Source: Pelagibacterium limicola (lineage in GTDB: Bacteria; Pseudomonadota; Alphaproteobacteria; Rhizobiales; Devosiaceae). From it: a DNA stretch of 64,000 nt. The DNA lies in contig NZ_JADQDB010000002.1 of assembly GCF_015694405.1 (NCBI RefSeq), forward strand, positions 434,001 to 498,000. Direction: 5' to 3'. This document shows positions 1-64,000 of this stretch, in pieces. Below the pieces are notes generated by a model. It was given only the letters and a program-made list of their open reading frames with translations. It was not told the origin of the DNA and ran no database searches. Both the position numbers and the translations under genes were made by a program. Each line of letters opens with the position of its first letter. The stretch's first letter is position 1.

Positions 1-40
1 AGTGGCCATCGAACTGCTCAGGACTCGGGATCAGATCTGA
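1..40 (+). CDS. 3' end of a gene upstream of folK, probably folB (partial)
   Basis: Reading in frame from base 2, twelve codons (VAIELLRTRDQI) run to a TGA whose last base is the A of the folK ATG, giving a TGATG junction typical of translationally coupled genes. In alphaproteobacteria folB (dihydroneopterin aldolase) commonly sits directly before folK, and a charged C-terminus fits. The fragment is far too short to prove identity; this is an inference from position. Confidence 0.4.
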   Translation, partial: VAIELLRTRDQI

Positions 41-486
41 TGGCTCGCGCCATCCTTGCGCTCGGCGCCAATATCGGTGACGCGGCGGGGCAGATCGAGG
101 CTGCAATCGCGCGCATCGCGGATCATCCGAAGATAGCGCTCCTCAAGCGCTCGACAATTATCGTCACCCCGGCCTGGGGCGTTACCGATCAGGACGACTT
201 TCATAACGGCGCGGTGCTGATCGAGACCGACCTGCTCCCTCTCGAACTGCTCGATTTCTGCCTTGAGACCGAAAATGCGCTGGGGCGTGTGCGGACGAAG
301 AAATGGGGACCGCGCGTCATCGATGTCGATCTGATCACCTATGACCGGCTGGAAATGGCAAGCGACCGGCTGATTTTGCCCCATCCTTATGCGCGTGAGC
401 GCGATTTCGTGCTCGCTCCACTACGCGAGATTGCTCCGGACATTGCAGAGTGGCTGGTCAGCCGGCCAGCCACCGCATCACATTGA
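40..486 (+). CDS. folK: 2-amino-4-hydroxy-6-hydroxymethyldihydropteridine diphosphokinase (HPPK)
   Basis: This cytoplasmic enzyme transfers pyrophosphate from ATP to 6-hydroxymethyl-dihydropterin, the step before dihydropteroate synthase in folate synthesis. The 148-residue protein has the N-terminal LGANIGD start of the family, the TPAWGVTDQDDFHNGA segment near residues 43-58 and the HPPK signature WGPRVIDVDL at residues 89-98, whose two aspartates bind magnesium. Length is normal for the family. The ATG overlaps the stop of the preceding frame, so it is probably co-translated with folB. Its last 29 bases overlap the 3' end of the convergent ATP12 gene. Confidence 0.95.
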   Translation: MARAILALGANIGDAAGQIEAAIARIADHPKIALLKRSTIIVTPAWGVTDQDDFHNGAVLIETDLLPLELLDFCLETENALGRVRTKKWGPRVIDVDLITYDRLEMASDRLILPHPYARERDFVLAPLREIAPDIAEWLVSRPATASH

Positions 487-1234
487 CCGCAGCATCGAAT
501 TCGATCTTGCGCTTTTCGCGGCGCTTGGCGGCCTCGAAGTCCTCGCCCCAATGGGCAATCTGGTAGTCCTCGTCCACATGCGCAGCCCGCCAGGCCGTCT
601 CGGGATCGATGAGCCCTTCCAGCATGGCGATCGTGAGCAGGCCCGAACCCATAATGCCCGTCATCGAGACCAGCGCCGCTGCCGACATGAAATCGACCGA
701 AGCGAGAGAAATCTTGAGCTTTTCCTGCGTTTCCACCGGTTGCTCCTGGTGCAGGATCCCGACCGTCGGCCGGAAGCTGACCGAAAAATGGCGGGCGATC
801 TTGACGAGAACGCTGTCCCACACGTCTTCCTGCAACGCGGCCAATTCGCGTGGGGAGTCGGCGCGATAAAGGAGCAAGTCGTTTGCGGCATATTTGACGA
901 CCTCGTCGATCAGCGCTTCCCGAGCCTCCTCGCCGCCCTCGATAGCCGAATTGACCAGCCTGACGTGGGGCATCAGATCGGGATCGACATGCGTCCCCTG
1001 CCCGTCCCATTCGGTACGCATCGTCTCGGCCAACTCCCGTGACGCAACGGTCACCGCCTTCTTGGTCGGCGTCTTGATCTGCCGCCCGTCGAGCGTCACC
1101 GTATAGCCGCTACCGACCTGGGCGACGGCAACGATCTTATAGAACCGCTTGGGCAATTCGCGCTGCATGTGCTTTTGCGCGCGGCCATAGCCATCGTCGC
1201 GATGATTGAGGGCATCTTCGAGAAATTCGCGCAT
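458..1234 (-). CDS. ATP12-family chaperone for F1-ATPase assembly
   Basis: This 258-residue protein belongs to the ATP12 family, whose mitochondrial member binds the F1 alpha subunit during ATP synthase assembly. Alphaproteobacteria carry a homologue thought to do a similar job in the cytoplasm. Family hallmarks visible are RFYKIVAVAQVGSGYTVTLDGR near residues 30-51, the NDLLLYRAD motif around residue 118 and the tryptophan-rich C-terminal half. The start ATG overlaps the stop of the upstream HAD gene (ATGA), so the two are translationally coupled. The tail runs 29 bases into convergent folK. Confidence 0.88.
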   Translation of the reverse strand: MREFLEDALNHRDDGYGRAQKHMQRELPKRFYKIVAVAQVGSGYTVTLDGRQIKTPTKKAVTVASRELAETMRTEWDGQGTHVDPDLMPHVRLVNSAIEGGEEAREALIDEVVKYAANDLLLYRADSPRELAALQEDVWDSVLVKIARHFSVSFRPTVGILHQEQPVETQEKLKISLASVDFMSAAALVSMTGIMGSGLLTIAMLEGLIDPETAWRAAHVDEDYQIAHWGEDFEAAKRREKRKIEFDAAVNVMRWLAG

Positions 1235-1902
1235 CAGCCGAGCACCTCTTCTATGGCCGCATCGAGATCGGCGTAATCGTCGATGATGATGTGCGCACCT
1301 GCCTCTTCGAGCAGCGCGCGACCGTGATAGCCCCAGGTAACCCCGATCGTCTTAGCCCCGGCAGCGACGCCGAGTTCCATGTCGAAGGTTGTATCTCCGA
1401 TCATCACGGCACGGGACGGATCGATTGCGGTCTCGGCACAGGCGCGAAGCATCATGCCGGGATGGGGCTTGGAGGGATTGTGATCCGGGGTCTGCACGGT
1501 CACGAAATGGTCTGTGAGGCCATGAAGGTCAAGGATGCGCGAAACGCCGTGCAGCGCTTTCCCCGTAGCAATCCCGAGCAAGGATGTTTCCATACCGCGC
1601 AACCGGATCAGGGCATCCACCGCGCCGGCGTAGAGCGGCTCGTGCCGGTCGCCCTTGGCTAGCATCGCGCGGTAATGGCGCCGGTAGGTTTCGGCCAGCG
1701 CAAGCGCCGTCGGCTCGTCGCAACCGGCCAGCCGCCGCATGGCGATATCGAGCGTCAGCCCTATGACTGTGTTGGATTGCTCGCGTGTCGGCGCGGCCAA
1801 GCCGTGCTCGAGGAAGGTGGTCGCCATATGCTCGGCGATGATCGCGCCGGAATCGATCAGCGTGCCGTCCATATCGAAGACAATGAGGCGGGGCTGGGCC
1901 AT
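1234..1902 (-). CDS. HAD-family hydrolase, phosphoglycolate phosphatase-like
   Basis: The 222-residue protein opens with the HAD nucleophile motif FDMDGT (D10 and D12), has an all-helical cap after residue 20, then GIATGK (motif II), KPHPG (motif III lysine) and MIGDTTFDME (motif IV acidic pair). This is the layout of small phosphatases such as phosphoglycolate or pyrophosphate phosphatases; the substrate is unknown. The frame is open much further upstream, but the start at 1902 is chosen because it gives the normal family N-terminus and forms a TGATG overlap with the stop of the upstream rluC-like gene. Confidence 0.88.
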   Translation of the reverse strand: MAQPRLIVFDMDGTLIDSGAIIAEHMATTFLEHGLAAPTREQSNTVIGLTLDIAMRRLAGCDEPTALALAETYRRHYRAMLAKGDRHEPLYAGAVDALIRLRGMETSLLGIATGKALHGVSRILDLHGLTDHFVTVQTPDHNPSKPHPGMMLRACAETAIDPSRAVMIGDTTFDMELGVAAGAKTIGVTWGYHGRALLEEAGAHIIIDDYADLDAAIEEVLG

Positions 1903-2900
1903 CAGGCATCGTCCTCCGGATCGGCGTCCTGTGCGTCGTAGCGATTGGCGTCGAACCCGAGCGTATCGAAGGTCTGTTTCATATGGGGCGGCAGGGGCGC
2001 TGTGATGTCGAGCCGTTTGCCGCTGCGCAGCGGGATGGCAAGGCGTCGGGCGTGAAGATGCAGCCCCTTGCCCAGTTCCTCGGGACGCTCCCAGTTCCAG
2101 TTTTCGAGATTGAAATAGCGCGGGTCGTCGAGGATCGGCGTCCCGAGTTCCATCATGTGGACGCGCAATTGGTGCGTGCGGCCCGTAACCGGCTTCAGGC
2201 TCACCCATGCGAACTGAAGCGCTGCGCTGTCAGTGACCGAATAATAGCTCACTGAATGCTGCGCGCCTTCGGTACCGTTTTCCACCACCACCATCTGCTC
2301 GCCATCCTGCGTGGCCTGACGTGCCAGAAAGCAGGAGATGCGCCCCTGGCGCGGGGCGGGAACTCCCACCGTCACGGCCCAGTAGATCTTGCGTGCCGAG
2401 CGAGAGCGGAACACGGTCCCGAAATGGCTCGCCGCGGCGCGTGTCTTGGCGACCAGCAGGCATCCGGACGTGTCGCGGTCGAGCCTGTGGACGAGACGCG
2501 GCGGCTCGCCCTTCTTGTTGGGCAGCGATTTGAGCATACCGTCGACATGGCGCTTGGTGCCCGACCCGCCCTGCACTGCAAGCCCGTGCGGCTTGTTAAA
2601 GACATAGATGTCGTCATCTTCGTAGATAACGAGGGCGCGCAAAAAATTCGCGTCTTTCTCGTTGACGCGCGGCTGGCCTGTCGGCGCCGGCGCTTCGCCC
2701 AGCGGAGGCACGCGCACCAGCTGCCCGGCCGCGAGGCGAGCATTGGATTGCACGCGCCCACTGTCGACGCGGACCTGGCCCGAACGCAAGAGCTTCTGCA
2801 GCCGTCCAAAAGTCAGGTGGGGGAAATGCACCGAGAACCAGCGGTCGAGCCGCATGCCATCCTCGTCACGCGCCACCTCGCGCAATTGTACGCCACTCAT
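1902..2900 (-). CDS. RluC/RluD-family 23S rRNA pseudouridine synthase
   Basis: This 332-residue RNA-modifying enzyme isomerises specific uridines to pseudouridine. An S4 RNA-binding domain covers about residues 14-70 (RLDRWFSVHFPHLTFGRLQ). The catalytic domain contains VHRLDRDTSGCLLVAKT, where the aspartate of RLDRDTSG is the catalytic residue, and GRTHQLRVHM near residue 255. Length and order match RluC. It is flanked by crcB upstream (stop adjacent to this start) and the HAD gene downstream (one-base overlap), a conserved block in Rhizobiales. The exact target uridines cannot be read from sequence. Confidence 0.92.
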   Translation of the reverse strand: MSGVQLREVARDEDGMRLDRWFSVHFPHLTFGRLQKLLRSGQVRVDSGRVQSNARLAAGQLVRVPPLGEAPAPTGQPRVNEKDANFLRALVIYEDDDIYVFNKPHGLAVQGGSGTKRHVDGMLKSLPNKKGEPPRLVHRLDRDTSGCLLVAKTRAAASHFGTVFRSRSARKIYWAVTVGVPAPRQGRISCFLARQATQDGEQMVVVENGTEGAQHSVSYYSVTDSAALQFAWVSLKPVTGRTHQLRVHMMELGTPILDDPRYFNLENWNWERPEELGKGLHLHARRLAIPLRSGKRLDITAPLPPHMKQTFDTLGFDANRYDAQDADPEDDA

Positions 2901-3272
2901 CTAGATCACTCCTCGGGCAAGCCAGAGAGCGAGAGCAAGGCTCCCTACCGACCCGACGACCGAAAGAAGGATATATCCGGTTGCGGCAAACCACTCACCG
3001 CGTTGGGCCAGTGTGATGACGTCCAGGGAAAAGGACGAGAAAGTCGTAAAGCCGCCCAGAACACCAACCGCAAGAAGCAGGCGCGCCTCGTTGCTCCACG
3101 CAACCAGCGTCCGGCTCAAAACGGCAATCAGCACGCCCATGAGGAACGATCCTACGATATTGACGATAAGGGTCGCGAACGGAAAGCCGGCAATCGGTAC
3201 GAGGCGCCCCACGCCATACCGCGCCATGGCACCGACCGCTCCGCCGAGCCCCACGAGAAGAAAAGAATACAT
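2901..3272 (-). CDS. crcB: fluoride ion channel CrcB/Fluc
   Basis: This 123-residue inner-membrane protein with four predicted transmembrane helices belongs to the Fluc family, which exports fluoride as a dual-topology dimer. The N-terminal GGAVGAMARYG motif and the conserved GVLGGFTTFSSFS segment are both present. The frame stays open upstream, but ATG at 3272 is preceded by an AAGGGG-like ribosome site at good spacing and gives the standard length. The stop lies one base from the rluC-like start, so the genes are co-transcribed. No fluoride riboswitch was recognised in the 61-base gap to rarA. Confidence 0.93.
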   Translation of the reverse strand: MYSFLLVGLGGAVGAMARYGVGRLVPIAGFPFATLIVNIVGSFLMGVLIAVLSRTLVAWSNEARLLLAVGVLGGFTTFSSFSLDVITLAQRGEWFAATGYILLSVVGSVGSLALALWLARGVI

Positions 3273-3333
3273 TGCAGCCCCTTGGAGACATATCGGCGGT
3301 CCATAGCACCTTTGCGCCACGGGCTCCAGCCAG

Positions 3334-4662
3334 TCAGTCCTCGCTGTGTTTGGCTGCCCGAAGTTTTGAAAAGTAGTCGAGCCGCTTGCGGATTTCGCGT
3401 TCGAAGCCGCGCTCGACGGGCTGGTAGAAATCCTGCCGTCCGATCTTTTCGGGGAAATATTCCTGCCCCGAAAATCCCTCTGGCGTGTCGTGATCGTAGA
3501 TATAGCCCTCGCCGTATCCCTGCCCCTTCATGAGCTTTGTCGGAGCATTGAGGATGGTCATCGGCGGCATGGGGGAGCCGGTCTGCTTGGCGACCGACAT
3601 TGCGCCCTTGAATGCCGTATAGAGCGCATTGGATTTGGGCGCCGTCGCGAGATAGACGACAGCCTGCGCCAGCGCCAGTTCGCCCTCGGGGGAACCGAGC
3701 ATATGGTAGGCGTCGCGTGCGGCGACAGTGAGGGGCAAAGCCTGGGGATCGGCCATGCCGATATCTTCGACCGCCATGCGGATCAGTCGCCGGGCAAGGA
3801 ACATCGGGTCCTCGCCACCGTCGAGCATCCGCGCAAAGTAGTAGAGGGCCGCATCGGGATCTGACCCGCGCACGGTCTTGTGCAAAGCGGAGATGAGGTT
3901 GTAGTGCCCTTCCTGGCTCTTGTCGTAGATCGGCGCGCGGCGCTGAACGAGCTTGGTCAACCCCTCCCGGTCGAGCATATCCTCGGGGCCGGTGGCGGCA
4001 TCGATTTCTTCGATGAGCCCGAGCAGGGCGCGGCCATCCCCGTCGGCCAGCGAGGTCAAAGTTTCGCGGGCATCCACATCGAGCGGCAGGGCGCGTCCGA
4101 TTTCGGCCTCGGCACGCTTCGCAAGCGCTTCCAGATCCTCGCGCGAAAGGCTCTGGAATGTCAGGACCTGCGCGCGCGAGAGCAGCGCCGCGTTGAGTTC
4201 GAAGCTGGGGTTTTCCGTCGTCGCGCCAACGAGCACAACCGTCCCGTCCTCCATGACAGGCAGGAAGCTATCCTGCTGGGCGCGGTTGAAGCGGTGGATT
4301 TCATCTACGAACAGCAATGTGCGCTGCCCGGCGCGACGCGCGACGCGGGCCGTCTCGAACACCTTCTTGAGATCGGCCACGCCGGAAAAGATCGCTGAAA
4401 TCTGCTCGAACCGGTAGCCCGCGGCGTCCGCCAGCAACCGGGCAACCGTCGTCTTTCCCGTCCCCGGAGGACCCCACAAAATGAGCGACCCCAGCCTGCC
4501 CGACGCGATCATCCGCCTGAGCGTTCCTTCAGGCCCGATGATATGGCCCTGGCCGATGACGTCCTCGAGTGACTTGGGTCGAAGCCGGTCGGCAAGCGGA
4601 CGGTCTTCCCCTGCCTCGTCGGGACGGGTCGCCGGTATATCGTCGGGAAAAAGATCGGTCAT
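3334..4662 (-). CDS. rarA: replication-associated recombination protein A, AAA ATPase
   Basis: RarA (MgsA) is an AAA+ clamp-loader-like ATPase acting at stalled replication forks. The 442-residue protein has Walker A GPPGTGKT at residues 64-71, Walker B LLFVDEIHRFN near residue 120, the sensor 1 segment GATTENPSFELN and the C-terminal tetramerisation region ending in KLDYFSKL-like sequence. Length is typical. It lies 8 bases downstream of the Deg-protease gene on the same strand, so it is likely in the same transcript. Confidence 0.95.
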   Translation of the reverse strand: MTDLFPDDIPATRPDEAGEDRPLADRLRPKSLEDVIGQGHIIGPEGTLRRMIASGRLGSLILWGPPGTGKTTVARLLADAAGYRFEQISAIFSGVADLKKVFETARVARRAGQRTLLFVDEIHRFNRAQQDSFLPVMEDGTVVLVGATTENPSFELNAALLSRAQVLTFQSLSREDLEALAKRAEAEIGRALPLDVDARETLTSLADGDGRALLGLIEEIDAATGPEDMLDREGLTKLVQRRAPIYDKSQEGHYNLISALHKTVRGSDPDAALYYFARMLDGGEDPMFLARRLIRMAVEDIGMADPQALPLTVAARDAYHMLGSPEGELALAQAVVYLATAPKSNALYTAFKGAMSVAKQTGSPMPPMTILNAPTKLMKGQGYGEGYIYDHDTPEGFSGQEYFPEKIGRQDFYQPVERGFEREIRKRLDYFSKLRAAKHSED

Positions 4663-4670
4663 GCCAGCCT

Positions 4671-6068
4671 TTATCCGCTCACGAACGAGCGGATTATCCT
4701 CCCGCCCCGCTGCAAGGTGATCTGCCAGCCGCGAGGCCTCTGGCTGGCAAGGGATTCGAAGGTTTCAATATCACGTATTTCGGTGCCGTTGAGATTGAGG
4801 ATGATGTCCCCTTCGCGCAAGCCGAGCCGCTGCGCCGGGCTGGCCGGCGCCACCTCGATGATGGCGACTCCTGTTGCCGAAAAGCCGAGGCCGAAGGATT
4901 GCGCCAGCGCAGGCGTCAGCTCTGACACCGTAACACCGGCAAACCGCGTATCGCCGGAGATGACGGCCTGCCGAGCGCCGTTGGAGGGGGCCGTCTCAAG
5001 CAGTAAATCTATGATGAAAGATTGCCCTCCGCGCCGGACGTCGAGCGCAACCGTACTGTCCACGGGCAACAAGCCTATTCTGTAGTAGAGTGCCTCAGGA
5101 TCTTGAACCGCCAACCCGTCGATGCCCACGATAACGTCGCCCGAACGCAGGCCCGCGCGCGCTGCAGGACCATCCTGTGCGATATCGGTGATGAGCGCAC
5201 CCCGCGGCAGATCGAGGCCGAGCCCCGCGGCAAGATCGCTGTCAAGCGACTGGAACGTTGCGCCGAACCACGGGCGGACGATTTCTCCGCCCGAAGCGGC
5301 CGCGGTTGCGATGACGCGTGCCATGTTGGAGGGAATGGCAAAACCGATACCTTGCGAACCTCCGGAACGCGTGAAGAGAGCGGTATTGATGCCCACGAGC
5401 CTGCCGTCCATATCGACCAGCGCCCCGCCCGAATTGCCGGGATTGATCGCTGCATCCGTCTGGATAAAGAACTGATAGTCGGTGATGCCGACGCCGGTCC
5501 GCGCCAGCGCCGAGACGATGCCGCTGGTGACCGTCTGGCCCACGCCGAAAGGATTACCGATCGCCAGCACGAGATCGCCCACTTCGAGCCGATCCGAATC
5601 CGCGAACTGCGCGACAGGGAAAGTCCGGTCGGGATTGCGGATGGCCAGTGCGGCAAGGTCGGTCGCACCATCGGCCAAGACGAGATCGACCGGATATTCC
5701 CGGCCGTCCATCGTGGCAATGCGGATATCGATCGCCCCTTCGACAACGTGGTTGTTTGTGAGGATCAGTCCGTCCTCGCCCACGATCACACCCGAACCGA
5801 GCGACTGGGATTCCTGGGGCCGGGTATCGAAGAACGGCGAGCGTCCGAAGAACTGATCAAAAAAGGGATCGCCAAACATGCTCTGGCGTTGCTGGGTGAT
5901 GCGTGTCGCATACACATTGACGACCGCAGGAGCGACCTCGCGCACGACAGGAGCGTAAGAGAGCCGGATTTCTTCGGCATCAAGAGGAACGCGGCGTTCA
6001 GTTTGAGCCAGAGCGGGTGAGATGGAAAGCAGGGCAACAACGACCAGCGAAAGAGCACGAAGCATCAA
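4671..6068 (-). CDS. periplasmic Do-family serine protease, DegQ/DegP-like
   Basis: This 465-residue exported quality-control protease and chaperone has a signal peptide over residues 1-21 ending at ALA-Q. A trypsin-like domain carries the catalytic triad H107 (TNNHVV), D137 (GATDLAAL) and S213 (GNSGGA). Two PDZ domains follow, at about 255-345 and 370-455. Two adjacent ATG codons are possible; the first is given. Compared with classical DegP the N-terminal loop is short, so DegQ/DegS-like naming is equally reasonable. The promoter must lie in the 200-base gap shared with the divergent decarboxylase. Confidence 0.93.
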   Translation of the reverse strand: MMLRALSLVVVALLSISPALAQTERRVPLDAEEIRLSYAPVVREVAPAVVNVYATRITQQRQSMFGDPFFDQFFGRSPFFDTRPQESQSLGSGVIVGEDGLILTNNHVVEGAIDIRIATMDGREYPVDLVLADGATDLAALAIRNPDRTFPVAQFADSDRLEVGDLVLAIGNPFGVGQTVTSGIVSALARTGVGITDYQFFIQTDAAINPGNSGGALVDMDGRLVGINTALFTRSGGSQGIGFAIPSNMARVIATAAASGGEIVRPWFGATFQSLDSDLAAGLGLDLPRGALITDIAQDGPAARAGLRSGDVIVGIDGLAVQDPEALYYRIGLLPVDSTVALDVRRGGQSFIIDLLLETAPSNGARQAVISGDTRFAGVTVSELTPALAQSFGLGFSATGVAIIEVAPASPAQRLGLREGDIILNLNGTEIRDIETFESLASQRPRGWQITLQRGGRIIRSFVSG

Positions 6069-6124
6069 TTATCTCCGATATTTCCATTGCCCCCAAAGGT
6101 GGTATCTGGGAACGCGCAAGGCAA

Positions 6125-6140
6125 GTTACGAGTTCGTAAC
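6125..6140. promoter_or_regulatory. 16-base inverted repeat in the degQ-like/decarboxylase intergenic region
   Basis: GTTACGAGTTCGTAAC is a perfect dyad of 7-base arms around a 2-base centre. It lies 56 bases upstream of the protease start and about 130 bases upstream of the decarboxylase start. It may be an operator for either divergent gene or a stem in an untranslated leader. I do not recognise it as a known regulator site. Alphaproteobacterial ornithine decarboxylase genes can carry the speF leader RNA, but I could not confirm that fold here. Confidence 0.4.
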
Positions 6141-6268
6141 GCATCCACGAAAGAGCCTGGGCAAAGAATCGTCACACACCGCGTTTATAGCCCCAATTTG
6201 CCATTGCGAAGGTTGGCGTTGCGCCCTATACGTCCGCGCTTTCAACCTGCTTTATGAGGGTCCCGTGA

Positions 6269-7420
6269 ATGGACATTTCGCCCGCTCGCACTTATGCGGA
6301 CACCGCTGAACTGATCGCAACCGAAGAACCGGATTTCCCGAGCTTTCTGTTCTCTGAACGCCTGCTCGTCAACGCGATCAAGACGTTTCAATCCGGTTTC
6401 GATGGCCTGCTCACATACGCGGTGAAGGCGAACCCCTCCCCCCATATTCTCTCCATCATGCACCGCGAAGGCCTCAAGGCCTTCGACGTTGCCTCCAACG
6501 CCGAAATGGCGCTGATCGAGAAATATGCCCCCGGCGCGGGAATGCACTACAACAACCCGATCAAATCGCGGCGTGAGATCAAGCGCGCCTACGAAGAATT
6601 CGGGGTGCGCTCCTTCACCATCGATCACGTCGCCCAGCTCGATCAGTTGGCCGCCGTCGTCCCGCCGTCGGAAGACGTTGAGGTCACGGTCCGCTTCAAG
6701 GCCGGCAAGGCGCTGAAATCCTACGACTTCGGCACCAAGTTCGGCGTGATGGAAGACGGTGCCATCTCCATGTGCACGTTGACCAAGGCCATGGGCTATA
6801 CGACCTCGCTTTGCTTCCACGTGGGAAGCCAGTGCGAAGACGCATACGCCTATGAGCGCCACATCGCCGCAACCGGCCGCATCGCACAGGCTTCGGGGAT
6901 AGAGCTCAAGCGCCTCAATGTCGGTGGCGGATTTCCGGCCCCCTACATTTCGAGCTCCGCCCCGCCGCTCGAGGTCTATTTCGACACCATCCATACAGCG
7001 GTCACCGACACCTTCGGTTCGAACAAGCCGCAATTGATCGCCGAGCCGGGTCGCGGCCTTTCGACAGGCTGCACTTCGCTGCTCCTGCGCGTAAAGCACG
7101 TGCGTGGCGAACAATCGGTCTATCTCAACGATGGCGTCTATGGTTCGCTGATGGAAGCGATGATCCTCGAGTTCATGCCGCCTCTCCGCGTCTGGCGCGG
7201 CGACAAGATCGTGGGCGGCGAAACCTGGGACTTCAAGATCTTCGGGCCGACCTGCGACAGCTATGACGTAATGCCCCAGACCTTCCTCCTGCCCGCAGCG
7301 ATAGCCGAGGACGACTATATCGAATTCGGCCTGATGGGCGCCTATACCCAAGCCTCGTTGACCGACTTCAATGGCTTCAACCGCCGCGAGCTCTATTGGG
7401 TAAACGATATTCTGGTATGA
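6269..7420 (+). CDS. PLP-dependent ornithine/lysine decarboxylase (fold type III)
   Basis: This 383-residue enzyme of the eukaryotic-type ornithine decarboxylase family makes putrescine (or cadaverine) from the basic amino acid in the cytoplasm. K53 in YAVKANP forms the Schiff base with PLP. HVGSQC, the glycine-rich NVGGGFPAPY and EPGRGL phosphate-binding segments follow, and the active-site cysteine sits in GPTCDSYD near residue 328. Length fits the alphaproteobacterial ornithine/lysine decarboxylases. A GAGGG ribosome site precedes the ATG. Substrate preference between ornithine and lysine cannot be decided from sequence alone. Confidence 0.92.
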   Translation: MDISPARTYADTAELIATEEPDFPSFLFSERLLVNAIKTFQSGFDGLLTYAVKANPSPHILSIMHREGLKAFDVASNAEMALIEKYAPGAGMHYNNPIKSRREIKRAYEEFGVRSFTIDHVAQLDQLAAVVPPSEDVEVTVRFKAGKALKSYDFGTKFGVMEDGAISMCTLTKAMGYTTSLCFHVGSQCEDAYAYERHIAATGRIAQASGIELKRLNVGGGFPAPYISSSAPPLEVYFDTIHTAVTDTFGSNKPQLIAEPGRGLSTGCTSLLLRVKHVRGEQSVYLNDGVYGSLMEAMILEFMPPLRVWRGDKIVGGETWDFKIFGPTCDSYDVMPQTFLLPAAIAEDDYIEFGLMGAYTQASLTDFNGFNRRELYWVNDILV

Positions 7421-7534
7421 CGATCGCATAAATTATGACGCAAATGATTGCATTCGCTTAACCGCTCGGCCCACCTTCGCTTGAACGACATCGGTCCTGC
7501 TCCCAGTATCCCGCACCACCATGGGGGGGGCGGG

Positions 7535-7843
7535 ATGCGAAATTCCGGTCTTTCATTGCTGTTTCAGATCGTCGCGGCGGCGGGTATTGGCTTTGTCGGG
7601 GTGACGTTTGCAACCCAACCGCAAACCGCCATGGCGGTGGCACAAAGCGTAACAAGCACGGTCGCGCAGATTTCCGAGTGCAACATCAAGGGCAATATCA
7701 GCGTCAATACCGGCGAGCGCATTTATCATGTGCCCGGACAGCGATATTACAAGCAAACACGGATTGATCAGCTCAAAGGCGAACGCTGGTTCTGTTCCGA
7801 ATCCGAGGCTCTAGCTGCCGGTTGGCGGCGTTCACGGCAATAG
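7535..7843 (+). CDS. small exported SUNSET-domain protein
   Basis: This 102-residue protein has an N-terminal hydrophobic segment (about residues 6-35, signal peptide or anchor). Its C-terminal module, CNIKGNISVNTGERIYHVPGQ through GERWFCSESEALAAGW, is the SUNSET domain found on small secreted or nuclease-linked proteins of Rhizobiales, sometimes labelled ExoI. Two cysteines, C45 and one near residue 88, could pair. The start at 7535 follows a G-rich stretch that can act as ribosome site; an in-frame ATG 87 bases upstream gives an unlikely leader. Function is unknown. Confidence 0.75.
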   Translation: MRNSGLSLLFQIVAAAGIGFVGVTFATQPQTAMAVAQSVTSTVAQISECNIKGNISVNTGERIYHVPGQRYYKQTRIDQLKGERWFCSESEALAAGWRRSRQ

Positions 7844-7853
7844 TAGAAAAGAA

Positions 7854-7880
7854 AAAAGCCCGGGACGAACCCGGGCTTTT
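7854..7880. terminator. bidirectional intrinsic terminator between the SUNSET gene and rplQ
   Basis: An 11-base stem (AAAAGCCCGGG with CCCGGGCTTTT) closes a 5-base loop and has A/T runs on both sides. It sits between convergent genes and can end both the SUNSET-domain transcript and the long ribosomal operon. Confidence 0.9.
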
Positions 7881-7901
7881 AAATACTCCAGCAGGACCAG
7901 A

Positions 7902-8336
7902 TTACGCTGCGGCGTTCTCTTCCTCGTCATCGCGAGTGAAGTCAGCAGTCGGGCCAGAATCCTGACCCTTGGCTTCGACGTCGCGGTCGACGAATTCGAT
8001 GATGCCGACCGGCGCATTGTCACCGTGACGGAAACCGGCCTTGAGGATGCGCGTATAGCCGCCATTGCGGTCCTTGTAGCGCGGGCCGAGGATGTCGAAC
8101 AGCTTCCGGACCATCGATTCATCGCCGATCTGGGCAATAGCCTGGCGGCGAGCATGCAGATCGCCGCGCTTGCCGAGCGTGATCAGCTTTTCGACGATCG
8201 GACGCAGATCCTTCGCCTTCGGCAGAGTGGTGACAATCTGCTCGTGCTTGATAAGGGCCGCGGACATGTTCTTGAACATCGCCTTGCGATGCGAAGAGGT
8301 CCGGTTCAGTTTGCGGCCGGCTTTACCGTGTCGCAT
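7902..8336 (-). CDS. rplQ: 50S ribosomal protein L17
   Basis: This is the last gene of the ribosomal super-cluster. The 144-residue protein begins with the L17 signature [20 protein letters not shown] and continues with the [16 protein letters not shown] segment. A roughly 25-residue acidic, alanine-ending C-terminal tail ([12 protein letters not shown]) extends beyond the E. coli length, as is usual in Rhizobiales. It is 34 bases downstream of rpoA and followed by an intrinsic terminator. Confidence 0.97.
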
Positions 8337-8370
8337 GGTACTCTCCTAATTTCCTGTTCGCAGCGGAAGA

Positions 8371-9387
8371 TCAGTAGTGATCTTCGTAACGCTTGGCGAG
8401 GTCTTCGATGTTTTCGGGCGGCCAATTGGCGACGTCCATGCCGAGATGGAGTCCCATCTGAGCCAGCACTTCCTTGATCTCGTTGAGCGACTTGCGCCCG
8501 AAGTTCGGGGTGCGGAGCATTTCCGCTTCCGTCTTCTGGATGAGATCGCCGATGTAAACGATGTTGTCGTTCTTGAGGCAGTTCGCAGAACGAACCGACA
8601 GTTCGAGTTCGTCCACCTTCTTGAGCAGCGCCGGGTTGAAGGCGAGCTCGGGAGCCGAATCCTCGGCCTTTTCCTTGGTGGGCTCTTCGAAATTGACGAA
8701 CACCGAAAGCTGATCCTGGACGATACGGGCTGCAAAAGCGAGCGCATCTTCCGGCGTGATCGAACCGTTTGTCTCGATCTGCATGCTGAGCTTGTCGAAG
8801 TCGAGATTCTGGCCCTCACGGGTCTTGTCGACCTTGTAGCTCACACGCTTGACCGGCGAAAACAGCGCATCGACGGCGATATAGCCGATCGGAGCATCTT
8901 CCGGCTTGTTGCGGTCGGCCGGGACATAGCCCTTGCCGGTGTTCACGGTGAACTCGATATTGACCTCGGCGCCGTCATCGAGGTGACAGATGACGAGGTC
9001 AGGATTGAGAACCTCGATATCGCCGGTGGTGCGGATATCGCCTGCCGTCACGGCGCCAGGGCCCTGCTTGGCGAGCGTCAGGCGCTTGGGGCCTTCGTCG
9101 CCCATCTTGATGGCGATTTCCTTGACGTTGAGCACGAGATCGGTCACGTCCTCACGCACGCCGGGAATTGAAGAGAATTCGTGCAGCACGCCATCGATCT
9201 GAATGGCGGTAATTGCCGCACCCTGCAGCGAGCTCAGCAGCACACGGCGCAACGTATTGCCCAGGGTCAGGCCATAGCCGCGCTCAAGCGGCTCGGCGAC
9301 CACTGAGGCCACGCGCGCAGGATCACTGCCCGGAACGACGTCGAGCTTTGTCGGCTTAATCAGCTCCTGCCAGTTTTTCTGGATCAT
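8371..9387 (-). CDS. rpoA: DNA-directed RNA polymerase subunit alpha
   Basis: Alpha dimerises to start assembly of RNA polymerase and its C-terminal domain contacts promoter UP elements and activators. The protein has the N-terminal domain ([22 protein letters not shown] near residue 35) and the C-terminal helix-hairpin-helix region ([21 protein letters not shown]). The frame allows a start 12 bases further upstream (MLDV...), but the GGA of that segment is a better ribosome site for MIQKNW, the usual alphaproteobacterial start, giving 338 residues. It follows rpsK by about 95 bases. Confidence 0.97.
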
Positions 9388-9451
9388 CACGTCCAACATC
9401 CTTTCAAAAATGCGGCCCTGCCCCGGCCGCCTGCCGCAAACGGTAAGCGGA

Positions 9452-9472
9452 CTTCGGTTGGCCTTACCGAAG
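9452..9472 (-). repeat. hairpin in the rpsK-rpoA gap
   Basis: CTTCGGT and ACCGAAG form a 7-base stem with a 7-base loop, about 10 bases after the rpsK stop. There is no T-run, so it is more likely an RNA-processing or stability element than a terminator. Confidence 0.4.
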
Positions 9473-9482
9473 CCCGGTCACA

Positions 9483-9875
9483 TTAGACGCGACGACGCTT
9501 GCGCGGCCGGCATCCGTTGTGGGGGATGGATGTAACGTCCCGGATACTCGTAACGGTGAAACCAGCGGCCTGGAGCGCGCGGAGAGCCGATTCACGGCCC
9601 GAACCCGGACCACGAACCTCGACCTCAAGGGTCTTCATGCCGTGTTCCTGCGCCTTCTTGGCCGCATCTTCAGCAGCCATCTGCGCTGCATAAGGGGTCG
9701 ACTTGCGCGAACCCTTGAAGCCCATCGTACCGGCGGATGACCAGGAGATCGTGTTGCCCTGAACGTCGGTGATAGTGACCATCGTGTTGTTGAAAGAGGC
9801 GTTTACGTGTGCAACGCCAGCACTGATATTCTTGCGCTCGCGGCGGCGAACGCGGGTCGTTTCAGCTTTAGCCAT
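9483..9875 (-). CDS. rpsK: 30S ribosomal protein S11
   Basis: S11 lines the platform of the small subunit near the E-site mRNA. The 130-residue protein shows [16 protein letters not shown] near residues 22-37, [14 protein letters not shown] and the highly conserved C-terminus [14 protein letters not shown]. Length is normal. It lies between rpsM and rpoA in standard alpha-operon order. Confidence 0.98.
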
Positions 9876-9964
9876 TTACTTCCTCTAGCCGATCTCAACG
9901 CTGCCCTAACAAGGATTGTACGGGCAGCTCCACCGAAAGCCCCAGTCGCCCGGGACCATTGAAT

Positions 9965-10333
9965 TTATTTCTTCTTGCCCGCGATGGGCTTTGCCGGACC
10001 CTTGCGGGTACGGGCATTGGTATGGGTGCGCTGACCGCGGACCGGAAGGCCACGACGGTGACGCAGACCGCGATAGTTACCAAGGTCCATAAGACGCTTG
10101 ATGTTCATTGCAACCGTACGCCGCAAATCACCCTCGACCTGATAATCACGATCGATGGTTTCACGGATCTGGATGACTTCCGCGTCGGTCAACTCATTCA
10201 CGCGCCGCTCGGCCGGAATGGAAACCTTCTCGCAGATTTCAGCGGCCATTTTCGGGCCGATCCCGTGAATGTACTGCAGTGCGATTAGCACGCGCTTATT
10301 CGTCGGGATGTTGACGCCAGCAATACGAGCCAC
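9965..10333 (-). CDS. rpsM: 30S ribosomal protein S13 (GTG start)
   Basis: S13 contacts the P-site tRNA and 23S helix 38 from the small-subunit head. The start is GTG at 10333, preceded by AGGAG at proper spacing, giving a 122-residue protein of exact family length. A longer open frame upstream contains no family residues. The sequence includes [18 protein letters not shown] and the [16 protein letters not shown] motif with a basic C-terminal tail. It lies downstream of adk with a 182-base leader. Confidence 0.97.
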
Positions 10334-10355
10334 GCCTGATCTCCTAAAATTTGTT

Positions 10356-10372
10356 CGAGGGCTCAGCCCTCG
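10356..10372 (-). repeat. hairpin just upstream of the rpsM ribosome site
   Basis: CGAGGG and CCCTCG form a 6-base stem with a 5-base loop, ending about 10 bases before the rpsM Shine-Dalgarno sequence within the 182-base adk-rpsM gap. It could mark an RNA cleavage site or a translational operator for the alpha operon; no T-run follows. Confidence 0.35.
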
Positions 10373-10515
10373 TCTTCTTTCAACAACAAGGGACCGGTAT
10401 CCGACCCCCTTCACCTTGGAAGGAACCGAATCCAGCCCTCGAGATTTCTGAGACTGGCGCGGTTCTAAGGACTTCACGGGCCAAAGTCAACTGGCCCAAT
10501 CGTCCGAATTCGCAA

Positions 10516-11082
10516 CTATTGCAAAGCCTGCTGGATAGCAGCCGTTACCTCTTCGACTGGCTTCATGCCGTCGACCGTCCTGAGCAGCCCTCGTTCGGCA
10601 TAATAATTGACGAGTGGGGCAGTCTGCTCCGCATAGACAGCCAGGCGTTTGCGCAGAACTTCTTCGTTGTCGTCGGCCCGTGCGCCGCCGCTTTCCCTGG
10701 CCCGATTGATGATCCGCTCAACCAAGACATCCGCGTCCGCCGTGATCTCGATGACCCCGTTGAGATGCAGACCCTTGCGGTCGAGCATATGCGTGAGCGT
10801 ATCAGCCTGAGCGATGGTGCGCGGAAAGCCGTCGAGGATGAAGCCCTGGGCACAGTCGGGCTCGTCCATGCGATCCGAAATGATCCCGGAGACGATGACG
10901 TCCGAAACAAGGTCGCCGCGATCGACAATTGCCTTGGCTTCGAGCCCAAGCGGCGTCTTGGCGGCGATGGCGGCACGCAGCATATCCCCCGTCGACAGCT
11001 GCGGAATTCCGTAAGCCTCAACCAGGATCTGGGCCTGCGTCCCCTTCCCCGCCCCCGGCGGGCCCAAAAGTACAAGTCTCAT
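10516..11082 (-). CDS. adk: adenylate kinase
   Basis: Adenylate kinase interconverts ATP, ADP and AMP. The 188-residue protein has the P-loop GPPGAGKGTQ at residues 7-16, the AMP-binding STGDMLR, and GFPRTIAQAD near residue 85. At under 190 residues it is the short form without the large zinc-type LID insertion, as in other alphaproteobacteria. Its ATG overlaps the secY stop by four bases (ATGA), so it is translationally coupled to secY. Confidence 0.97.
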   Translation of the reverse strand: MRLVLLGPPGAGKGTQAQILVEAYGIPQLSTGDMLRAAIAAKTPLGLEAKAIVDRGDLVSDVIVSGIISDRMDEPDCAQGFILDGFPRTIAQADTLTHMLDRKGLHLNGVIEITADADVLVERIINRARESGGARADDNEEVLRKRLAVYAEQTAPLVNYYAERGLLRTVDGMKPVEEVTAAIQQALQ

Positions 11083-12413
11083 CTACGGCGTCCTCCCAAG
11101 CGTGACTTCTTGACCATGCCCTCATATTGCTGGGCGATCAGATGACTCTGAATCTGGCTGACCGTATCGAGCGTCACCGTCACCATAATGAGCAGCGACG
11201 TGCCGCCCAGGAACGCCGAGATGTTGAGTTGGCTCAGGAACACTTCAGGAATGAGCGCGACAACCGTCAGATAGATCGCACCGACCACGGTAATGCGGGT
11301 CAGCACGTAGTCGATATGCTGGGCCGTCCGTTCGCCGGGACGAATGCCCGGGATAAACCCGCCCGAACGCTTGAGATTGTCGGCCGTCTCCGTGGGGTTG
11401 AAGACGATCGAGGTATAAAAGAACGCAAAGAAGATGATCATCGCAGCAAAGAACGCCAGATAAAGCGGCTGGCCGCGGCCAAGCACGGCCGAAATCACCT
11501 GCAGCCACTGCGGGGCATCGCCCTGCGCGGTAAAGGTTGCAATCGTTGCTGGAAGCAAAAGCAGCGAGGACGCAAAGATCACCGGGATAACACCCGCGGT
11601 GTTGAGCTTGAGCGGCAGGTGCGATGTATCGCCCTGATACATCTTGTTTCCAACCTGGCGTTTTGGATACTGGATCAGAAGCCGCCGCTGGGCGCGCTCG
11701 AAGAACACGATAATGCCGATCACCACAATGGCTGCGATCAGGATGCCGACCACGGCGACCGTCGGCAGGGCGCCAGTGCGACTCAGTTCCAGAGTCTGGG
11801 CAATGGTACCGGGCAACGACGCCACGATACCGGCAAAGATGATCAACGAAATGCCGTTGCCGACTCCGCGTGCCGTCATCTGCTCGCCGAGCCACATCAG
11901 GAACATCGTGCCGCCGACCAGTGTGATGACGGTCGAAATGCGGAAAAACCAGCCCGGATCCGCTACCACGCCCTCGCTGGCCTCGAGCCCCACGGCGATG
12001 CCATAGGCCTGCACGGCGCAAAATATCACAGTGAGATAGCGCGTATACTGGTTGAGCTTGCGCCGCCCGCTCTCCCCCTCTTTCTTGAGCTGCTCAAGGC
12101 GAGGAGAGGCCGAAGCCATCACCTGGATCACGATCGAGGCGGTAATATAGGGAATAAGGTTCAGCGCAAAGATCGCGAGACGCTCGACAGCGCCGCCGGC
12201 GAACATGTTGAAAAGACCGAAAATCCCGCCCTGCGCCTGCTGAAACGTCGCGGCGAACGCATCTGGGTCGATGCCAGGAATCGGGATGTAGGTGCCGAGG
12301 CGATAGACGAGGAGCGCGCCGAGCGTAAACAGGATGCGCTTTTGCAGGTCCTTGGCCTTGGAGAAGGTCGAGAAGCTCAGGTTACGGGCCAGTTGCTCGG
12401 CTGCAGACGCCAT
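11079..12413 (-). CDS. secY: preprotein translocase subunit SecY
   Basis: SecY is the channel of the Sec translocon, a ten-helix inner-membrane protein. The 444-residue sequence begins with the cytoplasmic helix AEQLARNLSFSTFSKAKDLQKR and has TM1 with YIPIPGID. It has the conserved loop with RRLLIQYPKRQVG near residue 245, and SGGFIPGIRPGERTAQHID before the last helices. Start ATG is preceded by AGAGGGAG. The 146-base gap upstream to rplO contains several hairpins, one of which overlaps this ribosome site. Confidence 0.97.
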   Translation of the reverse strand: MASAAEQLARNLSFSTFSKAKDLQKRILFTLGALLVYRLGTYIPIPGIDPDAFAATFQQAQGGIFGLFNMFAGGAVERLAIFALNLIPYITASIVIQVMASASPRLEQLKKEGESGRRKLNQYTRYLTVIFCAVQAYGIAVGLEASEGVVADPGWFFRISTVITLVGGTMFLMWLGEQMTARGVGNGISLIIFAGIVASLPGTIAQTLELSRTGALPTVAVVGILIAAIVVIGIIVFFERAQRRLLIQYPKRQVGNKMYQGDTSHLPLKLNTAGVIPVIFASSLLLLPATIATFTAQGDAPQWLQVISAVLGRGQPLYLAFFAAMIIFFAFFYTSIVFNPTETADNLKRSGGFIPGIRPGERTAQHIDYVLTRITVVGAIYLTVVALIPEVFLSQLNISAFLGGTSLLIMVTVTLDTVSQIQSHLIAQQYEGMVKKSRLGGRRR

Positions 12414-12422
12414 GACGGCTCC

Positions 12423-12440
12423 CTCTAGATGCTTTTAGAG
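12423..12440 (-). promoter_or_regulatory. small hairpin overlapping the secY ribosome-binding region
   Basis: CTCTA and TAGAG can pair around an 8-base loop. The arm nearest secY includes part of the AGAGGGAG ribosome site, so folding would mask translation initiation of secY. A second stem (CGGGCC/GGCCCG, 12449-12466) lies just upstream in the transcript. Confidence 0.35.
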
Positions 12441-12480
12441 CAAACGAACGGGCCGCAATGGGCCCGAGGTAGAAACGAAA

Positions 12481-12546
12481 GCTCTGATATAGTCAGAGCG
12501 CGCCCTCATGCAATCCCCCGGATGGGATCGATTGCAGGGCGCGCTC
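12481..12546 (-). repeat. two overlapping, mutually exclusive hairpins in the rplO-secY gap
   Basis: Stem A pairs GCTCTGA with TCAGAGC (12481-12499, 5-base loop). Stem B pairs GAGCGCGCCCT with AGGGCGCGCTC (12496-12506 with 12536-12546), extended by GCAATC/GATTGC after a 3-base bulge. The arms share bases 12496-12499, so both cannot be complete at once. No T-run follows. It may be a regulatory leader for secY-adk or a dispersed palindromic repeat. Confidence 0.6.
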
Positions 12547-12559
12547 CAAAGTCGCAATC

Positions 12560-13039
12560 TTATTCGGCGTCGGCAGCGGCGCCGAGCACTTCAACCTTGC
12601 CGCCAGCAGCTTCAACGGCCGCAACAGCGCCGGCCGAAGCATGGGCCACCTTGAAGGTTGCCTTCTTGGCCTTGAACTCGCCGCCATTGATCAGGCGTAC
12701 GCCATCCTTGGCGCGGCGAATGACACCGGCTTTGACCAACGCTTCCGCATCGATAACGCCCTTGGCGTCGAGCTTACCGCTGTCGATATAGACCTGGATG
12801 CGATCGAGACGAACAGCATTCCACTTCTTGGCGAAGGGATTGTTGAAGCCACGCTTGGGCATCCGCATATGGAGCGGCATCTGCCCGCCTTCGAAGCCGT
12901 TGATAGCGACGCCGGAACGGGATTTCTGACCCTTGACGCCGCGGCCACCGGTCTTGCCGAGACCCGAACCGATACCGCGACCAACGCGGACCTTGGCCTT
13001 GAGCGCGCCAGGCTTGTCGGCGATCTGATTGAGTTTCAT
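12560..13039 (-). CDS. rplO: 50S ribosomal protein L15
   Basis: L15 is a late-assembling large-subunit protein. The 159-residue sequence has the glycine-arginine rich N-terminus ([23 protein letters not shown], about residues 15-37), [17 protein letters not shown] and the C-terminal globular part ending [11 protein letters not shown]. It lies 16 bases after rpmD in the usual spc order. Confidence 0.97.
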
Positions 13040-13055
13040 TCTACTTCAATCCCTC

Positions 13056-13247
13056 TTACTTCTCGTCCACGACGCGAACGAGGTGAGCGACCTTGTTGAT
13101 CATGCCGCGTACGGCAGGTGTATCTTCGAGCTCGCGGCGGCGATGCAGCTTGTTGAGCCCCAGGCCCACAAGCGTTGCACGCTGATCGGCTTCGCGGCGG
13201 ATCGGAGAACCGATCTGCTCAACGGTAACGGTCGACTTCTTGGCCAT
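13056..13247 (-). CDS. rpmD: 50S ribosomal protein L30
   Basis: The 63-residue protein matches bacterial L30: [12 protein letters not shown] at the start, a central [15 protein letters not shown] and [14 protein letters not shown] at the end. Length is normal. It lies 23 bases after rpsE. Confidence 0.96.
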
Positions 13248-13270
13248 AATCGTTCTCCTCGCTCCCGCTA

Positions 13271-13804
13271 TCAGGCTTCGACGGCGGTTTCGCCGCGACG
13301 GGACTGAAGCTCGGACACCTTGAGGCCACGGCGGGCGGCGACCGAACGGGGGCTATCAACGTTCTTGAGCGCGTCAAAAGTGGCGCGAACCATGTTGTAG
13401 GGGTTCGCCGAACCCTGCGACTTGGCCACGATATCGTTGATGCCGAGGGTCTCGAACACCGCACGCATCGGACCACCCGCAATGATGCCGGTACCGGCGG
13501 GCGCTGCACGCAGCAGCACCTTGCCCGCGCCATGGCGCCCATGCACGTCATGGTGCAGCGTACGCGCTTCACGCAGCGGAACGCGGATCATCTGGCGCTT
13601 GGCCTGCTCGGTCGCCTTACGGATGGCTTCCGGCACTTCACGCGCCTTGCCGTGACCGAAGCCAACGCGGCCCTTCTGGTCACCCACGACGACGAGCGCG
13701 GCAAAACCGAAGCGACGGCCACCCTTCACCACCTTGGCAACGCGGTTGATGTGAACCAGGCGATCGACAAATTCGCTTTCGCGCTCTTGAATGTCTCTGC
13801 TCAT
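13271..13804 (-). CDS. rpsE: 30S ribosomal protein S5
   Basis: S5 shapes the decoding centre and mRNA entry. The 177-residue protein has [20 protein letters not shown] near residues 15-33, the loop in which spectinomycin-resistance changes occur elsewhere, and it looks wild type. The double-stranded-RNA-binding fold is followed by [15 protein letters not shown] and a variable C-terminus. It follows rplR by about 20 bases. Confidence 0.97.
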
Positions 13805-13825
13805 AACTCTTCTTCCTCGCCGTGA

Positions 13826-14179
13826 TTAGAACTGCAGGCCGCCCTCACGGGCAGCGTCTGCAAGGGCCTTTACACGGCCATGGAAAATGTAGGCACCGCG
13901 GTCGAAAACGACCTCGGTAACCCCTGCCTTCTTGGCGCGCTCGGCAACAGCCTTGCCCACTTCGGCGGCAGCAGCGGCATTGCCGCCATTCTTGATCTTC
14001 AGGCCCTTGTCGAGCGAAGAAGCGGACGCAAGCGTCACACCCTGCGCATCATCGATGACCTGTGCGTAGATGTTCTTGTCCGAACGGAAGACCGACAGAC
14101 GCGGACGGCCGTTGGCACGGGCCTTGAGAGCCCGACGAACACGCGCCTTGCGGCGTTCAATACCAGAAAGCTTAGCCAT
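13826..14179 (-). CDS. rplR: 50S ribosomal protein L18
   Basis: L18 binds 5S rRNA in the central protuberance. The 117-residue protein contains [25 protein letters not shown] at its N-terminus and [25 protein letters not shown] at its end. A TTG codon nine bases upstream is in frame, but the ATG at 14179 has AAGGA at 9-base spacing and gives the standard [10 protein letters not shown] start. Confidence 0.97.
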
Positions 14180-14191
14180 ATCGACCAATCC

Positions 14192-14725
14192 TTACTTCTT
14201 CTTGCCTTCCTTGCGGAAGATATACTCGTCGGCGTAGCGCACGCCCTTGCCCTTGTAGGGCTCCGGCGGACGAAATTCGCGGATATTGGCGGCGACCTGG
14301 CCAACCTGCTGCTTGTCGATCCCCGTTACGACGATTTCCGTCTGTGTGGGGGCAGCAAGCGAGATGCCATCGGGCGCCTTGAAGATCACTTCGTGCGAAA
14401 AACCGAGCGAGAGCTTAAGGTCCGAACCCTGCATCTGGGCACGATAACCAACACCGGTGATCGCCAGCTTCTTTTCGAAACCGGTTGAAACGCCGGTGAC
14501 GATGTTCTGGACGAGCGACCGGGACAGCCCCCAGGCCGAACGGGCCTCGCGAGTGTCGTTGACCGGCGTGATGACGACGCCCTCTTCGGTCTGCTCGGGT
14601 TTGACAGCATCGACCAGCACGACCGAGAGTTCACCCTTGGAACCCTTGGCGGTGACCTTCTGGCCATCGACCGTGACCGTCACGCCGCTGACCGGTGCTA
14701 CCGGCTTCTTGCCAATACGCGACAT
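14192..14725 (-). CDS. rplF: 50S ribosomal protein L6
   Basis: L6 sits at the base of the L7/L12 stalk near the GTPase centre. The 177-residue protein starts [15 protein letters not shown] and has two L6 folds, the [21 protein letters not shown] segment and the C-terminal signature [17 protein letters not shown]. The open frame extends upstream, but the start at 14725 gives the family N-terminus. Confidence 0.97.
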
Positions 14726-14770
14726 TTTTCTTTGCCTTCTCTCAAGTTGGTGGGGTCTCCTCATCGCGTC

Positions 14771-15169
14771 CTAGAAGACGCGGCAGAGGACCTCACCGCC
14801 AACATTTTCAGCACGCGCCTGATGATCGGCCATCACACCCTTGGGGGTGGAAAGGATCGATACACCGAGGCCGTTGCCGACTACGGGAATATTCCTGACG
14901 GATGCGTAAACCCGACGACCAGGCTTGGACACCCTCTGCAACTCGCGAATAGCAGGCTGGTTATCCGAATACTTGAGTTCGATGTCGAACTCGGAAAGCC
15001 CGTTTTCGGCGGCTACCTGATTGTAACCACGAATATAGCCTTCAGCCTTGAGCACATCCAGAACGTGAGCGCGCAGCGAGGATGCCGGAGTACGGACAAC
15101 GTCGCGGCGGCGCATCTGCGCGTTACGGATGCGGGTCAGCATATCGCCAAGAGGATCGGTGAGCGTCAT
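14771..15169 (-). CDS. rpsH: 30S ribosomal protein S8
   Basis: S8 is a primary 16S rRNA binder and, in E. coli, the translational repressor of the spc operon. The 132-residue sequence shows [14 protein letters not shown], the SVSKPGRR-like [11 protein letters not shown] and the C-terminal [20 protein letters not shown]. Length is normal. It follows rpsN by 12 bases. Whether it autoregulates here is not visible. Confidence 0.97.
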
Positions 15170-15181
15170 ATCAGTTCTTCC

Positions 15182-15487
15182 TTACCAGCTCGACTTGACC
15201 AAGCCCGGGATCTTGCCCATCGCGCCAAGTTCACGCAGCGCAATGCGGCTGAGCTTGAGCTTGCGATAGTACCCGCGCGGGCGGCCCGACACTTCGCAGC
15301 GGTTGCGCACGCGAACTGGCGACGCATTGCGCGGCAGCTCAGCGAGCTTGAGTTGCGCGGCGAAGCGTTCCTCGAACGAGAGGCTCTCGTCCTTGGCCTT
15401 CGCCTTGAGCGCAGCACGCTTGTTCGCATACTGCTTGGCAAGCTTTGCGCGGCGCTTGTTCTTTTCGATGGAGCTAACCTTAGCCAT
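15182..15487 (-). CDS. rpsN: 30S ribosomal protein S14 (zinc-free type)
   Basis: The 101-residue protein is the long form without the CxxC zinc motifs. It contains [26 protein letters not shown] and ends FGMAR-like as [17 protein letters not shown]-type residues, here [16 protein letters not shown]. It lies 35 bases after rplE in normal order. Confidence 0.96.
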
Positions 15488-15522
15488 CCAGTTCTCTCTT
15501 TCGTCTCTCTTCCCTGCCCGGC

Positions 15523-16077
15523 CTACTGGCGGAACGGAAAATTGAAAGCCTTGAGAAGCGCGCGCGCTTCGTCGTCGGTCTTTGCGGTCGTGCAGACGAT
15601 CACGTCCATGCCCCAGACCTGATCGATCTGGTCATAGTTGATCTCGGGGAACACGATGTGTTCCTTGATGCCCATGGCGAAGTTGCCGCGGCCATCGAAG
15701 CTCTTGGGATTGAGCCCACGGAAGTCGCGCACACGCGGCAGGGCCACGTTCACGAGACGATCGACGAACTCGTACATCTGTGCCTTGCGCAGCGTCACCT
15801 TGACACCGAGCGCCATGCCTTCACGAACCTTGAAGCCCGCAATCGACTTGCGCGCATTTGTGATGACGGCCTTCTGACCTGCGATCTTCTCGAGATCGGC
15901 AAGAGCGGCCTTCACCTTCTTGGAGTCGGCAACGGCTTCGCCGACGCCCATGTTGATGACCACTTTCTCAAGCTTGGGCACTTCCATGGGGTTGGCGTAG
16001 TTGAAGGTCTCGATGAGACCTGCGCGCACCACATCGTCATAATGAGTGCGAAGGCGCGGAATATATGTCTCAGCCAT
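15523..16077 (-). CDS. rplE: 50S ribosomal protein L5
   Basis: L5 binds 5S rRNA and contacts P-site tRNA. The 184-residue protein has NVMGVGEAV-like [14 protein letters not shown] near residues 39-52, the [22 protein letters not shown] segment and the C-terminal [20 protein letters not shown]. The start ATG overlaps the rplX stop by 8 bases, implying coupling. Confidence 0.97.
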
Positions 16078-16384
16078 CGATCACTTCTCCGGAACGCTTT
16101 GCGACGCGCTTCTTCACGCCGTCTTCGATCTTGAAGCCAACACGGGTCGGCTTGTTTTCCTTGGCGTCGAGCAGCGCGATATTGCTCAGGTGGATCGGGG
16201 CTTCCTTGGTGTAGATGCCCGCATCCCGGCTCGCAGACTGCTTGGTATGACGGCGGACGAGATTGATGCCCTGAACGATGGCGCGCGTCTCGGACGGGAA
16301 GACCTGGGATACCGTACCGGTCTTGCCCTTGTCCTTGCCAGTCAGAACGATGACCTTGTCACCCTTTTTGATCTTGGCAGCCAT
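16070..16384 (-). CDS. rplX: 50S ribosomal protein L24
   Basis: L24 starts large-subunit assembly. The 104-residue sequence opens with the KOW motif ([20 protein letters not shown]), then the basic [12 protein letters not shown] and the end [22 protein letters not shown]. It overlaps rplN by one base at its start and rplE by 8 bases at its end. Confidence 0.97.
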
Positions 16385-16752
16385 TACAGCACCTCCGGCG
16401 CGAGCGAAATGATTTTCATGTGATTTTTCGCACGCAGCTCACGCGGAACCGGACCGAAGATACGGGTACCGATCGGTTCCTTGTTGTTGTTGATGATGAC
16501 CGCTGCATTGCGGTCGAAACGGATCACGGTGCCATCGGGACGGCGGATATCCGAAGCGGTACGCACCACGACGGCCTTCATCACCTGGCCCTTCTTGACG
16601 CGGCCGCGCGGGATGGCATCCTTGACCGACACCACGATGATGTCGCCAACGGACGCATACTTGCGATGCGAGCCGCCGAGCACCTTGATGCACATAACAC
16701 GACGGGCGCCCGAATTGTCGGCCACGTCGAGATTTGTCTGCATCTGAATCAT
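16384..16752 (-). CDS. rplN: 50S ribosomal protein L14
   Basis: L14 forms an intersubunit bridge. The 122-residue protein shows the start [21 protein letters not shown], the signature [20 protein letters not shown] and the end [19 protein letters not shown]. Length is exactly that of the family. Confidence 0.98.
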
Positions 16753-16793
16753 GACTGATTGCCTTCTTTAATCTCAGTGCGTTCCGCGCCCAA

Positions 16794-17027
16794 TCAGGCC
16801 GACGTAACGAGTGTCCAACGCTTATTCTTCGAGATCGGCGCTGTTTCCTCGATCTGCACGACATCACCGACTTTGGCCGAGTTGGCCTCGTCGTGGGCGT
16901 GGTACTTCTTGGAACGGCGCACCGTCTTCTTCATGATCGGGTGGGTAAAGCGGCACTCTACGCTCACCACGATCGTCTTGTCGTTCTTGTCGGAGACCAC
17001 GGTCCCCTGCAGAATACGCTTGGGCAT
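16794..17027 (-). CDS. rpsQ: 30S ribosomal protein S17
   Basis: The 77-residue OB-fold protein carries [21 protein letters not shown]-like sequence and the signature [18 protein letters not shown]. It sits 10 bases after rpmC and 41 bases before rplN. Confidence 0.97.
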
Positions 17028-17037
17028 CTTGGTCTCC

Positions 17038-17238
17038 TTACTTCGCTGCCGCGGTCTTTTCGGCGAGCACGGTCTTGACGCGGGCGATATCGCGGCGAAC
17101 CTTGCGCACCTGCGCGGTATTATCCAGCTGCTGGGGGGCGCGCTGGAAACGCAGATTGAACTGCTCTTTCTTGAGGTTGACGAGATCAGTCTTGAGTTCG
17201 TCTACCGTCTTTGCCCTAACGTCGCTCGGCTTGGCCAT
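17038..17238 (-). CDS. rpmC: 50S ribosomal protein L29
   Basis: L29 is a 66-residue helical hairpin at the peptide exit near the trigger-factor site. The motifs [20 protein letters not shown] and [18 protein letters not shown] are present. It follows rplP by 12 bases. Confidence 0.97.
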
Positions 17239-17250
17239 CGCTATACGTCC

Positions 17251-17664
17251 TTAATCTGCAATGCGGCTGACAAACCGCGTCTTGATCGGCAGCTTCATAG
17301 CCGCAAGACGCAGAGCTTCACGCGCAATCTCTTCACTCACGCCGTCGATCTCGAACATGATCCGGCCGGGCTTGACGCGGGCTGCCCAATATTCGGGAGC
17401 ACCCTTGCCCTTACCCATACGGACTTCGGTCGGCTTGGACGACACAGGCACATCCGGGAAAACCCGGATCCACACACGACCAGCGCGCTTCATATAACGA
17501 GTCATCGCGCGGCGGGCGGCCTCAATCTGGCGGGCGGTTATACGCTCAGGTTCCTGAGCCTTCAAGCCATATTCGCCAAAATTGAGATCGAAGCCGCCCT
17601 TGGCGACGCCGTGGATCCGGCCCTTGTGGGCCTTGCGGAACTTTGTACGCTTCGGTTGCAGCAT
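17251..17664 (-). CDS. rplP: 50S ribosomal protein L16
   Basis: L16 organises the A-site tRNA region of the large subunit. The 137-residue protein starts [17 protein letters not shown] and has the [20 protein letters not shown] and [19 protein letters not shown] motifs. Length is typical. Confidence 0.98.
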
Positions 17665-17679
17665 TTTTAAGTCTTCCTA

Positions 17680-18390
17680 TCAGCTTGCAGCCGGACCGCG
17701 ACGACCCTGCCCGCCAGAATCGCTACCTTCGGTAGCACGGCGCTCATGAGCCATCGGATCGTGTTCCATGATCTCGCCCTTGAAGATCCAGACCTTGATC
17801 CCGATGATCCCGTAGGTCGTGGCGGCTTCAGCGACACCGTAATCCACATCTGCACGCAGCGTGTGGAGCGGAACGCGGCCCTCGCGGTACCACTCGGTCC
17901 GTGCGATATCCGCACCGCCGAGACGACCGCCAACATTGACGCGGATACCCTGGGCGCCCATGCGCATTGCCGTCTGCACGGCGCGCTTCATCGCCCGGCG
18001 GAACGCCACGCGGCGTTCGAGCTGCTGGGCAATACCCTGGGCAACCAGGGTGGCATCGGTCTCCGGCTTACGCACTTCAACGATGTTGATGTGCACTTCC
18101 GAATTGGTGAACTTCTTGACCTTGGACCGAATCTTCTCGATGTCCGCGCCCTTCTTGCCGATCACGATTCCCGGACGGGCCGAGTGGATCGTGATGCGGC
18201 ACTTCCGGTGCGGGCGCTCGATGACGATCTTGGACACCGCGGCCTGCTTGAGCTCTTCCTCGAGCATTTCGCGGATCTTGAGATCTTCCTGCAGGAGCGA
18301 GCCGAACTCACCCTTGTTGGCGTACCAACGGGAATCCCAGGTCCGATTGATGCCGAGCCGAAGCCCGATCGGATTGACTTTCTGGCCCAT
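17680..18390 (-). CDS. rpsC: 30S ribosomal protein S3
   Basis: S3 lines the mRNA entry tunnel. The 236-residue protein has [22 protein letters not shown] at the start, a KH domain with [17 protein letters not shown], and [28 protein letters not shown] Gly/Arg-rich C-terminal extension ([14 protein letters not shown]) is common in alphaproteobacteria. The start overlaps the rplV stop. Confidence 0.98.
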
Positions 18391-18770
18391 CAGACGGCCT
18401 CCTCGACTTCACGGACAACGATGGTCAGGTGCGAAAACGGCTTCTCGATCCGTGCGCCGCGACCGCGGGCGCGGGCATGGAACCGCTTCATCACCAACGC
18501 CTTGCCCACAAAAGCCTCGGCAACCACCAGAGAATCCGTGTCGAGACCATGATTGTTCTCGGCATTCGCGATGGCGCTCTCAAGGGTCTTCTTGACCGAT
18601 TCCGAAATCCGCTTGCGCGAGAATTCCAGCACGGCCAGAGCCTTGTCGACCTTCTTGCCGCGGATCTGTGCGGCAACCAGGTTCAGCTTCTGGGGGCTTG
18701 TACGAACCATACGCAGGACGGCCTTGGCCTCATTGTCCTTGAGCGCACGTTCGTTCTTCTGCTTGCCCAT
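18390..18770 (-). CDS. rplV: 50S ribosomal protein L22
   Basis: L22 extends a loop into the peptide exit tunnel. The 126-residue protein carries [20 protein letters not shown] near residues 22-41 and the loop-bearing C-terminus [20 protein letters not shown]. No deletions typical of macrolide-resistant variants are seen in the tip. It overlaps rpsC by one base. Confidence 0.97.
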
Positions 18771-18772
18771 AA

Positions 18773-19051
18773 TTACTTCCTCTTCGCCTTCTTGTCGGCC
18801 GCGTGCCCGTAATAGGTGCGCGTGGGCGAAAATTCACCGAACTTGTGACCGATCATGTCCTCGGAAACATTCACCGGAACATGCTTCTGGCCGTTGTAGA
18901 CGCCGAAGGTAAGGCCAACGAACTGCGGCAGGATCGTCGAGCGGCGGCTCCAGATCTTGATCACTTCGTTGCGGCCCGATTCACGGACCTTGTCTGCCTT
19001 CTTCAGCAGATACCCGTCAACAAACGGGCCTTTCCAGACGGAACGTGCCAT
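18773..19051 (-). CDS. rpsS: 30S ribosomal protein S19
   Basis: The 92-residue protein starts [18 protein letters not shown] and has [19 protein letters not shown] plus the motif [19 protein letters not shown]. The long open frame upstream is the out-of-frame 3' end of rplB, so the start at 19051 is taken. It lies 5 bases after rplB and just before rplV. Confidence 0.97.
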
Positions 19052-19056
19052 GACTC

Positions 19057-19896
19057 TTACCTGCCCTTCTTGAGGTGCCGCGAGCGGACGATGAACTTGT
19101 CCGTCGCCTTGTTGGAGCGGGTGCGCTTGCCCTTTGTCGGCTTGCCCCACGGAGTGACCGGATGACGGCCACCCGAGGTACGGCCTTCACCACCACCATG
19201 CGGGTGATCGACAGGGTTCATCGCGACACCGCGAACGTTCGGACGCTTGCCAAGCCAGCGACTACGGCCGGCCTTGCCCAGATTGGTGTTCGAGTGATCC
19301 GGATTGGACACCGCACCAACGGTTGCCAAGCACGAGCCATGCACGAGGCGCTGCTCGCCCGAGTTGAGGCGAAGGATCGCCCAACCGGCGTCGCGGCCCA
19401 CATACTGTGCGTACCCACCGGCCGAACGAGCAACCTGGCCACCCTTGCGCGGCTTGAGCTCGATGTTGTGGACGATCGTGCCCACCGGCATCTTCTCGAG
19501 CGGCATCGTATTGCCAGGCTTGACGTCGACCGCGTTGAGCGAGGAGACAACCTTGTCCCCGGCAGCAAGACGCTGCGGCGCAAGGATATAAGCCTGCTCG
19601 CCATCTTCGTAGTTGACCAGAGCGATGAATGCGGTCCGGTTCGGATCGTATTCAAGGCGCTCGACCGTACCCACGACGTCGAACTTGGTGCGCTTGAAAT
19701 CGACCAGGCGATAGCGGCGCTTGTGCCCGCCGCCGCGCGCAAACGAGGTAACGCGGCCACGGTTGTTGCGGCCACCGGACTTGGTCAAGCCCTCGGTCAG
19801 CTTCTTGACCGGCGAGCCGTTCCAGAGTTCGGACCGGTCGATGCCGACGAGCTGGCGGCGGCCCGGCGAGGTCGGATTGTATTGCTTCAAAGCCAT
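19057..19896 (-). CDS. rplB: 50S ribosomal protein L2
   Basis: L2 is needed for subunit association and peptidyl transfer. The 279-residue protein has [21 protein letters not shown] near residues 42-62, and the C-terminal signature with [20 protein letters not shown], including the conserved histidine near the peptidyl-transferase centre. It is 18 bases after rplW. Confidence 0.98.
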
Positions 19897-19914
19897 TGTT
19901 CTACTTCCCTAGCC

Positions 19915-20208
19915 TTAAAGACCGGTCGAAATGTCGATGGTCTGGCCGTCGACGAGCGTAACGATGGCCTTCTTCACGTCCTTGCGCTTGCCAAGGAAGT
20001 TGCGGAACCGCTTTACCTTGCCCTTGCGCACGATGGTGTTGACAGCCTTGACCTTGACCGAAAACAGCTGCTCGACGGCGGCCTTGATATCGGTCTTGGT
20101 TGCATCGATCGCCACGTCGAAAACGACCTGGTTGTTTTCCGAAGCCATCGTGGACTTTTCGGTCACGACGGGGTTGCGGATGATGTCGTATGCCTTGAGC
20201 GCGCTCAT
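19915..20208 (-). CDS. rplW: 50S ribosomal protein L23
   Basis: L23 docks SRP and trigger factor at the tunnel exit. The 97-residue protein contains [18 protein letters not shown], the [20 protein letters not shown] segment and [19 protein letters not shown]. Its ATG overlaps the rplD stop by four bases. Confidence 0.97.
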
Positions 20209-20825
20209 TGGAACCGGCCCTCCAGCGCAGCGAGAGCGTCCTTGGTGAGGACAAGCTTTTCGCGACGCAGAATGTCATAAACGTTGATGCCCTGGGCCGG
20301 CAGGACGTCGATCTGCGGAATGTTCCGCGCAGCAAGCGCGAAGTTCCGGTCGAGTTCTGCACCGCCGATGATCAGCGCATTGGCAAACCCGAGCTTGCCG
20401 AACGCAACCTTGAGGGCTGCGGTCTTGGGCTCGCTGGCAACGGCGCTGTCGAGAATGATCAGCTCGCCGGCCTTGGCCTTGGCCGAAAGCGCATGCTTCA
20501 ATGCCAGCGCGCGGACCTTCTTGGGCAGATCGATCGCATGGCTGCGCGGGGTCGGGCCGAACGCACGTCCACCACCCCGGAAGATGTTGGACCGGCGTGA
20601 ACCGTGACGAGCACCGCCGCCGCCTTTCTGCCGGCCGAACTTCTTGCCGGTCTGGGAGACTTCACCGCGGTTCTTGACGTCATGCGTGCCTGCCATCCGC
20701 TTCAGCAGCTGATAGCGAACCATGCGCTGGATGAGGTCGGCGCGGGGCTCGAGACCGAATACGGCATCGTCGAGCGTGACCTTGCCCGCGGCCTTGCCCT
20801 CAAGGGTTGTGACCTGGAGTTCCAT
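20205..20825 (-). CDS. rplD: 50S ribosomal protein L4
   Basis: L4 extends into the exit tunnel and in E. coli is the S10-operon autorepressor. The 206-residue protein has the loop [26 protein letters not shown] near residues 53-78, which is wild-type-like, and the C-terminal [21 protein letters not shown]. It overlaps rplC by one base. A hairpin between rpsJ and rplC is a possible site for autoregulation. Confidence 0.97.
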
Positions 20826-21526
20826 TATGCGCTCTCCCCATTGGCAGCGGCAGCAGCCTTAAACGAACCGGGACGTGCAACACCTTCCGGAAGCGGCTTC
20901 TTGACGGCGTCGCGGATCTGGATCCAGCCGCCCTTGGCACCCGGAACCGAACCCTGAACCATGATCAGGCCGCGCTCGACGTCGGTCTTGACGACCTTGA
21001 CGTTCTGGGTGGTGACGCGAACGTCGCCCATATGGCCGGCCATCTTCTTGTTCTTGAACACCTTGCCCGGGTCCTGACGACCGCCGGTCGAACCGTGCGA
21101 ACGGTGCGAAACCGACACGCCGTGCGAAGCACGCAGGCCGCCAAAGTTGTGACGCTTCATCGCACCGGCAAAACCCTTACCGATCGAAGTCCCCGTCACG
21201 TCGACAAGCTGGCCTTCAAGGAAGTGATCGGCCTGCAGCTGGGCGCCGACGTCGATGAGATTATCCGCGGAAACACGGAACTCGACGATCTTGCGCTTGG
21301 GCTCGACCTGCGCTGCGGCGAACTGGCCGCGCTGCGCCTTGCTCACATTCTTGACCTTGACGGAACCGGCGCCGACCTGCAGCGCGACATAGCCGTCCTT
21401 ATCCTGCGTACGCTGGCCCACCACCTGGCAGCCTTGCAGCGCCAGGACGGTAACGGGAACATGCGCACCGTCATCCGTGAAGATGCGGGTCATTCCCAGC
21501 TTCTGTGCGATCAATCCAGAACGCAT
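20825..21526 (-). CDS. rplC: 50S ribosomal protein L3
   Basis: L3 begins large-subunit assembly and reaches the peptidyl-transferase centre. The 233-residue protein starts [16 protein letters not shown], has [20 protein letters not shown], whose glutamine-methylation region differs from E. coli as is usual in this class, and GNRTQN-like [15 protein letters not shown]. Upstream is an 89-base gap with a long hairpin. Confidence 0.97.
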
Positions 21527-21548
21527 CGGTTGTTACCTTTTCTTTTGG

Positions 21549-21600
21549 GCGTTTTTCCGGGTCATTGTTTCCCAAGAGGACCCACCGAAATGAAAAACGC
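21549..21600 (-). promoter_or_regulatory. long two-part hairpin between rpsJ and rplC
   Basis: A 9-base outer stem (GCGTTTTTC with GAAAAACGC) encloses a 5-base inner stem (GGGTC with GACCC). It fills most of the 89-base gap between rpsJ and rplC, and no T-run follows on the transcribed strand. It could be a translational operator for rplC onward or an RNase processing site. The position is unlike the E. coli S10 leader, which precedes rpsJ. Confidence 0.5.
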
Positions 21601-21615
21601 TAGAAACTCATTTCT

Positions 21616-21924
21616 TTAGAGCTTGATTTCGACGTCGACACCGGCGGCGAGATCGAGCTTCATCAGTGCATCGACCGTCTGCGGGGTCGGATCCACGATG
21701 TCCAGAAGACGCTTGTGAGTCCGGATTTCGAACTGCTCGCGGCTCTTCTTGTCGACGTGGGGCGACCGGTTGACGGTGTATTTGTCAATTCGCGTAGGCA
21801 GCGGAATGGGACCGCGAACCTGTGCGCCCGTACGCTTGGCAGTGTTGACGATCTCGCGGGTCGAATTGTCGAGCACGCGATGATCGAACGCCTTGAGCCG
21901 GATGCGAATGTTCTGACCGTTCAT
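21616..21924 (-). CDS. rpsJ: 30S ribosomal protein S10
   Basis: The 102-residue protein has [20 protein letters not shown] and the S10 signature [29 protein letters not shown]; it also serves as NusE in antitermination. It is preceded by an attenuator-like hairpin after tuf and followed by a structured gap before rplC. Confidence 0.98.
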
Positions 21925-21939
21925 CTTCGTTCTATCCCG

Positions 21940-21975
21940 AAAAAAGGACCGCGGTGCGCGTTAGCGGCGCACCGC
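21940..21975 (-). terminator. attenuator-like hairpin between tuf (copy 1) and rpsJ
   Basis: On the transcribed strand a perfect 9-base GC-rich stem (GCGGTGCGC with GCGCACCGC, 7-base loop) is followed by five bases and then six T residues. It begins 20 bases after the tuf stop. The offset T-run suggests a leaky terminator that would set tuf above rpsJ expression and mark the str/S10 boundary. Confidence 0.55.
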
Positions 21976-21995
21976 ACTCTCAATTGTATTTCCGC

Positions 21996-23186
21996 TTACT
22001 CGACGATTTTGGAGACAACGCCGGCGCCGACGGTGCGGCCGCCTTCGCGGATGGCGAAGCGGAGCTTTTCTTCCATCGCGATCGGCACGATCAGCTCGAC
22101 ATTCATCTCGACATTGTCGCCAGGCATCACCATCTCGACGCCTTCCTTGAGCGTCACGACACCCGTCACGTCCGTCGTCCGGAAGTAGAACTGCGGACGG
22201 TAGTTCGTGAAGAACGGGGTATGACGACCGCCCTCTTCCTTGGTCAGGATGTAGGCTTCGGCAACGAACTTGGTGTGCGGGGTCACAGAACCGGGCTTGC
22301 ACAGAACCTGCCCGCGCTCGACCTGGCTGCGGTCGATGCCGCGAACCAGCGCGCCGATATTGTCGCCAGCTTCACCCGAATCGAGCAGCTTGCGGAACAT
22401 CTCAACGCCCGTCACCGTCGTCTTCTGCGTCGGCTTGATGCCAACGATCTCGACTTCGTCGCCAACCTTGACAATGCCGCGCTCGACGCGACCGGTCACA
22501 ACCGTACCGCGGCCCGAGATCGAGAACACGTCCTCGACAGGCATCAGGAAGGGCTGGTCCTTGGGACGCTCAGGCTGCGGGATGTAGTCGTCAACCGTCT
22601 CCATCAGCGCCAGAACCGCATCGCGCCCGATCTCGGGACGCTTGTCCTCAAGCGCCATCAGCGCAGAACCCTTGGTGATCGGAATGTCGTCGCCAGGGAA
22701 TTCATAAGAAGAAAGAAGCTCGCGCACTTCGAGCTCGACAAGCTCCAGAAGCTCCTCGTCATCGACCTGGTCGACCTTGTTCAGGAACACAACAAGCGCC
22801 GGAACGCCAACCTGGCGCGCCAGAAGAATGTGCTCGCGCGTCTGCGGCATCGGGCCGTCGGCAGCCGAAACCACAAGGATCGCCCCATCCATCTGCGCCG
22901 CACCCGTGATCATGTTCTTGACATAGTCAGCGTGACCCGGGCAGTCCACATGCGCATAGTGGCGCTTGGCCGTCTCGTACTCAACGTGCGAGGTCGAAAT
23001 CGTGATCCCGCGTGCCTTTTCCTCAGGCGCCTTGTCGATGTTGTCGTACGACGTGTACGTCGCACCGCCAGTCTCAGCCAAAACCTTCGTGATCGCCGCA
23101 GTCAATGACGTCTTGCCATGGTCAACGTGACCAATCGTGCCAATGTTGCAGTGCGGCTTCGTACGTGCAAACTTTTCCTTGCCCAT
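21996..23186 (-). CDS. tuf: elongation factor Tu, copy 1
   Basis: EF-Tu delivers aminoacyl-tRNA to the ribosome. The 396-residue protein has the G1 motif GHVDHGKTS (residues 19-27), G3 DCPGHADY, G4 NKVD and the C-terminal barrels with [28 protein letters not shown] one codon earlier is in frame; the ATG at 23186 has GGAG at proper spacing. Every base from stop to start is the same as in the second copy at 42539-43729, which points to gene conversion. Confidence 0.98.
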
Positions 23187-23187
23187 C
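21996..23187. repeat. 1,192-base direct repeat, copy 1 (tuf)
   Basis: This segment is identical to 42539-43730 at a constant offset of 20,543 bases. Identity begins at the stop codon and ends one base beyond the start codon. It is in the same orientation as the other copy. Confidence 0.9.
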
Positions 23188-23241
23188 ACTTATCTCCTAT
23201 TCAGACAGCGCGACGGCTGCTGTTCGATTTCGTTTTTAAAA

Positions 23242-25332
23242 TCAGGCGTATTTGGCCTGGACTTCGTCAGCAACCGCCTGCGGCACCTGCTCGTAGTGGT
23301 CGAACACCATCGTGTACTGTGCACGCCCCTGGCTCATGGAACGCAGGGAGTTCACGTACCCAAACATGTTGGCCAGCGGCACGAAGGCATTGACTACCTG
23401 CGCGATACCGCGGCTTTCCGTGCCCTGAATCTGGCCACGGCGGGAATTAAGGTCGCCGATAACATCGCCCATGTACTCTTCAGGGGTGACGACTTCGACC
23501 TTCATGATCGGCTCGAGAAGTTTGGCACCTGCCTTCCCGAGCGCTTCGCGGAAGCCCGCACGGCCGGCGATTTCGAAGGCCAGAACCGACGAGTCAACAT
23601 CGTGGTAGGCACCGTCGATGAGGGTCGCCTTGACGTCGACAATCGGGAAGCCAGCAAGGATACCAGCGCCCATGACCGACTGGATGCCCTTTTCGACGCC
23701 CGGAATGTATTCCTTGGGAACCGAACCACCGACGACCTTGCTTTCGAAAGCAAAACCGGCGCCGGTTTCATTCGGCTCGATGATCAGCTTGATGCGAGCG
23801 AACTGGCCCGAACCGCCCGACTGCTTCTTGTGGGTGTAGTCCACTTCGGCCTGACGGGTAATGGTTTCGCGGTAAGCCACCTGCGGCTGGCCGATATTGG
23901 CCTCGACCTTGAACTCGCGCTTCATGCGATCGACGATGATGTCGAGATGCAATTCACCCATGCCCGAAATGATCGTCTGGCCGGATTCTTCATCCGAACG
24001 CACGCGGAACGAGGGATCTTCAGCAGCAAGACGCTGCAGGGCGAGACCCATCTTTTCCTGGTCGGCCTTCGACTTGGGCTCGACGGCAATGTCGATAACC
24101 GGATCGGGGAAGATCATGCGCTCGAGGATCACCGGAGCATTCGACGCACAAAGCGTGTCGCCCGTGGTGGTGTCCTTGAGGCCAACGATTGCAACGATGT
24201 CACCAGCGAAAGCCTCGGTGATCTGCTCGCGACTGTTCGAGTGCATCTGGAACATGCGGCCAACGCGCTCGCGCTTGCCCTTCACGGTGTTTTCCAGCGT
24301 CGCACCGGCTTCGAGGTGGCCCGAATAGATGCGGCAGAAGGTCAGCGAACCCATGTGCGGATCGTTGGCAATCTTGAACGCCAGCATCGAAAGCGGTTCG
24401 CTGTCGTCGGCATGACGCTCGATTTCCTCTTCCGTCCTGGCATCGATGCCCTTGATCGCAGGAATATCGATTGGCGACGGCAGGAAGTCGACAACTGCGT
24501 CAAGAAGCGGCTGTACGCCTTTGTTCTTGAAGGCAGAACCGCAGCACACACCAAAGAACTGAACCTCGCAGACACCCTTGCGAACAAGGCGGCGAATGGT
24601 ATCGTTATCGGGCATCTCGCCTTCGAGATAGGCTTCCATCGCAGTTTCGTCGAGTTCGACGGCAGCTTCGATGAGCTTCTCGCGGTATTCTTCAGCGCGA
24701 TCCTTGAGGTCGGCCGGAATATCGACGACATCCCATTTCGCACCGAGCTCTTCGCCGCTCCAGATAAGCGCCTTCATCTCGATGAGATCGACGACACCAG
24801 CAAACTCGTTCTCAGCGCCAATCGGCAGCTGCAGGCAAACGGCCTTGGCACCCAGACGGGTCCCGACCATTTCGACCGAGCGATAGAAGTCAGCACCGAT
24901 CTTGTCCATCTTGTTGACGAAGATCAGACGCGGAACGTTGTACTTGTCGGCCTGGCGCCAGACGGTTTCGGTCTGGGGCTCAACGCCGGCATTGGCGTCA
25001 AGCAGGGCAACGGCACCGTCGAGCACGCGGAGCGAACGCTCAACTTCAATGGTGAAGTCCACGTGGCCCGGCGTATCGATGATGTTGAAGCGACGCTTCT
25101 TGCCATCACGACCCTGCCAGAACGTGGTCGTGGCAGCCGAAGTGATGGTGATGCCGCGTTCCTGCTCCTGCTCCATCCAGTCCATGGTGGCTGCGCCGTC
25201 ATGGACTTCACCGATCTTGTGCGACTTGCCGGTGTAATAAAGGATGCGCTCGGTCGTGGTGGTCTTGCCGGCATCGATGTGCGCCATGATGCCGAAATTG
25301 CGATAGTCTTCGATATTGTATTCGCGGGCCAT
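23242..25332 (-). CDS. fusA: elongation factor G
   Basis: EF-G is the translocase GTPase and also helps ribosome recycling. The 696-residue protein shows G1 [15 protein letters not shown] (residues 17-31), switch [28 protein letters not shown] and domain IV/V motifs ending [20 protein letters not shown]. Length is normal. It lies between rpsG and tuf in the str operon. A 927-codon open frame on the opposite strand is a codon-bias shadow. Confidence 0.98.
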
Positions 25333-25344
25333 ACTAGCGTCTCC

Positions 25345-25818
<474 letters not shown>

Positions 25819-25829
25819 TCAGCTTCTCC

Positions 25830-26201
25830 TTATTTCGGCCGCTTCGCGCCATACTTGGACCGGCGCTGCTTGCGGTCCTTCACGCTCTGGGTATCCAGAA
25901 CGCCGCGCAGCACGTGGTAACGAACGCCGGGGAGGTCGCGCACGCGGCCACCGCGAATGAGCACGACGGAGTGCTCTTGCAGGTTGTGACCTTCGCCGGG
26001 GATATAGGTAATGACTTCACGCTGATTGACCAGGCGCACCTTGGCCACACGACGCAGAGCCGAGTTCGGCTTCTTCGGAGTCGTCGTGTAGACGCGAGTG
26101 CAAACGCCGCGCTTCTGCGGGTTAGCCTCCATAGCCGGAACCTTGTTCCGCTTCGGCTTGGACTGCCGGGGCTTGCGGATCAGCTGATTAATGGTCGGCA
26201 T
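25830..26201 (-). CDS. rpsL: 30S ribosomal protein S12, with arginine at position 88
   Basis: S12 controls decoding accuracy and is the streptomycin-related protein. The 123-residue sequence has [18 protein letters not shown] with K43 intact and [21 protein letters not shown]. Position 88, lysine in E. coli and most bacteria, is encoded by CGC and reads arginine. K88R gives streptomycin resistance in E. coli and Mycobacterium. It is the first gene of the cluster, with a 478-base upstream region. Confidence 0.98.
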
Positions 26202-26679
26202 ATCGCTCGAACCCTCTTTTCATCCGAGTAAACAAAACCTTGTGTCAGACATAACAAGCGTGCGGCGCCCGCCCGAGGCCCCTTATCAGGACCGGCAGCG
26301 CCAGAAAGCAGAGGATCACCTCCCGGAAAGGAAGCGTTCGTGCGCCCAAGACTTGCTTCGTCTAAGTACCCGACAGTGTGTTTGATCCGCCTGGATGTGC
26401 CGCTTTGGGCGCGTACGCATCCGGTGCAAAATCACGACCGACCGCTTAGGTAGGGCGGGTCATACTGGGTTGATTCCGACTCGTCAAGGCTTATCGGGAA
26501 AAAAGCGGACATGGCGGCTTCCACCCTGCCCTGCGCCCGACGCATGGCAGCGGGCGGCAGCGAGATCGACCCAGATTGACCATCCCTGGGCGGAGGACTA
26601 GCATCGGGCAAATGCTCCTAATCGCGCACCCAGCCGACATCCCCGGTGTAAGGGTCCCTCTTTCCAAAGTCCCCGCCCA
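26202..26679. other. 478-base divergent intergenic region between rpsL and the efflux gene
   Basis: This stretch has no convincing gene. It must hold the main promoter and leader of the str-S10-spc-alpha cluster (minus strand) and the promoter of the MFS gene (plus strand). I see an AGAGGG ribosome site for rpsL about 10 bases before its ATG, but no -35/-10 pair strong enough to call. Short open frames on both strands lack ribosome sites and family signals. Confidence 0.7.
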
Positions 26680-27879
26680 ATGAGTGCCGCTCCTCGCCTC
26701 TCGACGCTTATTCTGCTTTCGGCGTTTTCGATTTTGCCATTGAGCATGTTCCTTCCGTCGCTTGCCAGCATCGCCCAGGAATTCGATACGGAGTATGGCG
26801 TTGTCAGCCTCGCACTGGCCGGCTATGTCGCTGTTTCAGCGGTGCTACAGTTGGTGCTTGCCCCGCTCTCCGACCGCTTCGGACGCCGCCCCATCATCTT
26901 GCTCGGGATTGTGATCTTTACCGGCGCATCATTCGGGTGCGCTCTGGCGTCCGATATCTGGACCTTCCTCGCTTTCCGGATGTTTCAGGCAGCGATCACA
27001 TCGGGTTACGCCGTTGCGCTTGCCGTGGTGCGGGATACGACAACCAAGGAGCGCACGGCCAGCAAGATCGGCTACATCGCAATGGCCTGGTCGATCGCTC
27101 CCATGTTGGGCCCGCTGTTCGGCGGATTGCTCGACGAACTGTTCGGGTGGCGCGCATCTTTCTGGTTTCTAGGGATGACCGGCCTTGGGATGTTTGCCCT
27201 TTGCTGGATCGACCTCGGGGAAACCAATACACGCCGGGCTAACACCGTGGCCGAACAGTTCCGCCGTTACCCGTCGTTGTTGTGCTCCCCGCTCTTCTGG
27301 TCGTTCGCATTGTGCATGGCGCTGATCGCCGGAACATTCCATGCTTTCCTCGCCGGCTCCCCTCTCGTCGCCGCAACGATATTCAATCTCCAGCCCGCCA
27401 TGCTTGGCTTTTTCATGGGCACCATAACGATGGGCTTTGCCTTTGGTAGTTTCCTGTCTGGGCGCCATTTCGGCGGCAAGAATCTGGCGACTGCACTTCT
27501 CACCGGTCGCATTATCGCCATTGCCGGTCCCGCCATCGGCCTGGTGCTCATCGCACTCGGAATCGAGCACGTGATGGCGTTCTTCGGCCCCTGCGTTCTG
27601 ATCGGCATTGGAAATGGTATCTCCATGCCGAGCGCAAATGCAGGAGCACTCTCCATAAACCCCGAAATTGCCGGCACGGCGGCAGGTCTCGCCGGCGCCA
27701 TAACGGTTGCAGGGAGTGCAGCCATCTCGTCGATCACGGGTGCCGCGCTCACGACCGATGGCGCCGCCTCGATGCTGCTGTTCATCTTGCTTGCCGTGAC
27801 AACACTGTCGCTGCTGGCCGCAATCCTCGCCAGCAGGCTGGAGGGGCAAAGAACCGTAGCCGGTCGTTCGGCGAAGTGA
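26680..27879 (+). CDS. MFS multidrug efflux transporter, Bcr/CflA type
   Basis: This 399-residue inner-membrane protein with twelve predicted helices belongs to the drug:proton antiporter group. Features are the first helix LILLSAFSILPLSMFLPSLASIA (proline/aspartate-poor variant), motif A between TM2 and TM3 as APLSDRFGRRPIILLG (about residues 65-80), an arginine in AFRMFQA and the motif C-like GPLFGGLLDELFGWR near residue 146. Substrate is unknown. The gene is opposite in direction to the ribosomal clusters on either side and has no strong ribosome site. Confidence 0.85.
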   Translation: MSAAPRLSTLILLSAFSILPLSMFLPSLASIAQEFDTEYGVVSLALAGYVAVSAVLQLVLAPLSDRFGRRPIILLGIVIFTGASFGCALASDIWTFLAFRMFQAAITSGYAVALAVVRDTTTKERTASKIGYIAMAWSIAPMLGPLFGGLLDELFGWRASFWFLGMTGLGMFALCWIDLGETNTRRANTVAEQFRRYPSLLCSPLFWSFALCMALIAGTFHAFLAGSPLVAATIFNLQPAMLGFFMGTITMGFAFGSFLSGRHFGGKNLATALLTGRIIAIAGPAIGLVLIALGIEHVMAFFGPCVLIGIGNGISMPSANAGALSINPEIAGTAAGLAGAITVAGSAAISSITGAALTTDGAASMLLFILLAVTTLSLLAAILASRLEGQRTVAGRSAK

Positions 27880-27911
27880 TCTTCCCGATTTGGCCCGGTC
27901 AACAAAAGAAA

Positions 27912-27931
27912 AAGGGGCCCTAAGGCCCCTT
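27912..27931 (-). terminator. intrinsic terminator of the rpoBC transcript
   Basis: An 8-base stem (AAGGGGCC with GGCCCCTT, 4-base loop) is followed on the minus strand by five T residues. It lies 26 bases after the rpoC stop and can also terminate the convergent efflux gene. Confidence 0.88.
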
Positions 27932-27956
27932 CCCCATATTCGCAATTACGGCCAGC

Positions 27957-32162
<4,206 letters not shown>

Positions 32163-32254
32163 CTTTGGTCTCCTTGAGCCCTGGGCGATGCAGCAGAAAT
32201 TCAGCGCACCGCCCGTTTCGGGCAAAGCATCGGTTCAGTGGGAAGCGCGGCGGA

Positions 32255-36400
<4,146 letters not shown>

Positions 36401-36586
36401 ATACCCGTTTCCTCTCGTCTCGAATGTCTTCCGAGGCAGCTGTTCAAAGGATCGACTATCAGCCGTCGGTCCTCTGAACAGATGCCCTTGCAGAACTCAT
36501 CTATGCACTATGGTCCGCAACTACGCCCTGCCCTTTGCGGGTGGCGTCCGCACCAAAAAAGCTGCTGCCCTTTTGAAACGGGAAAA

Positions 36587-36612
36587 GGGATGGCCCGAAA
36601 AAGGGCCATCCC
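36587..36612 (-). terminator. attenuator hairpin between rplL and rpoB
   Basis: A perfect 10-base stem (GGGATGGCCC with GGGCCATCCC, 6-base loop) is followed on the minus strand by four T residues. It begins 24 bases after the rplL stop. A partial terminator at this spot in E. coli lowers rpoBC expression relative to L7/L12; the same role is inferred here. Confidence 0.75.
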
Positions 36613-36636
36613 AGATGTCGTGTTCTGTCAGTCGAA

Positions 36637-37014
<378 letters not shown>

Positions 37015-37078
37015 TTCAGTACCCTTTTTTCTAAGGTTCTAGGTTTCAGTTTGAACCGTGGATTTGGTCGCGACGCCT

Positions 37079-37594
37079 TTAAGCAGCGCCCTTTTCCGAA
37101 TATGCGGAGATGACCCGTGCGACCTGGCCGCCCGGCGCCTGCAGGACTGCTGCGATCTTGGCCGCAGGCTGCGTGAGCAGGCCGGCGATCTTTGCACGCA
37201 ATTCGTCCAGCGAAGGCAGATCGGCCAGTGCCTTGACGCTGTTGGCGTCTAGTACGGTCGAACCCATTGCGCCGCCGAGAATTACGAACTTCGCGTTCTT
37301 ATCGGCAAACGTCTTGGCGACTTTCGGCGCCGTAATGGGGTCTTCCGAATAGGCAAGAACCGTCGGACCGGTAAGAATGTCCGAGAAATCCGCTATTTCG
37401 GTTTCTTTAAGAGCGAGCTTGGCAAGGCGGTTCTTTGCGACCTTTACCTGCCCACCGGCCTGCTTCATCTGCCTGCGAAGGCTTTCGAATTCAGAGACCG
37501 ACAGACCGGCATAGTGAGCGACGACAACCGCGCCCGAGCCGGCAAATGCCTGCTGGAGCGAGGAGACGACCTCAGCTTTTTCCGCTCTATCCAC
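37079..37594 (-). CDS. rplJ: 50S ribosomal protein L10 (GTG start)
   Basis: L10 anchors the L7/L12 stalk and in many bacteria represses its own leader mRNA. The 171-residue protein starts with GTG ([10 protein letters not shown] read as Met), with GGAGAG eight bases upstream. The [22 protein letters not shown] and [11 protein letters not shown] segments identify it. A 327-base region to rplA precedes it. Confidence 0.97.
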
Positions 37595-37921
37595 TGCTAC
37601 TCTCCACGTTTAGCCCCCATCCCGAACGGATAGGAACCGTTGCAAATTGCCGCCCCGCGGACGGGACAGCGGTGCAGTGCCTGTAAACCGGTTTCGGGGC
37701 GAGCCCCTTGGCCAGTCCGGTTCAAACCAAAACGAGACGGCGCTCATCGCCTTCAAATCTCGTACCGGTCATCACCCCATCTATTGGTGGCCACCGGGAG
37801 CTCCCGGCATTTCGGATGATCCGCTGATCACCACCACGCAGTCTCGGACAGGACTTGAGCCATCGGGCCGAAGCCCTTTGGCACCCCGGGCGGCCGGAAC
37901 CGCCCGGAATTCATTATCTCG
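37595..37921 (-). promoter_or_regulatory. rplA-rplJ intergenic region, probable rplJL leader
   Basis: The 327 bases between rplA and rplJ contain no gene. Just after the rplA stop are a perfect 8-base stem (37886-37893 with 37900-37907) and a GGGC-TTCG-GCCC tetraloop hairpin (37865-37876); neither has a T-run. The part nearer rplJ is where L10-L12 leader RNAs lie in other bacteria. I could not confirm the conserved L10 leader fold, and no clear promoter boxes are visible. Confidence 0.5.
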
Positions 37922-38617
37922 TCAGTTGAGGACCGACGAGGGATCGACATGGACGCCGGCGCCCATGGTCGAGGAAACTGCGACGCGCTTGACGTAGGTA
38001 CCCTTGGCGCCAGCAGGCTTTGCCTTGGTAACCGCATCCGCAAGCGCCTTGATGTTCTCGATGAGCTGGACTTCGCTGAACGAGGCCTTGCCCACACCAG
38101 CATGAATGATGCCGGCCTTTTCGACGCGGAACTCGACAGCGCCACCCTTGGCCGCCTTGACCGCACCGGCAACGTCCGGGGTAACGGTTCCGACCTTGGG
38201 ATTCGGCATCAGGTTCCGCGGGCCGAGAATCTTGCCGAGACGGCCAACGAGAGGCATCATGTCCGGGGTCGCAATGCAGCGATCGAAATTGATGTTGCCC
38301 TTCTGGATTTCCTCGGCGAGATCGTCTGCACCAACAATGTCGGCACCGGCAGCCTTGGCTTCCTCAGCCTTGGCGTCCTTGGCAAAAACCGCCACGCGGA
38401 CGGTCTTGCCCGTGCCGTTGGGGAGATTCACGACACCGCGGACCATCTGGTCGGCGTGGCGCGGATCGACACCCAGGTTCAGAGCGACTTCGACGGTCTC
38501 GTCGAACTTTGCGACCGCGCGCTCCTTGACCAGCTTGATGGCTTCATCAACGGGATAAAGCTTCTTGCGGTCAATGCCTTCGCGAATCTGCTTCGTGCGC
38601 TTTCCAAGATTTGCCAT
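37922..38617 (-). CDS. rplA: 50S ribosomal protein L1
   Basis: L1 forms the mobile stalk that moves deacylated tRNA out of the E site and represses the rplKA mRNA in E. coli. The 231-residue protein has [25 protein letters not shown] near residues 35-60, [15 protein letters not shown] and the [13 protein letters not shown] signature. It lies 5 bases after rplK. Confidence 0.98.
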
Positions 38618-38622
38618 TGCCC

Positions 38623-39051
38623 TTAACCCTCAACCTGCAGGCCCATCGAACGGGCGGAACCGGCAACCATGCTCATTGCGGCTTCGATATTGTCCGCATT
38701 GAGGTCCTTCATCTTCTTTTCCGCGATCTCGCGCACCTGGGCCTGAGTCAGCTTGCCCGCGCTGTCGTGGCCCGGCTTCTTGGAACCGGACTTGAGATTG
38801 ATCGCCTTCTTGATGAAGTAGGTGACCGGCGGCAGCTTCATCTCGAAGGTGAAGCTCTTGTCCGCAAATGCGGTGATGACGACCGGGATCGGAGCGTTCT
38901 TTTCCATCTCCTGCGTGGCCGCGTTGAAGGCCTTGCAGAATTCCATGATGTTGAGACCGCGCTGGCCGAGGGCTGGACCGATCGGGGGCGACGGCGTCGC
39001 GGCACCGGCAGGCACCTGCAACTTGATATAGCCTATAATCTTCTTTGCCAT
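38623..39051 (-). CDS. rplK: 50S ribosomal protein L11
   Basis: L11 binds the GTPase-associated centre and is needed for RelA activation. The 142-residue protein shows [34 protein letters not shown] at the start (N-terminal domain) and [26 protein letters not shown] at the end (rRNA-binding domain). It is 99 bases after nusG. Confidence 0.98.
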
Positions 39052-39150
39052 TTCTATCTCCTGTCAGCGCTCACGATTGAGCGAGTAGAACACTGTGGTG
39101 CGAGGCTTGCCCGGCGCTGGCATACGCCGTCCTCTCCCACAGGTTTGGGG

Positions 39151-39681
39151 TCAGACCTTTTCGACCTGACCGTATTCGAGCTCCACCGGAGTGGGGCGCC
39201 CGAAAATCGAAACTTCCACCTTGAGGCGCGCGCGCTCCTCGTCGACTTCCTCGACGACGCCGGAAAAGCTCGCGAACGGGCCGTCCGAAACGCGAACGTT
39301 CTCGCCAATTTCGAAGCTGACCGACGGCTTGGGGCGATCGACGCCCTCCTGCACCTGCTGCAGAATGGACATCGCCTCACGCTCGGAGATCGGCTGCGGC
39401 TTGTTGTCCGCGCCCAGGAACCCCGTCACCTTCGGCGTGTTCTTGATGAGATGGAACGTCTCGTCGGTCAGCTCCATCTTTACAAGCACATAACCAGGGA
39501 AGAACTTGCGCTCGGCATCGACCTTACGGCCCCGGCGCACCTCGGTAACCTTTTCGGTCGGAACCAGAACATCGTCAAACAGATGGTCAAGCCCGTTGGA
39601 AGCCACCTTACCTTTGATGTCTTCCGCAACCTTGCGCTCGAAGTTCGAGTACGCCTGAACAATATACCAGCGTTTGGCCAT
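39151..39681 (-). CDS. nusG: transcription termination/antitermination factor NusG
   Basis: NusG binds RNA polymerase and links it to Rho or the ribosome. The 176-residue protein has the NGN domain (KRWYIVQAYSNFERKVAEDI onward, FFPGYVLVKMELTDE near residue 62) and a C-terminal KOW domain (GENVRVSDGPFASFSGVVEEVD). The start at 39681 gives the normal MAKRWYIVQ; the upstream frame is unsupported. It follows secE by 34 bases. Confidence 0.98.
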   Translation of the reverse strand: MAKRWYIVQAYSNFERKVAEDIKGKVASNGLDHLFDDVLVPTEKVTEVRRGRKVDAERKFFPGYVLVKMELTDETFHLIKNTPKVTGFLGADNKPQPISEREAMSILQQVQEGVDRPKPSVSFEIGENVRVSDGPFASFSGVVEEVDEERARLKVEVSIFGRPTPVELEYGQVEKV

Positions 39682-39715
39682 TACGCGTTTCGCTCCCGAT
39701 CCCGACTTGCTGCAA

Positions 39716-39910
39716 CTAGCGAATGGAAAGAACCAGACCCACAAAGAACTGGATGATCTGATCGGCAAGCAGGAAGAACACGCTTGCAAATACTACCATG
39801 ACCAGCACCATGACGGTCGATATCAGCGTCTCGTTGCGGGTGGGCCAGACGACCTTGGCGATCTCGGACCGCACCTGCTGGATAAACGTAAAGGGATTAG
39901 TCCGGGCCAT
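39716..39910 (-). CDS. secE: preprotein translocase subunit SecE
   Basis: SecE is the single-span clamp of SecY. The 64-residue protein has the amphipathic helix NPFTFIQQVRSEIAKVVWPTRNET (the VWPTRxET motif is diagnostic) and one transmembrane helix ending in GLVLSIR. An in-frame TTG lies 24 bases upstream; the ATG is chosen for family length. The ribosome site is weak (GAGCGG). Unusually, tRNA-Trp and tuf are 2.4 kb away rather than adjacent. Confidence 0.95.
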   Translation of the reverse strand: MARTNPFTFIQQVRSEIAKVVWPTRNETLISTVMVLVMVVFASVFFLLADQIIQFFVGLVLSIR

Positions 39911-40260
39911 ATACCGCTCGATACCTGATGTCAAATTTTGGGCTTAAGTCCATAAGCAATTGCCGCGCGAGTCGGGTCGCACGGCCAAGAAAGGCTTATC
40001 TAGACGCTCAACGTGTCCAAAGCAAGACCCCATCGGATGTTTTTTGCCAACCCGGGCGGCCCTGGCCAGGCCCTGACCGGTGCTGTTGTCGCAAATCCTG
40101 CCCCCCACCCAGGACAATCCGCGAAATTGCTGCAGCAAAGCTCATAAAACCCTCGGCACCGAAAACGATCCCTCGGCACGAGTTGTCAAATGCAGTATTT
40201 TTCTTCTGCTGATTCTCGCTGGATGTTGAACAACTATTTGATGATTATTGGGGAAATCAC
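39911..40260. other. 350-base divergent intergenic region between secE and aqpZ
   Basis: No gene is supported here. The region must contain the promoter of the secE-nusG-rplKA-rplJL-rpoBC transcript on the minus strand and that of aqpZ on the plus strand. It is more AT-rich near aqpZ, which has a GGGGA ribosome site nine bases before its ATG. A TTGACA lies at 39929-39934, but pairing it with a -10 would place transcription start inside secE, so it is not called as a promoter. Confidence 0.6.
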
Positions 40261-40959
40261 ATGACACATACTAAAAAACTTGCAGCCGAAGCAGCCGGAA
40301 CATTCTGGCTGGTCTTCGGTGGTGTAGGCAGTGCCGTTCTGGCCGCTGGCTTTCCCGAACTGGGTATCGGTTTTCTGGGCGTATCGCTAGCTTTCGGCCT
40401 GACGGTGCTCACGGGGGCCTACGCTCTCGGTCCTATTTCCGGCGGTCATTTCAATCCTGCCGTTTCACTCGGGCTGGCTATGGCCGGACGGTTCGGCTGG
40501 CGGGAGCTGCCGTTTTACTGGGTCGCTCAGGTAATCGGCGGCATCATGGGCGCAGCCGTTCTATTCGTGATCGCCTCCGGCGCTCCGGGCTTTGCGGCTG
40601 GTGGATTTGGCGCCAATGGCTATGACGCGCTTTCACCGGGTGGCTATTCCATGCTGGCGGTTCTTGTCGCCGAAATCGTGCTCACGGCGGTTTTCCTGAT
40701 CGTTATTCTCGGCGCCACCGTCAAATCCGCACCGCTCGGTTTCGCACCGATTGCCATCGGGATGGCGCTGACCCTGATCCATCTGATCTCGATTCCGGTC
40801 AGCAATACTTCGGTAAACCCTGCCCGCTCCCTGGCTTCCGCAATCTTCGCCCAGACCGGAGCGCTGAGCCAGGTCTGGCTCTTCTGGGTCGCTCCACTGA
40901 TCGGCGCCGCGCTCGGTTCACTTATCTGGAAATACCTCCTCGCCACCCGCGACGACTAG
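40261..40959 (+). CDS. aqpZ: aquaporin Z-type water channel
   Basis: This 232-residue inner-membrane channel has six predicted helices and two half-helices carrying the NPA motifs, N65-P66-A67 (HFNPAVS) and N186-P187-A188 (VNPARSLA). The arginine following the second NPA (R189) and the histidine in [10 protein letters not shown] fit the narrow water-selective filter of AqpZ rather than a glycerol facilitator. It has its own promoter region and is oriented against the neighbouring ribosomal genes. Confidence 0.95.
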
Positions 40960-40981
40960 TTTGCTCCCGACCGGAGGGGCA

Positions 40982-41290
40982 TTACACCTGGTCGTTGTAG
41001 TGCCCCTTGGTCTCTCCCACGAGTTTGGCAAGCTCGGTAAAGCCGCGCACGCCTCCGTCCTCGGCCTTGCGATTGGCAAGCGCGAGAAAACGCATGGGAA
41101 AGACCACCGCATCGCGATTTGCCGGGTGAAGATCCTCGACGAGCCGTTCCTCTCCAAGAACAACCTGTTCGACCTGCACGAGCGCGGTATCGATTTCCTC
41201 CCGCGTGAGCAGTCCCTTGGCGACAAGCGTTTCGTTGATGGCCGCAACGGCGAGATAGAGTCCCTGCAACTGCAGATTGGCGACGTTCAT
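40982..41290 (-). CDS. conserved small protein of unknown function
   Basis: This 102-residue, mostly helical soluble protein starts MNVANLQLQGLYLAVAAINETLVAKG and contains a segment resembling the helical hook GLLTREEIDTALVQVEQ, seen in small domains such as nitrile-hydratase-like subunits, though I do not assign a family. GGAGGAG precedes the ATG at 41290, which strongly supports that start over longer versions. There are no signal peptide or cysteines. It is convergent with aqpZ. Confidence 0.7.
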   Translation of the reverse strand: MNVANLQLQGLYLAVAAINETLVAKGLLTREEIDTALVQVEQVVLGEERLVEDLHPANRDAVVFPMRFLALANRKAEDGGVRGFTELAKLVGETKGHYNDQV

Positions 41291-41449
41291 TTCGGCTCCT
41301 CCCAGATATGACCCCTGGCACCTAGCATGACCGCGAACATCGCCCAGGTCCAGACTTGATCCTTGGGTTAAGAGCGCGCGAACGGAGGCAACCTTTTGCA
41401 ATTGCGCACGTTAGCCAGCCAACTTCTCACTGTACCGGATAGGTGAAAT

Positions 41450-41827
41450 ATGCGTATCGCAATCGCGCTGCTAATCGCAGCTACAACTTTGACGCCCGCG
41501 CTCGCACAAGAGGCATCGCCCGAAGGCGTGTGGCAGGATGACTGGGGCACCACCCTCGAAATTTCATTCTGCGGTGAAGATGCCACTCAGTTGTGCGCCG
41601 TACTGCTGGACGTGCAGGGCGAGTCCCGTACGGAAGAAAACCTTGCTTACGTGAATCAGCAGATCATGCAGGCGGATATGGTCGCCGAGAACCAGTGGCA
41701 GGGCACTGTCATATTCGAAGGCAATGAAGCTGAGGGCACGCTCACCCACGTCGCCGCCGATTCCATCGAAATCCGCGGCTGCCGGGCGCTGATTTTCTGC
41801 GAAACGCTTGCGTTCCAGCGAGTTTAG
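41450..41827 (+). CDS. exported DUF2147-like protein
   Basis: This 125-residue protein has a signal peptide over residues 1-20 (cleavage after ALA). The mature part follows the DUF2147 pattern: GVWQDDWGTTLEISFCGE, then LCAVLLDVQGES, WQGTVIFEGNEAEG and a closing GCRALIFCETLAFQRV. Four cysteines (in FCGE, QLCA, RGCR and FCET) are placed as in the family and could form disulfides in the periplasm. Function is unknown; the fold is probably a small beta-barrel. Confidence 0.75.
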   Translation: MRIAIALLIAATTLTPALAQEASPEGVWQDDWGTTLEISFCGEDATQLCAVLLDVQGESRTEENLAYVNQQIMQADMVAENQWQGTVIFEGNEAEGTLTHVAADSIEIRGCRALIFCETLAFQRV

Positions 41828-41848
41828 TACCGCCCCGCTCACGGCAAA

Positions 41849-41874
41849 AAAGGGCCGCCCGAAGGCGGCCCTTT
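41849..41874. terminator. bidirectional terminator between the DUF2147-like gene and csp
   Basis: An 11-base stem (AAAGGGCCGCC with GGCGGCCCTTT) with a CGAA loop is flanked by A/T runs on both sides. It lies between convergent genes and can end both. Confidence 0.9.
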
Positions 41875-41879
41875 AAAAA

Positions 41880-42086
41880 TTAGACCGTCTGCAGGTTGGT
41901 TGCAGACACGCGACCGTCACGGCCCTTTTCGAGCTCGTAAGTGACAGCCTGTCCCTCGTTCAGGGTAGAAAGGCCCGAGCGCTCTACGGCGCTGATGTGC
42001 ACGAACGCATCTTGGCCGCCCTGATCGGGCTGGATGAAGCCGAAGCCCTTGGTGCTGTTGAAGAACTTTACTTTGCCGGTGATCAT
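41880..42086 (-). CDS. cold-shock domain protein
   Basis: This 68-residue single-stranded nucleic-acid chaperone with five beta strands has RNP1 (KGFGFIQP, residues 13-20) and RNP2 (DAFVHIS) both present, and the start MITGKVKFFNSTKGF is standard. A leader of about 220 bases separates it from tRNA-Trp, long enough for cold-responsive folding. TTGACC at 42193-42198 is a possible -35 box. Confidence 0.95.
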   Translation of the reverse strand: MITGKVKFFNSTKGFGFIQPDQGGQDAFVHISAVERSGLSTLNEGQAVTYELEKGRDGRVSATNLQTV

Positions 42087-42169
42087 TGAAACACCCTTTC
42101 ATTGAGATTACTCGCGGGCGGTATGCGCGCAAGCCGATGCGTGCCAAGTGCCCGCATCTAAACGTTCAG

Positions 42170-42198
42170 CAATTCGGGGTATCCAAGTAACCGGTCAA
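42170..42198 (-). promoter_or_regulatory. weak candidate promoter for the cold-shock gene
   Basis: On the minus strand CTTGACC resembles the alphaproteobacterial -35 box, followed after 17 bases by GAATTG, a poor -10. It would give a csp leader of about 75 bases. The poor -10 keeps this tentative. Confidence 0.25.
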
Positions 42199-42307
42199 GC
42201 CGGCAGATCAGGTAGCCAAGTGCATCTCACGTATGCGCGTACCCTACGAGCCATTTGCGTCCAAAGCAAGGCCTCGCTTCATTCCGGCATATCATTTGAT
42301 AAGAAAA

Positions 42308-42383
42308 TGGCAGGGGCGGAGGGACTCGAACCCCCGGCCCTCGGTTTTGGAGACCGATGCTCTACCAACTGAGCTACACCCCT
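42308..42383 (-). tRNA. tRNA-Trp (anticodon CCA), CCA end encoded
   Basis: The 76-base cloverleaf on the minus strand has a 7-pair acceptor stem (AGGGGTG with CGCCCCT, one G-U pair), a D arm TAGCTCAGTTGGTAGAGC, anticodon loop TCTCCAAAA with CCA at 42348-42350, and the T arm with GGTTCGAGTCC. The discriminator G and the 3' CCA are both encoded. It lies downstream of tuf copy 2, separated by that gene's terminator. Confidence 0.97.
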
Positions 42384-42490
42384 GCAGCGCTTTAAGACAG
42401 CGCAAATGTGGGTCCATTTGGGACCGAGGCATGATCTAGTCGAGTTGGATTTAGAGCGCAAGCCTCTCATGCGGCTTTCAGCCAAAAAGA

Positions 42491-42516
42491 AAAGGGCGGC
42501 CTGCAGACCGCCCTTT
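42491..42516 (-). terminator. intrinsic terminator after tuf copy 2
   Basis: A 9-base stem (AAAGGGCGG with CCGCCCTTT, 8-base loop) is followed on the minus strand by a T-rich tail. It lies 22 bases after the tuf stop and separates tuf from tRNA-Trp, so the tRNA likely depends on read-through or its own promoter. Confidence 0.85.
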
Positions 42517-42538
42517 GTCAAATCCGGTTGATCGCCCG

Positions 42539-43729
42539 TTACTCGACGATTTTGGAGACAACGCCGGCGCCGACGGTGCGGCCGCCTTCGCGGATGGCGA
42601 AGCGGAGCTTTTCTTCCATCGCGATCGGCACGATCAGCTCGACATTCATCTCGACATTGTCGCCAGGCATCACCATCTCGACGCCTTCCTTGAGCGTCAC
42701 GACACCCGTCACGTCCGTCGTCCGGAAGTAGAACTGCGGACGGTAGTTCGTGAAGAACGGGGTATGACGACCGCCCTCTTCCTTGGTCAGGATGTAGGCT
42801 TCGGCAACGAACTTGGTGTGCGGGGTCACAGAACCGGGCTTGCACAGAACCTGCCCGCGCTCGACCTGGCTGCGGTCGATGCCGCGAACCAGCGCGCCGA
42901 TATTGTCGCCAGCTTCACCCGAATCGAGCAGCTTGCGGAACATCTCAACGCCCGTCACCGTCGTCTTCTGCGTCGGCTTGATGCCAACGATCTCGACTTC
43001 GTCGCCAACCTTGACAATGCCGCGCTCGACGCGACCGGTCACAACCGTACCGCGGCCCGAGATCGAGAACACGTCCTCGACAGGCATCAGGAAGGGCTGG
43101 TCCTTGGGACGCTCAGGCTGCGGGATGTAGTCGTCAACCGTCTCCATCAGCGCCAGAACCGCATCGCGCCCGATCTCGGGACGCTTGTCCTCAAGCGCCA
43201 TCAGCGCAGAACCCTTGGTGATCGGAATGTCGTCGCCAGGGAATTCATAAGAAGAAAGAAGCTCGCGCACTTCGAGCTCGACAAGCTCCAGAAGCTCCTC
43301 GTCATCGACCTGGTCGACCTTGTTCAGGAACACAACAAGCGCCGGAACGCCAACCTGGCGCGCCAGAAGAATGTGCTCGCGCGTCTGCGGCATCGGGCCG
43401 TCGGCAGCCGAAACCACAAGGATCGCCCCATCCATCTGCGCCGCACCCGTGATCATGTTCTTGACATAGTCAGCGTGACCCGGGCAGTCCACATGCGCAT
43501 AGTGGCGCTTGGCCGTCTCGTACTCAACGTGCGAGGTCGAAATCGTGATCCCGCGTGCCTTTTCCTCAGGCGCCTTGTCGATGTTGTCGTACGACGTGTA
43601 CGTCGCACCGCCAGTCTCAGCCAAAACCTTCGTGATCGCCGCAGTCAATGACGTCTTGCCATGGTCAACGTGACCAATCGTGCCAATGTTGCAGTGCGGC
43701 TTCGTACGTGCAAACTTTTCCTTGCCCAT
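42539..43729 (-). CDS. tuf: elongation factor Tu, copy 2
   Basis: This copy has the same 396 residues and the same nucleotide sequence as the copy in the str operon. The promoter is its own: upstream of the ATG the sequence is unrelated to copy 1, and the ribosome site is weaker (GTGAG). It stands alone, with a terminator downstream. TTGTTT and TAAACG spaced by 17 bases upstream are a possible promoter but match consensus poorly. Confidence 0.98.
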
Positions 43730-43730
43730 C
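42539..43730. repeat. 1,192-base direct repeat, copy 2 (tuf)
   Basis: This segment is identical to 21996-23187. Bases differ immediately outside: 42538 is G against C at 21995, and 43731 is G against A at 23188. Confidence 0.9.
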
Positions 43731-43838
43731 GCTCACAACCATAAAAGAGAGTTAGAACTGCGGGGCCGTTTACCCGCTTGGGCAACGATAAACAAGTGGT
43801 TTTTCACGAAGCGGCTACAGGGCGCCATACGCCCTGCC

Positions 43839-45068
43839 TCACCCCACGAGTCGCGCGTTGCGCTCACCCACCTGCCGCTCTTCAGGACATTTGATGACCA
43901 CGCGGATATCGTCATAGCTGCGGTCGGTCCAGGCGTAATGCTGCCAGCCCGCTTGAGAACCGGGAACACCCGGAGGACGGTCCTCCCAACCGTAATAGAT
44001 ATACTTTCCGGGGCTGCAGTCGGCGTTGGCCTTTTGGGGAATCCGGTTCGAGCCTTCGGGAATAATTCCGCCCTCGCTGATCGGCCTGCACTGCTCGATG
44101 CTGTCGCAGATGATCGTCTCGAGCATATCCACCTGCTGGCCGGTGCCGGGGTGAATCAGACCATTATAGGTCTCGGGCTGCCCGGCAATAATGACCGTGT
44201 CGGTATAATAGTTGAACCGACCGGTATGCCCGTCCCCGCCATTGTTCGGCCCGGCACCCGAATCCCAATATTGCGGCAGCGTGCGCGAGAAGCGGACATT
44301 CTCGAGCCGGTAGCTCATATAAGAGCCCGATGGGCAGCGTGGCATGAGATAATGGTACTGCCGCGGATTGCCATTGACCTGTCGCCAGATACCCTTTTCC
44401 CGTCCATCGAGGCCGTAGGTATAATCCTCTATCACCTGCTCGTATTCGCTACGCAGATGGTTATCTTGGTTGATATCTGTGACATGAAACTGAGTTTTTC
44501 CGTTTGGATCGTCATTCCCGGAATTGTCGGCTATGGGAACCATCTGGGTCCGCACTGGCCGTTCCGGGTCGTTCAACCCCACGCGGTCGGGCCAATAGCA
44601 GTAGAGCCACAAGCGGTTATAGTCGCCGGCATCGGGATTGAGATCGGAGAACACAGGCGCTTCGTAGATATATTCGGGCTCGATCAGACGCGCGATTGCC
44701 GCCACAACCACCAATTGTGTATCCGGAATCCCCGGAATGAGTTTCATGAACGCCAGTGGCACGTCGGCGTTTGCCGTGACACGAAAGTCATCGGCGTTTA
44801 TCCATTCGCCCTGGACGTCGATATTTCGCGCCCAATCGCCGTTGTACTGGTTGCCGACTTCGCCCAACATCGCAAGCCGCCACTGCCCTTGCGGCGCATT
44901 TGGCGCCAGAGCGTGGATCGCGGCGGCATCGGCCTGAGCCTGCAGGAAATCCTTCACATGGATAAGGCGGATATAATCGACCGCCCAGCCCACGAGGGCG
45001 ATGAACGGTACCGCCATCAAGGCGAATATGAGCGCGACCGCACCGTCATCGCGTCGCAGAAATCCCAT
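43839..45068 (-). CDS. TadE/TadG-like pilus-assembly family protein (stand-alone)
   Basis: This 409-residue protein has an N-terminal prepilin-like hydrophobic segment after a short basic head (MGFLRRDDGAVALIFALMAVP, then FIALVGWAVDYIRL), the hallmark of TadE/G-like proteins. The rest is predicted extracytoplasmic, rich in tyrosine, asparagine and glycine, with cysteines in RCPSGSY, IICDSIEQC and DCSPGKY. No other tad or flp genes are nearby. The start at 45068 is preceded by a GGGGAC site; an upstream Met is less likely. Role in surface structure is inferred only. Confidence 0.75.
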   Translation of the reverse strand: MGFLRRDDGAVALIFALMAVPFIALVGWAVDYIRLIHVKDFLQAQADAAAIHALAPNAPQGQWRLAMLGEVGNQYNGDWARNIDVQGEWINADDFRVTANADVPLAFMKLIPGIPDTQLVVVAAIARLIEPEYIYEAPVFSDLNPDAGDYNRLWLYCYWPDRVGLNDPERPVRTQMVPIADNSGNDDPNGKTQFHVTDINQDNHLRSEYEQVIEDYTYGLDGREKGIWRQVNGNPRQYHYLMPRCPSGSYMSYRLENVRFSRTLPQYWDSGAGPNNGGDGHTGRFNYYTDTVIIAGQPETYNGLIHPGTGQQVDMLETIICDSIEQCRPISEGGIIPEGSNRIPQKANADCSPGKYIYYGWEDRPPGVPGSQAGWQHYAWTDRSYDDIRVVIKCPEERQVGERNARLVG

Positions 45069-45183
45069 AAGCGTGTCCCCCGAGGACTTCAGTCGCAGGA
45101 GATCACACAATATCGAAGCGAATTTTCGGTAAACTTAAGCCATTTCAGAAAATTGCGGTGGCCGAATTTGCAGTCCGCACCGA

Positions 45184-46164
45184 TCAGGAAGAAGCATAAT
45201 ACGATACAGCACGCTCTACTTCCTCCCGAGATCCCATAATGACCCCGATTCGCTGATGCAGGTGATCCGGCACGACATCCAGAATGCGTTGTGCGCCCGT
45301 GGAAGAAGCGCCGCCCGCAGCTTCTACGATCATGCTCATCGGATTGGCCTCATAAAGCAGCCTCAGCCTGCCGCCTTTGGCTCGGGTGCCTTCGTCTTCA
45401 GGATATAAAAAAATCCCGCCCCGACAAAGGATACGGTGAAGGTCTGCAACCATCGCCGCGCACCACCGCATATTGTAGCTCTTGCCCAACGGACCGTTCT
45501 TGCCGGCAAGACAATCGTCGATATAGCGCCGTGTCGGGGCATACCATTGCTCGCGCCGCGAGGCATTGATAGCAAATTCGGACGTCTCCGGAGGGATCCG
45601 CACATTGCCGTCGACCACCACGAACTCTGCCTCCGCTTCATCGAGGCCGAACACGGCGACCGATTTCCCGGTGGTCAAAACCATCACCGTTGCCGGTCCG
45701 TAAAGCATATAACCAGCCGCCACCTGCCGATTGCCCGACTGCAGCACATCCGCAGCGACGACGCTCCTCGATTTGCCGACATCAAGGACAGAAAATATCG
45801 AGCCGACAGCGCCGTTCACGTCGAGATTGGACGAGCCGTCGAGGGGGTCGAAGACAAGGGCATATCGCGCATCCACGGGTGCATCCGCCACGAGAACAAC
45901 ATCGTCGAGTTCCTCTGAAACCATCGCCGCAAGAACGCTACTTGCCGCACCGCGACGAAGGAAAATCTCGTTAGAAACCACATCGAGCCGCTTTTGCGCT
46001 TCGCCCTGTACGTTGACATTGCCCGCAACCCCGGAATCGCCGCTTAGGGCCGCCATACGCAGGGCGACCGATATCTCAATGGCGCAATCGGCAACCGATT
46101 TGAACACGTCTCCCAATGCGTGCGGCATCGACATGGCGGCAATCCAGCGTTCGAGCGTCTGCAT
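45184..46164 (-). CDS. fbp: fructose-1,6-bisphosphatase class I
   Basis: The enzyme hydrolyses fructose 1,6-bisphosphate in gluconeogenesis. The 326-residue protein has the magnesium-binding motif VFDPLDGSSNLDVN near residues 108-121, SEELDD upstream (metal-ligand glutamates) and the sugar-phosphate binding LRLLYEANPMSMIVEAAGG. The frame is open upstream, but ATG at 46164 with GGGAG gives the family N-terminus. It is divergent from the sensor kinase gene; no Calvin-cycle genes are adjacent, so a gluconeogenic role fits. Confidence 0.93.
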   Translation of the reverse strand: MQTLERWIAAMSMPHALGDVFKSVADCAIEISVALRMAALSGDSGVAGNVNVQGEAQKRLDVVSNEIFLRRGAASSVLAAMVSEELDDVVLVADAPVDARYALVFDPLDGSSNLDVNGAVGSIFSVLDVGKSRSVVAADVLQSGNRQVAAGYMLYGPATVMVLTTGKSVAVFGLDEAEAEFVVVDGNVRIPPETSEFAINASRREQWYAPTRRYIDDCLAGKNGPLGKSYNMRWCAAMVADLHRILCRGGIFLYPEDEGTRAKGGRLRLLYEANPMSMIVEAAGGASSTGAQRILDVVPDHLHQRIGVIMGSREEVERAVSYYASS

Positions 46165-46309
46165 GGTGATAAGTAGCTCCCAGCGTTTGCAAAGCCTCTT
46201 CATGGACATGCCAACTGCGCAATGTCGAGAGCGACGATAGTCCAATCCGGGCGCCGGGGACGCATAACGGCTAGGCAATCCGTCCTCCCGCAGCTAGGCT
46301 GCCCGTCGG

Positions 46310-48136
46310 ATGAGGAGACAAGCTGTCAAATACGCCCTCAGGGGCGTCCTGATCGCGCTGGCCGTTGCCGGAAGCGCGACGATGGCGCGTGCCATCTGGG
46401 AGACCACTGCCCTCGATGCCGCGCGGGCTACCGGCGAAACGCGCGCCAGCCTTGTCGCGGAAGCCATCAGCAACGCCATTGGCCAGAACGAGCATTTCCC
46501 CCTGGTAATGGCGCTCGATCCTGACGTGCAGGCGGCCTTGGCCAATCCCGGCGATCCTGTCCTTGCCGGTTTCCTCAACCGCAAGCTCGAAATGATAACT
46601 GCTGCCAGCAGTCCTGCTGCGCTCTATGTCATGAAACGCGACGGCACGACGCTCTCATCCTCCAACTGGAACAGCGAAGATAGTTTCGTGGGCCAGAACT
46701 ATAGCTTCCGTTCCTATTTCACCGAAGCGATGGCAACGGGCAAAGGTTCATATTTCGGCATTGGCGCCACGACGGGCCGTGCGGGCTATTTCGTCTCACG
46801 CGCGGTTGGCGCGAACCCCGTTCTCGGCGTGGCCATTGCCAAGATCGAGTTCTACGATCTGGAAGCGACTTGGGAGCGCTCTTCCGAGCACATCATGGTT
46901 GCCGACAGTAGCGGCATCGTCTTTCTCGCCAGTCTTCCCGATTGGAAATACCGGACATTCGAACCTCTCGATGAAATCGCCGTGACGCGGATTGAACAGA
47001 CCCGCCAATTTGCCGGTCGCGCAATTGAAGCGCTTGAACTTGAACAACGGGGAGCCGGTCCGGATCATATCTGGATCGCCGGCTTGCCCGAAAACAGGAC
47101 TTATCTGCGCCAGACAGCCGCCATCCCCGAACTTGGTTGGACCGTGCTCCAGTTGTCCGACCTGCAGGGCGTTGCTGACGCCGGTCGCGACGGTATGGTG
47201 ATCGGGGGAACGGGTGCGGCACTGCTGGTTGCTATACTGTTCTACCTTGCCCAGCGCCAGCACTCCTATCGCACCGAACGCCGCGCTCGTGAGGAGCTCG
47301 AAATCCGCGTGGCCGAGCGTACCAGTGAATTGAGCGAAGCCAACGCTATGCTCCATCAGGAGGTCGAGGAGCGCCGCCGCGCCGAACAGGAACTGCGCGC
47401 CACCCAGCACGATCTGGTGCAAGCCGGCAAGCTGGCCGCCCTTGGGCAAATGTCGGCTGCCATCGCCCATGAAATCAATCAACCCCTCACAGCAATGCGC
47501 ACCTATATCGCGACCACCCGCATCTTTGCGCCCCTCGGCGATCCGCAACCCGTTCTCGACAATCTCGACAAGGTGGACGGCCTTGCCCAGCGCATGGGGC
47601 GCATTACCTCGCATCTCAAATCCTTCGCCCGCAAGGAAGGCATGGGAGCGCCCGAACTTGTTTCGGTTGACTGGGCGATCCTCCGGGCGGTCGATCTCGC
47701 CGAGGTGCAGGCGCGCGCCCTCGACGTCGCTTTCGATGTAGATATCCTCCCGACCTGGACGATGGGAAACGAAGTCCGCCTCGAACAAGTCATCCTCAAC
47801 CTCGTCCGCAACGCGCTCGACGCTGTTGCGGAAACAGAAATGCCGTGTGTCCGGATAGCCGTCGTCCAAGAGGCAGGATTGGTAAGGATTTCGGTCCGCG
47901 ACAACGGTCCCGGCTTCACCCCCGAAGTGCTGGAAACGCTTTTCGATCCCTTCGTAACCACCAAACCCTCCGGGGCGGGGCTAGGGCTCGGCCTCACTAT
48001 CTCGTCAGAGATCGTGCGCGATTTTGGCGGCACCATCTCCGCCCGCAACCACCCTCAAGGCGGGGCGGAACTCACGGTTGAGCTCAAGTCGGAAGCAGCG
48101 CCGGCGATCAAGGAGGGAGTTCGCACCAATGCTTGA
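46310..48136 (+). CDS. DctB-type membrane sensor histidine kinase
   Basis: This 608-residue two-component sensor has TM1 at about residues 8-28, a periplasmic double-PAS (dCache) ligand domain to about 300, TM2 near 304-325 (VIGGTGAALLVAILFYLAQ) and a coiled-coil linker rich in Glu/Arg to about 370. The phospho-acceptor histidine is H387 in SAAIAHEINQPLTAMRTY. The kinase domain has N box NLVRNALDAV, G1 DNGPGF and G2 SGAGLGLGL. Architecture and H-box match DctB, which senses C4-dicarboxylates, but the true ligand here is unknown. The 3' end overlaps the regulator gene by 8 bases. Confidence 0.92.
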   Translation: MRRQAVKYALRGVLIALAVAGSATMARAIWETTALDAARATGETRASLVAEAISNAIGQNEHFPLVMALDPDVQAALANPGDPVLAGFLNRKLEMITAASSPAALYVMKRDGTTLSSSNWNSEDSFVGQNYSFRSYFTEAMATGKGSYFGIGATTGRAGYFVSRAVGANPVLGVAIAKIEFYDLEATWERSSEHIMVADSSGIVFLASLPDWKYRTFEPLDEIAVTRIEQTRQFAGRAIEALELEQRGAGPDHIWIAGLPENRTYLRQTAAIPELGWTVLQLSDLQGVADAGRDGMVIGGTGAALLVAILFYLAQRQHSYRTERRAREELEIRVAERTSELSEANAMLHQEVEERRRAEQELRATQHDLVQAGKLAALGQMSAAIAHEINQPLTAMRTYIATTRIFAPLGDPQPVLDNLDKVDGLAQRMGRITSHLKSFARKEGMGAPELVSVDWAILRAVDLAEVQARALDVAFDVDILPTWTMGNEVRLEQVILNLVRNALDAVAETEMPCVRIAVVQEAGLVRISVRDNGPGFTPEVLETLFDPFVTTKPSGAGLGLGLTISSEIVRDFGGTISARNHPQGGAELTVELKSEAAPAIKEGVRTNA

Positions 48137-49490
48137 ACGAAAAGCGGTCTTCATCGACGACGAACCCGCCATGCGGGAGGCGATAAGCCAATGGCTTGCG
48201 GTCGCAGGATATGAGGTGATGGCTTTCGCCGAAGCCGAAAAGGCCGCAGCCGCCATCGACCACCGCTTCGAAGGCATCGTCATCACCGACCTGCGCATGC
48301 CGCGCATGAACGGGCTTGAGCTTCTGCGCCGCATCCTTGCGGTCGACCCCGATATACCGGTGATCCTGATGACCGGCCAGGGTGATATCGACAGCGCCGT
48401 GGCGGCAATGCGCATGGGCGCTTACGATTTCATGGAAAAGCCGTTCGATCCCGAGCGCCTTGCCGAAGCGGTGAAGCGTGCCAGCGAAAAGCGACAGCTG
48501 GTGATGGAAAACCGGCGGCTCCAGAATGCCCTGCCTGGCGACGCGTTGCGCAACCGCATTCTCGGTACGTCCCGCGCCATCGAGCGGCTGCGCGAAGACA
48601 TCGCGGAGCTGGCTGCAACCGAGGTATCGGTTATTCTTTACGGTGAGACCGGTGCCGGCAAAGATCTTGTCGCGCGCTGTCTCCATGACCTCGGCCGGCG
48701 TGCGAAAGGCCATTACGTCGCCGTCAACTGCACCGCCATCCCCGAAACGATGGTCGAGAGCGAAATGTTCGGCCATGAGGCCGGTGCGTTCACTGGCGCG
48801 ACGGCGCGGCGGGCGGGCAAGATCGAGTACGCCAGCGGTGGTACACTGTTTCTGGACGAAATCGAATCCATGCCGCTAGCCATGCAGGCCAAGCTTCTAC
48901 GCGTCCTGCAGGAGAAAAGCGTCGAACGGCTTGGATCGAACACGCTAATTCCCATTGATCTGCGCACCGTCGCCGCTGCCAAGAGCGATCTGCGCGCCGC
49001 GAGCGAGAAAGGAAGCTTCAGATCCGACCTCTATTTCCGCCTGTCGGTCGTGGAACTCCATATTCCCCCCTTGCGCGAGCGCCGGGAGGACATACCGCTG
49101 CTTTTCGAATTCTTTGCCTCTCGCGCCGCACGGGAGCACAATCGCGACCGACCGCCGATCTCTACATCCGCCATGGACGAACTGATCCACTACCAATGGC
49201 CTGGAAATGTTCGTGAATTACGCAATGTTGCCGAACGCCATGCTCTTGGCTTCGGCGTGTCGATCCTGCCCCAAGGGCATGCAACATCGACAGCACTGCT
49301 CGATGCCCTGCCGCTCACCCAACAGATGGAAGCCTTCGAGCGCCGGATCATAGAACGTGCGCTGGCCGATAGCGGGGGCCGAATATCCGACGTCATCGAG
49401 CGGCTGGGCGTGCCTCGCCGGACGCTCAACGAAAAAATGGCCAGACTTGGCATTGTCCGGCCAGCACCTGTCGACGCAGATCGGCAATAA
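48129..49490 (+). CDS. DctD-type sigma-54-dependent response regulator
   Basis: This 453-residue activator has a receiver domain at residues 5-120 with phospho-site D54 (VITDLRMPRMNG) and lysine in MEKPFDP. An AAA+ domain carries Walker A GETGAGKD, the sigma-54 contact loop GAFTGA and Walker B GGTLFLDEIES. A Fis-type helix-turn-helix ends the protein (GGRISDVIERLGVPRRTLNEKM). The start ATG lies inside the end of the kinase gene. A consensus sigma-54 promoter begins 115 bases downstream of its stop, in front of the TRAP genes, its likely target. Confidence 0.94.
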   Translation: MLERKAVFIDDEPAMREAISQWLAVAGYEVMAFAEAEKAAAAIDHRFEGIVITDLRMPRMNGLELLRRILAVDPDIPVILMTGQGDIDSAVAAMRMGAYDFMEKPFDPERLAEAVKRASEKRQLVMENRRLQNALPGDALRNRILGTSRAIERLREDIAELAATEVSVILYGETGAGKDLVARCLHDLGRRAKGHYVAVNCTAIPETMVESEMFGHEAGAFTGATARRAGKIEYASGGTLFLDEIESMPLAMQAKLLRVLQEKSVERLGSNTLIPIDLRTVAAAKSDLRAASEKGSFRSDLYFRLSVVELHIPPLRERREDIPLLFEFFASRAAREHNRDRPPISTSAMDELIHYQWPGNVRELRNVAERHALGFGVSILPQGHATSTALLDALPLTQQMEAFERRIIERALADSGGRISDVIERLGVPRRTLNEKMARLGIVRPAPVDADRQ

Positions 49491-49514
49491 TCCGCCGACA
49501 TCGGTCGTCTCGCG

Positions 49515-49528
49515 GGCAGGATTTTGCC
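49515..49528. promoter_or_regulatory. candidate upstream activator site for the DctD-type regulator
   Basis: GGCA and TGCC form an imperfect dyad across 14 bases, about 90 bases before the -24 element, the usual distance for a sigma-54 enhancer. A second dyad, CGGC/GCCG, lies at 49482-49497. Neither is strong enough to be sure. Confidence 0.3.
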
Positions 49529-49563
49529 TATTACGCTTGAACTGTCTAATCCATCCGTAACAA

Positions 49564-49576
49564 TAAATTCTTGAAA
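49564..49576. promoter_or_regulatory. candidate IHF binding site
   Basis: TAAATTCTTGAAA matches the IHF consensus (YAAnnnnTTGATW) with one mismatch. It sits in an AT-rich patch between the possible activator sites and the sigma-54 promoter, where a DNA bend would bring the activator to the polymerase. Confidence 0.45.
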
Positions 49577-49604
49577 TTAATATGTTTTCCGCAACCTTGG
49601 AATA

Positions 49605-49621
49605 TTGGCATAGCCTTTGCA
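49605..49621 (+). promoter_or_regulatory. sigma-54 (-24/-12) promoter of the TAXI-TRAP operon
   Basis: TTGGCATAGCCTTTGCA contains the -24 TGGCA and -12 TTGCA elements with GG and GC exactly 12 bases apart, as in the consensus. It lies 112 bases upstream of the binding-protein ATG and immediately after the gene for a sigma-54 activator. Confidence 0.85.
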
Positions 49622-49733
49622 GTTCGCTTACCGCCCGACGGGCTTTCTTGTGGAGCAGGTCGAGGAGCCTGCGAAACGCAAACTAGACAATTGGCTCGTG
49701 CCGGTTCCCGGCGCGCCAGTTTGGGAGGAAAAA

Positions 49734-50693
49734 ATGAAACTTCTACCAGCGTGCGCCGTTGCCGGCGCGCTTGCCCTCACCGCACCCGCCTTCGGCCAGA
49801 TGCAGCTTTCCATCGCCACGGGCGGTACCGGAGGAGCGTATTACCCGATCGGCGGCGGCCTGGCCGAATTGATAGGCCAGCACATCGACGGCTACGCGGC
49901 GGTTGCCGAAGTCACCGGCGCCTCGGTCGAGAACATGGCACTGATCCATAACGGCGGGGCAGACTTCGCCATTGCACTGGGCGATACGGTCTATCAGGCA
50001 TATACGGGTACCGGCGCATTTGAAGTCGGCAAGGTGGATGCTCTCGCCCTCGCGGCGCTTTATCCCAATGCCGTCCAGATCGTCGTTCCCGCCGAATCCG
50101 ACATCCAGTCTTTGTCCGACCTGCGCGGAAAGCGCGTTTCGGTCGGCGCCCCCGGCTCGGGCACCGAGATCAACGCCCAGGCCATCCTGCACGGCAACGG
50201 CATGAGCTATGAGGACCTTGCCTCTGCTCAGCGCCTCAACTTCAACGAAACTGCCGACGCCATTCGCGACGGCGACATCGACGCCGGTATCTGGAGCGTC
50301 GGCCCCCCGACGGGTTCGATCATCTCGCTGGCCGCCACCCGGTCGATCCGGCTGATCCCATTGACCACGGAAGAGATCGCCAATGCCAAGGAGCTTGAAC
50401 CGATCTTTGCCGACTATACGCTGCCTGAAGGCATCTATGACGGCACGGCCCAGACCGCGACCGTCGGCATCCCCAACGCGCTCGTCGTTCCCGGCGACAT
50501 GGACGATGACCTCGCCTATCAGGTGACAAAACTCCTCTTTGAGGAAGTGGAGTATTTGCGCTCGATTCACCCGGCGACCAACGACACGACGATTGAGTTC
50601 AGTCTCGGTGCCAGCCCGATCCCCCTCCATCCCGGCGCGATCCGTTACTATGAGGAAGTCGGCGCGACCGTGCCCGATCGCTTGCGCCCCTAG
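49734..50693 (+). CDS. TAXI-family TRAP transporter substrate-binding protein
   Basis: This 319-residue periplasmic receptor has a signal peptide over residues 1-21 (ALTAPAFG-Q). The mature start, LSIATGGTGGAYYPIGGGLAELI, is the TAXI family signature, followed by GGADFAIALGD, LRGKRVSVGAPGSGTEINA and the C-terminal PLHPGAIRYYEEVG. GGAGG lies 8 bases before ATG 49734; a longer frame upstream overlaps the promoter leader and is rejected. Characterised TAXI proteins bind carboxylates such as glutamate or 2-oxoglutarate; the substrate here is unknown. Confidence 0.93.
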   Translation: MKLLPACAVAGALALTAPAFGQMQLSIATGGTGGAYYPIGGGLAELIGQHIDGYAAVAEVTGASVENMALIHNGGADFAIALGDTVYQAYTGTGAFEVGKVDALALAALYPNAVQIVVPAESDIQSLSDLRGKRVSVGAPGSGTEINAQAILHGNGMSYEDLASAQRLNFNETADAIRDGDIDAGIWSVGPPTGSIISLAATRSIRLIPLTTEEIANAKELEPIFADYTLPEGIYDGTAQTATVGIPNALVVPGDMDDDLAYQVTKLLFEEVEYLRSIHPATNDTTIEFSLGASPIPLHPGAIRYYEEVGATVPDRLRP

Positions 50694-50696
50694 GGA

Positions 50697-51194
50697 ATGA
50701 CGTTCGCCGCAAATCTGCTCAGGGCGGGCATTGTGCTCGCCCTGTCCAGTACGCTTATGCTCGCGGACGAACCCGGCTCGCTGGCGATGCTAGACACCGA
50801 GGGGAAAGAACTGCTGACCTTCCCCGTGAAGGATGGCGATCGCTGGTGCCTTCACTGGAATCATTCGGTCGCCGGGTTTCTGGTGCGCGATTGCTTCATG
50901 GCCGTCGATGGACGCATGATGCTCGAAAGGAGCCATCAGCCCGATATCGCGGCAGGTCTCGGCCACATCCCGGGACGCGGAACCATGACCTCCGCCCCTG
51001 AGGGCGGATACTGGATCGAGACGATAAACGAATTTGTACCGGGCAACTGCTTGCGATTGCGGGTGGGCTCGATGGCGGTAAACCACAGACTGATAATCGG
51101 CAGCCACGAGGAGAGCCTGTCGGAGATCGCAGCGCGGCAACCGGTCCGCATCGTGCTGCGTCCGGTAGGGGCTGAGGGAGAGAGCACATGCTGA
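50697..51194 (+). CDS. DUF1850 TRAP-associated protein
   Basis: This 165-residue protein has an N-terminal signal or anchor segment (residues 4-22). It carries the DUF1850 core, with WNHSVAGFLVRDCF near residue 46 (the HSV motif of the family) and a later GNCLRLRVGSMAVNHRLII. DUF1850 genes are found almost only between TAXI receptors and fused TRAP permeases. It starts 3 bases after the receptor stop and overlaps the permease by 7 bases, so the three are translated together. Function in transport is unknown. Confidence 0.85.
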   Translation: MTFAANLLRAGIVLALSSTLMLADEPGSLAMLDTEGKELLTFPVKDGDRWCLHWNHSVAGFLVRDCFMAVDGRMMLERSHQPDIAAGLGHIPGRGTMTSAPEGGYWIETINEFVPGNCLRLRVGSMAVNHRLIIGSHEESLSEIAARQPVRIVLRPVGAEGESTC

Positions 51195-53218
51195 ATTCGA
51201 TGCAAGCGAGCGAAGGAAATACTGGAAAGCCGCCGATCCCGCCGGCCGAGCCCAGGCCGCGCCCGATCGTCATGCTGACCATCGCGCTCTCCGTCGCCCT
51301 ATGTCTGTTCCAGATGTACACCGCCGGGATCAACCCGCTCGGCCTCTTCTACCAGCGCCCGATCCATCTGGGCTTCATCCTGATGATCACGTTCCTCGTC
51401 TTCCCCGTTTTCGGGCCGAACCGTAGACTCGCGCCCCTCGGCGCGTTGGTCGACACGATCTTTTTTGCCGCGGCAATCGTCTCCGGCTTTTACATCGTCG
51501 TCTTCCTCGACGACATCATTCGCCGTGCCGGTTTCTGGACCACCACCGACATCGCCGTGGGGATCATCGCCACTATTACCCTGCTCGAAGCCAGTCGCCG
51601 CGCCGTGGGCATTGGCATCACGATCATCGGCGTTGCCTTCATCGTCTATGCAATGGCCGGTCCACGCGGCCCCCTACCCTGGCTCGGCGAAATCATGCCG
51701 GGCATCTTGGCGCACCGTGGTTATGGGATCGATCGCATTGCTGCCGTGCTCTACCTGGGCCAGGAAGGCATATTCGGCCTGCCGCTGGGTGTCGCAGCAA
51801 CCTACGTGTTCACCTTCGTGCTGTTCGGGGCGGTACTCGAGGTGACGGGCGCCGGCAGGTTCTTCATCGACATCTCCTATGCCCTCACCGGGCGGCGTCA
51901 GGGCGGACCTGCCAAGGCGGCCGTGCTGGCCTCTGCTGCGATGGGCTCGATCTCCGGTTCGACAATCGCCAACGTCGTCACCTCCGGCCCGTTCACCATC
52001 CCGCTGATGAAACGGCTAGGCTACAAACCTTCCCAGGCTGGCGGGATCGAGGCCGCAGCATCGACCGGTGGCCAGATCATGCCTCCGCTTATGGGCGCTG
52101 GAGCGTTCCTGATCGCCGAATACACGTCGATTCCTTACCTCCAGATCGTGCTCGTAAGCATCTTCCCCGCTTTCCTCTATTTCCTGACGGTCTACCTTTT
52201 TGTCCACATCATTGCGGTCAAACAGAACCTTCGCGGCCTGCCCGCGAGCGAACTGCCTGCCGTACGCGAGGTGATGAAGGGAGGCTGGCACTTCCTCGTC
52301 CCACTCGCCCTGCTCGTTTACCTGCTCATTGTGGGCATATCGCCACTGCGCGTCGGCTTCTGGGCGATCATTTCGGTCGTCGCGATCGCGGTCCTCAAAT
52401 ACAGCTACGATTGGCTACGCAACCGGCCGGGAGACGAAACACGGCTTCCCATTGGCGAAGCGCTGAAAGCCGGAGCCCTCATGCTCGTAACGGCCTGCCG
52501 GTTGGGCGCCCGTAACGCACTGACCGTCTCGATTGCCTGTGCCATCGGCGGCATCATCGTGGGCGTTATCGGCCTTACCGGGCTGGGACTGAAGTTCAGC
52601 GGCTTGATGATGACCTTTTCTGGCGGCAATATCATCCTTGCGCTCATTCTCGTCATGCTGGCCAGCCTGATCCTGGGTTTCGGCCTGCCCGTAACGGCAG
52701 CCTATATCGTGCTCGTCATTCTGGTCGGGCCGGCGCTGACCACCGAGTTCGGTATCCCGTTGCTGATCGTGCACCTCGCGGTCTTCTGGTACTCTCAGGA
52801 CTCAAACGTAACCCCGCCAGTCGCCCTTGCAGCCTTCGCGGCCTCCGCGGTTGCCCGCAGTCCGGTTATGGAAACCAGCGTGCAGGCATGGAAATACGCC
52901 AAGGGGCTCTACATCATCCCAATGTTCATGGTGTTCAATCCCGAGATCATCGTCGGGGGACCCGTCGAAATCGTTCTTTGGAACGGTGCCTTGGCGCTCA
53001 CGGGAACAATAGCCTTTGTGGCGGTGCTTGAGGGCTTTATGTTCACGCGCTTGCACCCAGCATTCCGCCCTGTCCTCCTGGCCGGAGGTATAGGGTGCCT
53101 CTCTCCCTATTTCGCCGCAGAAGCCGCCGGCATGGCTGCCATTCTCGGCATTCTTGGATACAATTTCCTCCGCGCGGTCCAAGACAACAAGGTGCCTCCT
53201 CAACCTCAAAGTTCGTAG
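51188..53218 (+). CDS. TRAP transporter permease, fused 4TM/12TM type
   Basis: This 676-residue inner-membrane protein joins the small DctQ-like part (about the first 170 residues, four helices) to the large DctM-like part. Visible landmarks are YFLGQEGIFGLPLGVAATYVF-type sequence near residue 197, the SGSTIANVVTSGPFTIPLMKR loop with GGIEAAASTGGQIMPPLMGAGAF, and LASLILGFGLPVTAAYIVL. This fused form pairs with TAXI receptors. An acidic-aromatic tail lacks a CAP-like extension. Confidence 0.94.
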   Translation: MLNSMQASEGNTGKPPIPPAEPRPRPIVMLTIALSVALCLFQMYTAGINPLGLFYQRPIHLGFILMITFLVFPVFGPNRRLAPLGALVDTIFFAAAIVSGFYIVVFLDDIIRRAGFWTTTDIAVGIIATITLLEASRRAVGIGITIIGVAFIVYAMAGPRGPLPWLGEIMPGILAHRGYGIDRIAAVLYLGQEGIFGLPLGVAATYVFTFVLFGAVLEVTGAGRFFIDISYALTGRRQGGPAKAAVLASAAMGSISGSTIANVVTSGPFTIPLMKRLGYKPSQAGGIEAAASTGGQIMPPLMGAGAFLIAEYTSIPYLQIVLVSIFPAFLYFLTVYLFVHIIAVKQNLRGLPASELPAVREVMKGGWHFLVPLALLVYLLIVGISPLRVGFWAIISVVAIAVLKYSYDWLRNRPGDETRLPIGEALKAGALMLVTACRLGARNALTVSIACAIGGIIVGVIGLTGLGLKFSGLMMTFSGGNIILALILVMLASLILGFGLPVTAAYIVLVILVGPALTTEFGIPLLIVHLAVFWYSQDSNVTPPVALAAFAASAVARSPVMETSVQAWKYAKGLYIIPMFMVFNPEIIVGGPVEIVLWNGALALTGTIAFVAVLEGFMFTRLHPAFRPVLLAGGIGCLSPYFAAEAAGMAAILGILGYNFLRAVQDNKVPPQPQSS

Positions 53219-53246
53219 AGTCCAGCGATCCTACCCGCGCACTTAC

Positions 53247-53277
53247 CGATTAACCTGAGTTAATCGACGGGCTTTTT
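53247..53277 (+). terminator. probable terminator or operator after the TRAP operon
   Basis: A perfect 8-base stem (CGATTAAC with GTTAATCG, CTGA loop) is followed six bases later by five T residues. The stem is AT-rich, so it is weaker than a typical terminator and could be a regulator dyad for the dehydrogenase operon that starts 110 bases downstream. Confidence 0.45.
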
Positions 53278-53386
53278 GCGCAGGTATTCGGCGTCGTTGA
53301 ATGCTCACCAACAAGAGCGAATACCGCTTTCTCGGAACTTCCGCCCTCCGGTCCCATTCTGTACAGAGTAAATACGGCAGGGACAC

Positions 53387-54127
53387 ATGGCGGAGGGACT
53401 ATCCAGACGAGCGGCTCTGCAGCTGCTGTTCATGACAACAACGGCGTTCGCGTTTCCTCAAACCCTGTTAAGCCGGGAGTATGGACGCGGCGAAGGTATG
53501 CCTTGGGGCGCTGCTGCCGGCGACGTTCCCTACTATGGCATCCCCGATCAGCGGTTTTTCAACGCAGATGAACTTTCGGCGGTGCGCGCCATCGCGGCAC
53601 GGCTCATCCCGAGCGACGAGGACGGGCCAGGCGCCACAGAGGCGGACGTCGCGACCTTCATTGACCGTCAGATGGCTGGGTTCTACGGCCGGGCCCAGCA
53701 TTGGTATATGCAGGGACCGTTTGAGGACGGCTTGCCGACGCAAGGTTATCAGAGCGAACATCCGCCAGCCCAACTCTACCGCTTGGCGCTCGCCGAGCTC
53801 GATGCTTATTGCGATGCCAATTTTGGCCTTCCCTTCAGCGGTTTGCCCGAAAACGAGCAGGACGGAATCCTGACCGGGATTGAAGACGAAGAAATCACCT
53901 TCGAAACGGTATCGGCAAAAACGTTCTTCGACCTCTTCCTCGAAAACACCATAGAGGGGTTCTTCGCAGATCCCATCTACGGCGGAAACCGGGACATGGT
54001 CGCTTGGCGCTACGTGGGGTTTCCTGGAGCCCGCTACGATTATCGTGACTTTGTGGGCCATAACGGCGCCCGGATCGACCTGCCCCCGGTGAGCCTTCTG
54101 GGCCGCCCGGGCTGGTCGCGCCAATAA
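53387..54127 (+). CDS. gluconate 2-dehydrogenase subunit III-like protein
   Basis: This 246-residue small subunit of a flavocytochrome dehydrogenase complex has an N-terminus (LSRRAALQLLFMTTTAFAF) that is a twin-arginine-like signal. In this family the Tat signal on subunit III carries the partner flavoprotein across the membrane. Conserved segments are FFNADELSAVRAIAARLIPSDEDGPGA and FADPIYGGNRDMVAWRYVGFPGA near residue 196. It starts a four-gene operon with the GMC flavoprotein 19 bases downstream. Confidence 0.9.
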   Translation: MAEGLSRRAALQLLFMTTTAFAFPQTLLSREYGRGEGMPWGAAAGDVPYYGIPDQRFFNADELSAVRAIAARLIPSDEDGPGATEADVATFIDRQMAGFYGRAQHWYMQGPFEDGLPTQGYQSEHPPAQLYRLALAELDAYCDANFGLPFSGLPENEQDGILTGIEDEEITFETVSAKTFFDLFLENTIEGFFADPIYGGNRDMVAWRYVGFPGARYDYRDFVGHNGARIDLPPVSLLGRPGWSRQ

Positions 54128-54146
54128 CGGAACTGGAGAGGAGCAT

Positions 54147-55907
54147 ATGGTAACGCGGCTCGAGAGCGTTGATGTGGTGCTGGTCGGCTTTGGCTGGACC
54201 GGGGCCATCATGGCGGAAAAACTGACCGATGCCGGTCTCGAAGTTCTAGCCATCGAACGCGGCCCTTGGCGCGACACCCCAACTCACTTCCCGACGACCT
54301 TTGCGCAGGACGAGCTTCGCTACTACTGGCGTCACGGCATGTTTCAGGAAACCGCACAGGACACCCTGACATTCCGCAACAATCGCTCCCAGACCGCCCT
54401 TCCGATGCGGCGCTGGGGTTCTTTCCTGCCCGGGAATGGGGTTGGGGGCGGCGGCGTGCACTGGAACGGACAGACTTTCCGTTTCCTGCCCTCCGATTTC
54501 GTCGCCAGGAGCCACAACGAAGAGCGGTACGGTCCCCTGCTCGAGGACATGACCGTGCAGGACTACGGCGTCACTTACGACGAGTTGGAGCCGCACTTCG
54601 ACTATTTCGAGAAAATCTGCGGCATATCCGGACAGGCCGGAAACGTCAGGGGCGAATTTATCGAAGGCGGAAATCCTTTCGAAGGTGAACGTTCGGACCA
54701 TTACCCCAATCCGCCGCTTCGTATGACCTTTTCGCAAGACCGATTTGCCGAAGCCTCGCGACAACTCGGGCTGCATCCTTTCCCCGGCCCCGCCGCCAAC
54801 ATGTCGCGTGCCTACGTCAATCCCTTGGGCGTGCATCTCGCCCCGTGCACCTATTGCGGCTTCTGCGAAAAGTTCGGCTGCGGCAATTATTCGAAGTCGG
54901 CGCCCCAGACTACGATCATTCCGGTTCTCATGCGGCGCAACAATTTCCGGTTGAAGACCAATGCCGAAGTCCTGACAGTGCAGCAGACTCCCGACCAGTC
55001 GATGGCATCCGGAGTGACCTATCTCGATGCCAATGGCGAAGAATACTTCCAGCCGGCCGATATTGTGGTCCTCTGCGCTTACCCGCTTTCCAATACGCGG
55101 TTGATGCTCCTCTCGGGTATCGGCGAACCCTACGACCCCGAAACCGGCCACGGTGTTGTCGGCAAGAACTATTGCTATCAGGTCATGTCCGGCGTCGATA
55201 TCTTCTTTGAGGATGAATACACCAACGAATTTGTCGGTGCCGGCGCGCTCGGCATGATCGTCGACGAATATAACGGCGACAATTTCGACCACACGGGGCT
55301 TGGCTTTATCGGCGGCGCGTATATCGGCTGCTGGACCACCCACGCCCGCCCGATCGAAAGCCATCCGGTGCCCGAAGGCGTTCCCTCCTGGGGCAGCGAG
55401 TGGAAAAAGGCAGTCCGGGAAAATTTCCTCAAGCATACTTCGCTAAGCGTACACGGCGCTTCGATGGCGCATCGCACGAATTATCTGGATCTCGATCCCA
55501 CCTATACCGATCGCCTCGGCCGCCCGCTCATGCGCATGACCTACGACTTCACGCTCAATGACCGGCGGCTGACCCAACATATTACGCCCATCGCCGAAGA
55601 GATTGCGCGAGGCATGGGGGGGCGCGAGATTACGGTCAACCATCGGCGCGGCTCCTACGACTCGATGCCCTACCAGACCACGCACAATACCGGGGGCACC
55701 ATCATGGGCTCCACCCCGGTGGACAGCGTGGTCAACCGGTATTGCCAGAGCTGGGATCTCCCCAACCTGTTCATAACGGGGGCCGGGCTCTTTCCCCAGA
55801 ATGCCGGATACAACCCCACGGGGACCGTCGCAGCGCTGGCTTATTGGTCAGCTGAAGCCATCGTCAACCAGTATCTGAGGACCGAAGGGCCATTGGTGCA
55901 GGCATGA
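54147..55907 (+). CDS. GMC-family FAD-dependent dehydrogenase, large subunit
   Basis: The 586-residue flavoprotein oxidises a sugar, sugar acid or polyol and passes electrons to the partner cytochrome. The FAD-binding G14-F-G-W-T-G19 motif opens the protein, and the C-terminal GMC region has HNTGGTIMGSTPVDSVVN and NAGYNPTGTVAALAYW with the active-site histidine/asparagine area. C234, C237, C240 and C245 (CTYCGFCEKFGC) resemble the cysteine cluster of related complexes, suggesting an iron-sulphur centre. It has no signal of its own, fitting piggy-back export with subunit III. AGGAG precedes the ATG. Confidence 0.92.
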   Translation: MVTRLESVDVVLVGFGWTGAIMAEKLTDAGLEVLAIERGPWRDTPTHFPTTFAQDELRYYWRHGMFQETAQDTLTFRNNRSQTALPMRRWGSFLPGNGVGGGGVHWNGQTFRFLPSDFVARSHNEERYGPLLEDMTVQDYGVTYDELEPHFDYFEKICGISGQAGNVRGEFIEGGNPFEGERSDHYPNPPLRMTFSQDRFAEASRQLGLHPFPGPAANMSRAYVNPLGVHLAPCTYCGFCEKFGCGNYSKSAPQTTIIPVLMRRNNFRLKTNAEVLTVQQTPDQSMASGVTYLDANGEEYFQPADIVVLCAYPLSNTRLMLLSGIGEPYDPETGHGVVGKNYCYQVMSGVDIFFEDEYTNEFVGAGALGMIVDEYNGDNFDHTGLGFIGGAYIGCWTTHARPIESHPVPEGVPSWGSEWKKAVRENFLKHTSLSVHGASMAHRTNYLDLDPTYTDRLGRPLMRMTYDFTLNDRRLTQHITPIAEEIARGMGGREITVNHRRGSYDSMPYQTTHNTGGTIMGSTPVDSVVNRYCQSWDLPNLFITGAGLFPQNAGYNPTGTVAALAYWSAEAIVNQYLRTEGPLVQA

Positions 55908-57148
55908 CGGACGGTAACCCAAATATCCCCGCCATCGGCGTGGTCGCGTTCGTAGCCGCTCTGGGTGGCACCGACATCATCGCCCAGGAGCTCAATTATA
56001 CCCAGATCGAGCGCGGGCGTTACCTCGCGACGGCAGGAAACTGCGTCGCCTGCCATACCGATATCGAGAACGACGGCATCCCATTTGCCGGCGGTCGCGG
56101 CCTGGAAACGCCCTTCGGCATCATCTATTCGCAGAATCTGACCCCGGACGACGAGACCGGCATCGGCCACTGGACGCGTGACGATTTTTACAGGGCGATG
56201 AACGAGGGCGTCGACCGGCACGGCGAGCATCTCTACCCGGCGTTCCCCTATGTCTATTTCACGATCGTGACGCGAGAGGATGTCGACGCGATCTACGAAT
56301 ATCTGCGTACGCTCGAACCGGTCCAATCCGTCGTTCCCGAAAATGAATTGCCGTTCCCTCTCGATGTGCGTCAATCGCTTCTGGGGTGGAAAACATTGTT
56401 CTTCGAAGAGGCAGAATTCGTCCCCGATCCCGATCAATCGGAGGTCTGGAACAGAGGGCGCTATCTGGTCGATGGACTTGGGCACTGTGGCGCCTGTCAT
56501 ACAGGCAAGAACGCCCTTGGTGGTGACCAGGAGGATGAATACCTGCGCGGCGGCACGCTTGAAAACTGGTACGCACCGAATATCAGAGGCGGCCTAAATG
56601 GCGGCATTTCCCACTGGGAAATCGAGGATATCGTCGATTTCCTCGGTGTGGGACGCGCCAGGCACACGGCGCCCATGCAGCGAATGGGCGAGGTGGTTGG
56701 CCTTTCGACCCAATACCTGACGGAAGGGGACCTCGAAGCGATTGCCGTATATCTCAAAAGCCTCGATGACAGAGCCCCGGAGGTTCCCGATCCCGTCGAT
56801 GAGGATAGATACCAGGCGGGAAAAGCCATTTACTTTGACAACTGCGCCGCCTGCCACGCCGCCGATGGGTCTGGTGTGCCCTATATTTTTGCCCCGCTCG
56901 ACGGCTCCAACAAGGTCACCGCAGAGGATCCTTCGACAATGCTTCGTGTCATTCTGGGAGGCGCGAAGGCCGAACCGACTGATTTGGCTCCGGGACCCCT
57001 GGCAATGCCGCCTTTTGCATGGAAGCTCACCGACGAGCAGATTGCCGACCTCGCCTCCTACATGCGTCAGGCATGGAGCAACAGCGCGGGCGCGATATCT
57101 CCGGACGCCGTTGCTGACATGCGCGCCTACCTTGAGGAGCACAGGTGA
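55904..57148 (+). CDS. triheme cytochrome c subunit of the dehydrogenase
   Basis: The 414-residue electron-acceptor subunit has an N-terminal signal segment at about residues 8-27. Three CXXCH heme sites start at C47 (CVACH), C195 (CGACH) and C314 (CAACH), each in its own cytochrome c domain. This matches gluconate, 2-ketogluconate, sorbitol and fructose dehydrogenase cytochromes, which send electrons to ubiquinone or a cytochrome. There is no clear C-terminal membrane anchor. It overlaps the flavoprotein gene by 4 bases and the next gene by one (TGATG). Confidence 0.94.
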   Translation: MTDGNPNIPAIGVVAFVAALGGTDIIAQELNYTQIERGRYLATAGNCVACHTDIENDGIPFAGGRGLETPFGIIYSQNLTPDDETGIGHWTRDDFYRAMNEGVDRHGEHLYPAFPYVYFTIVTREDVDAIYEYLRTLEPVQSVVPENELPFPLDVRQSLLGWKTLFFEEAEFVPDPDQSEVWNRGRYLVDGLGHCGACHTGKNALGGDQEDEYLRGGTLENWYAPNIRGGLNGGISHWEIEDIVDFLGVGRARHTAPMQRMGEVVGLSTQYLTEGDLEAIAVYLKSLDDRAPEVPDPVDEDRYQAGKAIYFDNCAACHAADGSGVPYIFAPLDGSNKVTAEDPSTMLRVILGGAKAEPTDLAPGPLAMPPFAWKLTDEQIADLASYMRQAWSNSAGAISPDAVADMRAYLEEHR

Positions 57149-57615
57149 TGCGAGCACACCGTCTTCCGGCACTGTTCACCATTGGACTTTTCTCCACCGC
57201 GGCCGTGGCCCAGCCACTCTATCTGGGCGCTCAGGAAATCGACACAGCCGACCGGGACGCAGTGGCCGCCGTTATTGAGCGCTGCATAGAGCTAACAGAG
57301 GAGACCACCGACCTCGAAATCGTGACCCGCTTTACTCAAGCGCGGATTGAAACCGACGGAGAGATCCAGCCCAACGAGGAGACTTCCCCCCTCCTCGCTC
57401 AATCCCGTGAAGAAGGGCTCGGAGATATACCGATCTCACTCGACGTGGATGCGGTCGCTTCGGATGGGGACGACTCCGAAGCCGAGGGCGAAGGAGGCGG
57501 CGAAGGGCCAGAGCAGGAACAAGAGGATGACGGCGGGGACCAGTCCGAGGGCGACGGTCCCGATATGCAAGCGATCACACTCGAGGATTGCAAGGAAGCC
57601 GGGCTGATCTTTTGA
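57148..57615 (+). CDS. acidic exported protein of unknown function, co-translated with the cytochrome
   Basis: This 155-residue protein is not one I recognise. Residues 1-21 form a signal peptide (cleavage after AVA). A short helical part with C46 (ERCIELTEETTDLE) follows, then a low-complexity stretch at about residues 105-138 of Glu, Asp, Gly and Ser, and a conserved-looking end with C148 (LEDCKEAGLIF). The two cysteines could form a disulfide around the acidic loop. The TGATG overlap with the cytochrome gene suggests a fourth subunit or accessory factor. A GTG one codon earlier is also possible. Confidence 0.7.
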   Translation: MRAHRLPALFTIGLFSTAAVAQPLYLGAQEIDTADRDAVAAVIERCIELTEETTDLEIVTRFTQARIETDGEIQPNEETSPLLAQSREEGLGDIPISLDVDAVASDGDDSEAEGEGGGEGPEQEQEDDGGDQSEGDGPDMQAITLEDCKEAGLIF

Positions 57616-57635
57616 ACGCCCGGCTCCGCCAAGGC

Positions 57636-58487
57636 TCAGCCGCTATAGGCTACCGTCTTTTGCTGTTGCTCGCCAAGTCCGGCAACACTCAGACGCATGG
57701 TCTGGCCAGGCTTTAGGTAGATGGGCTCGGGCTTGATGCCAAGGCCGACGCCCGGAGGTGTGCCTGTCGTGATGATGTCACCGGGCTGCAGGCTCATGAA
57801 GTGCGAAATGTAGCTCACAAGGTGAGCGACGCCGAACACCATCGTGCGGGTCGAGCCGTTCTGATAGCGGTGTCCGTCGACCTCGAGCCACATGTCGAGG
57901 TTCTGCGGGTCCGGCACCTCGTCGCGTGTCACGAGCCAGGGGCCGATGGGACCGAATGTATCGGCTGATTTCCCCTTGACCCATTGGCCGGAGCGCTCCG
58001 TCTGGAATTCGCGTTCCGAGAGGTCGTTGACCACGCAATATCCCGCGACATGATCGAGCGCATCGGACTCCTCCACGTAGCGGGCTTCCTTGCCAATCAC
58101 GACACCCAGTTCGACTTCCCAGTCGGTCTTTTTCGAGTTCTTGGGGATGATGACGTCGTCATTGGGGCCGCAAATGGCGCTGGTCGCCTTCATAAACAGT
58201 ACCGGTTCGGGCGGTACGGCCATCCCGCTTTCGGCGGCGTGATCCGAATAATTAAGTCCGACGCAAATAAATTTGCCGACCCGGCCGACGCACGGTCCAA
58301 TCCGCTCCGAAGCATCGAGCTGCGGCAATGAGGAATGATCGGCGGCGGCAATTCGCGCCAGCCCTTCGGGAGTCAACGCGCTCCCAGCAATATCATCGAC
58401 CAGACCCGAAAGGTCACGGATAGTGCCGTCGTTGGCCAGAATGGCGGGCTTTTCGGCGCCTTTGGCGCCGACACGCATAAGCTTCAT
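57636..58487 (-). CDS. fumarylacetoacetate hydrolase-family protein, probable 2,4-diketo-3-deoxy-L-fuconate/rhamnonate hydrolase
   Basis: This 283-residue cytoplasmic hydrolase has VGLNYSDHAAESG, the metal-ligand region DWEVELGVVIGKEARYV (Glu-x-Glu plus Asp pattern) and GDIITTGTPPGVGLG. Close relatives include ureidoglycolate lyase-like proteins and the hydrolase that splits 2,4-diketo-3-deoxy-L-fuconate into pyruvate and L-lactate. The neighbouring SDR, lactonase-like, mutarotase and lactate dehydrogenase genes favour the latter. ATG 58487 has GGGAG upstream. It lies 22 bases after the SDR gene. Substrate is inferred from context. Confidence 0.85.
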   Translation of the reverse strand: MKLMRVGAKGAEKPAILANDGTIRDLSGLVDDIAGSALTPEGLARIAAADHSSLPQLDASERIGPCVGRVGKFICVGLNYSDHAAESGMAVPPEPVLFMKATSAICGPNDDVIIPKNSKKTDWEVELGVVIGKEARYVEESDALDHVAGYCVVNDLSEREFQTERSGQWVKGKSADTFGPIGPWLVTRDEVPDPQNLDMWLEVDGHRYQNGSTRTMVFGVAHLVSYISHFMSLQPGDIITTGTPPGVGLGIKPEPIYLKPGQTMRLSVAGLGEQQQKTVAYSG

Positions 58488-58509
58488 GTCAACTGTCTCC
58501 CGGTAAGGC

Positions 58510-59241
58510 TTAGGCGGTCCATCCGCCATCTATGATGTGAATATGTCCGGTCGTGTAGGTCGCGCCCGCGAGGTAAACGGCAAGGTCTGCGACCTCCTCG
58601 GGCGCCCCGATACGGCCGATGGGCTGGCGGGCGATAAAAGCTGCACGCGCTGCTTCATAGTCTCCCGTGGCTCGTAGGCGGTCTTGCAGCGAGGGGCTAT
58701 CCACGGTGCCCGGACAGATTGCATTGCAACGGATGCCTTTCGCCACGTAATCGACGGCGACTGACTTCGTAAGGCCTATGACCGCTGCCTTTGATGCCGA
58801 ATAGGCAAACCGGTTCGGGACCCCCGTAATCGAGGAAGCGACCGACGACATGTTGACGATCGAACCGTCGCCCCGCTCAAGCATGCCCGGCAGCACGGCC
58901 TTGATCGTGCGGATCTGCGCCTTGACGTTGAGATTGAACGCTAAGTCGATATCGCTGTCACTGGCTTCGAGGATTGCGCCATTGTGCACGACCCCGGCGC
59001 AATTGAAGAGTATGTCGATTTGTCCGATTTCAGCGACACCAGCATTGACCGATTCAGTCGATAGAACATCGAGCACCCGGGTTTCTATACCCGCCTCGCC
59101 GTCGAGCTCTCTAAGCTTTTCGGCATTGATATCGGTAGCAACCACGCGCGCTCCTGCCCTTGCAAAGGCCAGTGCAGAAGCATGGCCAATGCCTTGAGCA
59201 GCCGCCGTGATCAGACAAACCTTTCCCGCTAGATCGCTCAT
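58510..59241 (-). CDS. SDR oxidoreductase, probable 2-keto-3-deoxy-L-fuconate dehydrogenase
   Basis: This 243-residue Rossmann-fold enzyme has a cofactor motif TAAAQGIG (residues 12-19) that replaces the usual TGxxxGIG and is typical of the 2-keto-3-deoxy-L-fuconate and BDH2-like group. D37 after the second strand points to NAD. NCAGV, and the active-site serine region 132-137 with Y147 and K151 (YSASK), are intact. The start at 59241 has AAAGGG upstream. It is the first gene of a minus-strand pair with the FAH hydrolase, divergent from the IclR regulator. Confidence 0.88.
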   Translation of the reverse strand: MSDLAGKVCLITAAAQGIGHASALAFARAGARVVATDINAEKLRELDGEAGIETRVLDVLSTESVNAGVAEIGQIDILFNCAGVVHNGAILEASDSDIDLAFNLNVKAQIRTIKAVLPGMLERGDGSIVNMSSVASSITGVPNRFAYSASKAAVIGLTKSVAVDYVAKGIRCNAICPGTVDSPSLQDRLRATGDYEAARAAFIARQPIGRIGAPEEVADLAVYLAGATYTTGHIHIIDGGWTA

Positions 59242-59330
59242 CCGGATACCCTTTTGCTGTGACATGCCTCAGAATCCTGTCGGCCACTTCCTAGTAAGGC
59301 TTGATCATCCATATTTGAAAAGTGTATTCG

Positions 59331-59342
59331 TATGCAAGCATA
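59331..59342. promoter_or_regulatory. candidate IclR-type operator
   Basis: TATGCAAGCATA has 5-base inverted arms with a 2-base centre. It lies in the divergent gap between the SDR and IclR genes, 23 bases before the regulator ATG, a suitable place to control both directions. The assignment rests on position and symmetry only. Confidence 0.4.
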
Positions 59343-59364
59343 ACGTGAAGCTGGACGACAAAGA

Positions 59365-60138
59365 ATGGTATTGAAGGATGCTGACCGTTATCGCGCGCCG
59401 GCGCTGGACAAGGGCCTCGACATTATCGAGCTGCTGGCCGGTACCGAAGCAAGTCTCAGCCAGGCAGAGATATCCAAGGCCCTCGGCCGCACTCCGAACG
59501 AAATCTACCGCATGCTCGACCGATTGGTGCGACGCGACTATGTGCTTCGCACCAGCGAGGATCGCTACGAACTGACACTCAAGTTGTTCGAGCTTGCCCA
59601 TTCCCGCCCCCCCATCAACCGTCTGGTCCGGCAGGCAACGCCCGTGATGCGCCACTTCGCCCGCGAATCCGAGCAGGCTTGCCACCTCGTGATCGAAGAC
59701 CGGAACGCCCTGATCGTAGTGGCGCAGGTCGACGGCCCCGGTTACTGGAACATCTCGCTTCGTGTCGGCGCCCGCATGGCACTGGTCAATACCGGTTCTG
59801 GGCATGTGTTCCTTGCGCATGCGGCCCCGGACGAGCGGCTCCAAATGATTGAAGCGCATGGCTTGAACGCGTCCAAAACCCTGACCCACTCCCTTGCAGC
59901 CCGGCTCGATAAGGTTCGCGAGCAAGGCTACGAGAACATGCCTAGCGTCCAGGTTGGATCTGTCTATAACCTCTCGGTACCAGTCTTTGGCCCCTTGGGA
60001 TCAGTGATTGCTGTCTTGACGTGCCCCTACACAGAACGCCTTGACCGCAAGGACGCACCGGACACGGAACGCACGATCAGGCTCTTGCGCGCGGCGGCTG
60101 CCGAACTCTCCCAACGATCAAACGCGGCCGGACAATAA
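59365..60138 (+). CDS. IclR-family transcriptional regulator
   Basis: This 257-residue DNA-binding protein has an N-terminal winged helix (ALDKGLDIIELLAGTEASLSQ, then AEISKALGRTPNEIYRMLDRLVRRDYV, residues 13-60). The C-terminal effector domain follows from about residue 80, with GYWNISLRVGARMALVNTGSGHVFLAH and SVPVFGPLGSVIAVLT. IclR proteins bind small carboxylates or sugar-acid intermediates. Next to the deoxy-sugar genes, a keto-deoxy acid is a plausible effector (inference). The amidohydrolase gene starts 11 bases downstream, so the regulator is in the plus-strand operon. Confidence 0.92.
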   Translation: MVLKDADRYRAPALDKGLDIIELLAGTEASLSQAEISKALGRTPNEIYRMLDRLVRRDYVLRTSEDRYELTLKLFELAHSRPPINRLVRQATPVMRHFARESEQACHLVIEDRNALIVVAQVDGPGYWNISLRVGARMALVNTGSGHVFLAHAAPDERLQMIEAHGLNASKTLTHSLAARLDKVREQGYENMPSVQVGSVYNLSVPVFGPLGSVIAVLTCPYTERLDRKDAPDTERTIRLLRAAAAELSQRSNAAGQ

Positions 60139-60149
60139 GAGGAAACGAC

Positions 60150-60989
60150 ATGCGCATCATCGATACACATCTGCACCTGATCTATCCCGGCCGGTTCAGT
60201 TATCCGTGGCTTGCCGACTATCCCACCATCAACCGAGCCTGGCATGAGGAGGACTATTTCAACCTAGCGCGCGCGTTGGGAATCCAGGGTGCGTTGCATA
60301 TGGAGGTCGATGTCGCGGAAAGAGATATCCTTCCGGAAACCGAGTTCGTCCTTGGCGCGCATCCGCAAATCCTTGGGGCTATCGCCTCCTGTCGTCCCGA
60401 AAATAAAGGTTTCGACGCCTTTCTCGACCGCGTGACAACGCTCGGAGAGGTCAAGGGGCTTCGCCGCATCCTGCACCAGTCGCCCAATGAGCTATCCCAA
60501 TCCGAACTTTTCGCCGCGAACATCCGGAAACTGGCAGCCCGCGACCTCTCCTTCGATCTCTGCGTCCGCGCTGACCAACTCCCAGTAGGCATGGCCCTCA
60601 TCGACAAGGCCCCTGAAGTCCAGTTCGTACTCGATCATTGTGGTGTCCCGGATATCGTGGGAGATGATTTCCAGGCATGGCGCGGTGCCATCACAGAAAT
60701 CGCCAGACGCCCCAACCTCGCAGCGAAACTGTCCGGCATAGTTGCCTATGCAGGAGCTGATTGGACGTTAGCCGATCTCAAGCCCTACGCCGAACACGTC
60801 ATCGCGGTTTTCGGATGGGACCGCGTGGTCTGGGGTTCCGACTTCCCGGTCTGCACACTCTTTGCCGATCTCAAACGCTGGGTCGAAGCTACCCATGCCC
60901 TGCTCGCTGGTGCGAGCGAGGACGAAAAGGCGCGGTTGCTGCATCGCAACGCTGAACGGATCTATAAACTCGAAAACCGGAGTATTTGA
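60150..60989 (+). CDS. amidohydrolase-fold lactonase, probable L-fuconolactonase (COG3618 type)
   Basis: This 279-residue TIM-barrel enzyme has the metal motif H7-L-H9 (DTHLHL), DHCG after strand six and GSDFPV with the catalytic aspartate near residue 231. The pattern is that of COG3618 proteins, which hydrolyse sugar lactones such as L-fucono-1,5-lactone or 4-sulpholactone-like substrates. There is no signal peptide, so it acts in the cytoplasm. AGAGGAA precedes the ATG. The mutarotase gene begins 2 bases after its stop. Substrate is inferred from context. Confidence 0.82.
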   Translation: MRIIDTHLHLIYPGRFSYPWLADYPTINRAWHEEDYFNLARALGIQGALHMEVDVAERDILPETEFVLGAHPQILGAIASCRPENKGFDAFLDRVTTLGEVKGLRRILHQSPNELSQSELFAANIRKLAARDLSFDLCVRADQLPVGMALIDKAPEVQFVLDHCGVPDIVGDDFQAWRGAITEIARRPNLAAKLSGIVAYAGADWTLADLKPYAEHVIAVFGWDRVVWGSDFPVCTLFADLKRWVEATHALLAGASEDEKARLLHRNAERIYKLENRSI

Positions 60990-60991
60990 AA

Positions 60992-61321
60992 ATGCAGCGT
61001 TATGGCTTTGTCCTGGGACTCAAGCACGACCAGATCGCCGAGTACAAGCGCATCCACGCCGATGTGTGGCCTGACGTGCTCAAGCAGATCAAAAAAAGCA
61101 ATATCGCCAACTACTCGATCTTTCTCAAGGAACCCGAAAACCTGCTCTTTGCCTATTACGAATATATGGGGACCGACCACGATGCCGACATGGCCGCGAT
61201 GGCCGAGGATCCGCGTACGCAGGAATGGTGGGCAATATGCATGCCCATGCAGAGCCCGCTCGAAACGCGGCGGGAGGGGGAGTGGTGGGCCGAGATGGAT
61301 GAGGTTTTCCACATCGATTGA
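60992..61321 (+). CDS. L-rhamnose mutarotase-family protein (RhaM/DUF718)
   Basis: This 109-residue protein interconverts sugar anomers. H22 (EYKRIHADVWPDVL) matches the catalytic His22 of E. coli RhaM; the NYSIFL tyrosine and the paired tryptophans in TQEWWAICMPMQ also fit. ATG 60992 has GGAG upstream and gives the family length, while a TTG two codons earlier overlaps the upstream stop. Family members act on L-rhamnose or L-fucose, supporting a 6-deoxy-sugar pathway for this cluster. Confidence 0.88.
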   Translation: MQRYGFVLGLKHDQIAEYKRIHADVWPDVLKQIKKSNIANYSIFLKEPENLLFAYYEYMGTDHDADMAAMAEDPRTQEWWAICMPMQSPLETRREGEWWAEMDEVFHID

Positions 61322-61448
61322 TCGGCTCGGGCTGGTGGCGCGCTGCTAATCGGCCACATTTTCCGCCACACGAAAGGCTGATTGCACCGCGGCGTTCTCC
61401 GACGCATAGTCGCCACGATTTCTCCCTCAAATCACCACGGGACAAACG

Positions 61449-62594
61449 ATGCGCCTCAAAGACTGCCATAACTTCCAAGACTTCCGGCGCATGGCGAAAA
61501 AGCGCCTTCCCGGCCCGATTTTCAACTATATCGACGGCGGTGCCGATGATGAAGTGACCTACCGGCGTAACACCGAAGCCTTCGACTCCGTAGATCTTGT
61601 ACCCAACGTGCTGCGCGGGATTACCGACGTCGATATGTCGGTGACGGTGATGGGCCAGAAGCTGAGCATGCCCGTCTACTGCTCCCCCACCGCACTCCAA
61701 CGCCTGTTCCACCACGACGGCGAGCGCGCCGTTGCAGGCGCGGCCGCGAAATACGGTACAATGTTCGGCGTATCCTCGCTCGGCACGGTGAGCCTTGAGG
61801 AAGCCCGGCGGCTTTCTCCCGGACCCCAGGTTTATCAGTTCTATTTCCATAAGGACCGCGGACTTAACCGCGAAATGATGGCGCGTGCCAAGTCGGCCGG
61901 CGTCGATGTGATGATGCTGACGGTGGATTCGATCACCGGCGGCAATCGTGAGCGCGACAAGCGCACCGGATTCTCCATTCCTTTCAGGCTTAATCTCGCA
62001 GGCATAACCCAGTTTGCGCTCAAGCCGGCTTGGGCAATCAACTATTTCACACACGAACCGTTCAAGCTCCCGCAGCTCGATAGCCACGTCGACATGGGCG
62101 GCGGCACGATGTCGATCTCCAAATACTTTACCGAAATGCTCGATCCGGCACTGTCATGGGCAGATGTGGAGGAGATGGTTGGCGAATGGGGCGGGCAGTT
62201 TTGCCTCAAGGGTGTGATGTCGGTCGAGGATGCGCGACGCGCCATCGATATTGGCTGCACCGGCCTCGTGCTTTCGAACCACGGCGGACGCCAGCTTGAT
62301 GGATCGCGCACCGGCTTCGAGCAGTTGGGAACGATCGTCGATGCGGTCGGCGACAGGATCGACGTCATGATGGATGGCGGCGTGCAGCGCGGCACGCACG
62401 TGCTCAAGGCGCTTTCGATGGGTGCCAAGGCTGTCGGACTCGGGCGCTACTACCTGTTCCCGCTTGCCGCCGCGGGCCGCCAGGGCGTCGAACGCGCGCT
62501 CGATAACATGCGGATCGAAATCGAGCGCGGCATGAAGCTGATGGGGGTGTCGCGCCTTTCCGAGCTCTCCCGGAGCAATCTCTTTATACGCTGA
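61449..62594 (+). CDS. lldD: FMN-dependent alpha-hydroxy-acid dehydrogenase, probable L-lactate dehydrogenase
   Basis: This 381-residue TIM-barrel flavoenzyme oxidises L-2-hydroxy acids. Landmarks are YIDGGADDE near residue 28, PTALQRLFHHDGE, the catalytic region LVLSNHGGRQLDGSRT with the active-site histidine, and DGGVQRGTHVLKALSMGAKAVGLGR for FMN phosphate. The family contains quinone- or cytochrome-linked L-lactate dehydrogenases. Turning L-lactate into pyruvate would complete the diketo-hydrolase route encoded next door. It lies 127 bases after the mutarotase gene, with a weak CGGGAC ribosome site. Confidence 0.88.
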   Translation: MRLKDCHNFQDFRRMAKKRLPGPIFNYIDGGADDEVTYRRNTEAFDSVDLVPNVLRGITDVDMSVTVMGQKLSMPVYCSPTALQRLFHHDGERAVAGAAAKYGTMFGVSSLGTVSLEEARRLSPGPQVYQFYFHKDRGLNREMMARAKSAGVDVMMLTVDSITGGNRERDKRTGFSIPFRLNLAGITQFALKPAWAINYFTHEPFKLPQLDSHVDMGGGTMSISKYFTEMLDPALSWADVEEMVGEWGGQFCLKGVMSVEDARRAIDIGCTGLVLSNHGGRQLDGSRTGFEQLGTIVDAVGDRIDVMMDGGVQRGTHVLKALSMGAKAVGLGRYYLFPLAAAGRQGVERALDNMRIEIERGMKLMGVSRLSELSRSNLFIR

Positions 62595-62675
62595 TCCACT
62601 GGCGACGAGGAAACGAAAATCTTTGCAGACCTACGCCCACGTATGACGCGTAGCAATCAGCTGATCGACAGACTT

Positions 62676-63479
62676 TCAAACGTACTGCAGCTCTCCTAGC
62701 GCCGAGTAATGCCGGTTGAACCCATCGATTACGTCCATATCGCGCTGCGATATCTCGAAGTCGAAAACAGCAAGGTTCTCCCTTCGATGGACACGCCTCG
62801 CGGCCTTGGGCAAGGGGATAGTGCCGCGCTGCAGATTCCACCGCAGGATCATCTGCGCTGGCGATTTGCCGTAGGCCCGCGCGAGTGTCGCGAGCCGCGC
62901 ATCGCCCAGTTGCTCACCGCGCGTCAGGGGGCTGTAGGCCTGCACCACGATGCCATGCCGCTTGCAGAATTCCAGCATCTCATCGGAGAAACCGAAGGGG
63001 CTCCACTCGATCTGATTGACCACGGGCACCTCGCCACTCGTCTCCATGAGTGCCTCCAGCTGTTCGACGGAATAATTGGAGACCCCGATATCCCTAGTAA
63101 TTCCTTCGTCGCGGGCGCGCTGAAGACCCTCCCACAGAGGTTCTCCCGCGCCATATTGCGGCGGACGATGTATGAGGATCAGGTCAGCATGTCCGATATC
63201 GAGTTGCCCAACATTGCGCTTGGCGGACTCAAGGGCATCTTCCGTTTCTTCCACCTTGGTCACAATGAAGATGTCGCCGCGCGTTACGCCCGCATGTCGT
63301 AAGCCTTCCGCGATACCCGGCTGGGTGTCGTAGTCGCCGGAGGTATCGATCATGGTGTAGCCTTCCTCGATCGCGAGCTCGATCTTTTCGGCAGTATCCT
63401 TGTCGAGTTTCCACGTGCCCAGCCCGATAAGGGGCATCGCCCGCCCCGTCCGCAAGGGAACTTTGGTGCTCCGATCCAT
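62676..63479 (-). CDS. aldo/keto reductase
   Basis: This 267-residue NADPH-type oxidoreductase has the catalytic tetrad D45, Y50, K75 and H104 (MIDTSGDYDTQPG, VTKV, LILIHRP). The end LPKAARRVHRRENLAVFDFEIS carries the coenzyme-binding arginines. Overall it resembles the 2,5-diketo-D-gluconate reductase (Dkg) group more than known L-fucose dehydrogenases. It could reduce a ketose or keto-acid, or oxidise the sugar at the top of the pathway; sequence does not decide. It is convergent with the lactate dehydrogenase gene. Confidence 0.88.
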   Translation of the reverse strand: MDRSTKVPLRTGRAMPLIGLGTWKLDKDTAEKIELAIEEGYTMIDTSGDYDTQPGIAEGLRHAGVTRGDIFIVTKVEETEDALESAKRNVGQLDIGHADLILIHRPPQYGAGEPLWEGLQRARDEGITRDIGVSNYSVEQLEALMETSGEVPVVNQIEWSPFGFSDEMLEFCKRHGIVVQAYSPLTRGEQLGDARLATLARAYGKSPAQMILRWNLQRGTIPLPKAARRVHRRENLAVFDFEISQRDMDVIDGFNRHYSALGELQYV

Positions 63480-63699
63480 CCGGCTTACTCCACCTTCCTG
63501 CAGGTAACAGGAGCGAACGGCGTCTCACAGTACGAAGTTCCCGAGCTACCGTGCGCGCCGCCGACGTTCCAAGATGCGGCTGGCGGCAATTAACATAGGT
63601 TAGCGCGTTTAGCTTTCACGCTTCAGCCGCGACTGGGAACGAATACGCGCTGACGTTCATTGCTGGGGAGGTACACCGAATAACGAGCAGGAGACGCCC

Positions 63700-63981
63700 A
63701 TGAAATCGCCGGCGAATGACACTGCGCAACCTTACGCCAACGAACGCTCCCCCGATCCCCTCATCGACAGCCAGATGCCCGGCAGTCAGGACATATCGGA
63801 GCATGTGCGAACCTATGACAAGTTCGTGCATCTCTTGGGATGGTTTCTTGTTCACATACCGCTGTTGCTCATCGGGATTTATGTGATGACGCTCGGTGAA
63901 GCGCCTTTCGGCGGCGCTATCGTCATATTTGTGAGCATCGTCATCCTAATATATGGAGTGGGGCGGACGATGGCTTCATAG
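63700..63981 (+). CDS. small membrane protein resembling aa3-type cytochrome c oxidase subunit IV
   Basis: The 93-residue protein has a 35-residue polar N-terminus, then EHVRTYDKFVHLLGW, which matches the HxxTYxxF pattern before the membrane helix in bacterial aa3-oxidase subunit IV. Two hydrophobic segments follow (about residues 47-63 and 70-88), one more than the classical single-span form. AGGAG stands at ideal distance before the ATG. No oxidase genes are nearby, so the family call is moderate. Confidence 0.6.
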   Translation: MKSPANDTAQPYANERSPDPLIDSQMPGSQDISEHVRTYDKFVHLLGWFLVHIPLLLIGIYVMTLGEAPFGGAIVIFVSIVILIYGVGRTMAS

Positions 63982-64000
63982 ATGCCGGAGTCGGGTCGTA

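Follow-up and report, generated by a model that had tools for sequence, protein, structure and literature searches.

The rhizobial DctB/DctD system has tandem upstream sites, as does the locus described here. According to the account in PMC4077058, it likewise pairs a dCache sensor kinase with a sigma-54-type regulator of a dicarboxylate carrier, but it controls dctA, whereas the apparent target here is a TAXI-TRAP operon with its own dyad motif and a ligand that may well be a C5 compound. Other pairs are described for other acids, including MifS/MifR of Pseudomonas aeruginosa for alpha-ketoglutarate (PMC4482717) and AauS/AauR for acidic amino acids (PMC8694187, PMC7962211). TAXI-TRAP transporters are widespread, and a regulator with a defined operator offers a way to approach both the signal and the cargo. 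The original prediction called them a class with few known substrates; few members indeed have one, but several substrates are now reported, namely glutamate (PMC11574862, PMC12632250) and, as cited in PMC12344293, 2-oxoglutarate/2-hydroxyglutarate and phthalate.

The locus lies in a window of 64,000 nucleotides, the whole stretch of DNA analysed, and its genes, dyads and promoter are all on the forward strand. A sensor histidine kinase with a DctB-type dCache sensor domain (46310–48136; Pfam dCache_1, HisKA and HATPase_c) is followed by an NtrC/DctD-type response regulator (48129–49490; Response_reg, Sigma54_activat and HTH_8). The regulator start, judged by eye, is most likely the ATG at 48129 that overlaps the kinase stop rather than the mechanical open-reading-frame start at 48024. 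The TAXI-TRAP operon lies 3' of both genes (49734–53218) and comprises a TAXI-family TRAP solute-binding protein with the non-glutamate site signature L/Y/N/W/S (49734–50693; TIGR02122 at 319 bits, cut-off 84.35; PF16868, NMT1_3), a DUF1850 protein (50697–51194; PF08905) and a fused DctQM-type TRAP permease (51188–53218; TIGR02123 at 616 bits, cut-off 320.65; PF06808). With its receptor above the cut-off and a fused DctQM permease, the transporter is a TAXI-TRAP system. The DUF1850 protein, whose N-terminus appears hydrophobic by eye, is a candidate accessory subunit, and a TRAP permease adjoins DUF1850 in 22 of 23 DUF1850 loci. A DUF1850–permease fusion suggested by long open frames was rejected after two loci (L153, L160) were inspected by hand and DUF1850 was found in a different frame.

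The placement of a DctB/DctD-type pair directly before this operon, proposed earlier, is borne out by Pfam- and TIGRFAM-level matches together with the match of the kinase sensor region to the DctB structures 2zbb and 3e4o (E ~1e-41). Two presumed ligand contacts of the sensor domain, Arg in the motif NYSFRSYF and Lys in AKIEF, are aligned in 24/24 sensors. The regulator has a Fis-type HTH and, as had been noted, an intact GAFTGA loop; the motif PRRTLN[ED]K, present here as the PRRTLNEK recognition helix, is invariant in 21/21 linked regulators. The genome carries rpoN, scoring above its cut-off, and also encodes 11 DctP receptors and an SDF carrier; nine regulators were matched in the genome at E up to 1e-40, and the contig that holds the SDF carrier has none of them. 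Because the adjacent target is a TAXI-TRAP operon and the SDF carrier's contig has no matched regulator, the kinase and regulator are DctBD-type, not DctBD.

The predicted sigma-54 promoter TTGGCATAGCCTTTGCA (49605–49621, predicted start ~49632) has all 13 specified bases (13/13), with the −24 GG and −12 GC consensus and candidate enhancer sites upstream. This −24/−12 element, part of the original prediction, matches YTGGCAYRNNNNTTGCW exactly, as does no other site in the genome (1 forward, 0 reverse), where the reversed-pattern control gave 0 and 1 matches; a looser pattern allowing 2 mismatches was not enriched in the window (19 found vs 29 expected). The candidate IHF site at 49564–49576, an optional element of such promoters and likewise part of that prediction, fared worse: it has 1 mismatch on the minus strand, 17% of shuffles do as well or better, and it is inconsistent in relatives, with an exact match in just two (G414, G418) of 17 regions. 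The possible enhancer dyads held as a pair. Dyad 1, GGCAATAATCCGCC (49483–49496), overlaps the 3' end of the regulator gene, and dyad 2, GGCAGGATTTTGCC (49515–49528), lies 32 bp from it, both with 0 mismatches. Under shuffle controls, GGCRRNNNNYYGCC dyads are conserved, with 32 matches in the 17 regions vs 3.2 in shuffles; two or more dyads occur in 15/17 regions (shuffled mean 0.3), and the other two have only one at ≤1 mismatch. Among loci left out of the derivation of the pattern, 4/6 carry two dyads. The two dyads are significant as a pair, as are their spacing and conservation. A single dyad is not: the window has 3 against 3.75 expected, and a genome-wide scan with GGCRRNNNNYYGC was uninformative (1776 matches vs 1215 in the reversed control).

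Regulator and promoter occur together in relatives. Across 80 TAXI loci, a 12–13/13 sigma-54 site is present at 17/17 loci with an upstream GAF/YTGA regulator, at 0/3 loci whose upstream regulator is loop-less and at 1/60 loci with no upstream regulator; an earlier 73-locus table gave 14/16 vs 1/57 (Fisher p 5e-12, uncorrected for relatedness). Once relatedness is considered, just five supported independent contrasts remain on the TAXI tree, and all of them agree (5/5; median p 0.0625, the minimum possible with five pairs). A genome of the same genus (G004) lacks the kinase, the regulator, a 12/13 site and the dyads at the locus. The exceptional locus, L227, has a 12/13 site despite the absence of an upstream regulator, and no regulator was found in the surrounding 15 kb. 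Together with the conserved paired dyads, the 17/17 co-occurrence points to the TAXI operon as the pair's target, as originally suggested, and strongly supports the core reading of a sigma-54 TAXI-TRAP operon driven by a DctBD-type pair. Paired dyads are retained at four loci whose regulator lacks GAFTGA (G398, G442, G648 and Marivivens).

The kinase and regulator very probably switch on the TAXI-TRAP operon via sigma-54. From the parts and their conserved co-occurrence, both read from sequence, we infer phosphotransfer, binding, looping and transcription in a substrate-induced uptake switch. A dicarboxylate would be bound by the periplasmic dCache domain of the kinase, which would phosphorylate the regulator. 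The regulator would occupy the two 14-bp dyads, which lie about three helical turns apart and whose centres precede the predicted start by ~142 and ~110 bp, and would loop to RNA polymerase–sigma54 at 49605–49621, opening the promoter of the receptor–DUF1850–permease operon. A more tentative extension is that the four loci with a GAFTGA-less regulator have naturally changed from enhancer-dependent control to control independent of sigma-54, and that the TAXI clade with the L/Y/N/W/S signature serves C5-dicarboxylate (glutarate, L-2-hydroxyglutarate) uptake under a dedicated DctBD-type regulon. The way in which promoter, loop and operator vary together amounts to a clean natural experiment in dependence on sigma-54.

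We tentatively propose that the substrate is a C5 dicarboxylate lacking an amino group, namely glutarate, L-2-hydroxyglutarate or 2-oxoglutarate, with any single compound less likely than the group. One line of evidence is the altered glutamate site of the orthologous receptors, detailed below; the other comes from genes near orthologous operons. GcdH (647 bits to 3gnc) adjoins 4/20 orthologous loci, three of them in one genus; in searches around the loci, CsiR (354.7 bits, cut-off 218) was near 3/20 and LhgO (L-2-hydroxyglutarate oxidase; 595 bits, cut-off 299) near 1/20. A CoA-transferase also lies beside orthologous operons, and the NF052585 matches are all below the curated cut-off of 750. 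Counting against the proposal, no strong match to GcdH (E up to 1e-120), to NF052585 (E up to 1e-100) or to a CoA-transferase was found in this genome at the thresholds used. In the genus, GcdH does not track the transporter, because it is present in 5/6 genomes with the orthologue and in 5/7 without. A five-sequence structure model of the receptor was weak (pLDDT 65.5); its best PDB matches were TAXI receptors at TM ~0.4 and rmsd ~13, and it was left unused. Neighbouring genes were mostly uninformative as a clue to substrate.

The same circuit might instead answer to C4 dicarboxylates (succinate, malate, fumarate) at both sensor and transporter, as in classical DctBD, which we consider unlikely. 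DctB is the nearest solved structure to the sensor domain, a class II fumarase lies ~3 kb downstream of the permease in Pseudothauera (TIGR00979, 714 bits, cut-off 665), and a separate DctM-type TRAP permease, whatever it carries, adjoins the orthologous operon of G648. However, it is C5-diacid genes that recur next to orthologous operons, the DctB-like dCache sensors MifS and AauS are described as serving other acids (PMC8694187, PMC4482717), and the genome additionally encodes the SDF carrier and the DctP receptors noted above.

A sugar acid is an improbable cargo. The cluster at 53387–63479, downstream of the operon in the window, would suggest it through matches to Gluconate_2-dh3, GMC, cytochrome c, L-fuconolactonase-like and diketo-deoxy-rhamnonate hydrolase-like proteins of gluconate-dehydrogenase-like and fuconate/rhamnonate genes, but none of these genes lies beside an orthologous operon in the relatives searched, and a C5 dicarboxylate is weakly favoured over it. 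On the same absence, the gluconate-dehydrogenase-like genes were rejected as operon members; a terminator scan of the plus strand from 53218 to 53387 found none, and these genes may or may not be co-transcribed with the operon.

Glutamate, the substrate of characterised TAXI receptors, is slightly less probable still. Glutamate binders are among the closest solved relatives of the receptor, and the DctB-like sensor AauS is tied to glutamate uptake in PMC8694187. Against this, the Gln93 that is decisive in glutamate-binding TAXI receptors is replaced by Leu, and their Glu125 by Asn, in 20/20 orthologues, whereas the genome's other TAXI receptor (C7:245840) keeps Q/H/E; mutation of Gln93 in a glutamate receptor is reported to cause a 990-fold loss (PMC11574862). 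It is very improbable that the main targets of the pair are other genes and that its TAXI neighbourhood is incidental: enhancer-binding proteins are able to act from afar, and no TAXI match accompanies the related regulators of Comamonas and Oceanospirillum within the loci examined, but the genome's only exact −24/−12 match sits here and dyads, promoter and regulator appear and vanish together.

For the favoured C5-dicarboxylate reading, a dedicated glutarate uptake system would be useful, because, according to a 2025 paper, microbial transporters for glutarate uptake had gone unreported until its own work on E. coli KgtP (PMC12622518). Among the full-text matches listed, no paper connected DctBD-type regulators with TAXI operons. 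The Bordetella BctDE-bctCBA system, as described in PMC5812351, also has a two-component pair adjoining the binding-protein secondary transporter that it activates, but that transporter is of the TTT family and takes citrate, whereas here it is TAXI. MifS/MifR and AauS/AauR share with this locus DctB-like dCache sensors and RpoN-dependent control of the uptake of acids, including five-carbon ones; they are described as controlling PA5530 and an ABC transporter, in contrast to TAXI-TRAP. RSP_1412/1413 of Cereibacter sphaeroides similarly combines a TAXI receptor and permease for an acidic C5 compound, but it is a glutamate carrier, and 'DctB' and 'two-component' have 0 occurrences in the text of PMC12632250. 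VcGluP (VC0430) and the Thermus TAXI receptors (PMC11574862) belong to the same family, and the equivalents of their Tyr45 and Ser75 are kept here; unlike them, this receptor has Leu, Asn, Trp and Ser at the equivalents of Gln93, Glu125, Tyr200 and Met201, and its operon carries a separate DUF1850 gene.

From sequence comparison, the reading of a DctBD-type pair that would control a sigma-54-dependent TAXI-TRAP operon is sound. The domain scan assigned a sensor kinase (dCache/HisKA/HATPase, 46310-48136), a regulator (receiver/Sigma54_activat/HTH_8, 48129-49490), a TAXI receptor (49734-50693), a DUF1850 protein (50697-51194), and a fused TRAP permease (51188-53218), all on the forward strand. 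These domains, with the match of the kinase sensor region to the DctB structures 2zbb and 3e4o (E ~1e-41), bear out the predicted DctB/DctD-type pair before the transporter genes. None of the 25 NCBIfam matches listed for each of the kinase and regulator reached its curated cut-off, and the pair is therefore named DctBD-type. The same locus occurs in the Rhizobiales MAG UBA3584 (L032), apparently one record with genome G012 of the window's genus. DUF1850 was found in 23 of 249 genomes of a phylum sample and is probably an accessory part of TRAP transporters, because a TRAP permease adjoins it in 22 of the 23 loci (L153-L175). Directly downstream of the operon lies a membrane dehydrogenase-like triad (Gluconate_2-dh3, GMC oxidoreductase, and cytochrome c; 53387-57148), not found adjoining the operon in the relatives searched. 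The cluster at 57636-63479 resembles non-phosphorylative fucose/rhamnose breakdown, with diketo-deoxy-rhamnonate hydrolase-like (437 bits, cut-off 500) and L-fuconolactonase-like (95 bits, cut-off 400) proteins, an SDR, an IclR-like regulator, a lactate-dehydrogenase-like protein, and an aldo-keto reductase.

The sigma-54 promoter co-occurs with the regulator. TTGGCATAGCCTTTGCA at 49605-49621 fits 13/13 specified positions of YTGGCAYRNNNNTTGCW and is the only exact match in the 3.47-Mb genome (forward 1, reverse 0; reversed control 0 and 1), which confirms the consensus -24/-12 promoter of the original prediction. The genome carries rpoN above the cut-off, and a looser promoter pattern allowing 2 mismatches was not enriched in the window (19 found vs 29 expected). 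Upstream regions of TAXI genes were drawn, as a subset of the listed matches, from relatives, a phylum sample, and an order sample. Among 73 non-identical loci, a site of at least 12/13 was present in 14/16 with an upstream regulator vs 1/57 without, meaning none found within ~1.5 kb of upstream sequence (Fisher p 5e-12, relatedness ignored). When plasmid and named loci were included (80 TAXI proteins), the site accompanied 17/17 upstream regulators with GAFTGA or GAYTGA, 0/3 lacking this loop, and 1/60 genes with no upstream regulator (L227). On the TAXI tree, a quick search with several long branches, the regulator trait changes 7 times, and the 5 independent supported contrasts are concordant (median p 0.0625, the lowest possible from 5 pairs). 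In G004, of the window's genus, the operon is present with no adjoining kinase or regulator; no 12/13 site was found within the 14 kb examined and no dyads upstream. The locus L257 (genome G437), noted as the sole co-occurrence exception, has a 12/13 site at 7674 before its TAXI gene, and a related regulator was not found in its 15-kb stretch. The reading generalises to a predicted DctBD-type regulon of TAXI-TRAP operons, in Alphaproteobacteria and elsewhere in the phylum.

Paired dyads probably form the operator. Two GGCRRNNNNYYGCC copies lie upstream of the promoters, spaced 31-33 bp in 16/17 regions and 29 in one, with 2 of the 17 pairs counting a 2-mismatch copy. At ≤1 mismatch, the 17 regions hold 32 matches (shuffled mean 3.2, maximum 9), and 15/17 contain at least two (shuffled mean 0.3, maximum 3), so the predicted enhancer dyads (49483-49496 and 49515-49528) seem well founded. 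The pattern was derived from 12 loci (G012 repeats G009), and the fair test is six others in three groups (G726, close to G027; G304, G414, G418, G318, G248), four with two dyads and two with one plus a 2-mismatch copy. The recognition helix PRRTLN[ED]K is common to 21/21 linked regulators of this family and differs in two related non-TAXI regulators and in the own genome's second TAXI-linked regulator. The candidate IHF site (49564-49576) gained no support: its match has 1 mismatch, 17% of shuffles equal or better it, and an exact match occurs in only 2 of the 17 regions (G414 and G418).

Loss of the sigma-54 loop separates the two elements. The linked regulator lacks GAFTGA in G398, G442, G648, and a Marivivens plasmid, the last two with the kinase-regulator pair downstream of the operon, and no 12/13 site was found at these four loci. 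All four nevertheless have at least two dyads (≤1 mismatch) within 350 bp upstream of TAXI, the nearest pairs 22-31 bp apart, vs 0/10 regulator-less orthologues, three of which carry one. At each locus, two dyads also arise in 12 to 20 of 300 shuffles, so this evidence rests on the set of four. The promoter thus tracks the loop, and the dyads the DNA-binding domain. NtrC of Rhodobacter capsulatus and Caulobacter, according to an excerpt of PMC10274813, has likewise lost GAFTGA and acts independently of sigma-54. The loci L254, L255, L259, and L320 encode NtrC-type TAXI-linked regulators with GAFTGA lost and paired dyads retained; Walker B motifs are altered as well in L254 and L255. A second kinase-regulator-TAXI-permease locus of the own genome (L198, C7:311000-325000; 5153-9488) has GAFPGA for GAFTGA, a different recognition helix, and, by eye, GGTGG...CCACC-like repeats upstream; no 12/13 -24/-12 site was found there.

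We infer that the substrate is a C5 dicarboxylate from the receptor site, neighbouring genes, CsiR ligands, and a Proteus TAXI. Mapped by hand onto VcGluP as described in part of PMC11574862, the receptor retains Tyr45 and Ser75 but differs at Gln93 (Leu), Glu125 (Asn), Tyr200 (Trp), and Met201 (Ser); that excerpt reports a 990-fold effect for Gln93, which touches the ligand amino group. The signature L/Y/N/W/S at 93/123/125/200/201 occurs in 20/20 orthologues and, with Gln replacing Trp, in 9/9 regulator-linked paralogues; the own genome's other TAXI (C7:245840) retains Q/H/E. The genomes G109, G371, and G451 carry, in divergent orientation to the orthologous operon, CsiR (354.7 bits in G109 and 351.7 in G371, cut-off 218; the G451 copy 87% identical), glutaryl-CoA dehydrogenase (GcdH; 647 bits to 3gnc in G109), and a succinate-glutarate-type CoA-transferase (537 bits in G109, below the cut-off of 750). 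L-2-hydroxyglutarate oxidase (LhgO; 595 bits, cut-off 299) lies directly upstream of TAXI in G451. Pseudothauera shares the kinase-regulator-TAXI arrangement; there, GcdH (71% identical) and the CoA-transferase lie ~4 kb before the kinase. Glutarate and L-2-hydroxyglutarate are both sensed by CsiR (excerpt of PMC6667623), and 2-oxoglutarate and 2-hydroxyglutarate are the reported substrates of a TAXI system from Proteus (cited in an excerpt of PMC12344293). However, among the 20 orthologous loci GcdH is near 4 (three of one genus), CsiR 3, and LhgO 1; within the genus, the presence of GcdH does not follow that of the transporter (5/6 genomes with an orthologue, 5/7 without); and the own genome lacks GcdH at E ≤1e-120 and the CoA-transferase NF052585 at E ≤1e-100. 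Neither LhgO nor CsiR was found in the window or in the 54 kb of the genome searched. Should the substrate be C5 in this genome, 2-hydroxyglutarate or 2-oxoglutarate would be a likelier route of entry than glutarate. Another diacid is hinted at on a Pontibrevibacter plasmid (L321, 2767-12720), where the TAXI receptor shares 50% identity with that of the window and adjoins genes annotated as CoA-transferases, MaoC dehydratase, acyl-CoA dehydrogenase, and IclR regulator.

This kind of system is already known from DctBD, MifSR, and AauSR; the new elements are the TAXI-TRAP target class, the operator, and the probable C5 ligand.
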